Assembly: GCF_900113415.1 (NCBI RefSeq)
Contig: NZ_FOPH01000022.1
Coordinates: 1-42,889, forward strand
Origin: Oribacterium sp. WCC10
Lineage (GTDB): Bacteria > Bacillota > Clostridia > Lachnospirales > Lachnospiraceae
Reading direction: 5' to 3'
DNA: 42,889 nt
Shown: positions 1 to 42,889 of the stretch, piece by piece
Position numbering within the stretch: the first letter of the stretch is position 1
How the letters are laid out: every line of letters starts with the position of its first letter
Made by a program: the position numbers and the translations under genes
Notes under the pieces: model-generated
What the model was told of the DNA's origin: nothing
What the model saw: the letters and a program-made list of their open reading frames with translations, nothing else
Database searches by the model: none

Positions 1-197
1 GTTTCCTTATTTTTATAATCATACTTAGAATATCCAAGATGGTCGTCCATCTCAGCTTCAAGCATCCCCTGAAGAGTATCGCCTAAAAGGTCTTTGAGCA
101 TATCCTGTATGTCCTGAGCATCCTTAGGCTGATAGTGCTCAAGCAGACTTGTGATGAAAGCTTTTCTTTCGGGATCCATTTTTCTTCTACGTGACAT
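1..197 (-). CDS. IS256-family (mutator-type) transposase, N-terminal fragment cut by window edge
   Basis: The minus strand reads from an ATG at 197 with a strong GGAGG ribosome site just upstream and stays open to the window edge, giving about 65 residues. The translation starts MSRRRKMDPERKAF and contains the stretches KDAQDIQDMLKDLLGDTLQ and MLEAEMDDHLGYSKYD. This is the typical N-terminus of IS256/mutator-type transposases, which cut and paste DNA with a DDE catalytic domain lying further downstream. The rest of the gene is outside the window, so intactness cannot be judged. It is unrelated to the IS66 element next to it. Confidence 0.85.
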   Translation of the reverse strand, partial: MSRRRKMDPERKAFITSLLEHYQPKDAQDIQDMLKDLLGDTLQGMLEAEMDDHLGYSKYDYKNKE

Positions 198-288
198 AAA
201 AATATCCTCCTGGATTAATATTAATTCTAACATCAATCCAAGAGGATTATATCCTTCTTTAGGTTTACACAGAATAAATTACAGTCTT

Positions 289-329
289 ACTTGTGTATAG
301 TTTTTGTAACTTGTGTCTACTTTTTGTTG
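289..329. repeat. Tandem 20-bp repeat upstream of the IS256-type transposase
   Basis: Two adjacent copies beginning ACTTGTGT and ending TTTTTGT lie at 289-308 and 309-328 and match at about 17 of 20 positions. They sit upstream of the IS256-type transposase and just before the IS66 insertion. They may be part of the IS256-type element end (transposase binding), which is inference. Confidence 0.4.
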
Positions 330-332
330 ACT

Positions 333-340
333 AGTTCATA
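333..340. repeat. Left 8-bp target-site duplication of the IS66 element
   Basis: AGTTCATA directly precedes the left inverted repeat and is repeated exactly at 3140-3147. An 8-bp duplication is characteristic of IS66-family insertion. Confidence 0.9.
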
Positions 341-362
341 GTAAGCGCCAAGTGATAGGGCG
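341..362 (+). repeat. Left terminal inverted repeat of IS66 element
   Basis: GTAAGCGCCAAGTGATAG followed by GGCG. It matches the reverse complement of 3118-3139 at 21 of 22 positions; the first 18 bases are identical. Confidence 0.93.
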
Positions 363-526
363 GATTTCATCCGCCGGCTATTAGTGGAATAATAGAAGGA
401 CATATTGAGTACTATAGTCTCATGTCTTTCTAAGGTATTCACAATAGTAGATCATTTTACTACACTACCGGTTCATAGAAGTAGACTATTTTACTCTACT
501 AGAGAAGGAGAAATAGTAACACAACT

Positions 527-934
527 ATGAATACGAGAGCGAAGAAACGCACTAACGAGGAGTGGCGCCAGATCATCCTCGATGCACGTAATAGCGGGTT
601 GAGTGATTATGAGTATTGTCGCATAAACACAATCCCACCAAGTACATTTTATAGAGCAATCAAAAGATTGCGCCGGCTATCCTGTGATATCCCTGCCGGA
701 GTAGTAACTCAGGACAGGCAAAAGCAGGAAGTCGTTCCAATAAATCTTTCCGATCTGCCGTTAACAAAGACAGATCAGATACAACCGGTCCCAGGAGTTG
801 TCTGCGACAGTATGTCTGGTCCTCTTGAGACAACAATGCGGATCACCATAGGAGGCAGCACCCTCGAACTATCAAACAATGCAGATCCAAGGCTCATTGG
901 TTCGGTAATAAGGATGCTGAACAGCTCATGCTAG
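527..934 (+). CDS. tnpA: IS66-family accessory protein TnpA (orf1), HTH protein
   Basis: A 135-residue first gene of the IS66 element. The N-terminus (RTNEEWRQIILDARNSGLSD, then YEYCRINTIPPSTFYRAIKR) has the helix-turn-helix form of IS66 TnpA, which helps transposition. The stop overlaps the tnpB start by seven bases, so translation is probably coupled. A purine-rich GGAGAA motif lies rather far upstream of the ATG. The length is normal for the family. Confidence 0.88.
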   Translation: MNTRAKKRTNEEWRQIILDARNSGLSDYEYCRINTIPPSTFYRAIKRLRRLSCDIPAGVVTQDRQKQEVVPINLSDLPLTKTDQIQPVPGVVCDSMSGPLETTMRITIGGSTLELSNNADPRLIGSVIRMLNSSC

Positions 935-1299
935 GCGATATCTCCAGCGCAAACAAGATTTATCTTGTCACTGGGTACACCGACATGAGGAAGAGCATAG
1001 ATGGTCTCATGGCTATAGTCCGCGATGCGTATAACCTTGATCCGTACAGTAACGCCGTATTCCTGTTCTGCGGAAGACGTGCCGACCGCATCAAGGCCTT
1101 GCACTACGAAAAAGACGGGTTCTGCTTGTTATACAAAAGGCTCGAAAGAACCTACGGTGAAGCATTCCGTTTTCAGTGGCCAAGGCATGCATCCGAGGTC
1201 AGAAATCTGACCAGGCAGGAGTTCCGCTGGCTGCTCGAAGGTCTGTCGATCGATCAGCCAAAAGCAATAAAACCCACGACAGAAAAACGAGACTTCTGA
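928..1299 (+). CDS. tnpB: IS66-family accessory protein TnpB (orf2)
   Basis: A 123-residue protein with the family signature VTGYTDMRKSIDGLMAIV near the N-terminus, and FLFCGRRADRIKALHYEKDG followed by GFCLLYKRLERT. These are hallmarks of IS66 Orf2 (TnpB), a small protein required for IS66 transposition whose exact biochemical role is not settled. It starts at 928 inside the end of tnpA. A gap of about 130 bp separates it from tnpC. Confidence 0.93.
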   Translation: MLGDISSANKIYLVTGYTDMRKSIDGLMAIVRDAYNLDPYSNAVFLFCGRRADRIKALHYEKDGFCLLYKRLERTYGEAFRFQWPRHASEVRNLTRQEFRWLLEGLSIDQPKAIKPTTEKRDF

Positions 1300-1427
1300 G
1301 CTATAGTCAGGTTGCACAAACTTTCCGAAATTGCACAAAGCTGTCCTCCGGCAGAAGCCCTAGAACCTAGGAAAAACGTGCTTTCAGCGGTATAATTATA
1401 CCAGTTTTGAAAGGACGGATTTAGGCT

Positions 1428-3107
1428 ATGTCAAAGGCAGATCTCTCAGAAAAGAACTCAGAAGAAAAAATCGAATACCTGATTAATGAGGTCAATTCCA
1501 AAGAGGCTGAAGTGGCTGAACTTCGTCAGGAACTCGCTGATGCAAAGGAGACCATCGAAGAATTCAAGCGCATGATCTTTGCTTCAAGGTCAGAGAAAAA
1601 GCATGTCGGATTCGATGATCCGAACCAGATGACTCTGATGGATCTTTTCAACGAGGCCGAGTTTGCATCTGACCCGTCTGCAGAAGAACTTCCGATCGAG
1701 CAGGTCGTTGAAGGCTATCTTCGTAAAAAGGCAGACGATAAAAAAAAGAAGTCAACCTACGAAGAAATGTTTGATTCTCTTCCTTCAAGGGAACTCAGAT
1801 GTTCTGTGGCTCCCGAAGACAGGATCTGCCCGGACTGCGGTGCCGAAATGGAACGCATAGGCTGGGACTATGTTCGTACCGAACTGGAGATCATCCCGGC
1901 CCAGGTACGAAAGGTCGTTATCTATCAGGAAAAGGTAGCCTGCAGGAAATGTGCCGAAAGATTTGGCGAGGCATATTTCGTAGAAGCCGAGATCCCATCC
2001 GTTCTGATACCCAAGAGCTTTGCGTCTCCGACTACAGTTGCTTACGTCATGTATGAGAAGTACATCAACTCCATGCCACTGTACCGTCAGGAAAAAGCCC
2101 TGTTACAGATGGGAGTAAAGATCAGCCGCACAACCCTGGCAAACTGGTGCATTTATTGTGGTCTTAAGTACTTTAAACCTGTTTATCAGGTAATGGCAGG
2201 TCACCTCCTTGAAAGGAATTGTACGGCGGGTGATGAAACACCCTGCCAGGTACTCAAAGAAGATGGCAGGACAGCCCAGCAGAAGTCTTACATGTGGATT
2301 CATTGTTCCACAAACCTGGATGGGCTTCCGCCGATTATGCTCTATGAGTACAATCCGTCGAGATCAGGTTCTGTCCCTGAGAACTTTTATAAAGAGTACA
2401 AAGGGAAGTACGTCATAGCTGACGGATACCAGGGCTACAATAAACTGCCCAAAGGAACTGTACGTTGTGGATGCCTGGCGCATTTCCGTCGAAAGTTCTA
2501 TGAGGCATTGCCGGCAGCCGACAGGAAAGCAGGCAAGTCCAAATCTCCTGCAGCCCTGATCGTGAATCTCTGTGACAAGATCTTTGAGATCGAGCGAGGA
2601 TTCATCGAACTGACACCGGCAGAGCGAAAAATACAGCGTGAAAAATCCAAGGAGCGCGAGATCTGGAAAATGATCTGGACTGCATTGGATAACATCTCAG
2701 CCAGCTCAGGGAGCCAGTTGGGGAAAGCGCTGACCTATGCCCGAAACCAGAAACCATACATGGAGAATTATTTCCTGGATGGCGGTGTTCCGGTTTCAAA
2801 CAATTTCACAGAAAGCTGTGGTGCAAGACCATACGCAGTGGGAAGGAAAAACTTCTATTTCCACGATACGCCTGATGGTGCTGAAGCAAGCTCCATTATA
2901 TATAGCCTTGCGCAGACAGCGAAGTTAAACAACATAAGCGTCTTCAAGTATCTGCAAACGGTACTTCTTTACATGCCGGACTACATCAATGAGCCCGAGG
3001 GCATTGAGGAACTGATGCCATGGTCAGATAAAATGAAGAAGCTTTGTGCCATAAACAAAAAACCAACGGTCGAAGATGAATCGGGCAACCCGGCACTCTT
3101 CGTCTAG
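1428..3107 (+). CDS. tnpC: IS66-family transposase TnpC (DDE)
   Basis: A 559-residue transposase. Domains in order: an N-terminal coiled coil (about residues 1-55), a linker, a C4 zinc finger (CPDCGAEM followed by CRKCAERF, about 135-180), a helical region ending in ISRTTLANWC, and the DDE catalytic core. The core includes the GDETPCQVL strand, the VIADGYQGYNKLPKG region and the downstream NNFTESCGARPYAVGRKNF segment carrying the acidic residue. The C-terminal IS66 domain follows. Full length and no frame breaks suggest an active enzyme. The stop lies 10 bases before the right inverted repeat. Confidence 0.95.
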   Translation: MSKADLSEKNSEEKIEYLINEVNSKEAEVAELRQELADAKETIEEFKRMIFASRSEKKHVGFDDPNQMTLMDLFNEAEFASDPSAEELPIEQVVEGYLRKKADDKKKKSTYEEMFDSLPSRELRCSVAPEDRICPDCGAEMERIGWDYVRTELEIIPAQVRKVVIYQEKVACRKCAERFGEAYFVEAEIPSVLIPKSFASPTTVAYVMYEKYINSMPLYRQEKALLQMGVKISRTTLANWCIYCGLKYFKPVYQVMAGHLLERNCTAGDETPCQVLKEDGRTAQQKSYMWIHCSTNLDGLPPIMLYEYNPSRSGSVPENFYKEYKGKYVIADGYQGYNKLPKGTVRCGCLAHFRRKFYEALPAADRKAGKSKSPAALIVNLCDKIFEIERGFIELTPAERKIQREKSKEREIWKMIWTALDNISASSGSQLGKALTYARNQKPYMENYFLDGGVPVSNNFTESCGARPYAVGRKNFYFHDTPDGAEASSIIYSLAQTAKLNNISVFKYLQTVLLYMPDYINEPEGIEELMPWSDKMKKLCAINKKPTVEDESGNPALFV

Positions 3108-3117
3108 TTAGAGTACA

Positions 3118-3139
3118 CGCGCTATCACTTGGCGCTTAC
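3118..3139 (-). repeat. Right terminal inverted repeat of IS66 element
   Basis: CTATCACTTGGCGCTTAC at 3122-3139 is the exact reverse complement of the first 18 bases of the left end; the match extends to 22 with one mismatch. Confidence 0.93.
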
Positions 3140-3147
3140 AGTTCATA
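3140..3147. repeat. Right 8-bp target-site duplication of the IS66 element
   Basis: AGTTCATA, identical to 333-340, directly follows the right inverted repeat. Confidence 0.9.
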
Positions 3148-3153
3148 AAAAGA

Positions 3154-3180
3154 AACTTCTGGTCCAGCGGACCAGAAGTT
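3154..3180 (-). terminator. Intrinsic terminator closing the defence operon
   Basis: A perfect 12-bp stem (AACTTCTGGTCC and its complement) with a 3-base loop. On the minus strand it is followed by TTTCTTTTTATG, a U-rich tail. It lies 22 bp after the stop of the last operon gene. The IS66 element inserted within a few bases of the end of its U tract. Confidence 0.88.
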
Positions 3181-3201
3181 AACAATTACTGTTATTAATG
3201 A

Positions 3202-4020
3202 TTATAAAACAACAAATTCTTTAACAAAATTATCTCCAATTGAAATCTTTGAACATCCACAACCTAATTCATTTGATATTTTTCTCATTTCATCAAAGTC
3301 ATTACTATTCATTTTATTTCCACAGTAGATATGCGAAGGCTTTACAGGAATCTTAACATTCTTTCCTGATAGCATAAAATCATCATCAAATGTAATATAT
3401 CTCCATTCCCTTTCAAATTCCCATGATTCATCTTTTATAATATTTCCAATACAATGTAACCAATAAAAGGCATTCGTCTTATCAGCTATAATATTTTCAG
3501 GTTTAAATACTGTTTTTATAGTATTAGTTAAATCAAATTTTCTTTCCAAGTAAACCACAGGCTTTAGAGCCTGTTGAAACTCATCATCTTCTGTAAGATT
3601 AGAAAAATCATATTCTACACAAAAGCCTTGGTATTTATCTGCATAATAATACCACATCGGAAAATTATTTATATCTTCTGTAAAACAACCAACAAAACAA
3701 TTTTCAAACCAAAAAAGAATTTGTTTTTCAATTTCATCAAGATATTTATCTACAGTTACATCATATTGCTTTAAATCAAACGTTTTCAGTAACTCATCTC
3801 GGTTCCAGTAGTAGCCTTTTGCATCGTATGGATCATCAAATCCTTTTATATGAGATACATATAATTGATTATTCCTTAATGTTTTTATTCTATTATCAGC
3901 AACTCTTTCAAATCGATATAGCTTTTTCGGAATATTGTCTCTTTTTATTTTATTTGCTTCAGACAACTTTCCATCGTGTAAGCATCCAATATAATCACCC
4001 TTCCACTTTTCGCTTGTCAT
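3202..4020 (-). CDS. DUF2971 domain protein, last gene of the defence operon
   Basis: A 272-residue protein matching the DUF2971 pattern: KLYRFERV near the start, LYVSHIKGFDDPYDAKGYYW, a central CFTEDINNFPMWYYYADKYQ, then GFCVEYDF, and WEFEREWRYITFDDDF before a final PSHIYCGNKM. DUF2971 proteins are common in bacterial defence islands but their activity is not established to my knowledge. I chose the ATG at 4020; the open frame extends six codons further to a TTG. It lies 27 bp after the DUF262 gene and just before the operon terminator, so it is probably co-transcribed. Confidence 0.75.
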   Translation of the reverse strand: MTSEKWKGDYIGCLHDGKLSEANKIKRDNIPKKLYRFERVADNRIKTLRNNQLYVSHIKGFDDPYDAKGYYWNRDELLKTFDLKQYDVTVDKYLDEIEKQILFWFENCFVGCFTEDINNFPMWYYYADKYQGFCVEYDFSNLTEDDEFQQALKPVVYLERKFDLTNTIKTVFKPENIIADKTNAFYWLHCIGNIIKDESWEFEREWRYITFDDDFMLSGKNVKIPVKPSHIYCGNKMNSNDFDEMRKISNELGCGCSKISIGDNFVKEFVVL

Positions 4021-4047
4021 TTTTCCATCTATCTCCAATTATTTCTT

Positions 4048-5856
4048 TTATTTAAGTGATTCATAATATGTTTTTATCTTCTTTGCCATTAGCTTTCTTC
4101 TTTGCTCTAAAAATTGAAGATAGTCATCTACTGTCATATTCTCAAACCCTTCCGGAATACAATTCATTTCAAGATTCTTCTTCAATTCCTCTTTGTCTGT
4201 AATCCCTCCATAAATACCCTTTCCGGTTTCAAGTTGATTCATTACCACAGACATATATTTCTTTGGAGCATCATCACTGATTTTAATATTTATCTCAGTT
4301 TGCAAATATGTATAATTAGCTATCTGGTTATACATACTTTTATTTGTAACACCATTTTTCATCAAGTACTTCTTCGGGAACAAGTGATGAATATCTCCAC
4401 GCTCTTCAAGCATTGTTTTTATTTCAATTTGTTCAGATAAGAATCCCTTATCATGCGCATTAACTTGAGCCATGAGGAATACATTATAATACGGGCTACT
4501 AGCCACCGATGTATTAAGATGGTCTACCAGAGCATGATTCCAAAACGCATCCGATAAAGCCCCTGCCTCAAATTGTTCCAAATACTCAATCGGATTCTCA
4601 TAAGACATAAATCGCTTAATATCATAATCAAACGACGATTCCGGAGATCCAGAATATCTTCCGGTAAGCATTGTCGCAACAACCCATCTGCGTACAGTTT
4701 TTTCAATAATATTTGAATCTATTCCACGGTTTCTTAATCCAATAAATAACGTGTATCCAAAGTTAAGTACATTCTGTGATCTTACAAGTGATGCCTTTTC
4801 AATTCCAATTGATTTTAGAATCATCAAGTAACGCTTGAAATTCGTCTCGTTTACCACCGAAAGGACAGCATCATGCAAATCTTTAAACGATGCTTCCGCT
4901 ATTTCATCCTTATATTCACGAGTTTCAAAATCACGCCCTGATAATAATGCAACTAAATCAGACAGACGGCCTCTTACAAATTTATAGGTAAAAGCCACTC
5001 GAAGTACATCCGTATAATCAGGAACATATATATCCTCATTTTCTTTAACTACCCATTTAATTTTATCAAATTCAGGTTTTTCAGCAAACTCCATATCATT
5101 GTTCTTAATAAGTTCATAATCAGCCGGAGATTGCATAAAATGACAAAAATAATCAATAATTTTTCTTGTTATGTTTCCGCCATAAATCTCATTACTTGAA
5201 ATCTTACTCATAGCAAAATCAGCCTGAGATAAAACAACTCCTTTTGAATTTATTCGAATGAAGATATCTGTAACTTGTTCAATATCTAATTCATGAGAAA
5301 GATTAATTACTCCAAGATTATTATTTTCTATGCTTTTAAGATTCGTAATTATCCTTGATACTTTAGATTTATCTTCATTTGCAGCAAGTCCATTTTTATC
5401 GCAGTATTCCATTACAAAGCTGAAAACATCAAATGATGGGTTAAATATCTCTGATATATCACTTATGTACTTTACATCATTAGTTGTCGCTGGTGTAGCA
5501 ACATCAAACTTCTCTTCAAGAGGATTAAACGCAATCTTAATGCGTTTCTTTTTATAATCAGAATCCACAACTTCCTGCCCTACAATAGCAGCCGTTAAAG
5601 CTGTAATTCTTTGCTGTCCATCAATAAGAACCTTCTTTCCTATCGACATTGTGCCATCTTTAAGCTTTACATCTGGATTCTGCCAAACAATAATATATCC
5701 AACTGGATAATTCTGGTACAAAGAATCAATAAGATCTCTTACTTTTGTGCTGTCCCATACAAACGGTCTTTGTATCTCCGGGATTGCTATTTCACCATTT
5801 TTAATACTTGCCAACAATGAACTTACCGCAATATTATTCACGTCATACTTTGCCAT
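4048..5856 (-). CDS. DUF262/DUF1524 protein, GmrSD-like nuclease candidate
   Basis: A 602-residue protein. The N-terminus has the DUF262 (ParB/Srx-like, GmrS-type) motifs IPEIQRPFVWD (about 25-35), YPVGYIIVW (about 50) and IDGQQRITAL (about 78-87). The C-terminus has an HNH-like DUF1524 (GmrD-type) module, GDIHHLFPKKYL near 487-498, followed by YNQIANYTYL and NIKISDDAPKKYM. In GmrSD-type type IV restriction enzymes these two modules recognise and cut modified DNA with nucleotide use. The ribosome site AAGGGG precedes the ATG and the gap to hsdR is 12 bp. Its position suggests it adds a second restriction activity, perhaps against phages with modified DNA; that target is inference. Confidence 0.82.
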   Translation of the reverse strand: MAKYDVNNIAVSSLLASIKNGEIAIPEIQRPFVWDSTKVRDLIDSLYQNYPVGYIIVWQNPDVKLKDGTMSIGKKVLIDGQQRITALTAAIVGQEVVDSDYKKKRIKIAFNPLEEKFDVATPATTNDVKYISDISEIFNPSFDVFSFVMEYCDKNGLAANEDKSKVSRIITNLKSIENNNLGVINLSHELDIEQVTDIFIRINSKGVVLSQADFAMSKISSNEIYGGNITRKIIDYFCHFMQSPADYELIKNNDMEFAEKPEFDKIKWVVKENEDIYVPDYTDVLRVAFTYKFVRGRLSDLVALLSGRDFETREYKDEIAEASFKDLHDAVLSVVNETNFKRYLMILKSIGIEKASLVRSQNVLNFGYTLFIGLRNRGIDSNIIEKTVRRWVVATMLTGRYSGSPESSFDYDIKRFMSYENPIEYLEQFEAGALSDAFWNHALVDHLNTSVASSPYYNVFLMAQVNAHDKGFLSEQIEIKTMLEERGDIHHLFPKKYLMKNGVTNKSMYNQIANYTYLQTEINIKISDDAPKKYMSVVMNQLETGKGIYGGITDKEELKKNLEMNCIPEGFENMTVDDYLQFLEQRRKLMAKKIKTYYESLK

Positions 5857-5868
5857 TTTATTTTCCCC

Positions 5869-8800
5869 TTATGCCACTTCTTTATACCTCATATAAACAT
5901 ACTCATATATCTTCTGCCTATATTCAGATATACGTATTTCATCATAACACTCCGGAAGTTCCATCCAAAGAGTATCTCTTATAAGATTATCAATCTCTGC
6001 TTTTGTTTCTTGCTTATCCGTCCAGTGATCCAATTCTGCAATTCTGCCTTTAATCTTCTCAAGTAAATCTACAGCTACCTTTTTAATAGCTTTGATGTCT
6101 TCCTTTGAAAGATTCTCATTAAACAACAAATCATACAAAGACAGTTCTTCGTCACTTGAAAATCCCTCACGAACATAACGTTGCTCCTCTTCGTTCATGG
6201 AATTTGCCAAATCCATTAAGTCCATGAAAGTCTTTTCGATATTTGCTCTGTCCTGCTCCTGATTATACTCTTCGATAATCTTTTGATATCTTTCATAATA
6301 ATCTACACGTGAAGGATTTTCTTTCAGCATTACATCTATTCGAATTTGAATAAGCTCATCCAAATCTTTTAAGACAAGATTCTTTTGTTTAACTTTCGCA
6401 AACTCTCTACGTAACAAATCAAAGTCAATCTTCGATATATCAAAACGTTTTGCCTGTTTATCTTCCACTGTATGAGTATCAATTTCAATATAATCACTTA
6501 AAATCCCATTAATCTGAACCATCAAATCAACGGTATCTACATGCTTTTTCTTTTTCTTAAGTTCATCAAATATAGCAATTATCGCATCCTTGCGTTCACG
6601 ATCAGCTTGTGATATATCATCTCTATCCAAATACTTCATCATACGTGTAAGTTCAGTCGCGTAGGTCGCAAAACGTTTTGCTGACTCCTTACTGTCAGAT
6701 ACAGCATTTGCCGCCGTTTGTAACATACCAAGCTTTGTAAAGTCTTTAGCATATATCAAATCATTTAACTCGAAATCTTTTTCTTCTAAAAACTCTTCAG
6801 CAGAAGATATCACTTCAAGCACTCGTGTAATAAGTTCCGCTTTGTCTACTGTAGGATCAGTGTTTCTTCCACCTATATTTGCAGTATAATCCGCAAGAGC
6901 TTTTCTTAACGCTTTAACAATACCAATATAATCTATTATCAAGCCATTGCTTTTTCCTTCATTCACACGATTAGCACGAGCTATAGTCTGCATCAAGGTA
7001 TGTGCTTTTAGTGGCTTATCCAAATACAAGCAAGACAAACACTTTACATCAAAGCCGGTAAGCCACATTGCGCAAACGAAGACCACGCGTAATGGATTAT
7101 CGGAATCTTTAAATTCCTTATCCAACTCACGCTTTTCCATCTTTGCTCTGTGAACCTTAATATCTAAATCCCATTTTTTGAATGTCTGGATTTCGTTTTG
7201 TTCCTGTGAAATCACAACCGCCATCTCGGTTTCTTTCATCCACTTAATCTTTCGATCTAATTCAAGCACTTCTTGCTGAGATGCAGTTCTTCTTTCTTCC
7301 TCTAATCTTTCAATTTCATCTTTCCAGTATTCCTGAACGAAATTATACATACGTACACATGTAACTTTATTAAGGCATACAAACATCGCTTTTCCGCTCG
7401 TCCAAAGGTCTGTATAATGCTGTACAAAATCCTTTGCAACCGAACGAAGTCGTGGCTCCGCAGTTAAAAGATGAATTTCTTTCTCAAATTCATGTTCTAA
7501 TTTTTCCTGCTGTTCTGCATCTAAATCGGCAGCTTCAATCGCATCCAGTATTTCATCCGTAATCTCAGGATTATGGATATCAAGAATCTTCTCACCGCGA
7601 TTTTCATAATATAAAGGAACTGTTGCCTTATCTTCTACAGCACGCTTAAAGTCATAGATCGAAATATAACCACCAAATGTACGCTCAGTAATATTGTCAC
7701 TTGATAACAATGGTGTACCTGTAAATCCAATTCTTGAAGCTGTAGGTAGTAACCCAACCATATTATCCGCAAATATACCATACTGACTTCTATGCGCCTC
7801 ATCAGACATGATTATAATGTCATGGTCAGGATATACAGGTTCTGTAGGCTTTTTATTAAACTTCTGAATAAGAGTGAAAATAAAACTTGGATTCCCTTTT
7901 AGTTTTTGTACTAAGTCATCTCCACTTGTTGCAGTAAACTGCGATGCCTTTGTTTTCCCTAAAAGGCCACAATTCTCAAAAGTATCACTAATCTGTGTAT
8001 TTAATTCTTCTCGATCTGTTAAAACAACTATCGTAGGGGAACCGGTAAACTTCCTACGTATTTTCTGCGATAAGAAAAGCATCGAATAACTCTTTCCCGA
8101 GCCCTGAGTATGCCAAAAAACGCCCAGTTTACCATCATTAAGCTTACGTGCTTCATAAGCCTTTATAGCTTCATTAACACCCAAATACTGATGATTCCTT
8201 GCAAGAATCTTAATAGTCTTTCCACCAGAATGATCATAGAGGATAAAATTCTCCAACAAATCAAGGAAATTGTCCTTCTTACATATACCTCTAAGCATAG
8301 TTTCAAGAACCACGTTTCCTTCGTCGCTCTCATTTAATCTCTTCCATTCATGGAAAAACTCATATTTACTTCCAAGAGTACCTATCTTTGCTTCCACTCC
8401 ATTAGAAAGCATCAAAAAAGCGTTGTAATAGAACAGATGCGGAATTGTATCCAAATAATCTGTGTAGTTGTCAGTATATGCATTCTGAACATCTACGGAA
8501 TTCTTCTTAAGTTCCACAAATAATAGCGGGATACCATTAACAAAGCCTACAATGTCTGTTCTACGACGGTACAAATCACCATGAATTTTCATTTCCTTTA
8601 CTGCCAGAAAATGATTTCGTTCCATATCATCCGGATGCTGGAAGTCAATAACCATGGCTCTCTTTTCTTCCGTCTGCCCATTTGGTTTCTTTTCCGTAAC
8701 CGGAATACCATCTCGAATAAGGGAATACTTTTCTTCGTTTATCTGCATTAAAGATGAAGTTGATAGATGTTTTTCAAAAGTGTTCTGAGCTTCTATTACC

Positions 8801-9018
8801 TGTGCATCTGTAATCCACGGATTGAGCGTACGAAGTGCCTTCTGAAAATATCGCACTAAAAGGATATCCTTGTAAGAACTTCTTCCAAAAGTTCCATTCT
8901 TTCCAAGGACTTCTTGGTTATATGCCATCTCTACCTGCCACCCTAACTCTTCTTCTAGCAGATGTCCGGCACTTTCTTGTACTAATATATTTTCAGAATA
9001 ATCGTAGCTCAACGTCAT
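5869..9018 (-). CDS. hsdR: Type I restriction endonuclease subunit R (HsdR)
   Basis: About 1,049 residues. The N-terminal PD-(D/E)XK nuclease is visible as TDIVGFVNGIPLLFVELKK (Asp, then Glu-X-Lys). The SF2 motor follows, with Walker A HTQGSGKSYSM, DEAH in IIIMSDEAHRSQYG, the GFTGTPLL motif and the later TGFDVKCLSCLYLDKPL and QTIARANRV motifs. The C-terminal helical domain binds the methylase complex. It translocates DNA and cuts unmodified DNA with HsdM and HsdS. The start is uncertain. AGGAGG sits only two bases before the ATG at 9018 but seven bases before a TTG at 9012, which may be the real start. The open frame to 9054 would overlap the upstream gene. Confidence 0.95.
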   Translation of the reverse strand: MTLSYDYSENILVQESAGHLLEEELGWQVEMAYNQEVLGKNGTFGRSSYKDILLVRYFQKALRTLNPWITDAQVIEAQNTFEKHLSTSSLMQINEEKYSLIRDGIPVTEKKPNGQTEEKRAMVIDFQHPDDMERNHFLAVKEMKIHGDLYRRRTDIVGFVNGIPLLFVELKKNSVDVQNAYTDNYTDYLDTIPHLFYYNAFLMLSNGVEAKIGTLGSKYEFFHEWKRLNESDEGNVVLETMLRGICKKDNFLDLLENFILYDHSGGKTIKILARNHQYLGVNEAIKAYEARKLNDGKLGVFWHTQGSGKSYSMLFLSQKIRRKFTGSPTIVVLTDREELNTQISDTFENCGLLGKTKASQFTATSGDDLVQKLKGNPSFIFTLIQKFNKKPTEPVYPDHDIIIMSDEAHRSQYGIFADNMVGLLPTASRIGFTGTPLLSSDNITERTFGGYISIYDFKRAVEDKATVPLYYENRGEKILDIHNPEITDEILDAIEAADLDAEQQEKLEHEFEKEIHLLTAEPRLRSVAKDFVQHYTDLWTSGKAMFVCLNKVTCVRMYNFVQEYWKDEIERLEEERRTASQQEVLELDRKIKWMKETEMAVVISQEQNEIQTFKKWDLDIKVHRAKMEKRELDKEFKDSDNPLRVVFVCAMWLTGFDVKCLSCLYLDKPLKAHTLMQTIARANRVNEGKSNGLIIDYIGIVKALRKALADYTANIGGRNTDPTVDKAELITRVLEVISSAEEFLEEKDFELNDLIYAKDFTKLGMLQTAANAVSDSKESAKRFATYATELTRMMKYLDRDDISQADRERKDAIIAIFDELKKKKKHVDTVDLMVQINGILSDYIEIDTHTVEDKQAKRFDISKIDFDLLRREFAKVKQKNLVLKDLDELIQIRIDVMLKENPSRVDYYERYQKIIEEYNQEQDRANIEKTFMDLMDLANSMNEEEQRYVREGFSSDEELSLYDLLFNENLSKEDIKAIKKVAVDLLEKIKGRIAELDHWTDKQETKAEIDNLIRDTLWMELPECYDEIRISEYRQKIYEYVYMRYKEVA

Positions 9019-9023
9019 TCCTC

Positions 9024-10181
9024 CTATAACAAATCTGGCAAAGTTGGATCGCATCTTTTAGCATTTGTGTGTGCTAAAACAGTTCCCACTCTTGTGATTT
9101 CAAATGAACAAGGTATTCCTTCCCACCAATTTCTAATCTTTTTAAGCGATTCAAACGAATCCCATTTCTTAATAAACTCATCTTTTACGTTATTTAGCAT
9201 CATTTCATCTTTAGAATACAATTTCCAAACTTCCTCTAATGCTTTTGTCTCAGTTTCAGTTAAAGGTCTCAAATCCGAGGTGATGTCGTTTGATATAAAT
9301 AGATTTTTTATAGAATCTTTTGTAACTATCTCCAACCTAACAAATCCATCGATAAATTCATTTCTAACTAAAATATTAGTAGATAATCCAACCTTTGTGA
9401 TTAATTCAATTGCTTGCTTATACTCCTCAGAATCTATTTTTATTCCAAGACACGCATATCCATTTAATTTCTCACAATAATAATCTCTAAATTTCTTGAA
9501 AGTACTAAATGAAGTCATTCTAACTGCTCCAAGAACATCTAAATGATCAATCCAGTCTCTATCACTTGGAAGATTTATATATAATAACTTTGAAAATAAT
9601 CCTTCAAGCACATTTAATCCTTCATTTATATTTCCGCTAACTGGAGAATACCTATTAATTGCATGAGCTACTGTCAAACCGCAAAGTGCATCATTATCAA
9701 TATCATCAACGATTTCAACTGCTTTTGCAATTCCTACGCGATTTTTTCGATCTGCTCCTTTTTGAACATGGCACATAAGTAGTTCTGATAACAACTCATA
9801 ATCATCTTGTCTTTCAGTCGCAGCAGCCGTTTGTTGGGCTTTCCTAAGCAAAATCTGAAATGCCGGATCACCAAACGCATTTACTGCCGCTTCAACTTGC
9901 ATTACTCTAGGAATAACTGCCATTTCCAGTTTTTCTAGTCTCGAATTCGAAACAGCATATGCTTCTTTCGTATATTGGTCTAACGCTTGAGGAATCATTT
10001 CAGCAAAAACACTTCTTACCCTCTCTTCGCTGATTCCTTGATTTATAATCATTGTACCAACCTGAGTCTGCATAGAGTCTTTTCCTGCAACCTGTCGCTG
10101 AAAAGTATTATCTTCTGATTTTTCCAACTTGTGACTGTTCAGCCTTTGAACCAGCTTTTTGAACCTGTCTAAGATTCCCAT
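9024..10181 (-). CDS. Unassigned 385-aa protein of the type I RM operon, with N-terminal Q-V-G motif
   Basis: I do not recognise a catalytic domain. It resembles an uncharacterised family that I recall under the name LPO_1073/Vpar_1526, found beside restriction genes; this is uncertain. The first 25 residues are basic. Then comes the motif RQVAGKDSMQTQVGTM (about 29-44), followed by an all-helical body that includes FGDPAFQILLRKAQ and ELLSELLMCHVQKGADRK. The TQVG core resembles the tetrad of RHIM-like amyloid motifs. The upstream 88-aa membrane protein ends with a very similar motif, and the two genes overlap by 74 bp in different frames, which suggests coupled expression and a shared complex. 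The overlap does not encode this protein's own motif. Confidence 0.65.
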   Translation of the reverse strand: MGILDRFKKLVQRLNSHKLEKSEDNTFQRQVAGKDSMQTQVGTMIINQGISEERVRSVFAEMIPQALDQYTKEAYAVSNSRLEKLEMAVIPRVMQVEAAVNAFGDPAFQILLRKAQQTAAATERQDDYELLSELLMCHVQKGADRKNRVGIAKAVEIVDDIDNDALCGLTVAHAINRYSPVSGNINEGLNVLEGLFSKLLYINLPSDRDWIDHLDVLGAVRMTSFSTFKKFRDYYCEKLNGYACLGIKIDSEEYKQAIELITKVGLSTNILVRNEFIDGFVRLEIVTKDSIKNLFISNDITSDLRPLTETETKALEEVWKLYSKDEMMLNNVKDEFIKKWDSFESLKKIRNWWEGIPCSFEITRVGTVLAHTNAKRCDPTLPDLL

Positions 10182-10374
10182 TTATACCATCCCCTTCAAT
10201 ATTGTTATCTATTTCGAGTTCTTGTTCCTGTTTTGCTTTATCTTTTGCAATCTGCTTTTGCAATCCATTCTTCTTTATACCTATCTTATAACCAACAAAG
10301 CCGCCAAATATAATACCCACAATTAGCATTACAATCTCAGTACCAATTCCTTGAAAAAACCATTCATACCACAT
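10108..10374 (-). CDS. Small membrane protein (88 aa) with C-terminal Q-V-G motif
   Basis: One transmembrane segment is clear near the start (TEIVMLIVGIIFGGFVGYKI, about 12-31). A charged coiled stretch rich in Lys, Gln and Glu follows, then a C-terminal tail with RQVQKAGSKAEQSQVGKI. The tail matches the motif in the next protein (RQVAGKDSMQTQVGTM). The ATG lies one base after the hsdS stop. The function is not known. The layout of a membrane anchor, a linker and a polymer-like motif would fit a small membrane effector recruited by the 385-aa partner, which is inference only. Confidence 0.7.
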   Translation of the reverse strand: MWYEWFFQGIGTEIVMLIVGIIFGGFVGYKIGIKKNGLQKQIAKDKAKQEQELEIDNNIEGDGINGNLRQVQKAGSKAEQSQVGKIRR

Positions 10375-10375
10375 A

Positions 10376-11575
10376 TCACACCTCTATTTCTCCGTTCATA
10401 AGCTTTGGAAGAAGTCTATCACGAACACCAGCCAACTTGTTATTACTCATACTAAGAGCAAATATTTTCTCAAAAATAGGCTTACAAAAAACGTAATATG
10501 CTTTTCTCAACTGCTCATCCGGATAAAATATTTTTATATTTCCAAATTTTGTCTTATTAACATTTGTCATAGTAGCACCATTACTTCCAACACCATCTAA
10601 CATAGTTTTCAACCTTCTCATAGTAGAATATACATAATATACATCATCCTCATTACTCAAAATGATACTATTTATCTGCTGGTTCGTCTGACATGGTTCA
10701 ACAGCTATATTCACGAGACCAACTGTTGCAATACAGGAAACCATTATTCCATTCTTAGGAATAAATTTATTCTTTTGGGTATCGGCACCTTCTTTTGTTA
10801 GTGTTGATTCTGTGGCTATCGGATAAACACAACCATGCATATCTGGTATTTTTACAAAAGGTATATCTCCTCCATAATACTGCTCCTTCGATGTGGACGG
10901 CGTTTTTCCCGTTACAATTTCTCCTAAATCAGAGATCTTTTTTCTTTCCCATCCTTCCGGAACACCATCAACAATTTTACAATCCTTATACCCAGGAAAT
11001 CTCATATCAACAAACCATTCCTTGTAAAGTCGCTGTGCAGCCTCTTCTAATAGTTTGATTTGTTTTTGGTTGTTTTCAATGAGATCATCATATACTGATA
11101 GCATATCCGCAATTTTATTTTGAATTGCTATATCAGGTGCAGGAAACTTTATTGTTGATAGTTTGTTCCATGACAGATTATCTTGTGCTGCCCCCTGCGA
11201 GATCTGCTTACAATCCTTCTGTAACATGTCAAAAGAGTATTTGATAAATTTAACATTCGATATACCCTCATATGGCTGAAACCCCATAATACTGTCTGGA
11301 AAGCAAGCGTCTATTCCTAATATTGCTGTGTCCGCAATATTGGCAGCTATGGTTATACATAAAGTTCCCACTTCCCATAGCTTACTTTGTGATAATCCCT
11401 TATCATTATATGTACTTTCATACTCTGTCAAATATAGATTAGCAGCTTTAACATCAGCAGTTTGAACAAAAGGATATTTTCCACCAAACAACGATGCATC
11501 ATTCCTTGGCCTGTGTTTTGATTTTCCTCTTGATATTGTACCAAGTTCATCTAGTGTTTTATATTCCCAACTCAT
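10376..11575 (-). CDS. hsdS: Type I restriction specificity subunit S (HsdS)
   Basis: A 399-residue protein with the two-fold layout of HsdS. The first target-recognition domain (about 1-150) ends in FPAPDIAIQNKIADMLSVYD, followed by a conserved helical spacer with LIENNQKQIKLLEEAAQRLY. A second target-recognition domain begins EGWERKKISDLGEIVTGKTP, and the second spacer ends NKLAGVRDRLLPKLMNGEIE. Each domain reads half of a split DNA site, so this protein sets the specificity of HsdM and HsdR. The start overlaps the end of the nuclease gene by four bases (ATGA). The target sequence cannot be read from the protein. Confidence 0.94.
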   Translation of the reverse strand: MSWEYKTLDELGTISRGKSKHRPRNDASLFGGKYPFVQTADVKAANLYLTEYESTYNDKGLSQSKLWEVGTLCITIAANIADTAILGIDACFPDSIMGFQPYEGISNVKFIKYSFDMLQKDCKQISQGAAQDNLSWNKLSTIKFPAPDIAIQNKIADMLSVYDDLIENNQKQIKLLEEAAQRLYKEWFVDMRFPGYKDCKIVDGVPEGWERKKISDLGEIVTGKTPSTSKEQYYGGDIPFVKIPDMHGCVYPIATESTLTKEGADTQKNKFIPKNGIMVSCIATVGLVNIAVEPCQTNQQINSIILSNEDDVYYVYSTMRRLKTMLDGVGSNGATMTNVNKTKFGNIKIFYPDEQLRKAYYVFCKPIFEKIFALSMSNNKLAGVRDRLLPKLMNGEIEV

Positions 11576-12639
11576 TCTTCCATCTCCTTCTTCTGGAGAT
11601 AGAACATCTCCTTCTGTGCTTCTATTTCCGCTTTCAATTCTTCTTCTGATGGAAGATATAGCTTGTATTTTGATGCAAAAAGCTGTTCATTATCATGAAG
11701 AACCGAATATCTTGCGATATCTTCATCTGTATCAGAACATAAAACGATACCAAGAGTTGGATTATCATCTTCTGATTTCTTCAATTCATCATACATACGG
11801 ATGTACATATCCATCTGTCCTACGTCCTGATGTGTGATTTTCTTAGTTTTCAAATCAATCAACACAAAACACTTCAGGATATAGTTATAGAATACTAAGT
11901 CAATATAATAATCTTCTTTTTCTGTATGGATATGCTGCTGTCTCGCAACAAAAGCATAGCCTTTGCCAAGTTCCATAAGAAACTTTTGAAGATTATCAAT
12001 GATGCACTGTTCTAAATCCGATTCCAGATATGACGTATCTTCCTGCATACCAAGGAACTCTGCAATCACCGGATTTTTTATAAATTCAAGTTTATTCTGA
12101 TACTGACTTGTAAGCTCCTTCATTTCCTGCTCTACTGCGATTGGATTTTGTGTTTTTAACATTCTATAGTAATACTGTGTAGAAATATTTCTCTGTAATG
12201 TACGTACACTCCAAGCCTGATTGTATGCTTCATTTTCATACCATTCTCTGGCATCTGTATCTTCTACTTGTAACAGGACTCTGTAGTGCGTCCATGACAG
12301 CAACTTAGATTGTGGACTCACTGAGTCCACAATCTGAGGATACTTCTGATAAAATTTCGCAAACTTATATAAAGAGCTCTTATCAAACCCTTTTCCATAT
12401 TCCTTTGTCAATTCATCTGACAAAGATGCAATGATTTCTTTACCATATCTGTCCGTACGTTCACCACTTAATTCCTCTTCTACTATTCTTTTACCAAGGA
12501 ACCAGTTTCTCATTACCAACACAGCATTCACTGATTGAAAAGCTCTCTTTTGAGCAGAATCAATAATACTTTTTACATCAGAGACTATGTCAGCTGTTTT
12601 TTCGTATTTGATTACTTCTAAATCTTGTCTATCTTTCAT
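11572..12639 (-). CDS. YhcG/DUF1016-type PD-(D/E)XK nuclease
   Basis: A 355-residue protein with two parts. The N-terminal DUF1016 region includes QSVNAVLVMRNWFLGKRIVE, then DRYGKEII and KGFDKSSLYKFAKFY. The C-terminal PD-(D/E)XK fold has YYIDLVFYN (Asp about 247) and FVLIDLKTKKI (Asp about 262, Lys about 264). Proteins of this family commonly sit between or beside hsdM and hsdS in type I systems and are thought to be accessory nucleases; the role in restriction is not firmly known. It overlaps hsdM upstream and hsdS downstream by four bases each (ATGA), which points to tight translational coupling. Confidence 0.88.
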   Translation of the reverse strand: MKDRQDLEVIKYEKTADIVSDVKSIIDSAQKRAFQSVNAVLVMRNWFLGKRIVEEELSGERTDRYGKEIIASLSDELTKEYGKGFDKSSLYKFAKFYQKYPQIVDSVSPQSKLLSWTHYRVLLQVEDTDAREWYENEAYNQAWSVRTLQRNISTQYYYRMLKTQNPIAVEQEMKELTSQYQNKLEFIKNPVIAEFLGMQEDTSYLESDLEQCIIDNLQKFLMELGKGYAFVARQQHIHTEKEDYYIDLVFYNYILKCFVLIDLKTKKITHQDVGQMDMYIRMYDELKKSEDDNPTLGIVLCSDTDEDIARYSVLHDNEQLFASKYKLYLPSEEELKAEIEAQKEMFYLQKKEMEE

Positions 12640-14534
12640 AGTCCCATCTCCTTCATATTCTGTGAGATGGCATCCATCAATTCATTACTTTCAGCTTGAA
12701 GCGAAAGTAACTCCTGATGAATCTCTGCCATTCTTTCTTCAAAGTCCACCCCATCATCTTCTACCGGCGCAACACCTACATATGCTCCAGGAGTTAATGA
12801 CCAGCCTTTATCTTCTATGCTGATATCATTTTCATCTGCTTTCTTATCACTCGTTGTATATGCAATCTTACAAAGTCCTGGGATATCCTGATATTCGCCA
12901 TCACCAAATTTGCTATAAAGCCAATGTGCCTCTTTTACTATTTTTGCAATTTCTGTAATGTCTGCTATCTTTTCATCCCATTCTGTCTGAACACGCTTCT
13001 TATCTTTTCTATCTGCAGCCTCGACTGCTTTTTTAGAGTTCTCTTTTAATGCTTTTAGTTGCTTTTTTACAACCTCTATTCCCTCCCCAAACACATCATC
13101 ATTGACATCATTTAATCCGGCTTCTCCAGTTTCAGAAACCAAAGTAGCAATTGTAGTTTTATATTCTTCAAGCAATGCCTGATACTTCTCTGGCTCACCC
13201 CTATAAAGCCATACAATTGCATTTAGATTCTTAAGCTGCCATTCACTCCATTCATTTAATGTACGATCGACAACTGTATAATAATTTCTGGCATCAATAA
13301 ATAAGACCTTATCCTTAATAGCATCAGATTTGCCTTTATCATAGAACCATAATGAGCAAGGCAAACTCTTCGTGTAAAAGAAATTATTTCCAACAGAAAT
13401 CATGACATCCACATGTCCGGTCTTAACAAGTTTCTCTCTAATATCCTTGTCACTTCCCTGGCTATCTGTAGCAGATGAAGCCATAACAAAGCCGGCACGT
13501 CCCGTTTCATTCAAATATGCATAGAAATAAGAAATCCATAGATAATTTGCATTTCCGATTTCTTTCTTTTTATTCTCTTTTGGAACACCAAATGGTAACC
13601 TTCCTGCATTTGTAGCTGATTCTGCTTTAACCTTATCAACGTTAAACGGTGGATTTGCCATGACATAATTACACTGTCCTTCTAGGTTATGTGCATCATG
13701 ATAAAAACTGTTTGCTTCGTCTCCAGACTTAATCACGCCCGTAAGTCCATGCACAGCCATATTCATCAAGCAAAGCTGGGCATTATACTTAACCTTTTCC
13801 TGACCATAAAAAGTCATGCTTGAATTAGCCTGTAATCCTGCTTCATTTACAAAATCACCAGTCTGAACAAACATCCCACCTGAACCACATGCCGGATCAA
13901 GAAGAACACCCTGCTTAGGTTCAAGAATATTAACAATCATTTTTACAAGTGACTTTGGTGTAAAGAAAACACCGTCATCAGATGCAATATTCTTAGCGAA
14001 TTTATTTAGGAAATACTCATAAATACGTCCAATAACATCACCACCAACCTCATCTAGTGCATTGTTATTGAATATTCTTAAAAGCTCTCCAAGCAACTCA
14101 TCTGAGAAATCTGTATAGCTTTTTGGCAGAACACCTGTAAGTTGCTCACTCTGCTGCTCAACCAAATTCATTGCATTGTTTACTACTTCACCAAGACTTG
14201 CCATAGGCTGTCCATCAACATTTACTAATCCCATTGATGAAACATTTGAAGGCAAATTAACAAGATAACTAAACTGAGCCTCTTTAGGAAGATATAGTGC
14301 GCTTTTGGCTACAAAGTCGCTAGCTTCAACAGGCATTTGTCTTCCGTTTCTAACGGGTCTTGTCTTTAATATTTCCTCTTCAACCATCTTAAATCGGCTA
14401 TATGCATATCTAAGGAACAGCAATCCAAGCACAGGCATGCAATACTGATTTGATGTTAATTTTGAACCTGCACGGAGTAAGTCTGCAGATTCCCATAAGT
14501 CTGATTCAAGTTTTTTTATACTTCTGTTATCCAT
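12636..14534 (-). CDS. hsdM: Type I restriction N6-adenine methylase subunit M (HsdM)
   Basis: A 632-residue protein with the helical HsdM N-terminal domain and the gamma-class N6-adenine methyltransferase core. The AdoMet motif LLDPACGSGGMFVQ lies at about 211-224 and the catalytic NPPF at about 294-297. The C-terminal part (about 460-632) is long, charged and partly coiled, including a region resembling a partner-binding tail. The protein methylates host DNA to protect it and is the core of the restriction complex. The start at 14534 has a weak TTAGGA ribosome site. It follows the small HTH gene by 63 bp and overlaps the nuclease gene by four bases. Confidence 0.95.
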   Translation of the reverse strand: MDNRSIKKLESDLWESADLLRAGSKLTSNQYCMPVLGLLFLRYAYSRFKMVEEEILKTRPVRNGRQMPVEASDFVAKSALYLPKEAQFSYLVNLPSNVSSMGLVNVDGQPMASLGEVVNNAMNLVEQQSEQLTGVLPKSYTDFSDELLGELLRIFNNNALDEVGGDVIGRIYEYFLNKFAKNIASDDGVFFTPKSLVKMIVNILEPKQGVLLDPACGSGGMFVQTGDFVNEAGLQANSSMTFYGQEKVKYNAQLCLMNMAVHGLTGVIKSGDEANSFYHDAHNLEGQCNYVMANPPFNVDKVKAESATNAGRLPFGVPKENKKKEIGNANYLWISYFYAYLNETGRAGFVMASSATDSQGSDKDIREKLVKTGHVDVMISVGNNFFYTKSLPCSLWFYDKGKSDAIKDKVLFIDARNYYTVVDRTLNEWSEWQLKNLNAIVWLYRGEPEKYQALLEEYKTTIATLVSETGEAGLNDVNDDVFGEGIEVVKKQLKALKENSKKAVEAADRKDKKRVQTEWDEKIADITEIAKIVKEAHWLYSKFGDGEYQDIPGLCKIAYTTSDKKADENDISIEDKGWSLTPGAYVGVAPVEDDGVDFEERMAEIHQELLSLQAESNELMDAISQNMKEMGL

Positions 14535-14597
14535 ATCATTATCCTAACTTTCTATATTTTGCTGTGGGCATATAATTGTCCCATCCTATTTTCAATT

Positions 14598-14786
14598 TTA
14601 ATCTTTATCCTGTCCCATTTTACGGACTCTTCTTGGATCTTCCGGTTTTTTTGCATCTTTAGGCACGAGCCATGTATTGGCAGCAAAAACTGCGCCTTCA
14701 ATCCTACCTTCTCTGCACAATGTCGTAACTCGACGACGTGAAATATCCCAGATTTTTGCAATTTCCGATGTAGATACATACTCCAT
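14598..14786 (-). CDS. Small HTH DNA-binding protein, probable operon regulator
   Basis: A 62-residue protein starting at ATG 14786, with GGAGG seven bases upstream. The open frame continues to 14864, but that would pass through a good promoter, so the shorter form is preferred. VSTSEIAKIWDISRRRVTTL is an excisionase/MerR-like helix-turn-helix. The basic tail (PRRVRKMGQDKD) could contact DNA. It is the first gene of the restriction operon, right after a promoter whose spacer is a near-perfect palindrome. That layout suggests an autoregulator analogous to, but not homologous with, restriction controller proteins. Confidence 0.78.
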   Translation of the reverse strand: MEYVSTSEIAKIWDISRRRVTTLCREGRIEGAVFAANTWLVPKDAKKPEDPRRVRKMGQDKD

Positions 14787-14825
14787 ATCAAATCCTCCAT
14801 AAAAAGTCGAAAAACTGGCTCTTTT

Positions 14826-14854
14826 ATTATATTCCTTGCGAGGAATAGTTTCAA
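14826..14854 (-). promoter_or_regulatory. Promoter of the defence operon
   Basis: On the minus strand a -35 box TTGAAA (14849-14854), a 17-bp spacer and a perfect -10 box TATAAT (14826-14831). It lies about 40 bp before the HTH gene ATG and downstream of the wobble hairpin, so it can drive all nine genes to the terminator at 3154. Confidence 0.8.
14831..14846. promoter_or_regulatory. Palindromic operator inside the operon promoter
   Basis: ATTCCTTGCGAGGAAT is a 16-bp dyad with one central mismatched pair. It fills the spacer between -35 and -10 and overlaps the -10 box by one base. A dimer bound here would block RNA polymerase; the adjacent HTH protein is the obvious candidate (inference). 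Confidence 0.6.
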
Positions 14855-14882
14855 TCGAACCCATAGTTTCTAATCAATAAAA

Positions 14883-14945
14883 AACCCGCCCCAGAGTGTC
14901 AATCAACAGAATCATTTTTCTGCTTTTGACACCCTAGGACGGGTT
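14883..14945 (-). terminator. Long hairpin with U tract, upstream of the defence operon
   Basis: Arms at 14883-14901 and 14927-14945 are 19 bases each. The three non-Watson-Crick positions become G-U pairs only when the minus strand is transcribed. The minus strand then continues TTTTTTATTG, a U tract. This insulates the defence operon from upstream transcription. An inner small stem (CAGA with TCTG) lies in the loop. Confidence 0.78.
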
Positions 14946-15141
14946 CGTTTATTTATAGCCAAGGCCACTTAAGGTTAAGTGCCCTTCATATTCACTTTTA
15001 TAATTCGTATCGTAGCAATTTTAAAAATTGTAAACTAGTTGTAAATTCATTTCTTTATTCCATCAAATGCTTGAAAATAAAGGATTTCTAGCTATTGGTT
15101 AATACCATGCCGTGACAAACGAAGAGAATTTTTATCATAAG

Positions 15142-15438
15142 CTATGACTGAAAGTGAGGCTGGCAATCTCTTGCCAGCCTTATTGTATCAATCACACTTC
15201 CCGTATCTCGAACATCCATTGCATACCGGCCGCATACCACAATTTCGACATCTGTCTCCATAATACGCCTCGTACATTTAGCCATCCTTAAGTCCGCATC
15301 TTTAAAATGATTACCCGGATTAATCTCATAGGCTGTTTCGATGCCCTTTTTCCTAAAATGTTCTACTATACTAATGGTATTTTCTTCTACGGATTTAAGA
15401 AATGGATTTTTAGTTTTTGATTCTTTATCGCCTATTGA
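15142..15438 (-). pseudogene. Probable frameshifted gene remnant
   Basis: Directly after the lipoprotein stop, the same frame stays open for about 97 codons and has protein-like composition (SVEENTISIVEHFRKKGIET, then EINPGNHFKDADLRMAK). There is no start codon with a ribosome site. At about 15277 another frame opens (ATG 15277 to stop 15188) and encodes a cysteine-rich tail, CRNCGMRPVCNGCSRYGKCD, which looks like a zinc- or cluster-binding end. The simplest reading is one gene broken by a frameshift and lacking its 5' part. I do not recognise the family. Confidence 0.4.
15157..15180. terminator. Hairpin, possible terminator
   Basis: A perfect 10-bp stem AGGCTGGCAA / TTGCCAGCCT with a TCTC loop lies inside the tail of the gene remnant. 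It is symmetrical and without a strong U tract on either strand, so termination is only a suggestion. Confidence 0.4.
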
Positions 15439-16626
15439 TTACTTCAATTCCATCTTTCCCAAAAAGTCCTCTATGATCGCATCGGTAGCCATCTGCTTTT
15501 TCTCATCAGTACTGTAATTTGAACATATTTTTACAACAAAGATTCCGTCATCTCTCGGAACAAAGTAGTTCACATAGACCATATCATCATCTTCATAAGG
15601 CCCCTCACTCATAAGTACTGTGCACCCTTCGATATCCTTAAATGTCACATCCTCTGTCCTTTCGAGCTTTACATCTTCATCAATCAGATTAGAACGGAGA
15701 TCCTTGATGACGCTGTCCATATCGGAACCTTCTTTTCTATATATTTCGATCAGGAATTCATTCCAGTCATCACTGTCAACATTACCGAAGGCATCTGTAT
15801 CTTCCGTCTCAAAGGCGCAGATTTTTCTCATATCAAACTGAGTGGTATAGGCGAAATTACCTACGTAATCAACTATCTGATCTTCCTCTCTTGTAGGAGG
15901 TGCATTCAGAACAGGAACAGGCGCCCATCCAAACTCCTGATACTGCGTGATATACAACCCGTTTGTATTGATATAATTTGCCAATGACTCAGCAAGATAC
16001 TTATCACGGTCATCGCAGGCTTTCAGATATGCATCCTTCAACCCCTCTTTCCCGAAAAGCTTATCAAGAGAAGCATCAAATCCAGATCCGTCCTCAAGGA
16101 AATCAAAGTCACTAACGATAGGACTACCGCCTGTTGTATCAAGATGCGCCACGCCACCGAAGGAACCTCCGCCTTCCTCGATAAGAGAAGTCTTCATCAG
16201 TTGATACTTATAAATCATGTATTCGCCCCAAAGCTTCACATCCTTTGGATCACTGTCATCCATCTTAAGGACGATTGGCACGCAAATATTGAGATCCGCC
16301 GCTTCATCTCCAAAACTGTTTTCTACAAGGAAATGACAAACACTGTCTGCATACTCAGCCCAGTCTTCCGTTCCATAGTAATGATATTCCGGCAGCGGTA
16401 ACCTCGGATAATCTACCTCATCCACCGAAGTATCTTTTGATTCCGCCTCAGACTCCTGAGGATCCTCTTTACTCTCTTCTATGGTCTGTTTGCTTTCCTC
16501 CACCGTTGATTCTGCTTCCGGGCTTGTTTCAATCTCAGGAACCGGATCATTTGAAGAATTTCCGCAACCGATCATCCCAAAAGCCAAAATGCAGGCTGCT
16601 GCCATAAGTATCAATTTCTTTTTCAT
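15439..16626 (-). CDS. Lipoprotein of unknown function
   Basis: A 395-residue protein. A signal peptide with a lipobox is clear: MKKKLILMAAACILAFGMIG followed by Cys21. A Glu/Ser-rich spacer (about 25-75) tethers a folded domain rich in acidic and aromatic residues. I see no catalytic motif or known domain. The C-terminal half includes a stretch ending IYRKEGSDMDSVIKDLRSNL. It is expected on the outer face of the membrane. The AGGGAGG-like ribosome site upstream supports the start. It is followed by a gene remnant in the same frame. Confidence 0.75.
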   Translation of the reverse strand: MKKKLILMAAACILAFGMIGCGNSSNDPVPEIETSPEAESTVEESKQTIEESKEDPQESEAESKDTSVDEVDYPRLPLPEYHYYGTEDWAEYADSVCHFLVENSFGDEAADLNICVPIVLKMDDSDPKDVKLWGEYMIYKYQLMKTSLIEEGGGSFGGVAHLDTTGGSPIVSDFDFLEDGSGFDASLDKLFGKEGLKDAYLKACDDRDKYLAESLANYINTNGLYITQYQEFGWAPVPVLNAPPTREEDQIVDYVGNFAYTTQFDMRKICAFETEDTDAFGNVDSDDWNEFLIEIYRKEGSDMDSVIKDLRSNLIDEDVKLERTEDVTFKDIEGCTVLMSEGPYEDDDMVYVNYFVPRDDGIFVVKICSNYSTDEKKQMATDAIIEDFLGKMELK

Positions 16627-16668
16627 TTACGACTTCCTCCCTCATTGATAGATTTATCACTTTGCCCA

Positions 16669-17430
16669 CTAATCAATTCCAAACTTCAATATCGGATGTT
16701 TATCCTGATCGATAAGTGCATATACGGAAAATACTACTGAACCAACCAAAGCCATGATCAGATCATCCATAGTATCGATAAGTCCGATGTCGATATATCC
16801 CGGTAGAATCTGACCTCCCACCGTAACTTCACCTATATTTTCTATGGATTCTATAGCTCCCGTATTTCCCGCAAGAAGATATGAATCTATCCGGGAAACA
16901 AACACATCTTTCTGCATATCGAGAAGCCATACTTTATCAACCATATACTCTGTTATTTCCCAAAGAACCGCGATGAAAATCGAAAGGGAAATTGCAAAAA
17001 CAATATTTCTGATTCGCGCTTTTTTACTCCCCTCATCTCCGATGGACAGATAATAGTATCCAAACAGTGTAAACAGAAATCCTTCGGTACAATGCATCAT
17101 ATTATCCCACCAGGGAAAACGCATATATAATCCGAAGCAATAACCCATGGCATGTCCCAATGTGTAGAACACAGAAAAAACATACACAGTCCATGGGATA
17201 GTCATATTAAAAAGAAGTTCCATTCCTATGGGAATCATGACCAAAAACAGAGTAATGCCCACTCTTAATGCATTTCCCGTATCATTTCCAAGAGTCAGAT
17301 AATATATAATCAAAAACGACAAAACCGCCTCAATAAAAAGCAGAAATATAGTTTTACCTCTTCTCTTTTTCAGCCTTTGAGACAATGTATTCCTCATTTG
17401 TTTTTCCATGAACATTACATATTCCACCAT
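16669..17430 (-). CDS. YjdF/DUF2238-like integral membrane protein
   Basis: A membrane protein of about 253 residues with roughly six transmembrane helices. The central signature WWDNMMHCTEGFLFTLFGYY, the LWEITEYMVDK motif and the late GLIDTMDDLIMALVG motif match the YjdF/DUF2238 family layout, in which His and acidic residues lie at membrane borders. Function is unknown. The ATG at 17430 follows AGGGG by five bases; the longest frame starts at a GTG at 17436. It follows no obvious partner, although the neighbouring genes are also membrane proteins. Confidence 0.6.
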   Translation of the reverse strand: MVEYVMFMEKQMRNTLSQRLKKRRGKTIFLLFIEAVLSFLIIYYLTLGNDTGNALRVGITLFLVMIPIGMELLFNMTIPWTVYVFSVFYTLGHAMGYCFGLYMRFPWWDNMMHCTEGFLFTLFGYYYLSIGDEGSKKARIRNIVFAISLSIFIAVLWEITEYMVDKVWLLDMQKDVFVSRIDSYLLAGNTGAIESIENIGEVTVGGQILPGYIDIGLIDTMDDLIMALVGSVVFSVYALIDQDKHPILKFGID

Positions 17431-17554
17431 AAACACCCCTGATATAAAGCCGGAATCCCTTCGTATTCCTTTAAATCCTGCCCCACAGCTCCTTCAGTTT
17501 AATGTCATATGCAGACATGCTGATAAATACTCATACCTTCAAGTCTTCGAAACT

Positions 17555-18220
17555 TCAGGCCAGCCCCACGGCTCTCGGTAAAAATCCCAAACAGAAATGA
17601 AGCGCCCATACTCCCCAGATATTCTTATCTCTTTCATACAGAATTCCTGTAAGCATGCACAGAACCCCGGCAGCCGATAAATAGTACAACGGAAAATGCA
17701 TGTGATAGATGCAAAACAATAATCCGATATAAATCAGTGTACTCCACTTTTTTCCTCCCATGGCCTGTTTTACATTATCCTGCCACAGCGGCTTTATCAA
17801 AAGCTCCTGCCACAATGCACTTAACGGATAAAACCACCTGAAATTGATATTCAGATAAAGAGCAAACAGTGGTCGTGCCGAAAAAACGGGATCTGTTGAA
17901 TTCTTATAAAGTCTGTAACCAAACAAAACTGCGGCATATATAAGTATTATCGTCACCGCTTCCATCATCTCACGTTTGAAATTACAGTCCTTTGAGATTC
18001 TGAAACACGAAAAAGAAAAAGACAGTTTACCGCATAAAACCAGAATCACCGCTATCACGGATATGATGACCATAAATATTTTGATAAGTAAATTCTCACT
18101 TCCCGGTATCGTATATCCGGGCAGAATCTTTTCGCAGATCTTATTCGTAACAATAAGTATAAGAATACTTACGAGACTTAATGCAAAAACAGATCTGCTC
18201 TTGTTCTCTAATTTTTCCAA
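17555..18220 (-). CDS. CPBP-like intramembrane protein with degenerate catalytic motif
   Basis: A 221-residue protein with about six to seven hydrophobic helices. The late part resembles the CPBP (Abi, Rce1-like) protease core. Motif 1, normally EExxxR, reads QELLIK. Motif 2 (FxxxH) is present as FCIYH. The last motif reads HFCLG, where the family has HxxxN or HxxxD. The missing Glu and the Arg-to-Lys change suggest an inactive or altered enzyme. It starts at a TTG (18220) with AAGGA eight bases upstream. It sits downstream of the ABC exporter, where such proteins often occur as immunity or maturation factors. Confidence 0.5.
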   Translation of the reverse strand: MEKLENKSRSVFALSLVSILILIVTNKICEKILPGYTIPGSENLLIKIFMVIISVIAVILVLCGKLSFSFSCFRISKDCNFKREMMEAVTIILIYAAVLFGYRLYKNSTDPVFSARPLFALYLNINFRWFYPLSALWQELLIKPLWQDNVKQAMGGKKWSTLIYIGLLFCIYHMHFPLYYLSAAGVLCMLTGILYERDKNIWGVWALHFCLGFLPRAVGLA

Positions 18221-18310
18221 TTATGTCTTCCTTTATAATCCCCAGTTTCAGGTAACTCACACCTGCTCAGTCGTGGTATTATGATAGTTTTAGTCTTTGA
18301 AATCCTGCCA

Positions 18311-18340
18311 GGAAAACGCTTTAATGAACATTTCCCTAAT
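18311..18340 (-). repeat. Dispersed dyad repeat, copy D
   Basis: On the minus strand TTAGGGAAATGTTCATTAAA followed by GCGTTTTCC, matching other copies at 25803, 28232, 29845 and 40142. The TAG of this copy is the stop codon of the permease gene at 18336. Confidence 0.6.
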
Positions 18341-19460
18341 GATTTTTCTTTTTACTGAAAATCCATGATATACATATCCCAATCATAAACCACCCGGCAA
18401 GCACCAGTATGGAACCTAAGAAAAATCTCTTTTCAAATATGGCATTGTACAACCAGTGTCCCGGGATGATCACGGATGTTATGTCCCATAGCCTTGCCCA
18501 ATCAGGCAGTTCGCACAGAAGCCCCGAGAAAAGTGAAACAACCATGGTGCTGACGGGAGAAATTAAAACAAGATTTGAAAATTTTCCGGATATGCAACAA
18601 ATTATCAAGGCTATAGCTGCCGATGAGCATATATAAATTCCAAAAGAAATAAAAACATTGACCGGGTCAGGGTGACCGCTTGTTATAATGACCGGAATAA
18701 ATCCCAAAAATGATATAACAATTCCGGGAAGGGACTGAAAAATAAAGAGTGATGCGATATTACCTCCTTGCCCTGAAACTCTTCTCAAAAGTCCGGTACT
18801 TGAATAATTGCACATCCATGTACCGCTTATACAAAGATAAAACATGGACAAAACCGCATACCACCGTATGCCGAAATAGTTTTCTTCCTCTTCTGTTTTC
18901 TCTTCCTTACCCATAACGCTCTCTACATCGAGGAGAGACTCTCTGTTCCAGACATCCTTTATCTGTTCTCTGAATTCCGTAAGATCATCCTGCCCGACAC
19001 CATCAATTTCTCCTATCCTCTTTTCAACAAGCTTTTCCGACCAGACTTTAATGACATCATTTATCACCATTTCGGTAAATGTTGTCATATCATATGAATC
19101 CGCCATAACTGTAATGTGAACCAGCGATTCATATTCACCTCTCCCGATTTTTTCCGAAAAATCAGGAACAATTTCAATTATACCCTGAGCTTTATTGCCG
19201 GCAACTTCTTTTATAGCTTCGTCATAAGTTGTTACATTATATTTAAAAGTTTCTTCTAAAGAGAGAATCTCTATGAGACGACTGCCAAGCATACCTTTAT
19301 CTTCGTTAACGATTTCTATGATGATGCCCCTGGCATTTTCGTTACCACTGTATTTTGAAATATATATGGAAACCGCCACAGCTATGATGATCACAGCCAA
19401 TGAAGAAAAATCCATAAGCAGTGCCCTTGCTCTGCCCTTAAGCAATGCATAATAATTCAT
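18336..19460 (-). CDS. ABC-2 type transporter permease
   Basis: A 374-residue permease with one N-terminal transmembrane helix (SSLAVIIIAVAVSIYISKYS), a large extracytoplasmic loop (about 35-195) and five more helices at the C-terminus. This is the layout of ABC-2 exporters with a long loop after helix 1. The start overlaps the upstream permease stop by four bases. With its partner at 19457 it likely forms a heterodimeric pore. The substrate is unknown. A dispersed repeat overlaps the stop codon, so the C-terminus may have been set by its insertion. Confidence 0.8.
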   Translation of the reverse strand: MNYYALLKGRARALLMDFSSLAVIIIAVAVSIYISKYSGNENARGIIIEIVNEDKGMLGSRLIEILSLEETFKYNVTTYDEAIKEVAGNKAQGIIEIVPDFSEKIGRGEYESLVHITVMADSYDMTTFTEMVINDVIKVWSEKLVEKRIGEIDGVGQDDLTEFREQIKDVWNRESLLDVESVMGKEEKTEEEENYFGIRWYAVLSMFYLCISGTWMCNYSSTGLLRRVSGQGGNIASLFIFQSLPGIVISFLGFIPVIITSGHPDPVNVFISFGIYICSSAAIALIICCISGKFSNLVLISPVSTMVVSLFSGLLCELPDWARLWDITSVIIPGHWLYNAIFEKRFFLGSILVLAGWFMIGICISWIFSKKKNH

Positions 19461-20665
19461 AGGGCACTCCTTTTCATGTATAGAACAAATCCGGCAACAG
19501 AGAAAATCACAAATGCCGAAAACAAAACAAACATATCAAATGCATAACGTTCAACCAGAAGGTTAAACATACCATTGGAAAAGATACTCACACTTGCTCT
19601 GAATGGAGAAATCCTCATCAGGAAAGCTATTGCTTCCGGAAGCTCTGTCTTATCGGATAAAAATGCCACCCCCGCTATGGATGCAGTTCCGAAATACAGT
19701 CCGGCCCAAAGCGCAGACTGTCCGCGTTTAAACATTGAACCTGTCAGAACTCCCAAAGCTGAAAACACCAGAGAAGTTAGTATAATTCCCGGAATAACAG
19801 ACAAGGCAAAATCAAGCTGTATCTGTCTTAATAGGCGCGCAACCGGAAACATTATCAGAAATGAAGACAGTATCAGAATCGCTCCCGAAATAATTCTGGC
19901 CATAAAGTACCAAAAAAGCCTTCTCTTCGGAATACTTCTCTTATTAAAGATTTCCGATAAATCGAGACTGGTGAGGTAAATGATGGGAAATGAAGACATA
20001 TATGCACATGTGGCAAAAAGAAGCGCAATGGCAAATCTGAAATGATAATCGGCTCCAAAAAGAAAAATACCGTTTTTACCTATGACTCTGCCTCTGTGAA
20101 TGAAAACATTCTGTAAATCTATAACTCCCTCATCCCAGATTCTGAATATCTCTTCCTCACTTAATCCCAGTTTCTCTGCAATGCCTACAGCGATATTCAC
20201 AAGCCGTATCCCCTGACCGAAAACCGATAAGCTGCTTTTTATTCCTGTATAAAAAGTCAGGGCATCAAATGCACGGGAAGGTGAATAATAAAACTCCATA
20301 ACCGCTCTTTTCCCGCTCATGGAATCTGTATAGGTGTCGGGAGGGATATACATAAACACGGCAACTTTTCCCTCGTCCACCATACGTTCTCCCGTTTCTT
20401 TCTCCTTTACGGGATAAACAGCCACATTTCCCTTCTTAACCTCATAGTTGACGATTATATTCATCAACTGCTCAACGCTTTCGCTGTTATCTTCATTCAG
20501 AATCGCACCGGAAAAGAAAACTCCGTTTCCCTGAGTAAGCACAGGAGCCAGAAATAATGCAAACATCAGAATGACGGGGATGGGTGAAAGCATAGCCAGA
20601 TAGGCCGTTTTTCCACGACCGAACAGTCTTTTGATATCATAAAGTATGAACATGAAAGGATTCAT
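19457..20665 (-). CDS. ABC-2 type transporter permease
   Basis: A 402-residue permease with the same plan as the following gene: a helix at about 20-45 (AYLAMLSPIPVILMFALFLA), a long loop to about 210 and a cluster of C-terminal helices ending AFVIFSVAGFVLYMKRSAL. It overlaps the ATPase stop and the next permease start by four bases each. The three genes form a self-contained exporter. The related but non-identical permeases suggest duplication. The substrate is not evident. Confidence 0.82.
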   Translation of the reverse strand: MNPFMFILYDIKRLFGRGKTAYLAMLSPIPVILMFALFLAPVLTQGNGVFFSGAILNEDNSESVEQLMNIIVNYEVKKGNVAVYPVKEKETGERMVDEGKVAVFMYIPPDTYTDSMSGKRAVMEFYYSPSRAFDALTFYTGIKSSLSVFGQGIRLVNIAVGIAEKLGLSEEEIFRIWDEGVIDLQNVFIHRGRVIGKNGIFLFGADYHFRFAIALLFATCAYMSSFPIIYLTSLDLSEIFNKRSIPKRRLFWYFMARIISGAILILSSFLIMFPVARLLRQIQLDFALSVIPGIILTSLVFSALGVLTGSMFKRGQSALWAGLYFGTASIAGVAFLSDKTELPEAIAFLMRISPFRASVSIFSNGMFNLLVERYAFDMFVLFSAFVIFSVAGFVLYMKRSAL

Positions 20666-21276
20666 TCGATATGTCCCCTTTCAATTCTCAATGAACGATC
20701 CGTAAGCGGTAAAAGAATCGTAGGATTATGCTCTGTTATGATCATTGCGCATCCCTTGTCTTTTTCTTTTCTTAAAAGATGTTCGATGCATTCTCCACCG
20801 TGAGCATCTATTCCCGCAAGAGGCTCATCCAGTAACAGATAATCATATTTTCCCATCAACGCAACCGCCAGATTAACTCTTCTTCTCTGTCCGCCGGAAA
20901 GTCTGTCAACACGTTTACTTTTGAAATCCCCCATTTCAAGTTCATTAACAAGATATTCGGCACGTTCTATATTTTCTTTTCCTTTAAGAGATGACCATGC
21001 ATATAGATTTTCCATAACGGTCAACTCCTCAAAAAGAACGATTTCCTGAGGCACATAAGCAACCTTTTCCTTAGCCTGTCTGCCTTTGAGTCCGTCCACA
21101 GTCACTTCCCCGGAATCCGGTTTGAGAACCATGGCAAGCATAGAGAGAAGTGTGCTCTTACCGCTTCCATTGGATCCAAGTAATGCTATTATCTCTCCTT
21201 TTTCGAGGGATAATGACGCATCATCCACTGCCGTATACCTGCCATATCTTTTTACGAGACCTTTTGCTTCAATCAT
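20662..21276 (-). CDS. ABC transporter ATP-binding protein
   Basis: A 204-residue ATPase with Walker A LLGSNGSGKST (about 33-42), Q-loop VAYVPQE, signature LSGGQRRR (about 126-133), Walker B YLLLDEPLAGID and switch His in IITEHN. It powers the two ABC-2 permeases encoded directly downstream. It is short, with no C-terminal extension. It is the first gene of the three-gene exporter. The ribosome site is weak. Confidence 0.92.
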   Translation of the reverse strand: MIEAKGLVKRYGRYTAVDDASLSLEKGEIIALLGSNGSGKSTLLSMLAMVLKPDSGEVTVDGLKGRQAKEKVAYVPQEIVLFEELTVMENLYAWSSLKGKENIERAEYLVNELEMGDFKSKRVDRLSGGQRRRVNLAVALMGKYDYLLLDEPLAGIDAHGGECIEHLLRKEKDKGCAMIITEHNPTILLPLTDRSLRIERGHIE

Positions 21277-21454
21277 ATATGATACCTGTTATCTGTTTGA
21301 TGTCGCGACATATACACGTGCCAATGTTCCCACTTCGTATCATTATCAAGTATAAAATCTGATATCGGACTGCTTCACGAAGGACTAATACCACACTTCA
21401 GACCCTTGAGCCTGACACAAAGCACCAGTTACTTACTGTTCAAAACGAGACGCA

Positions 21455-23437
21455 TTATCTGTTTCTGACCATCAGTGAAATAATATATCCCAGACGCACA
21501 ACAGAATTACTGTTTCCCATGTTTGCAAAACCTGAACCGGTTTTACCTTTATCTCCCAGCATTTTGGCATGAATGGTTTCTTTCAGCATATCGAGATCAC
21601 TTCCGCAATCAATACCCGATTCTGAAAGAAATACAGGTGCATTGATCTTGTCTTCCTGAAGTTTTCCTCTCTCATAGTTTGTAGTTATTTTTGCATACCC
21701 TTCCTTGGTTTGTAATTCAGTCACAAATTGACCTTTTCCATCAGTTATTACCTGACTGATGGAACCTGTGAAACTGTCTTCCTCAAGATGGATCTTTCCG
21801 GTCTTTTTCCCTGTTTTAATTGTAAAGCTTCCGCTAAGATCACGATCCAGACCGTTTATTTTTCCGGTTTCATCAACAACAATTGAAAATTCACCGAAAT
21901 TTATTTTGTTTAAAACTTCATATCCCGAATCAATGGAATAAACTCCATCCTCATAATAAAAGCCTTTTCCCTTCTCAGACGGAACATCTAGAATAGTCTG
22001 CTTTTCCTTACCGTTACTATAACCGCTTAAATTGATACTATACGACTCCGAATCTTTTGTATAACTTATAACAACTCCTACAGGACTGTTCTTGTAGGAA
22101 TACGTAGTTGCTGTCAGACTAATGCTGTCATCCGTTTCATTTTCTCCGAAAACATCATTCATATCAATATCATCACCGTTAGAAATACCGACAGTAATGA
22201 GTTTTGTCATCCCCTCCATAAGGTCTATAGCTTCCTGTCCCGATACAGTAACGCTCACTGTATCACATTTCTGTGTCTTCCCGAAAACAGTATAGTCTTC
22301 CCTGGATTTTTCGAATTCTTCTTTTTCTATTCCTGCAAGTGAAACCTCAAGAAAATCTTCCAACTGCCTGTCCCAGTCGACTTCATTTTCCGAAGACATT
22401 CCCTTCAACATAAGCGTATATCTGTCGATTGCCTGATAAGCTCCCAGTGACTTTGCAGCGCTTTCATCCAACTCGTATCTGACCATAGGAGAAGTTGTAT
22501 TTGCGGGAGAATAAATAAACTCATTTCCATTGTAGTATACTCCCCCGGTTCCAAGGGATGTATCTCCCATATTTACGGATAATGTATATGCGGAATCTCC
22601 GCTTCCCGAATCATAACTGTATGACTGCTCCAGAGAATATTCCTGATCTTTACCGGAAGCATCCGATTCTATAGTGGTGATCTTGGTTGTAGTATGTGAA
22701 TCTCTTGTGTCATCCATTCCGAGATGTACCATTGCTTCAATTGGTTTTGATCCGAAATCTGTAAACTCTTCACTGAAATTTCTGGTAACCGAAACCGTAT
22801 TTTCTGCAAACAATGTCTTCGAATCTTTAAACATCCCGGGCAGTAACCTGATTGCGAAAAATGCACCTGCGCCCAAAACAGCAAGCACAGCAATAGCCGC
22901 TCCGACTACCACTATGGGGGAGCCTTTCTTTTTCGGCAGAACATTACCGTACTGCATCTGTGATTGACCGTACATATTGGGCTGACCGTATGTATTCGGC
23001 TGCCCCGCCATATTGGGCTGGCCGTATGCATTCGGCTGCCCCGCCATATTGGGCTGACCGTATGTATTCGGCTGCCCCGGCATATTAGGCTGGCCGTATG
23101 TATTCGACTGCCCCGCCATATTAGGCTGGCCGTATGTATTCGACTGCCCCGCCATATTAGGCTGGCCGTATGCATTCGACTGCCCCGCCATATTGGGCTG
23201 GCCGTATGCATTGGGCTGACCTTGCATATTGGGCTGGCCGTATGCATTGGGCTGACCTTGCATATTCGACTGACCGTATGCACTGGATTGACTCGATATA
23301 TCCTCCTGATTCTGAGTCTGCTGAGCATTTTCTGTGTTTTGCTCCTGCATCAGAGTATGAATAGGAAAACCGCATTTACGACAAAACTTCTTACTACTGT
23401 CAACAACAGTGCCGCATTTTGGACAAGTAATCTGCAT
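21455..23437 (-). CDS. Zinc-ribbon membrane protein with YGQPN-type repeat linker
   Basis: A 660-residue protein. A zinc ribbon is at the start (CPKCG and CRKCG; Cys 5, 8, 19, 22). A low-complexity linker of nine 12-residue repeats of type AYGQPNMAGQSN spans about 53-160. A single transmembrane helix follows (about 173-200), then a large extracytoplasmic beta-rich domain of about 450 residues, rich in Ser, Thr, Gly and Asp. The zinc ribbon would be cytoplasmic. I do not recognise the outer domain; zinc-ribbon plus single-helix proteins of this kind are frequent in Clostridia. A GGAGG site precedes the ATG. Confidence 0.78.
   Translation of the reverse strand: MQITCPKCGTVVDSSKKFCRKCGFPIHTLMQEQNTENAQQTQNQEDISSQSSAYGQSNMQGQPNAYGQPNMQGQPNAYGQPNMAGQSNAYGQPNMAGQSNTYGQPNMAGQSNTYGQPNMPGQPNTYGQPNMAGQPNAYGQPNMAGQPNTYGQPNMYGQSQMQYGNVLPKKKGSPIVVVGAAIAVLAVLGAGAFFAIRLLPGMFKDSKTLFAENTVSVTRNFSEEFTDFGSKPIEAMVHLGMDDTRDSHTTTKITTIESDASGKDQEYSLEQSYSYDSGSGDSAYTLSVNMGDTSLGTGGVYYNGNEFIYSPANTTSPMVRYELDESAAKSLGAYQAIDRYTLMLKGMSSENEVDWDRQLEDFLEVSLAGIEKEEFEKSREDYTVFGKTQKCDTVSVTVSGQEAIDLMEGMTKLITVGISNGDDIDMNDVFGENETDDSISLTATTYSYKNSPVGVVISYTKDSESYSINLSGYSNGKEKQTILDVPSEKGKGFYYEDGVYSIDSGYEVLNKINFGEFSIVVDETGKINGLDRDLSGSFTIKTGKKTGKIHLEEDSFTGSISQVITDGKGQFVTELQTKEGYAKITTNYERGKLQEDKINAPVFLSESGIDCGSDLDMLKETIHAKMLGDKGKTGSGFANMGNSNSVVRLGYIISLMVRNR
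22958..23281 (-). repeat. 36-bp minisatellite, nine units, inside the zinc-ribbon gene
   Basis: Nine in-frame 36-bp units encode AYGQPNM(A/Q/P)GQ(P/S)N variants. The array is open in several frames on both strands. Near-identity between some neighbouring units points to slippage or unequal recombination, so copy number may vary between strains. Confidence 0.9.
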
Positions 23438-23584
23438 AATATCCTCCTTTAAAAAGCCGTCTTCCTTTTACATCTGATACAGACGTCTATCTAAACAGCT
23501 CAATTTTATGTAATTAAACCGTACAATCACCCGTGTCTATTTTTTATGTCGTCAACAGTCTAATCTTTTATTAATTTCTCCCGC

Positions 23585-24805
23585 TTACATTGCCACTGCC
23601 ACCGCCAGCGTCACATTTCCGTAAATCTGTTTATGCACTAAAACCTTTTCCCGACCGTTTCTTGACGCAGCATAGGCTGCTGCCCTTTCACAAACATTGG
23701 AAACACCGGTAACACTCTGAACGAATGCACTTGCCGCAAAGTCACCTATAACCGAACTAAGCTCCTCAGGGGTATAAGTGATGAAAGGTATTTCTCTCTT
23801 ATAACTGAAAGTCAGTATGCCCTGTTCATTCTTTTTTATGTCAATGCTTACAAGCGCCGCCACCGATGACGAATCGATACCGGAAGACTTAAGGCAGTTA
23901 TCATAAGCCTTCATCACATCCTCTTCCGAAACACCCTTTCTTGCTCCTATTCCGACGTATACCCGCTTCGCCGCAAGTCTGAGTCCGATGGCATCGAAAG
24001 GTCTGATAACCGGCTCCTCATATTGAAGATATTTAGTACGGTAACTGATGACTATATCAGCCCTATCGATTTCTTTCGATGAAAGCATTTCGGCTTCCAC
24101 GATTCCCGGTCTCTTCACCAGATTTTCCATGCCGATATCACTGTATATCCGCAATTTCTCGCCTCTCAGCACTTTCGCCGCAACTTCCTTTGCCTTTCCG
24201 AAATCAGAAATGATAAAGCCATTTTCCTTTGCAAAAACATCTACAGAAAAGGCACCCTCTATATCAGAAGCTGTGGTGATCACAGGCTGTGCCTTTATAA
24301 GTTCTGAAATGAAAGCAGTAAATTCATTGGCACCCCCAATATGACCGCTGAGAAGTGATATGACAAAGTGGCCGGCTTCATCAATGACAAGCACTGCCGG
24401 ATCCTCTGACTTATGAATAAGAAACGGTGCTATGGCGCGAACTGCTATGCCGGTTGAACCTATGAAAATGATAACCGAAGCCTTATCACCGGTTTGATCT
24501 TTCGACTTATCCCTATCATTTTCATCATTACATACGCTTTCACCCGAATCTGTCACAGACACACCGAACCATGATGCCACCATACTTCCAAGCTCCCGTT
24601 GGTCAGAAATATCAGGAAGCGCCTTTGTTTTGGCATGAAGGCATATCTCTGTCTTTCCATCATACGCCCCGTCATTCCCGGCATTCCACCTTCCGCTTCT
24701 TTTGAAAAGTCCCTGACCTTCCTTCTCCGCATACAGCCATCTGCTTTTCAACTCTTCCGAAAGCCGATATCCCTTTTCGGTAAATGCTATGACCTGAACT
24801 TTCAA
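23585..24805 (-). CDS. cbiG: Cobalt-precorrin 5A hydrolase
   Basis: About 406 residues. CbiG opens the ring-A lactone and releases acetaldehyde in the anaerobic cobalamin pathway. The family signatures FIGSTGIAVRAIAPFL, DPAVLVIDEAGHFVISLLSG and HIGGANEF are present, then a C-terminal CbiG domain with RVYVGIGARKGVS. I prefer the TTG at 24805 (AGGAG six bases upstream), giving MKVQVIAFTEKGYRLSEEL, the usual CbiG start; the open frame reaches 24856. A charged 30-40 residue insertion (about 90-125) interrupts the N-terminal region. It follows cbiF, cbiD and a phosphatase on the same strand. Confidence 0.92.
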   Translation of the reverse strand: MKVQVIAFTEKGYRLSEELKSRWLYAEKEGQGLFKRSGRWNAGNDGAYDGKTEICLHAKTKALPDISDQRELGSMVASWFGVSVTDSGESVCNDENDRDKSKDQTGDKASVIIFIGSTGIAVRAIAPFLIHKSEDPAVLVIDEAGHFVISLLSGHIGGANEFTAFISELIKAQPVITTASDIEGAFSVDVFAKENGFIISDFGKAKEVAAKVLRGEKLRIYSDIGMENLVKRPGIVEAEMLSSKEIDRADIVISYRTKYLQYEEPVIRPFDAIGLRLAAKRVYVGIGARKGVSEEDVMKAYDNCLKSSGIDSSSVAALVSIDIKKNEQGILTFSYKREIPFITYTPEELSSVIGDFAASAFVQSVTGVSNVCERAAAYAASRNGREKVLVHKQIYGNVTLAVAVAM

Positions 24806-24962
24806 ATGCCTCTCCTTTCCGATGCTCCTTAGCCTGTTTATAAATACAACTGTCATCGTAATTTATCATCTTACCGGGTACTTCTCTGATAAGCACCTAT
24901 GCTTTTAATGGCTACACCAACTGTACAAATCCCGCGCATTGTTTCATTACCCGCATAAGATG

Positions 24963-25742
24963 CTACGATTCCTTTCCTCTATAACATGTAACAAAATTAC
25001 GGTCATATAGTTTTGAGTATTCATATACTGTCTTATCGTCAATCGCCCGTCCAATGATAATCAGCGCCTGCTTCATATTTCCGTCAGCTCTTCTGGCTTC
25101 ATCTCTCTGAAATGCCTTTGGAATCTCATCCAATGTTGTCCATACCACTTCTTCATCGGGCCATGTGGCTCTGAATACCACTGCCGCCGGAGTGTCTTCA
25201 GCATAACCACCGGCTATCAGTTCATCACGGACTTTCTCTGATAATGTCGCCGAAAGAAACAGTACCATAGTTGCCTGATGAGCCGCCAAAGACCTGAGTT
25301 TTTCCTTCTCCGGAACCAAAGTTCTCCCCTCAGCTCTTGTGATGATGACAGTCTGGGTCACTCCCGGGAGTGTGTATTCCTTTCTAAGAGCCGCTGCCGC
25401 ACCTGAAAATGAACTGACTCCGGGACAAATGTCATATTCGATTCCTTTCTCCCTAAGCCAGTCCATCTGCTCACGGATTGCACCATACAACGACGGGTCT
25501 CCTGTATGAAGTCTCACGACGTTCTTCCCTGCATTCTCCGCATCAAGAAAAACCTTCAGAACTTCCTGAAGATTCATATCCTTTGAGTCATATATCTCTG
25601 CATCACTTCTACAATTCTTCAAGAGTTCTGCATTAACCAGAGAACCCGCAAAAATCACGATATCCGCTTCCTTAAGAAGCCTCAAACCCTTTACTGTTAT
25701 CAACTCCGGATCTCCCGGACCCGCACCTACAAAATGAACCAT
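24963..25742 (-). CDS. cbiF: Cobalt-precorrin-4 C11-methyltransferase
   Basis: About 259 residues of the tetrapyrrole methylase family. It starts MVHFVGAGPGDPELITVKG. The family motifs include VVRLHTGDPSLYGAIREQ (substrate-binding GDP loop) and YDICPGVSSFSGAAAAL (proline-glycine turn). It transfers a methyl group from AdoMet to C11 of the corrin precursor. I chose the ATG at 25742 (AAGGG upstream) over a longer frame that begins at a TTG. It lies between cbiD and cbiG, with about 140 bp on the cbiD side containing a dispersed repeat. Confidence 0.93.
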   Translation of the reverse strand: MVHFVGAGPGDPELITVKGLRLLKEADIVIFAGSLVNAELLKNCRSDAEIYDSKDMNLQEVLKVFLDAENAGKNVVRLHTGDPSLYGAIREQMDWLREKGIEYDICPGVSSFSGAAAALRKEYTLPGVTQTVIITRAEGRTLVPEKEKLRSLAAHQATMVLFLSATLSEKVRDELIAGGYAEDTPAAVVFRATWPDEEVVWTTLDEIPKAFQRDEARRADGNMKQALIIIGRAIDDKTVYEYSKLYDRNFVTCYRGKES

Positions 25743-25802
25743 TTTTTCCCTTATATTAAATAACATTAGTGTCAAAAGCCGACACAGATTCCCGGAACAA
25801 TT

Positions 25803-25832
25803 TAGGTAAATGCTGATTATAGTGTTTCCTCA
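25803..25832 (+). repeat. Dispersed dyad repeat, copy B
   Basis: TAGGTAAATGCTGATTATAG followed by TGTTTCCTCA. It lies between cbiD and cbiF in the orientation opposite to copies A, C and D. Confidence 0.55.
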
Positions 25833-25881
25833 GTAACCATAAAATCAGTGTTTGAAAGAATCGATACAGAGATTAATTCCT

Positions 25882-27564
25882 TCAAACTCTTCCCCCATCG
25901 AACCTCTTCATCACCCTGCCAGCTTCTCCACATTTGCCCACTATCCCGAATCTCTCGGAATAGACTATGACTCCAAAACGCATTTTATCCTTTATTCTAT
26001 GCTCCATATGAAACGCAATTTCTTTCATGATGGAAGTCATGACTTCATTTCTCAGCCCCATTCCTTCAAGAAGCGTAAGCATTTCTTCCGTGGTGGCTGC
26101 CTCTTTTATAGCTCTTACCTGTTCTATGGAACCACCGCATATTGCAAGGTGTGCTGCAAATATCTCCCACCTGCCGTCTGCAACCTTACTGTGGGTATTC
26201 ATAATTCCCGCTGCAAGCTTAACAAGCTTTCCTATATTTCCAAGAAGAAGAAAACTTCCGCACCCATAGGAAATCGCAAGATCTATAGCCTCTCCAATGT
26301 AGTTGGAAACCATGACAACCTGCTCTGTATCAATTCCAAGCTTCTCAGCATAACGCTTTCCATAATTTCCCGGAACCGCGATTATACCTGATGTTTTGTC
26401 CTGAACATCTTCATTTCCACAGACTTCACTGTTCCCATTATCCTCCATATTTCCATATGCAGAAATATCTGATATCTCTATCCTGCAGTTCTTTTCTGTT
26501 TCATCTTCTGATTTTATTCCGGATCTCTGATAAAACATTTTCTGCCGAATCTCAGTCTCAATGGTGGCCACTATGGAGGCTTCCGACATCGGCTCCACTA
26601 TGCCCGTGGTTCCAAGAATAGATATTCCTCCCTCGATTCCAAGCATCGGGTTAAATGTTTTCTTCGCAAGTTCCACCCCATCCGGCACTGAAACGGTAAT
26701 GAGAAATACCTCTGAACCATCTCTTTTATCATGAGATTCAGATTTACAGTCAGATTCTGATCCATTATCTGCTGCTTTGAATGTCTCCTCCGGCTTTTTA
26801 TCCCGGACACCACCTGCTGCATTTGAGAAATCTGAAGTCGTAAGATTATACGGTAGCTGAAATTCAGTTACACCGACGCTTTCAGTGTCATCAGCTATCA
26901 TTTCAAGTATGTCCATTGCCGCCCTGAATATCATCATTCTGGGAACGGGATTTATAGCACTTTCACCGGTTTCCTGTTGAAGCCCCTGCTTTGTAACCGT
27001 CCCAACGCCTCTTCCCCCGATAAGGAAAAGCCTTGGATTTTCCGCACATTTAAATGCCTTCGCCGGAACTTCCTCAAGGAAAATTTCTTTAATTTCCACA
27101 TGTATCTCTGTTCCATTTGTGACATCCGGATCGTCACCTGCATCCTTGATGGTATAAAACGCTGAACTTTTATGTGCTTTTACATTTGAATTATCAAACG
27201 GATTTTCTTCAATCTCATAGTGCTCACAGCAGGATCTTTTACATGTCTCATCATGCTCAGCAGAACTGCTTTCACCGAAAGCCGCATTTATCTTATCTAT
27301 GTTTGCAGAGTCCAATGAAGTATCATCGATATCTGATGCAATATGTACCTCCAGAGAGACTCTCTCCCCGCCCGGCAGCACGATACTTACTTCTTTTGAA
27401 ACATGACCCGTCAAAAGCATTTCCATAGCCGCCTTTGTACACGCGGCAGCACAGGTTCCGGTAGTAAGTCCACACCTCATTTTCTTCTGATTTTTAAATA
27501 CATAATTATCTTTAAACATTTTTTTATAACTCACTGATACTGCGACTTTTGACCCTTGCATCAT
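25882..27564 (-). CDS. cbiD: Cobalt-precorrin-5B C1-methyltransferase with three long insertions
   Basis: A 560-residue protein, well above the usual 360-380 of CbiD. Core motifs are intact: MRCGLTTGTCAAACTKAAME at the start, then IKDAGDDPDVTNGTEIHVEI, the GGRGVGTVTKQGLQQETGES loop, FNPMLGIEGGISILGTTGIV and a late SYGCGSFLLLGNIGKLVKLA. The extra length comes from three charged, low-complexity insertions at about 81-135, 255-290 and 350-395. CbiD methylates C1 of the corrin ring during anaerobic B12 synthesis. The start is uncertain because no good ribosome site precedes 27564. Confidence 0.9.
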   Translation of the reverse strand: MMQGSKVAVSVSYKKMFKDNYVFKNQKKMRCGLTTGTCAAACTKAAMEMLLTGHVSKEVSIVLPGGERVSLEVHIASDIDDTSLDSANIDKINAAFGESSSAEHDETCKRSCCEHYEIEENPFDNSNVKAHKSSAFYTIKDAGDDPDVTNGTEIHVEIKEIFLEEVPAKAFKCAENPRLFLIGGRGVGTVTKQGLQQETGESAINPVPRMMIFRAAMDILEMIADDTESVGVTEFQLPYNLTTSDFSNAAGGVRDKKPEETFKAADNGSESDCKSESHDKRDGSEVFLITVSVPDGVELAKKTFNPMLGIEGGISILGTTGIVEPMSEASIVATIETEIRQKMFYQRSGIKSEDETEKNCRIEISDISAYGNMEDNGNSEVCGNEDVQDKTSGIIAVPGNYGKRYAEKLGIDTEQVVMVSNYIGEAIDLAISYGCGSFLLLGNIGKLVKLAAGIMNTHSKVADGRWEIFAAHLAICGGSIEQVRAIKEAATTEEMLTLLEGMGLRNEVMTSIMKEIAFHMEHRIKDKMRFGVIVYSERFGIVGKCGEAGRVMKRFDGGRV

Positions 27565-27579
27565 AACATTTTTACGGTA

Positions 27580-28128
27580 TCAGAAATCGAACTCTCTCAG
27601 CTCTGCATTCTTTACACCGAAAGCCGCAAATTCCTCATTGGTCATATTTTCAAAATAAGACATTATAAATCTCGCGATCCCGTTATGAGCCACCAGAAGG
27701 TAAACCTTATCCGGCTCCTTCTTTATATCATCGAGAAGGTTGTAAATTCTCTGAGCCACACGGAACATTGACTCACCACCCTCATAACTGTCGATGAAGT
27801 TCTGCTTTGCAAGCTTGAAATCAGCTCCATCCCTTGGAGTAGACTCCCACTTTCCGAAATTCTGTTCAATGAGACGCTGCTCAACTCTTACCGGGATTCC
27901 GGTGATTTTCGATATTTCCAGCGCTGTATCATGCGCTCTTGAAAGAGGTGACGTCAGAATCTCATCAACATGGACTTCTCCCGCATCTATCTTTTTCTTA
28001 AGTTCCATGGCAGTCTCTCTCGCCTGCTCATGTCCTTTCTCAGTCAGCGGACTGTCAGTTGCTCCGCAGATCTTGTTTTCAACATTCCATACAGTCTGTC
28101 CATGACGGACAAAATAAAACTTTCCCAT
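27580..28128 (-). CDS. Histidine phosphatase family protein, possible alpha-ribazole phosphatase
   Basis: A 182-residue phosphoglycerate-mutase-like phosphatase. The catalytic RHG motif is in FYFVRHGQTVWNVENKICG, and the second His in LLVAHNGIARFIMSYF. LTSPLSRAHDTALEI and EQNFGKWEST are typical of the CobC/GpmB branch. Its place as the first of four minus-strand genes ending in cbiD, cbiF and cbiG supports a CobC-like role removing the phosphate from alpha-ribazole phosphate. Other substrates are possible because this branch is broad. It lies 15 bp before cbiD. Confidence 0.8.
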   Translation of the reverse strand: MGKFYFVRHGQTVWNVENKICGATDSPLTEKGHEQARETAMELKKKIDAGEVHVDEILTSPLSRAHDTALEISKITGIPVRVEQRLIEQNFGKWESTPRDGADFKLAKQNFIDSYEGGESMFRVAQRIYNLLDDIKKEPDKVYLLVAHNGIARFIMSYFENMTNEEFAAFGVKNAELREFDF

Positions 28129-28231
28129 ATCATTTCACCCTTCTCTTCAATCATTCATGTATATTCCAGGCTATCTTCCGGAATCACAGACCGGATAAAT
28201 CCTGCCTCATTGCTCATTCCGGACAGATAAC

Positions 28232-28254
28232 CACTTTAATCAACATTTCCCTAA
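28232..28254 (-). repeat. Dispersed dyad repeat, copy C
   Basis: On the minus strand TTTAGGGAAATGTTGATTAA followed by AGTGG. It lies 14 bp after the NUDIX stop and upstream of the phosphatase gene. Confidence 0.55.
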
Positions 28255-28268
28255 AGTTAATTCCAAAA

Positions 28269-28745
28269 TCAGACATCATATTTCTTTCCGTCCAGCATCG
28301 CTTCAATCAGATTATCTTCCGCATCATAGATCAGTTTCAGAGAGAAGAAATCATCTCTTTCCAAAAGAAGCTTCAGAAATATTCTGTCTCCCGGCCATAC
28401 ATTGAGCTTCGGAACATCCGATTTCAAAACCCACTTTAACTCACCTTCATTACACTCTATCTGCTCTCCTGTAAATCCGTCAGCCGTAAAGAGATGCATG
28501 TACTCCGACTCAGCTCTGCCTGAAATAAATGTAACTATCCCTCTGTATCTCCAGGATGTTAATGTATAGCCCGTTTCTTCTTTAACCTCCCGAAGCAGAC
28601 ATTCTTCAGGACTTTCATCCTTTTCAAACTTGCCGCCAACCCCTATCCATTTAGCATGATTCAGGTCATTCTGCTTCTTTGTCCGGTGAAGCATCAGATA
28701 TTCATTTTCTTTCTCAATATAGCAAAGCGTTGTTAAAATCGCCAT
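28269..28745 (-). CDS. NUDIX hydrolase (MutT-like, possible 8-oxo-dGTP diphosphatase)
   Basis: A 158-residue protein with a complete Nudix box, GGKFEKDESPEECLLREVKE followed by ETGY (about 37-60). All metal-binding glutamates are present. The N-terminus LTTLCYIEKENEYLMLHRTK resembles the 8-oxo-dGTP diphosphatase group, enzymes that clean damaged nucleotides from the pool. The substrate is not certain. A GGGAG ribosome site precedes the ATG. The upstream methyltransferase-like gene ends 28 bp before it. Confidence 0.87.
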   Translation of the reverse strand: MAILTTLCYIEKENEYLMLHRTKKQNDLNHAKWIGVGGKFEKDESPEECLLREVKEETGYTLTSWRYRGIVTFISGRAESEYMHLFTADGFTGEQIECNEGELKWVLKSDVPKLNVWPGDRIFLKLLLERDDFFSLKLIYDAEDNLIEAMLDGKKYDV

Positions 28746-28773
28746 TTTCTCCCTTTCCCTATGTTCATCTGTT

Positions 28774-29715
28774 TTATATCGACAACATCTGCGGCAGTAT
28801 CCAGTACCTCATTTCGGTTTTCCTGAAACCTTGAGTCATCCGATGAAGTTCCTGATACATTGGCTTCCCATCGAAAGGACCCTCCCAAAGATCAGCGAAA
28901 ATCATGTCATATTCCCCGTCCTTTACATTATTCATATATGTAAATGCATCGGTCTGAACTATCCTGATTTTTTCGGCAATATCTCTCCCGCCGGGATCCT
29001 TGCCAAGCTGCATCCGTATATAGTTTTCAAACAGGGTTATGGTTTCAGCATCTCTCTCAATGACTGTCACCTCTGTAACCTCAGGCTTCCTGGCCGTCAT
29101 ATAGGCATAGTACCCGAGCCCAAGGCCAAGTGTCAGTATACTTCCTTTTGCTGCCTCAATATCTTCTTTCATGGTAATGATTTCACCGGGAGACAGGCTC
29201 ATCCAGACTGACTCCTCAGGTTTATCCTCTGTGATGCATGGCACTTCCAGATAATCCCTCATGTAACCATAGTGCGGAACATACATTCCATCTACCAGAT
29301 CAGGATTTAACTCAATTATCTCCCCCTGCTCATATCCAAGTCTTTCATAATGATGACTTCCGAATGTCAGTTCCTCAGGTATAAAAATGTTTTCATAATA
29401 AGGATTGGTATAAACAAGAGAAGCTGAAATCCCGGTCATATGTGCATGAAGAATGTCTGACAGCCTAAGTCTCTCACTTCTGTCATCACTCAGATAGCCG
29501 CTTAGAACCATAGCCACATACCATCCCTCAGGATCAGAAAGAATTTTCGTATTCATAGTCTTCTTAGCCTGATTTCTGACCATTGATATATCGCCCTCGG
29601 AGAAAGGAATCACGGGCCTAAGCCTTGCAATCTCAGCCCTCATTTCTTTCATCATACGGCTCATACGGTTTTCATTAATTGTAGAATAATGTCTTTCTTT
29701 TTCTGTTTTTTCCAT
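28774..29715 (-). CDS. Spermidine-synthase-like AdoMet-binding protein
   Basis: About 313 residues from the ATG at 29715. A Rossmann nucleotide-binding loop (ILTLGLGLGYYAYMTARKP) is followed by the acidic VIERDAETI strand, IVQTDAFTYM and the YDMIFADLWEGPFDG strand, as in polyamine synthase/methyltransferase folds. The N-terminal helical region (residues to about 130) is unassigned. The open frame extends to 29952, but that stretch holds the rpoA terminator and a dispersed repeat, so it is unlikely to be translated. The start is uncertain because the ribosome site is weak. The role is unknown. Confidence 0.62.
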   Translation of the reverse strand: MEKTEKERHYSTINENRMSRMMKEMRAEIARLRPVIPFSEGDISMVRNQAKKTMNTKILSDPEGWYVAMVLSGYLSDDRSERLRLSDILHAHMTGISASLVYTNPYYENIFIPEELTFGSHHYERLGYEQGEIIELNPDLVDGMYVPHYGYMRDYLEVPCITEDKPEESVWMSLSPGEIITMKEDIEAAKGSILTLGLGLGYYAYMTARKPEVTEVTVIERDAETITLFENYIRMQLGKDPGGRDIAEKIRIVQTDAFTYMNNVKDGEYDMIFADLWEGPFDGKPMYQELHRMTQGFRKTEMRYWILPQMLSI

Positions 29716-29844
29716 CTTTTCTTTAATATGACACGCCCAACATGACTTGTAGCAGATTCCTATAGAAATCTGCCATGCAGGCACGCCCTCGCGAAACGAC
29801 CTTTCAATGGGACGGCGTTCCCAACAGCACATGGTGCCCGGTCG

Positions 29845-29870
29845 GGGAAATGCTTTAATCAGCATTTCCC
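29845..29870 (-). repeat. Dispersed dyad repeat, copy A
   Basis: GGGAAATGCT, a 6-base loop and AGCATTTCCC form a perfect 10-bp dyad. It lies between the rpoA terminator and the next gene. Confidence 0.65.
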
Positions 29871-29899
29871 TATAGTTCTGATATATACGACTATAGCAC

Positions 29900-29932
29900 A
29901 AAAGCGGTCTTCCTAAATGGAAAACCGCTTTT
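29900..29932 (-). terminator. rpoA terminator
   Basis: Arms AAAAGCGGT and ACCGCTTTT with an inner TTCC/GGAA pairing form a hairpin 20 bp after the rpoA stop. On the minus strand it ends in a short U run (TTTTGTG). Confidence 0.75.
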
Positions 29933-29952
29933 GGAAAAGTTTCAAAATTCAA

Positions 29953-30903
29953 TTACTCAACGTCTCTGCTGCTGAGTGAAAGTCCCATAGACTCAAGCTT
30001 ACCGAGAATCTCATCGATAGACTTGCGACCCATGTTACGAACCTTTGAGAGATCCTCAAGATTCTTGTTGCAAAGATCGCCAACCGTATTGATGCCTGCT
30101 CTCTTAAGACAATTATAAGAACGAACACTGAGCTCAAGCTCATCAATGTTCATATTCATAAGATCGTTAGAATCTCCGCTTCCTGCATCCTCGACCTTAA
30201 CTTCACTCTCTGCATTGATATCCATATCAGCAAAAAGCTTAAGATGTGAATCAAGTATACGTGCAGAAAGAGAAACTGCATCATCAGGAGCCATAGTACC
30301 GTTTGTGGTAACATCGAGAGTGAGCTTCTCTTCATTTGTTCCCTCGATAGGATCGATGACCATATTTACTCTTACAACAGGGCAATAGATAGAGTCAACA
30401 GCGATAACTCCGATAGGAAGATCACTGCGGTCACGGGTGTTGGCACCATCATAACCACGTCCCTTTGTCATCTTTATCTCCATATAAAGTCTCGCTTCCT
30501 TACCTGAAAGTGTAGCGATAACCTGATCCTGATTTACGATCTCTACTTCTGATGTAACTTTGATATCTGAGCCACGAACGATTCCCTCACCGGCATAATC
30601 AATGTATGCCATAACAGGATCGTCACTTGATGATGTATTTTTAATTGCAAGCTTTTTCAAATTAAGGATGATATCACTAACATCTTCCTTAACGCCAGGG
30701 ATGGATGAAAACTCATGATATACTCCATCAATCTTTACCTCGCTTACTGCGGCACCAGGCATTGATGAAAGAAGGATACGTCTTAAAGAATTTCCTATAA
30801 CAGTACCCTCACCCTTTGCAAGCGGAGCACATACAAAACGTCCAAACTTTTTATCATCTGAGATTTCCTCAACTTCGAGAACCGGTTTGATTTCTACTGC
30901 CAT
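29953..30903 (-). CDS. rpoA: DNA-directed RNA polymerase subunit alpha, stand-alone copy
   Basis: A 316-residue alpha subunit. The N-terminal dimer and assembly domain includes GNSLRRILLSSMPGAAVSEV and HEFSSIPGVKEDVSDIILNL. The C-terminal domain has ELSVRSYNCLKRAGINTV and VRNMGRKSIDEILGKL, keeping the Arg, Asn, Cys, Gly, Lys and Ser positions used to contact UP-element DNA. It starts MAVEIKPVLEVEEISD, unlike the common FEKP-type start of Firmicutes alpha. None of its usual neighbours (rpsM, rpsK, rpsD, rplQ) is present. It has its own promoter and terminator and lies next to the rep gene of an iteron origin. It may be a second copy or the only one. Confidence 0.95.
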   Translation of the reverse strand: MAVEIKPVLEVEEISDDKKFGRFVCAPLAKGEGTVIGNSLRRILLSSMPGAAVSEVKIDGVYHEFSSIPGVKEDVSDIILNLKKLAIKNTSSSDDPVMAYIDYAGEGIVRGSDIKVTSEVEIVNQDQVIATLSGKEARLYMEIKMTKGRGYDGANTRDRSDLPIGVIAVDSIYCPVVRVNMVIDPIEGTNEEKLTLDVTTNGTMAPDDAVSLSARILDSHLKLFADMDINAESEVKVEDAGSGDSNDLMNMNIDELELSVRSYNCLKRAGINTVGDLCNKNLEDLSKVRNMGRKSIDEILGKLESMGLSLSSRDVE

Positions 30904-31012
30904 TACCCTACCTCTTTATATTAGAATCGCTGAAACAACATAGTAGCACATGTTCTAAAAACCAAATTCATCGATTTACAGACTACCTCTATTTTTAGAA
31001 CTAAGCTATTCT

Positions 31013-31040
31013 ATTATAGCGTTTTTTTATTGCATGTCTA
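31013..31040 (-). promoter_or_regulatory. Promoter of rpoA
   Basis: On the minus strand TAGACA (31035-31040), a 16-bp spacer containing a run of seven A, then a perfect TATAAT (31013-31018), about 110 bp before the rpoA ATG. It shows that rpoA is transcribed on its own, not from a ribosomal-protein operon. Confidence 0.7.
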
Positions 31041-31065
31041 GTATTTTTTGGAAAAAAGTATAAAA

Positions 31066-31093
31066 AAGTGGGTGCATTTTATTGCATCCACTT
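31066..31093 (-). terminator. rep gene terminator
   Basis: Arms at 31066-31076 and 31083-31093 (11 bp, one wobble position) with a U-rich tail TTTTTTATAC on the minus strand. It lies 65 bp after the rep stop and separates rep from the rpoA promoter. Confidence 0.8.
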
Positions 31094-31157
31094 AATTTTG
31101 TAGTAAAATAATATCCTTATAAGCTTTTTATCCGGGCATATTCTCAATGCCACTGTC

Positions 31158-32009
31158 TTAAGCTATCTCAACAAGTTTTCCGGAATCATCAAAGTTAAGA
31201 CTAAGCTGCCCCTTGAACTGAAGATTACGCTTTTCTATCTTACTTACAGTCTTATTATATGTAGCGAAACGATCCAGAGTATCCTTGTTTTCTATATACA
31301 ATCTGATATGAGTGATTCGCTTTCCCTGAAGTCTGCCTTTAACAAGTTCACCCTTATCGGTTATACAATCATAGGAAACTGTGATGTCTGTGTATTCATT
31401 GATTTCCTTGATGGCCGGAGAAAGGACTCTCTGCTTGAAGTTTCCGAAAGCACTGTACACATCTGCCATAAGATTCTCTCTCAATGCATCAATGGAAATG
31501 TCTACATGTCCTTTGTAGGCATAGGACTTGGCAAGCTCGTATAAGCGAGGTGAATACTTGCTTGTCATGGAAAGGATATTATAAAGCTCATACTCTGTAA
31601 AATTGTTCTGGATACCAAGAAGATAAGTCTTGATACGGCTGTCAAGAATGAGACTTATAGTTCCCTTTCTTTCATTATACTCAGGCTCATTGAACCAACG
31701 GAGCTTAATAACACGATTGTCGATATTTACCCAGAATGCTTTCTCATCGATGGAATCGATCATATTTCTGAAATCACGATAAACATTCTTTGGATCTATA
31801 CCGCAAAGTCTCGCAAAGTCCAATGCACGTATCTCATACTTTTTGAACTCTTCCTCACCGGGTTTTATCATGGTGATAACGTAATTTACAAGCTTCTGTT
31901 CGTTTGCGGTAAGGTTGTATTTGGCTTTCTGGATTAATGCATTATCTTTAACAACAAGATATGTACGCTGATCATCCACTTTTTCTTTCTGGGTTTTATA
32001 TGCAGCCAT
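31158..32009 (-). CDS. Replication initiator protein, Rep_3 (RepB/RepE-like) family
   Basis: About 283 residues from the ATG at 32009, with AGGAGAGG 11 bases upstream; the open frame runs on to 32141 across the promoter and is not used. DNALIQKAKYNLTANEQKLV and NYVITMIKPGEEEF are typical of the first winged-helix domain of iteron-plasmid initiators; the second follows from LSMTSKYSPRLYELAKSYAY. Such proteins bind iterons as monomers to open the origin and often repress their own gene as dimers. The iteron array starts about 400 bp upstream, and one iteron abuts the rep promoter. Confidence 0.9.
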   Translation of the reverse strand: MAAYKTQKEKVDDQRTYLVVKDNALIQKAKYNLTANEQKLVNYVITMIKPGEEEFKKYEIRALDFARLCGIDPKNVYRDFRNMIDSIDEKAFWVNIDNRVIKLRWFNEPEYNERKGTISLILDSRIKTYLLGIQNNFTEYELYNILSMTSKYSPRLYELAKSYAYKGHVDISIDALRENLMADVYSAFGNFKQRVLSPAIKEINEYTDITVSYDCITDKGELVKGRLQGKRITHIRLYIENKDTLDRFATYNKTVSKIEKRNLQFKGQLSLNFDDSGKLVEIA

Positions 32010-32112
32010 CTGTAAAACAACCTCTCCTGAAACATCTTTCCTGTATTTCGCAAAAATGAGGGTCAGAATAAAAAAATCCGTGTCTTCATCGAACCCTCGA
32101 TCACATGTCAAT

Positions 32113-32141
32113 ATAGTAAAACTCATTACCCTAAAAATCAA
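32113..32141 (-). promoter_or_regulatory. Probable rep promoter
   Basis: On the minus strand TTGATT (32136-32141), a 17-bp spacer and TACTAT (32113-32118), about 105 bp before the rep ATG. An iteron starts two bases upstream of the -35 box. Confidence 0.6.
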
Positions 32142-32143
32142 TG

Positions 32144-32159
32144 ACCGTAATTATGTTAT
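32144..32159 (-). promoter_or_regulatory. Iteron at the rep promoter
   Basis: On the minus strand ATAACATAATTACGGT, one of the iteron series and directly next to the -35 box of rep. This fits autorepression by the initiator (inference). Confidence 0.7.
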
Positions 32160-32398
32160 ATCTCTATTCTGACCCGATTTTTGAAATTCCGGCAGGAAAA
32201 GTTGCATTATTATCGCAGAATACTGCCCGGATTCCACCTGTTTCTACCCGAATATTCTGCTTTTATGACCTCTTTAAGGGGCTGTATTTTTTCGCGCGCA
32301 TGTTTGTATTTTTTAAGCGTTATTTTTTATTTGATTTATTTAATATTATATATATTTATATTATTTAATAGCAAAATAGCACGGAATTACGCCATTTT

Positions 32399-32407
32399 TT
32401 ATCCACA
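32399..32407 (+). promoter_or_regulatory. DnaA box
   Basis: TTATCCACA, the exact DnaA consensus, lies between the AT-rich stretch and the first iteron. Confidence 0.8.
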
Positions 32408-32410
32408 TAG

Positions 32411-32489
32411 ATAACAAATCAACGGTAAGGTATAACAGATTTACGGCGAGGTCTAACAAATAGACGGTAACATATAACAAATAAACGGT
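32411..32489 (+). repeat. Four tandem iterons at exact 21-bp pitch
   Basis: 16-bp cores start at 32411, 32432, 32453 and 32474 with consensus ATAACAAATTTACGGT. The 21-bp spacing (two helical turns) puts all four initiator sites on the same face of the DNA. Confidence 0.93.
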
Positions 32490-32497
32490 GTGAAAAT

Positions 32498-32624
32498 CTG
32501 AGAGTTGAGTGAGGTAGTTAAGGCCTGTGTTTTTGGCGGGTTTTCAGCGTAAAAACACGGATTTTCCGGGGATTTTCTGAAAGTTGAGTCGCTTTTCAGC
32601 CCTGATCTTACGAAAGTTGAGTGT
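32498..32624 (+). repeat. Three copies of a GAAAGTTGAGTG-like motif in the origin
   Basis: Copies at 32498-32511 (CTGAGAGTTGAGTG), 32578-32591 (CTGAAAGTTGAGTC) and 32611-32624 (ACGAAAGTTGAGTG). They are not iterons. They might bind a second protein; no known match. Confidence 0.55.
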
Positions 32625-32698
32625 ATTTTTAGTGGTCATCACCAGGTATTTGGAAAAAAAGCACTATTTCTGATCTGATTTTTTGTAAAAATCGTCTT

Positions 32699-33298
32699 AT
32701 AACAGAATTACGGTGAAAATTTATGACCTGTAACACTATGACGGTGAACCTGTAAAGAATATTTAAGCCGTAATTTTGTTATAAAGTTAAGTGATAAGGC
32801 ATGTTATAACAGATTTACGGTAGACACGCATGACAGCGTGTATTTAATGAAAGAATTCATAACCATTATATAATGACAGAATTTCAGGTATTTATTCTTC
32901 TATGGAAATGAATCATATAACATTTAATCGCAAAAAACATAACTTTTAAACGGGATTTATCACGTTAATCTGATATCAAAATGAATCAAATCTCAATTGT
33001 AAGAAAAATGTAAGCCGTAATTTTGTTATATATTCTTCGCCACTACCCCTGCGACACTTATAAAAGGTGATTTTAGTGCTAAACAAGGCAAAAACAGCCT
33101 GTATATAACATTATTACGGTATAAAAACGTATTAGATGTGTCGTTTCATATTCAAATATTTCAAAACATAACAAATATACGGTAAAAGAGATATAACAAA
33201 AATACGGTATCTCCTTTTCAGGAAATACCGTAAATATGATATAAGTTCAGACCATCAATTTGTTATAAAGTCCGTGGGGCAAACCGTTAATCTGTTAT
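32699..33298. repeat. Second, mixed-orientation iteron cluster (11 copies)
   Basis: Forward copies start at 32699, 32730, 32806, 33105, 33168 and 33193. Reverse copies start at 32767, 33014, 33227, 33251 and 33283. Most keep ATAACA plus ACGGT with a variable centre; the copies at 32730 and 33251 are the weakest. Mixed orientation favours looping or copy-number control by pairing of bound initiators, as known for iteron plasmids. Confidence 0.85.
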
Positions 33299-33303
33299 AA
33301 GTT

Positions 33304-34788
33304 TTATATTTTTATCTTTTCCAGCAGATTCTGTATGTCTTCTACCGGCTCTGTCTCCTTTAACTTCCATACAGCATTCTTTACAGCCGTTGATGGAACA
33401 TATTCATCCTTAAGCCATTCTTCAAGTGTGCTGAGTGCCATCTGACGGTTGGCATTTATCGGACAGTTAAGTGAACTGATTATAAATTCCTCTCCTGCGC
33501 CCGCTGTATCAGCCAGATTTTGAACAAGGAAACTAAGCTGGTGGTATGGTCGATACTCCTCTCCCACACCGAGATTATCTTTAGGTCCGCTGGCCATCAT
33601 CTGAAGTGGCAGCTTAGTTCTGAAGATATCGAACAGCTTATTCAGAGTTTCATCATCCTTTGGAAGAATATCAATAAGGGAAACATTGGCATCAAAATCA
33701 GATCCCATCGCATCAAGTATCTCATTCGTGCAGTCGATACTCATACGGCGGGCGATTCTGAAACCTCTCTTCTCGGTGATCATGAGCTGAACATATTCTG
33801 TTATAGGTTTTGAATTCAGAAGCTTTTCAAGTCTTTCACTCAATTTTCCGCTTTCTGTAAATATATTGTTACTCAGGTAATCACGAAGATTAAGCAGAGT
33901 TTCAATGCTTTCGCTTGTATGCTCAACATTTTCTGACTGCTTCAGATAGCCGGAAATGATCTCTGTTCGATCAGTCATGGAGGACATACCCTGAATGGTG
34001 CCCTCATTGAGGAGACCGTCTATGATTGGTCTTGAAAGATAATAATCTCCTGAGTTAAATTTCGGGTTTGAAAATACCCTGGCGAGATTTATCTTCTCTG
34101 CCACTGTTCGGGCAGAGTAAGCTGCACCGATGTTGTTTTTAACCCCTTCGCGGAAAAGCCAGTCTTTAACCTTTCCTGACTCTGCCGGTATATGTTCAAC
34201 ACAGTGAATGCGTCCCCAGCCTTTTACATGCTTTGCAAAATCAAGGATAGCTTCTGTTGAGTCTTTCCAGGTTTCTGCAATGAAAATGGAAAATAGAGTC
34301 AGTTCATCGGAGCGTGCAAGTGTGCGTACCACATCCTTTACGGCGTCATTATCATCGGTATCCATCATTTCAAGGACTGTAAGAGCAAATTTCAGGCACT
34401 CGGTATTATCTGTCCTTATGATGATATTGGCTGCAAATTCAAACAGTGCCTCGGCATCAATGGTATCGGTGTTCCCATTCACCCATTTCTCCAGCTTCTC
34501 TACTAATGGAAGCATACGGACATCGTTGTCTGAAAAGAAGTCGATGAGATCATACTCAGCTGACTCAAAGTCATGCCGGGATGCTTCCTCGATAACATTG
34601 GTAAGAGAATCTATATCATCATTTCCGGGCATATTATGGTAAAGGTACATGCCATCCAGACTTCCGTCTACCAGACGCACCCTGGATATAGAAGGTGATA
34701 ATGTTCCCGTCTGGAGGCGGAAACCCTCCGGAAGCATGTCGTTAGATTGTATGTTATCGCTGATAAGTTCAAATAATGATGTTGACAT
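33304..34788 (-). CDS. Unrecognised 494-aa helical protein next to the origin
   Basis: The protein is soluble and looks almost wholly alpha-helical, with repeated helix pairs suggestive of HEAT-like repeats (for example ALFEFAANIIIRTDNTECLK, LKFALTVLEMMDT). No catalytic motif is visible. A GGGAGG ribosome site precedes the ATG. Its stop lies five bases from the last iteron, so it is transcribed towards the origin. A role in replication, partition or another process cannot be read from the sequence. I have no confident family assignment. Confidence 0.7.
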   Translation of the reverse strand: MSTSLFELISDNIQSNDMLPEGFRLQTGTLSPSISRVRLVDGSLDGMYLYHNMPGNDDIDSLTNVIEEASRHDFESAEYDLIDFFSDNDVRMLPLVEKLEKWVNGNTDTIDAEALFEFAANIIIRTDNTECLKFALTVLEMMDTDDNDAVKDVVRTLARSDELTLFSIFIAETWKDSTEAILDFAKHVKGWGRIHCVEHIPAESGKVKDWLFREGVKNNIGAAYSARTVAEKINLARVFSNPKFNSGDYYLSRPIIDGLLNEGTIQGMSSMTDRTEIISGYLKQSENVEHTSESIETLLNLRDYLSNNIFTESGKLSERLEKLLNSKPITEYVQLMITEKRGFRIARRMSIDCTNEILDAMGSDFDANVSLIDILPKDDETLNKLFDIFRTKLPLQMMASGPKDNLGVGEEYRPYHQLSFLVQNLADTAGAGEEFIISSLNCPINANRQMALSTLEEWLKDEYVPSTAVKNAVWKLKETEPVEDIQNLLEKIKI

Positions 34789-34872
34789 TAATCCTCCCTG
34801 AATTGCAAAGTCATTCCGTATTCACGTTAATCAGTGAGTGGCAAATACTTTTGCCCCTTACATCATAATAAA

Positions 34873-34918
34873 CTATTCAATAAACAGCAGAAATACAGCA
34901 TTTCAGTTTATTGAATAG
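34873..34918. repeat. Perfect 13-bp inverted repeat with inner stem
   Basis: CTATTCAATAAAC and its exact complement enclose a 20-base loop that itself can pair (GAAAT/ATTTC). It lies between the basic-protein stop and the 494-aa gene. It could be a weak terminator for the minus strand or a protein site; it has no strong U tract. Confidence 0.6.
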
Positions 34919-34954
34919 CGGTGTCGTTAATAAGGGCTATTGTAGCGCTGCCTC

Positions 34955-35380
34955 TCAATATCCAAAGTGTTCACGCTGCGTATCTTCGTCGTAAATCTTA
35001 TTATATGCTGCAGTTCCCTGCTGGAAGATTCTTATGAGATACCATTCCACACCCTTGATGATTACCATATCTCCCACTTCTTTCCTGGCAAATGGGTGGT
35101 TCGGAAGATTTATACGGGTAGTGACCTTTTTCTTGCCGTCTGAGATCATCACATAGTCTCCCTGCTGTGCACCTTTTTTACCCTTTAGTTTTGTGTTGTA
35201 GAAAGGCTTTGGTTTTTTATCTCCGAAACCGGAGCCCTTTGAAGATGAGTTGGTCTTCCTTGAAGATGGCTTTGTTTTTCCTGAAGATTTTCCATGGCCA
35301 TTTTTATTGAAATCAGGTTTTCTTCCGGAGTTTCTCTTTTCTCCTGAACTGCCAAATTTGCGAGTTTGTTTTTCGTTCAT
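34955..35380 (-). CDS. Small basic protein with disordered N-terminus
   Basis: A 141-residue protein. The first 70 residues are Lys, Ser, Gly and Asn-rich and look disordered (for example KSSGKTKPSSRKTNSSSKGS). The last 65 residues look folded, with GDYVMISDGKKKVTTRINLP and GVEWYLIRIFQQGTAAYNKI. The strong positive charge suggests nucleic-acid or ribosome binding. I do not recognise it. It lies just downstream of the sigma gene terminator, and an AGAGG ribosome site precedes the ATG. Confidence 0.65.
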   Translation of the reverse strand: MNEKQTRKFGSSGEKRNSGRKPDFNKNGHGKSSGKTKPSSRKTNSSSKGSGFGDKKPKPFYNTKLKGKKGAQQGDYVMISDGKKKVTTRINLPNHPFARKEVGDMVIIKGVEWYLIRIFQQGTAAYNKIYDEDTQREHFGY

Positions 35381-35423
35381 TGTTTACCTCTTTTTCTAAA
35401 TTGTTCATCACGATACAAAGAAA

Positions 35424-35452
35424 GGCTTTCTGCTATTTTATAACAGAAAGCC
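35424..35452 (-). terminator. Sigma factor gene terminator
   Basis: A GGCTTTCTG / CAGAAAGCC stem (9 bp) with an AT loop, followed on the minus strand by TTTCTTTG. It lies about 40 bp after the sigma stop. Confidence 0.78.
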
Positions 35453-35490
35453 CAAATATAAATCATTTTTTGACATTCACATCAGAATAT

Positions 35491-36633
35491 TCAGGATTCA
35501 AGGAATCCATCAAGCTCACGTTTGTACTTCGGATTCTGAAGCTTATGTAAAGCTTTGTTTTCAATCTGGCGGATACGTTCTCTTGTTACATGATACATGG
35601 TACCGATCTCTTCAAGAGTTCTTTCACGTCCGTCAACAAGACCATAACGCATTTCGAGAACCTCTCGTTCTCTGTCGCTGAGATTAACGAGAATCTTATC
35701 CAGCTGCTGCTTCATCATAACATTATTGATATTCTGTTCAGGTGAAGTGATCTTATCGTCAGCGATGAATGATCCAAGATCAGAATCCTCATCTTCGCCC
35801 ACCTTGCTGTCGAGAGATGCCGGGCCTGCATCGTAGTTAACGACTTCCTGTATACGTTCTTCAGGTATATCAAGTGCTACACTGAGATCCTGAGTTGTAG
35901 GCTCGTGTCCGAGCTCCAGAGCAAGCTGTCTGGATGTCTTTTTGATCTTATTGATAAGCTCAACCATATGAACCGGAACACGGATGGTTCTTGACTGGTC
36001 TGCAAGGGCTCTTGCTATTGACTGACGAATCCACCATGTGGCGTAGGTTGAAAGCTTGAAACCTCTGTCCGGCTCAAACTTCTCGACTCCACGCATAAGA
36101 CCGATATTTCCTTCCTGAATCAGGTCAAGGAAGTTCATGCCTCTTCCGGTATATCTCTTTGCAATTGAAACAACCAGACGAAGATTGCACTCAACAAGTT
36201 CCTGCTTGGCCAGCTTATCTCCGTTTTTGCAGCGAACAGCAAGATCATGCTCACGTTCCGGGGTAAGAAGCGGGTAACTTCCGATCTCTTTCAGATATAT
36301 ACGAACAGGATCATCTGCTGAAATATTCTCGAGATTTGAAAGAGCCTCCATATCAAGAGATCTGGCCTCTTTATCTTCTTCAGAAAGATCATCTTCGGAT
36401 ATATCTTCATCAGCGAAATCATCGCCGTTTGTATTGATACTGATATTAATATCAGATTTTACTTCTTTATTGATAACTAAAGAGTCTGAATATGTTTCAT
36501 CTGATTCTTTATCTTCCATGGTACTCAGACTTACATAATCAGCGGAATCCATCGTTCCGGCATCTAACTCTTCCATTATATCTCTATTTTCCTGTGACAT
36601 ACTATCCTGTTTCCAATCATTAAATATAGACAA
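35491..36633 (-). CDS. Primary-type (RpoD/SigA-like) sigma factor without recognisable region 1.1
   Basis: A 380-residue sigma-70. Region 1.2 ([20 protein letters not shown], about 108-127), region 2 ([20 protein letters not shown] and [20 protein letters not shown], about 165-210), region 3 and region 4 ([15 protein letters not shown] and [20 protein letters not shown], about 318-367) are all typical of group 1/2 sigma factors. The first 105 residues are acidic and Ser-rich instead of the usual region 1.1 fold. The first start is a TTG (36633, AGGAA close upstream); an ATG at 36600 is possible. It has no dnaG neighbour, unlike the usual rpoD locus, and is transcribed alone. It may be a second primary-like sigma. 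Confidence 0.93.
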
Positions 36634-36787
36634 CTTTCCTATTTTATTTTGAAAACAAGTTTATGACAAGATGTATTTATCAAAAATCAAGTCGATTTAT
36701 GATAAAAGTTATAATACGTATATATAAAATGAATTTATAGATGATTTGAACAATGTCTTTCCACTTCTGATATATTAAGTCAAAAAA

Positions 36788-36811
36788 AATCCCGGTAGGC
36801 GAACCGGGATT
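36788..36811 (-). terminator. Rhomboid gene terminator
   Basis: AATCCCGGT / ACCGGGATT stem (9 bp, 6-base loop), followed on the minus strand by eight T. It lies upstream of the sigma gene and isolates it from the rhomboid gene. Confidence 0.85.
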
Positions 36812-36980
36812 AAAAAGGATTGAAGATTTATAAAGTTAAAATAATTTAAAGGAGTGTGCATTTATTTAAATTTCTTAACTATCTATAATATACACAATTC
36901 CCTCAAATAGTGATTGAAGAAATTCGAAATCAGAGATTATGAATTTCTTAAGATGATTTTTTAGAGCTTCTGGCATACAT

Positions 36981-36996
36981 ATAACATAAATACGGT
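36981..36996 (+). repeat. Distant iteron copy just after the rhomboid stop
   Basis: ATAACATAAATACGGT matches the origin iteron at 14 of 16 positions. It lies about 3.7 kb from the origin cluster and three bases from the rhomboid stop codon. Confidence 0.8.
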
Positions 36997-36999
36997 ATT

Positions 37000-37641
37000 T
37001 TATTTTCGTTTTCCGCCGTGTCTTATGTTAAATCTTATGATCTCCTGCATTATCAAAGAAAGAATCAATCCGCCTGTAAATCCTCCCAGATGAGCAATGA
37101 AGTTTACCGAAGTGTCCATGAGTCCCGAGGCCATGGAAAGAAGTATGGAAAGCATAACCCTTCTTACAGGAAATACTCTTCTCAACCGCTTATTGAATGC
37201 AAACAGCAGAAATACCGACAGAAGTCCGAATACCGCTCCGCTTGCTCCGGCAGAAATGTTGAAGGAACCCGTCAGATATTCATAGAACATAGTCGCCAGA
37301 TTACCGCATATTCCGGAAAAAAAATACAGAATCAGAAAGTATAAATGTCCGAAGTAATGTTCTACATATGGGCCGAGAGCACAAAGTGAAATCATATTGG
37401 CACCGAGGTGCTCCGCACCGAAATGAAGGAACATTGATGCAACTAAGCGGTAAAGCTCTCCGTTTAAGATGATGTAAGGTGTGAAAAATGCTCCAAATGA
37501 CAGAGCGGTTTCTATATTTTCACTTCCACCGTAAAGTTCTTCGATTAAGAAAATCACCACATTTATACCTGTAAGAATATAGGTGATGTATGGAATCCAT
37601 TTTTTTGTCTTGATTTTTTCTAATATGTTCATGAAGGGCAT
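37000..37641 (-). CDS. Rhomboid-family intramembrane serine protease
   Basis: A 213-residue protein with six predicted transmembrane helices. Catalytic serine lies in GASGAVFGLL (Ser about 134) and histidine in NFIAHLGGFTGG (His about 184). The HxxxN oxyanion motif is in FGAEHLGANM. It cleaves substrates inside the membrane; its target is unknown. No ribosome site is seen before the ATG at 37641 or the ATG at 37632. Iteron-like sites lie directly upstream of the start and directly after the stop, so an initiator bound there could affect its expression (inference). Confidence 0.88.
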   Translation of the reverse strand: MPFMNILEKIKTKKWIPYITYILTGINVVIFLIEELYGGSENIETALSFGAFFTPYIILNGELYRLVASMFLHFGAEHLGANMISLCALGPYVEHYFGHLYFLILYFFSGICGNLATMFYEYLTGSFNISAGASGAVFGLLSVFLLFAFNKRLRRVFPVRRVMLSILLSMASGLMDTSVNFIAHLGGFTGGLILSLIMQEIIRFNIRHGGKRK

Positions 37642-37642
37642 T

Positions 37643-37681
37643 ATAACATATTTACATTATCAACGACCGTAAATTTGTTAT
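37643..37681. repeat. Two iteron-like sites upstream of the rhomboid gene
   Basis: A degenerate forward copy at 37643-37658 (ATAACATATTTACATT) and an exact-consensus reverse copy at 37666-37681 (ACCGTAAATTTGTTAT). They occupy the rhomboid 5' region. Confidence 0.8.
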
Positions 37682-37727
37682 AGCTTTCTGCATACCTCCC
37701 AAGAAAAATATATATCATTAAAATCAG

Positions 37728-38324
37728 TTACTTCTCTTTAACAGCAGTAAGTACTGTCGGAATTCCGTAGTACTCTCCGCTCCAGGTCATTGTGTCTTCA
37801 GTGAAGCTGATCTTAACATTTCCGCCTGTTGTTGTCATGATGTAGCTGCCGTCCTGCTCTATCGGAAGTGTTATGGTACCAATCTGACCATCTTCATATG
37901 CGATAGAGAGATTAAGGTTTTGTGCCGTGTCAATGTTTACCTGAAGGGTCAGTATGTCAACGCCGGAAAAAGGTACACTCATATTCATTGACTCTGCAGA
38001 CTTGAATTTATAACGTCCGTTGAAGCTGCTGGTAGTATCTGTGGTTCCTGAAAATGCAATATTTTCGTGTGACTTATCGGTGAGAACCGAACGCCGGCAC
38101 ACTTCTCCGTTAACAGTCCAGGCTCCGGTTGAATCAACAGTATAGCCGTCGTCTGTCAGGCCACCGGAATGAAGAGTTCCGTCGTCATTGAAGTAATAAC
38201 ATTCGGCGAGACCGTCTCCATTGGTATCGATCCATGCCCAGCTGCCTGCCATTCCGGTGAAACCAAAGGCTGATACGGTGGTGACAGTTGCAAGAAATGC
38301 AATAAGTTTCTTTGTTAATTTCAT
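37728..38324 (-). CDS. Secreted protein with Trp/Gly-rich wall-binding-like repeat
   Basis: About 198 residues. A signal peptide (MKLTKKLIAFLATVTTVSAF) is followed by GSWAWIDTNGDGLAECYYFN and DDGYTVDSTGAWTVNGEV, a repeat resembling choline-binding-like cell-wall repeats common in Butyrivibrio and relatives. A beta-rich domain of about 110 residues ends the protein. The ATG at 38324 has a strong AGGAGG; the frame to 38348 adds eight unlikely residues. It is probably exported and wall-associated. Its function is unknown. Confidence 0.75.
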   Translation of the reverse strand: MKLTKKLIAFLATVTTVSAFGFTGMAGSWAWIDTNGDGLAECYYFNDDGTLHSGGLTDDGYTVDSTGAWTVNGEVCRRSVLTDKSHENIAFSGTTDTTSSFNGRYKFKSAESMNMSVPFSGVDILTLQVNIDTAQNLNLSIAYEDGQIGTITLPIEQDGSYIMTTTGGNVKISFTEDTMTWSGEYYGIPTVLTAVKEK

Positions 38325-38372
38325 TTTATTTCCTCCTGTCGGATTCATTTTTTGATTTAAATGATGTAAGTG

Positions 38373-39809
38373 TCAAAATGTGATGATCAGTGTATTCTGT
38401 GACGGCACCGGTGCATATGAGCAGCTGCGGACATTAGTCAGGTAGTTATATATGAGCTGCTGTGAAAACAGCTTATCTATGATGGTCTGCATGGTTTCAT
38501 CTGTATCTGTTCTTAACTGGAATACATGTTCACCATTTGACTGTGCTTTACGAATCAACTCTCCTATCTCTGAAATATCCGCAGAGGTGAAGTATGTGCC
38601 GGTTTTTACATAGTAGTTGTCAGCTGCTGCTGAACATGTCGGGACAGGAATGGTGTTATACAGCGAATGGTTGGCATACATTTCCGTATCTGTAAGTCCG
38701 AAATATGCATAGCTTATGATGGATGAGTCATTGCCTCCGTTTGTTGTCTGATATTCTCCGAATGTTACATCCATCTGGTACCATGCCCCGTCCATCAGCA
38801 CCACATTCCAGGCGTGCAGACCACCGTCTGCATATCCGCACACCAGCACCGAAGGTATGCCAAGGAGCTGCGACAGATATTGAAATGTTTTTGCATAACC
38901 GTTACAGACGGACCTGTGATTGAGAAGAACCGATATGATATTCTGGTTTTCGTCTGCTCCAAGTACGTAGTCCGTATTGCTGATGATATAGTCATAGATA
39001 TATTTGATCTTGGTGAAGTCGTCGGTTTCTTTACCGTCCAGGTAACCCGGAACGGTTGCAAGGATATTCTGTATGGCCGGAATCAGACTTGATTCATAGG
39101 ACAATGCATCCTCATGCGACATTGTGTACTTTCCCTCGATAGAAATTCCCGTAGTTACTCCATTTACCAAATGCTGCGTGTAGTTAAGACCTGATGTGTA
39201 AAATATCTCAGGATGGTCAGCTATCACATAATTATAAACAGTGTTTAACTCAGAAGAATCAACAGTGGACACGTTTCTCTTCTTCCAATTTATAAGAGAG
39301 TCCAGAATCTCGCGATAAAGGGTTTTGGAATCGTCATTTAACAGATTATAGCAGTAATATCCCGCCTGACTTTCATCAGTTATATCGCAGTTATTGCCTG
39401 TGAATTTATCAATGCCTTCTTTTATAGAGTCTTTATCTGCATCTGTGTCAGCGGAAACATCGGATTCGGATCTGTCTTTTTCATTGGCTGCATCATATGA
39501 AGATGGTATCCGTGATTCCTCAGTACTTTCTTTTGAAGAATCTGCTCCGGTTTCAGTTGTGTGTTTATCAATTATTCCGGGAATTCCGTCAGGTAGCAGT
39601 GTATCAAAGCCATAATCTTCACATATATCAACAGCAGCATTTATCAGGTCATTGTAGTAAGGCTTTAAAGCATCCTTTGCAAAAGAAATGCCAAAGATTA
39701 TCAGTGCAATGACTATTACCGTAGATAAGCATCCGCCTCCGGAGCTACGTCGTTTTCGAGGTCTGTAGTCGCTATAGTAATCATCATAATTCCTGTTGGG
39801 ATTTTGCAT
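38373..39809 (-). CDS. Membrane-anchored transglutaminase-like protein
   Basis: About 478 residues. After a basic, Tyr-rich cytoplasmic tail there is one transmembrane helix (CLSTVIVIALIIFGISFA), a Ser/Asp/Glu-rich spacer and a transglutaminase-like domain. Its triad is visible: Cys in HRSVCNGYAKTFQYLSQL, His in GYADGGLHAWNVVLMDGAWY and Asp in QMDVTFGEY. Such proteins act as proteases or crosslinkers at the cell surface; the substrate here is unknown. The ATG at 39809 (AAAGGAA upstream) is preferred over 39869. It lies 48 bp before the secreted repeat protein and may share its transcript. Confidence 0.83.
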   Translation of the reverse strand: MQNPNRNYDDYYSDYRPRKRRSSGGGCLSTVIVIALIIFGISFAKDALKPYYNDLINAAVDICEDYGFDTLLPDGIPGIIDKHTTETGADSSKESTEESRIPSSYDAANEKDRSESDVSADTDADKDSIKEGIDKFTGNNCDITDESQAGYYCYNLLNDDSKTLYREILDSLINWKKRNVSTVDSSELNTVYNYVIADHPEIFYTSGLNYTQHLVNGVTTGISIEGKYTMSHEDALSYESSLIPAIQNILATVPGYLDGKETDDFTKIKYIYDYIISNTDYVLGADENQNIISVLLNHRSVCNGYAKTFQYLSQLLGIPSVLVCGYADGGLHAWNVVLMDGAWYQMDVTFGEYQTTNGGNDSSIISYAYFGLTDTEMYANHSLYNTIPVPTCSAAADNYYVKTGTYFTSADISEIGELIRKAQSNGEHVFQLRTDTDETMQTIIDKLFSQQLIYNYLTNVRSCSYAPVPSQNTLIITF

Positions 39810-39958
39810 CAGCAGGTATTCCTTTCCTGGTTCATATATAATTAACGTGACTTCAAGATAATCTGTCATTCTGGGATGATTTCCTGTACATATATCCTTT
39901 TATGATGTACTTAACTTTAGTCACGTGCCCTATATGAATTTAGAGTATTTTAGCATAA

Positions 39959-40046
39959 AAAGAGATGCAGTGATAACGCACTATTATTAAAGCATCATTA
40001 CAACGCGATTAAGATAATAGTTTAGACGTTAACAAAGCATCTCTTT
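39959..40046 (-). terminator. Three-helix nested hairpin with U-rich 3' end
   Basis: Three nested perfect helices: AAAGAGATGC (39959-39968) with 40037-40046, TAACG (39974-39978) with 40027-40031, and ACTATTAT (39980-39987) with 40014-40021. Between the outer two are symmetrical 5/5-base loops. On the minus strand the outer arm runs into TTTTTATG, so it can end transcription downstream of htrA. Confidence 0.65.
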
Positions 40047-40141
40047 GGGTACTTGTATTTATAACTTTCGTTCTGCACTTTTCCGCCGCAAAGATCGTCC
40101 TTACTTACTCTCATGGAACAACGGTCTATTGAATGCCGTTT

Positions 40142-40176
40142 CTAAGGAAACACTGATTATATCGGTGTTTTCTTAG
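40142..40176. repeat. Dispersed dyad repeat, copy E
   Basis: CTAAGGAAACACTGATTATA followed by TCGGTGTTTTCTTAG. It shares the core of copies A-D and folds into a hairpin within the candidate RNA. Confidence 0.5.
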
Positions 40177-40273
40177 AGCCTCCGGTGTCAGGGCACGGAT
40201 TTTCATAGGAAGTTGAGCTTCGCATCGAAAATCCGGCCAGGGAAACGGTGCTACATGCCATATCCTTAACTCA

Positions 40274-41659
40274 TCAATTCATATAGAACTGAGGGAGTCC
40301 CTGAATGAAATCACGGAAATCTATGGCACCCTGATCTTTGTTCTGATTGCCGAATACATCAGAATCTGAAGAATTGGACTTTGAAGAATTATCAGGATTT
40401 GAAGTAAGGGTAATGTTTATCTCCTTTTCATCGTAGGTGCTGCCGTTTGGACGCTTAACAGTGAGCTTGATAGTCTCTCCTGCCGCATATCTGTCCAGGA
40501 GCTCCTGCATATCATCAAGACTTGTTACACTCTGATCATCAAATTTAACGATGATATCCTTTTCCTGAAGATCTGAGTTTGCTGCTGCAGACCCCTCAAC
40601 TATCTTATATACATACACGCCCTGAACCATACCGTAGGCTTCAGCTGTCGCCGAATCAATGGTTTTTGCCTGAATGCCGAGATATCCGCGGACATCCTGG
40701 GAAACCTTGCTTCTGGTTGTCTTACTTGCGAGAGTATTGATGATTTCCTTGGCTTTATTACTTGGAATCGAGTAGCCCATACCTTCAACATCTGTGCTTG
40801 AATACTTGGCAACATTTATTCCGATGAGCTGACCTTCCATGTTGAGAAGTGCACCACCTGAATTTCCGGGGTTAATGGCTGCATCTGTCTGAAGAAGTCC
40901 TGTCTCTGTGCCGGTGCTGGTTTCTACATCTCTGTCTTTTGCAGAAATGATTCCTGTTGTTACTGACTGACCATAGCCGAGAGCATTACCGATGGCCACA
41001 ACCTGATCGCCGACCTGAAGTGCATCTGAATCACCGAATTCTGCGATCTCTATGGATGATAATGTATCTGATGAAACATCACTCAGTTTAACTGCAATTA
41101 CTGCGATATCTGCATCGGCATCCTCTCCCTTTATTTCTGCATCAGCAGAAGTACCGTCTACAAACTGAACGCTTAATGAAGTTGAATCCTCAATTACATG
41201 ATGATTTGTAGCAATGATGATCTCACTATCGGTTTTTCCGACAATAACTCCTGAACCACTGGCTGCGGCTTCGGTTTCACCGCCGTTACCAAACATTGAG
41301 TATCCGTACTGCTTATATCTGATTGTGTTGGTAATTGAAACAACCTGAGGCATTGAAGACTGGGCAATTTCAGAAACGCTTTTCGTCGCTCCGGTTGTAG
41401 CTGCTGTTTTGATGGCGGAACCATTTGTATTGCTGCCGGAATTATTGTTTGCCGTCGAAGATCCACCTGATACATTGTCAGAGGACTGTCCGTTTACAGA
41501 TGCTCCCGGTGTAGTGTTTTCGGCTGATGCCACACTCTGCTGCTCTACAAACTGAGCTGCTCTGCCGACTCCCACCATAGCTACGCCTGAGATTGATCCA
41601 AACAAAAGTGCACTTAATGCTATTACTGCAACATTTTTTCCTAAATTATTTCTATGCAT
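40274..41659 (-). CDS. HtrA/DegP-type serine protease with PDZ domain
   Basis: A 461-residue protein. An N-terminal membrane anchor or signal (VAVIALSALLFGSISGVAMV) and a Ser/Asn/Gly linker are followed by the trypsin-like domain: His in IATNHHVIEDS (about 154), Asp in DADADIAVIAV (about 184), Ser in AAINPGNSGGALLNMEG (about 267). One PDZ domain (about 324-425) starts VRGYLGIQAK. It degrades or chaperones damaged exported proteins under stress. AAGGAGG seven bases before the ATG fixes the start. The C-terminal tail is rich in Ser, Asn and Asp. Confidence 0.93.
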   Translation of the reverse strand: MHRNNLGKNVAVIALSALLFGSISGVAMVGVGRAAQFVEQQSVASAENTTPGASVNGQSSDNVSGGSSTANNNSGSNTNGSAIKTAATTGATKSVSEIAQSSMPQVVSITNTIRYKQYGYSMFGNGGETEAAASGSGVIVGKTDSEIIIATNHHVIEDSTSLSVQFVDGTSADAEIKGEDADADIAVIAVKLSDVSSDTLSSIEIAEFGDSDALQVGDQVVAIGNALGYGQSVTTGIISAKDRDVETSTGTETGLLQTDAAINPGNSGGALLNMEGQLIGINVAKYSSTDVEGMGYSIPSNKAKEIINTLASKTTRSKVSQDVRGYLGIQAKTIDSATAEAYGMVQGVYVYKIVEGSAAANSDLQEKDIIVKFDDQSVTSLDDMQELLDRYAAGETIKLTVKRPNGSTYDEKEINITLTSNPDNSSKSNSSDSDVFGNQNKDQGAIDFRDFIQGLPQFYMN

Positions 41660-41764
41660 ATGTGAACCTCCTTAAGAGTTGGTAAATTCTCTTTACACTA
41701 CGCATATTAAGGAAAAAGTGTGACTTAATTTTGTTGATTCTGTGGCTTTTTTGTGTCGTAAATG

Positions 41765-42301
41765 TCAAGAAATTGTGTCCTGATGTTGAAGCTTAGCCAA
41801 CAAAAGCAGACTTGAGATGTGTACTGCAGTTATTCCTGCAACCTGCAGCTTGTAAAGTACTCTTGTATCGTCATCGATAAACAGATGAGGAGTAGACAAA
41901 CCGTTGTATTTTTTTGTCAGAATTTCAGTGGTTATTATAGATTTGTCAGACTCTCTTGTGAAAAGTATATTTTCGGGAAGAAACATTCCCGGATACATAC
42001 GATTGATGAACTTAACCTTTTGTGCGTCCTGTGTAGATGTGCTGGACAGGCTTAGTACGTAATTTTTTGAGACATCCGAGAAAGTCTTTATATAATCTTT
42101 GATGAAATCAGCGCCCATTGCAGTTTCATAAATGTCATGCTTTTCAACGAATTCATCAAATTCTTTATCACTGCAGACGTTGATGCCGTCTGAGCCATAG
42201 CCGTAAACTGCAAGAACTCCGTCAATGTCGAAAAATCGAACCAGATCTTTTCTTTTTATATAGTCTGTATCAAGACCTAATCTGTAATTTGGGTCAAACA
42301 T
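41765..42301 (-). CDS. HAD-like hydrolase-fold protein
   Basis: A 178-residue protein. LVRFFDIDGVLAVYGYGS holds a DxDGV motif I, and HLFIDDDTRVLYKLQVAGI a late acidic motif like HAD motif IV. SLSSTSTQDAQ may be motif II. This fits a small HAD-superfamily phosphatase or nuclease-like fold; the substrate is unknown. AGGAGA precedes the ATG. The upstream region carries an array of 14-bp repeats that could regulate it. It ends about 105 bp before htrA. Confidence 0.6.
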   Translation of the reverse strand: MFDPNYRLGLDTDYIKRKDLVRFFDIDGVLAVYGYGSDGINVCSDKEFDEFVEKHDIYETAMGADFIKDYIKTFSDVSKNYVLSLSSTSTQDAQKVKFINRMYPGMFLPENILFTRESDKSIITTEILTKKYNGLSTPHLFIDDDTRVLYKLQVAGITAVHISSLLLLAKLQHQDTIS

Positions 42302-42364
42302 AAATATTCTCCTGTTAGTAAACCGAATAGTAAGTGATCAGTAAATTATGTTCTGTCCGGACGT

Positions 42365-42434
42365 CGTACAACAGCGTTCGTACAAGAATGTTCGTACAAC
42401 AGCGTTTGTACAAGAATGTTCGTACAACAACGTA
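42365..42434. repeat. Five 14-bp tandem repeats upstream of the HAD-like gene
   Basis: Five units of CGTACAA(C/G)A(G/A)CGTT type run head to tail. They alternate between ACAGCG and AGAATG centres, giving a 28-bp higher-order period. They lie 64 bp before the HAD-like gene start. They may be regulator binding sites; no match is claimed. Confidence 0.8.
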
Positions 42435-42524
42435 TTTAATGGAATTTCAATGAGTCAAAGTCGTTCATTATCTTTTCAGTAGGTTCGACTATGCTGCTTT
42501 TGGATATTTACATTAAATCATCAT

Positions 42525-42719
42525 TTATCTGAAAATAAACTGCAGGGCCATTACAGTTATTGCGAATACCACGAAACTGAATATCATGGTCTTACGCGAG
42601 ATATCAAGGACATCAGTCTGGTTTCTGAAAAGAGCGATACCGAAAAAGATAAATGAAACAATAAAAACAAGCATGATTCCACAGAGTATAAAACCTATGA
42701 AATTTGTCAGTATAAACAT
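42525..42719 (-). CDS. Small membrane protein of unknown function
   Basis: A 64-residue protein with two transmembrane helices (FIGFILCGIMLVFIVSFIFF and IFSFVVFAITVMALQFIFR), joined by a short polar loop. GGGGAGG five bases before the ATG makes translation likely. The upstream partial gene ends at its start. Nothing in the sequence indicates a function. Confidence 0.65.
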   Translation of the reverse strand: MFILTNFIGFILCGIMLVFIVSFIFFGIALFRNQTDVLDISRKTMIFSFVVFAITVMALQFIFR

Positions 42720-42889
42720 TTATACCTCCCCGTTTCTAAACGTGTATTTCTGAGTGTTCATATTTATCGAAGATATACAGATGCCAATCCAAAACAGCAT
42801 GAATTGAGTATCCTGAATATCATTTTGCCATGAATACAGCTTATTTATGCGATTAAACGATTCATCAGGTGTCACGTACATATATTCTA
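42720..42889 (-). CDS. C-terminal part of an unidentified gene (cut by window edge)
   Basis: The minus strand is open from the window edge to a TAA at 42720-42722, which lies within the ribosome site and one base before the ATG of the next gene. The visible 55 residues include PDESFNRINKLYSWQNDIQD and QFMLFWIGICISSINMNTQK. I recognise no family. Confidence 0.45.
   Translation of the reverse strand, partial: EYMYVTPDESFNRINKLYSWQNDIQDTQFMLFWIGICISSINMNTQKYTFRNGEV

Follow-up and report, generated by a model that had tools for sequence, protein, structure and literature searches.

Reciprocal loss of contact segments in two RNA polymerase alpha subunits of Oribacterium suggests an oriented alpha heterodimer

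The alpha homodimer is regarded as near-universal in bacterial RNA polymerase. When the literature was searched for described alpha heterodimers, Francisella alone was found; its alpha heterodimer was assembled in vitro (PMC3294249), and its two alphas are chains A and B of PDB entry 6wmp. In eukaryal and archaeal polymerases, a comparable role is held by RPB3/RPB11 (Rpo3/Rpo11), one alpha-like subunit facing beta and the other being its partner (PMC3294249). Plasmid-type replicons bearing core genes have been described in the same family as Oribacterium, namely the Butyrivibrio and Pseudobutyrivibrio chromids BPc2, BhuII, PxyII, and pINBov266. In the main texts of the chromid papers searched, neither "rpoA" nor "RNA polymerase" occurs.

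In the 42,889-nucleotide stretch of Oribacterium sp. WCC10 DNA analyzed here (the window), we found an intact gene, rpoA-W (29953..30903, minus strand), encoding a second RNA polymerase alpha subunit of 316 aa, alpha-W. All three alpha domains (PF01193, PF01000, and PF03118) exceeded the Pfam cut-off in a profile search, the C-terminal domain (CTD) mapping to 29992..30171 (minus strand; profile search and alignment), and the TIGR02027 rpoA model scored 328 bits for a cut-off of 227.8. A preliminary description of this DNA had reported an rpoA gene standing apart from its usual ribosomal neighbors, with its own promoter. This was borne out, as the ORF was intact, the surrounding 3.9 kb held no ribosomal-protein gene, and a TAGACA-16-TATAAT promoter was located at 31013..31040 (minus strand). 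The promoter was also present in 7/7 aligned relatives (one with TGGACA), its -10 region being identical in all eight aligned genomes. On the 3' side of the gene, an inverted repeat with a TTTT end was read from the sequence as a putative terminator (29900..29933, minus strand).

According to the same description, the finding would be merely an unusual gene order if this were the sole rpoA, with the sole primary sigma gene, on the main chromosome. As a matter of fact, the window gene is the second alpha gene of its genome: the ribosomal operon rpsK-rpsD-rpoA-rplQ on contig C21 encodes another alpha, alpha-O, 58% identical to alpha-W, and the primary sigma gene lies on contig C15. Alpha-W was found in 17/17 Oribacterium genomes and both alphas in 15/17, the two single-alpha genomes (G008 and G011) being 73% and 77% complete. 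Alpha-O was located among ribosomal-protein genes in 15/15 cases and alpha-W in 0/17. In two genomes without a Rep3 match, the contigs carrying alpha-W had the size of a chromosome (2.45 and 2.49 Mb).

A sample of 397 further genomes from the phylum comprised 391 with one alpha, four with two, and two with none. The two copies were identical in G594 and near-identical in G390. In G371 and G504, the second copies were diverged. Genome G206 (Lachnospiraceae) was set aside as a comparable case: its second copy, which has kept TRVG in the loop and, as its beta segment, an EF-type NEFT, sits on a 3.2-kb contig and has a long branch, and is likely foreign. Two alpha copies were also present in G224. 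G169 was likewise discarded, its two fragments at contig ends probably representing one gene. In PLSDB, 88 records matched alpha, with identity below 60% throughout the 20 of 88 matches listed; most of these plasmid-database alphas are taken to come from ribosomal operons on fragments of chromosomes that were deposited as plasmids.

In a tree including Escherichia coli, alpha-W formed one clade (support 100/100) and alpha-O another (100/84). The two were sisters (83/89), and in another tree they were together separate (98/90) from 42 controls, 28 of which were the best alpha-W matches in the family and hence a biased choice. This topology places the pair as the product of a lineage-specific rpoA duplication, with common descent within Oribacterium. 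Both alphas are intact, and dN/dS values among four genomes (G000, G007, G004, and G012) show them to be under purifying selection (0.03–0.11 for alpha-W and 0.04–0.07 for alpha-O).

The alignment revealed differences between the two copies at segments facing the large subunits. The motif HEFS (E. coli alpha 66–69; codons at 30706..30717, minus strand), which lies within the beta-protected segment 65–75 (PMC3294249), was present in 17/17 alpha-W and 42/42 controls, and in only 2/15 alpha-O. On the beta-prime side, alpha-W carries a short loop, PIEGTNEEK (30325..30351, minus strand), replacing NTRVG..TDYDK (E. coli 189–200). Thus, RVG 191–193 was found in 0/17 alpha-W, 15/15 alpha-O, and 42/42 controls, and D[YFL]DK 197–200 in 0/17, 14/15, and 42/42, respectively. 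In an AlphaFold model of alpha-W (pLDDT 77.2, pTM 0.44), which does not bear on the dimer, a short turn is predicted to join strands 176–185 and 191–200. Judged from the alignment, the two alphas are reciprocally degraded, a motif lost in one copy being retained in the other. Positions assigned a dimer-contact role in the form of F35/T38 (PMC3294249) were altered as well: at codons 32–35 of alpha-W (E. coli 35–38; 30799..30810, minus strand), E and V stand for F/Y and T, and E35 and V38 were present in 17/17 alpha-W, 0/15 alpha-O, and 0/42 controls. S50 was altered in 11/15 alpha-O and in none of the 17 alpha-W or 42 controls. D77-V78, invariant across the 42 controls, was kept in 1/15 alpha-O.

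Other positions were shared. R45 and L48, the residues classically linked to beta binding in E. coli alpha, were retained in all 17 alpha-W and all 15 alpha-O. In alpha-W, the beta-prime residues K86 and V173 were kept in 17/17 and 16/17 copies. Alpha-O retained all alpha domains in the alignment. In the CTD, R265, N268, G296, K298, S299, and E302 (E. coli numbering), the positions that contact DNA, were kept in 17/17 alpha-W and 15/15 alpha-O. Moreover, alpha-O of G010 and G015 still has HEFS and the loop, and looks still capable of both jobs.

Scanning the N-terminal domain in 12-residue windows, we observed that alpha-O deviated most at 66–77 and alpha-W most at 189–200. A test fixed beforehand, comparing the beta (30–55 plus 65–75) and beta-prime (175–185 plus 195–210) footprints (positions from PMC3294249), gave 50/227 circular shifts and was not significant, in part because alpha-W is altered at 30–41, within the beta footprint (2.36 for alpha-W, 0.01 for alpha-O). 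For the beta-prime footprint alone, 33/227 shifts were as extreme, and for segment 65–75 alone, chosen post hoc, 3/227 were equally extreme, although circular shifts control only weakly here, given the non-independence of related sequences and of the columns of an alignment.

Each alpha appears to lack a contact surface that its counterpart retains, so that both are probably required in the enzyme; we infer the composition of the dimer, the large-subunit partner of each alpha, and the essentiality of both. We propose, with a probability of about 0.77, that the general polymerase of Oribacterium is one RNA polymerase built on an oriented alpha-W/alpha-O heterodimer. In this proposal, rpoA would have been duplicated at the base of Oribacterium, and a division of labor would have followed. 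Alpha-W, having kept the beta-facing HEFS and lost the beta-prime-side loop, would take the alpha-I position; alpha-O, having kept the beta-prime side and lost HEFS later, apparently more than once, would take the alpha-II position. E35/V38 in alpha-W, together with the frequent change at the partner position S50 in alpha-O, would disfavor homodimers. The core would then be alpha-W/alpha-O/beta/beta-prime in fixed orientation, each alpha CTD having a fixed place. The retention of R45 and L48 in every copy of both alphas counts against this proposal, as do the K86 and V173 kept in alpha-W, the non-significant outcome of the footprint test fixed beforehand, and the near-complete alpha-O of G010 and G015.

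In both Francisella and Oribacterium, two unlike alphas occur genus-wide after a lineage-specific duplication, only one of them being encoded within the ribosomal operon, and dimer-contact positions are altered. Beta- and beta-prime-side residues are split between the copies in Francisella and may be so in Oribacterium. Francisella belongs, however, to an unrelated phylum, and its pair has an independent origin. The losses also differ, since R45 is lost in Francisella alpha-2 but kept in both Oribacterium alphas, the Oribacterium losses being those of HEFS 66–69 in alpha-O and of the 189–200 loop in alpha-W. Likewise, in Francisella it is alpha-1, encoded in the operon, that partners beta, whereas alpha-O is the predicted beta-prime partner. 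Given that R45 is present in both alphas, we do not file the Oribacterium pair in the same family as that of Francisella, only as one that would work alike. The RPB3/RPB11 heterodimer is a working parallel to the proposed pair, but an ancient and far diverged one. RPB11 is without insert and C-terminal domains, whereas both Oribacterium alphas have all alpha domains.

The preliminary description had also placed a plasmid-type iteron origin between the rpoA and sigma genes, and both of its components were recovered. A Rep3-family replication initiator (31158..32012, minus strand; PF01051, 5.6e-35; PF21205, 2.7e-14) is accompanied by an array of 16 iterons, TATAACANANTNACGGT, on both strands (32144..33299). 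With up to 3 mismatches, this sequence matched 24 times in the window, versus 4.2 expected (100 shuffles, maximum 10), and 16 of these matches lie inside the array. The skew at four-fold sites of minus-strand genes was +0.25, -0.02, and +0.07 left of the iterons and -0.24, -0.34, and -0.34 right of them (window, G005, and G004, respectively). By strand composition in these three genomes, the iterons would be an active origin. The dnaA gene lies on a different contig, which has its own GC-skew inversion. A skew change at 245 kb of C15 was rejected as a terminus, since four-fold sites showed no strand switch there and gene orientation alone changes. The Rep3 initiator was near rpoA-W in 10/10 genomes having this strong type. 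A conserved 494-aa protein adjoining the iterons (33304..34788, minus strand; synteny) gave no Pfam or NCBIfam match, and a conserved small protein (34955..35380, minus strand; synteny) was not assigned to a family by profile search.

Beyond these genes lies sigma-W (35491..36633, minus strand), a sigma-70 factor with regions 1.2, 2, 3, and 4, which from an in-frame ATG has 369 aa. Its clade was separate from the primary sigma in the trees, and its primary-like regions class it as of group 2 type, not as a primary sigma. It resembles group 2 sigma-70 factors in having RpoD-like regions 1.2–4 while falling outside the primary clade, and differs from others in adjoining an iteron origin. A second rpoD beside dnaG had been envisaged in the preliminary description. 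Indeed, the genome has two more group 1/2-type sigma genes, on C15 (primary) and C19, but a DnaG zinc-finger motif was found at 0/28 sigma loci, primary ones included, in stretches mostly of only 3–4 kb. The absence of dnaG at sigma-W is thus not discriminating, because primary sigma loci also lack the motif. A first tree contained 28/32 sigma loci and left out four C19-type ones (L178–L181), which a second tree included; G014 and G015 joined sigma-W in the former, fell outside the clade in the latter, and were not retained as carriers. The sigma-W clade was present in 9 genomes, all with this Rep3 type and with sigma-W on the same contig as alpha-W. On this distribution, sigma-W is part of the Rep3 locus and does not belong to alpha-W as such.

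The idea that an alpha and sigma pair tunes the polymerase to the replicon's own promoters was not supported, alpha-W being present in 17/17 genomes and sigma-W in 9 only. Because alpha-W is genus-wide while Rep3 and sigma-W are not, alpha plus sigma is not the unit. The literature searched held nothing contradicting the earlier statement that no replicon-encoded alpha/sigma pair has been described; the Francisella alpha heterodimer is the better comparison. A related possibility was that alpha-W, as a homodimer or in alternative heterodimers, builds a second, specialized polymerase acting with sigma-W on genes of the iteron replicon. The two genes are indeed ~5 kb apart, in an order conserved in the rumen clade (9/10 genomes of this Rep3 type), and DNA-contact residues are retained in both CTDs. 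We nevertheless consider it unlikely, since such a homodimer would need the beta-prime-side loop that all 17 alpha-W have lost, HEFS is gone from 13/15 alpha-O so that neither alpha has both segments in those genomes, and alpha-W is also found where both a Rep3 match and the sigma-W clade are missing, in two such genomes on chromosome-sized contigs.

The loss of the loop raised another possibility, that alpha-W titrates beta, serving as a regulatory decoy or to inhibit assembly, while alpha-O homodimers form the working enzyme: with HEFS and without the beta-prime loop, a subassembly containing alpha-W could be dead-ended. This seems improbable, as alpha-O itself lacks HEFS in 13/15 copies and has D77-V78 left in 1/15, both being invariant in the 42 controls, and as strong purifying selection acts on both genes (four genomes) and alpha-W is found in every genome. 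That the alphas are interchangeable, kept for dosage, and differ by drift after duplication is very improbable: R45 and L48 in both, and HEFS plus loop in alpha-O of G010 and G015, would fit, but the reciprocal losses are stable (E35/V38 and lost RVG in 17/17 alpha-W, RVG in 15/15 alpha-O), and one intact side per copy is not expected from drift.

Returning to the heterodimer, in the rumen clade rpoA-W would have come to adjoin the Rep3/iteron origin, and this neighborhood would tie that replicon to the polymerase. The preliminary description had suggested a chromid carrying essential RNA polymerase genes. The iteron-origin replicon does carry core transcription genes, namely that of alpha-W and, in relatives, that of the primary sigma. 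A primary sigma ortholog was present on the rep3 contig of G005, a linkage also reached via the syntenic contigs G007:C65 and G000:C15, and the replicon also carries tRNAs. On the rep3 contigs, which are incomplete, AAA_31 (ParA-type) matches were partial or weak in G005 and G007 and absent in G000 and G004. The 16S gene was found in 1/5 genomes, rRNA perhaps being missing from the drafts; the assemblies with rep3 are all unfinished, consisting of 53 to 320 contigs. The replicon resembles the Butyrivibrio and Pseudobutyrivibrio chromids in its plasmid-type replication and core genes, and differs from what the texts of those papers describe in carrying alpha-W and a primary sigma. Its separateness is something we infer, and there may instead be one chromosome with two origins.

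Taken jointly, an obligate oriented heterodimer, arisen independently of Francisella by reciprocal loss and with intermediates living in the genus, would combine, in the rumen clade, with a second chromosome, at least ~0.5 Mb in size and bearing the primary sigma, on which the beta-binding alpha is encoded ~1–2 kb from the iteron origin. We hold this combination as tentative, its chances being somewhat short of even. Under it, transcription genes would lie on both replicons, so that neither could be lost without losing transcription.

If true, the heterodimer would join that of Francisella as a case of separate origin, found in commensal Bacillota. With some species showing one loss and others both, it would become possible to test stepwise how unlike alpha-type subunits, such as those of archaea and eukaryotes, evolve, and fixed alpha-I/alpha-II identities would allow the role of each alpha CTD to be told apart in a natural enzyme. 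If the replicon is a second chromosome, a core polymerase gene at its origin would be a clear example of a plasmid-type replicon becoming indispensable.

The arrangement claimed in the preliminary description was recovered in the 3.64-Mb draft genome of Oribacterium sp. WCC10 (G000, 53 contigs). The window carries, all on the minus strand, the RNA polymerase alpha gene rpoA-W (30903..29953), a gene for a plasmid-type Rep3 initiator (32012..31158) and a sigma-70 gene, sigma-W (36633..35491), with an iteron array at 32144-33299. Two conserved proteins of unknown family, with no Pfam or NCBIfam match, adjoin the iterons (33304-34788 and 34955-35380). Their order is kept across rumen strains, and they are possible replicon maintenance genes. 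Beyond the array, iteron-like sites were also noticed in the interval separating sigma-W from the gene at 37728-38348 and in cobalamin genes (36980, 37642, 37666, 27562 and 24987), and are possible extra initiator sites. At the left window end, translations read by eye looked like IS66-like transposases, then type I restriction-modification-like and DUF262-like proteins (527-3107 and 4048-14534).

A second alpha had been raised as one possibility for this replicon, and a second rpoA was indeed found in the same genome on contig C21, in the order rpsK-rpsD-rpoA-rplQ and with 58% identity to the window copy. The window-type alpha (alpha-W) was present in 17/17 Oribacterium genomes, and the ribosomal-operon type (alpha-O) as well in 15/17, the two genomes without it being 73% and 77% complete. 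Ribosomal-protein genes adjoin alpha-O in 15/15 cases (rplQ being the sole such neighbour on a short contig of G015) and alpha-W in 0/17. The second alpha in Oribacterium is thus real and genus-wide. In a family sample of 248 genomes (2 of them Oribacterium), an alpha match was found in 243 and none in 5. The multi-match genomes outside the genus (26 among the matches listed) and genome G050 were re-checked with an alpha insert-domain model: 23 of the 26 had one match and three had two (G169, G206 and G224), and G050 had no match to this model. The two matches of G169 were contig-end fragments, and the second of G206 sits on a 3.2-kb contig. Of 398 genomes sampled across the phylum, 391 gave a single match, five gave two (WCC10 included) and two gave none. 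The named loci closest in alpha (93-97% identical) included those of Oribacterium sp. C9, P6A1, NK2B42 and KHPX15 and Lachnospiraceae bacterium JC7. The rpoA-W promoter, TAGACA-16-TATAAT (31040-31013), has a -10 region identical in 8 aligned sequences. This region lies inside GCTATAATAGAATAGC (31005-31020), an imperfect palindrome invariant across 8 aligned genomes, which could be an operator balancing both alphas.

We aligned 17 alpha-W, 15 alpha-O, 42 control alphas from other Lachnospiraceae genomes (28 best alpha-W matches among the matches listed, 12 taken from along the listing, and 2 from G206 and G224), the G206 outlier and the E. coli MG1655 alpha. In a tree with E. coli, alpha-W formed one clade (100/100) on a long stem (0.71) and alpha-O another (100/84) on a short one (0.064), the two being sisters (83/89). 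When E. coli and the G206 outlier were left out, the two together stood apart from the 42 controls (98/90). Over six pairs among G000, G007, G004 and G012, dN/dS was 0.03-0.11 for alpha-W and 0.04-0.07 for alpha-O, with several dS values near saturation.

The two alphas showed reciprocal losses (residues in E. coli numbering). The beta-side segment HEFS 66-69 was retained in 17/17 alpha-W, 2/15 alpha-O and 42/42 controls; the beta-prime-side loop RVG 191-193 was retained in 0/17, 15/15 and 42/42, respectively, loop 189-200 being rewritten or short in every alpha-W. According to PMC3294249, residues 30-55 and 65-75 of E. coli alpha are protected by beta, residues 175-185 and 195-210 by beta-prime, and insertions at 180 and 200 impair beta-prime binding. 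The same paper lists dimer contacts between F35, T38 and L39 of one monomer and I46, S50 and Q227 of the other. All 17 alpha-W have E35 and V38, where alpha-O and the controls retain Y35 and T38; S50 is altered in 11/15 alpha-O and retained by alpha-W and the controls. A W/O heterodimer would therefore have one dimer cluster near canonical and the second altered on both sides. HEFS is still present in the alpha-O of G010 and G015, so the changes in alpha-W probably preceded those in alpha-O, which may have arisen repeatedly.

The largest 12-residue departure in the N-terminal domain was at 66-77 in alpha-O and 189-200 in alpha-W. A test on the full beta/beta-prime footprint, fixed in advance, was not significant (50/227 circular shifts), in part because alpha-W is altered at 30-41. 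Post hoc, segment 65-75 alone gave 3/227 and the beta-prime footprints alone 33/227. R45 and L48 were retained in all copies of both alphas, and K86 in all except one alpha-O. Oribacterium has therefore not followed the route of Francisella, where, in contrast, R45 was lost.

The preliminary description had also raised, as one of two alternatives, an alpha/sigma pair acting together. WCC10 has three group 1/2-type sigma genes in total, and we took the type on contig C15 as primary because its clade contains the sole such sigma found in G001, and likewise in G002. The sigma-W clade (100/100) comprised 9 genomes, all with the same Rep3 type as the window and with sigma-W sharing the rpoA-W contig; a tenth genome with this Rep3 type, G009, outside the clade count, is 72% complete. 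Thus, sigma-W tracks the Rep3 locus, alpha-W occurs in 17/17 genomes, and the partnership was not borne out. The third sigma gene (437 aa) lies ~40 kb from dnaA (G000:C19:1132 and 40816), is 59% identical to sigma-W, and has close relatives in 4/17 genomes and a more distant one in G015.

The window Rep3 type (E about 1e-35) was found in 10/17 genomes, near rpoA-W in 10/10, and gene order around the two was conserved among the named rumen strains. Among the 17 genomes searched, G001, G002, G003, G010 and G014 had no Rep3 match, and G015 and G016 had a weaker one on a contig different from that of rpoA-W. In G001 and G010, the contigs bearing both rpoA copies measure 2.45 and 2.49 Mb. Close to rpoA-W lies a NUDIX gene common to rep3 species and to two species that lack the window type (G003 and G016); the Rep3 gene may thus be a later arrival in a pre-existing rpoA-W neighbourhood. 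A second, different Rep3 gene lies ~3 kb from a ParA-type gene in WCC10 (G000:C29:23849 and 27215); similar pairs occur in G004, G005 and G007, and this one is probably carried by a further plasmid in these strains.

In three genomes, a step in GC skew coincided with the iterons, from about -0.2 to roughly -0.03 (window orientation). Genes are biased to one strand on both sides, so we compared four-fold sites of minus-strand genes. Their skew was +0.25 (window), -0.02 (G005) and +0.07 (G004) to the left, and -0.24, -0.34 and -0.34 to the right; in other parts of these genomes, genes of opposite replication sense differ likewise (about 0 vs -0.33 to -0.41). Plus-strand genes agreed in sign, in weak numbers (3, 21 and 4 left; 6 right). 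This skew direction indicates that forks depart from the iterons both ways. The dnaA gene is on a different contig with its own GC-skew inversion; its four-fold sites give a clear signal to the left (-0.44, +0.03) but a less clear one to the right (-0.18, 6 genes). In G005 the rep3 contig also bears the primary sigma ortholog, and contig G007:C65 ties rep3 to a block found with the primary sigma on C15 of WCC10. Summed across genomes by synteny, a minimum of about 425 kb would belong to the left arm and at least 108 kb to the right one. A separate replicon, or a chromosome with two origins, is possible. In G004 (contig C4, loci L227-L235), 71/77 genes over the ~108 kb that flank the iterons towards sigma-W are head-on to the inferred fork, an excess that seems unusual.

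We found no open-licence paper on Oribacterium with rpoA or the RNA polymerase alpha subunit, nor any on chromids with either. Among the open-licence papers listed for bacteria with a second or duplicated alpha, or with an alpha heterodimer, Francisella was the only bacterial heterodimer found; plastid rpoA paralogs also appeared there. PMC3294249 also names Chloroflexus, Streptomyces avermitilis, Psychromonas and Leptospira as two-rpoA cases. In two other Bacillota (L272 in G371 and L273 in G504), a diverged second rpoA stands beside a canonical first copy, its product having lost HEFS 66-69 and retained the TRVG loop, as in alpha-O; from these sequences, loss of the beta-side segment in duplicate alphas may be recurrent. 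The best reading of the sequence data is that the Oribacterium alphas would form an oriented heterodimer, of origin independent from that of Francisella, whose window-encoded half would adjoin the replication origin of what may be a second chromosome.
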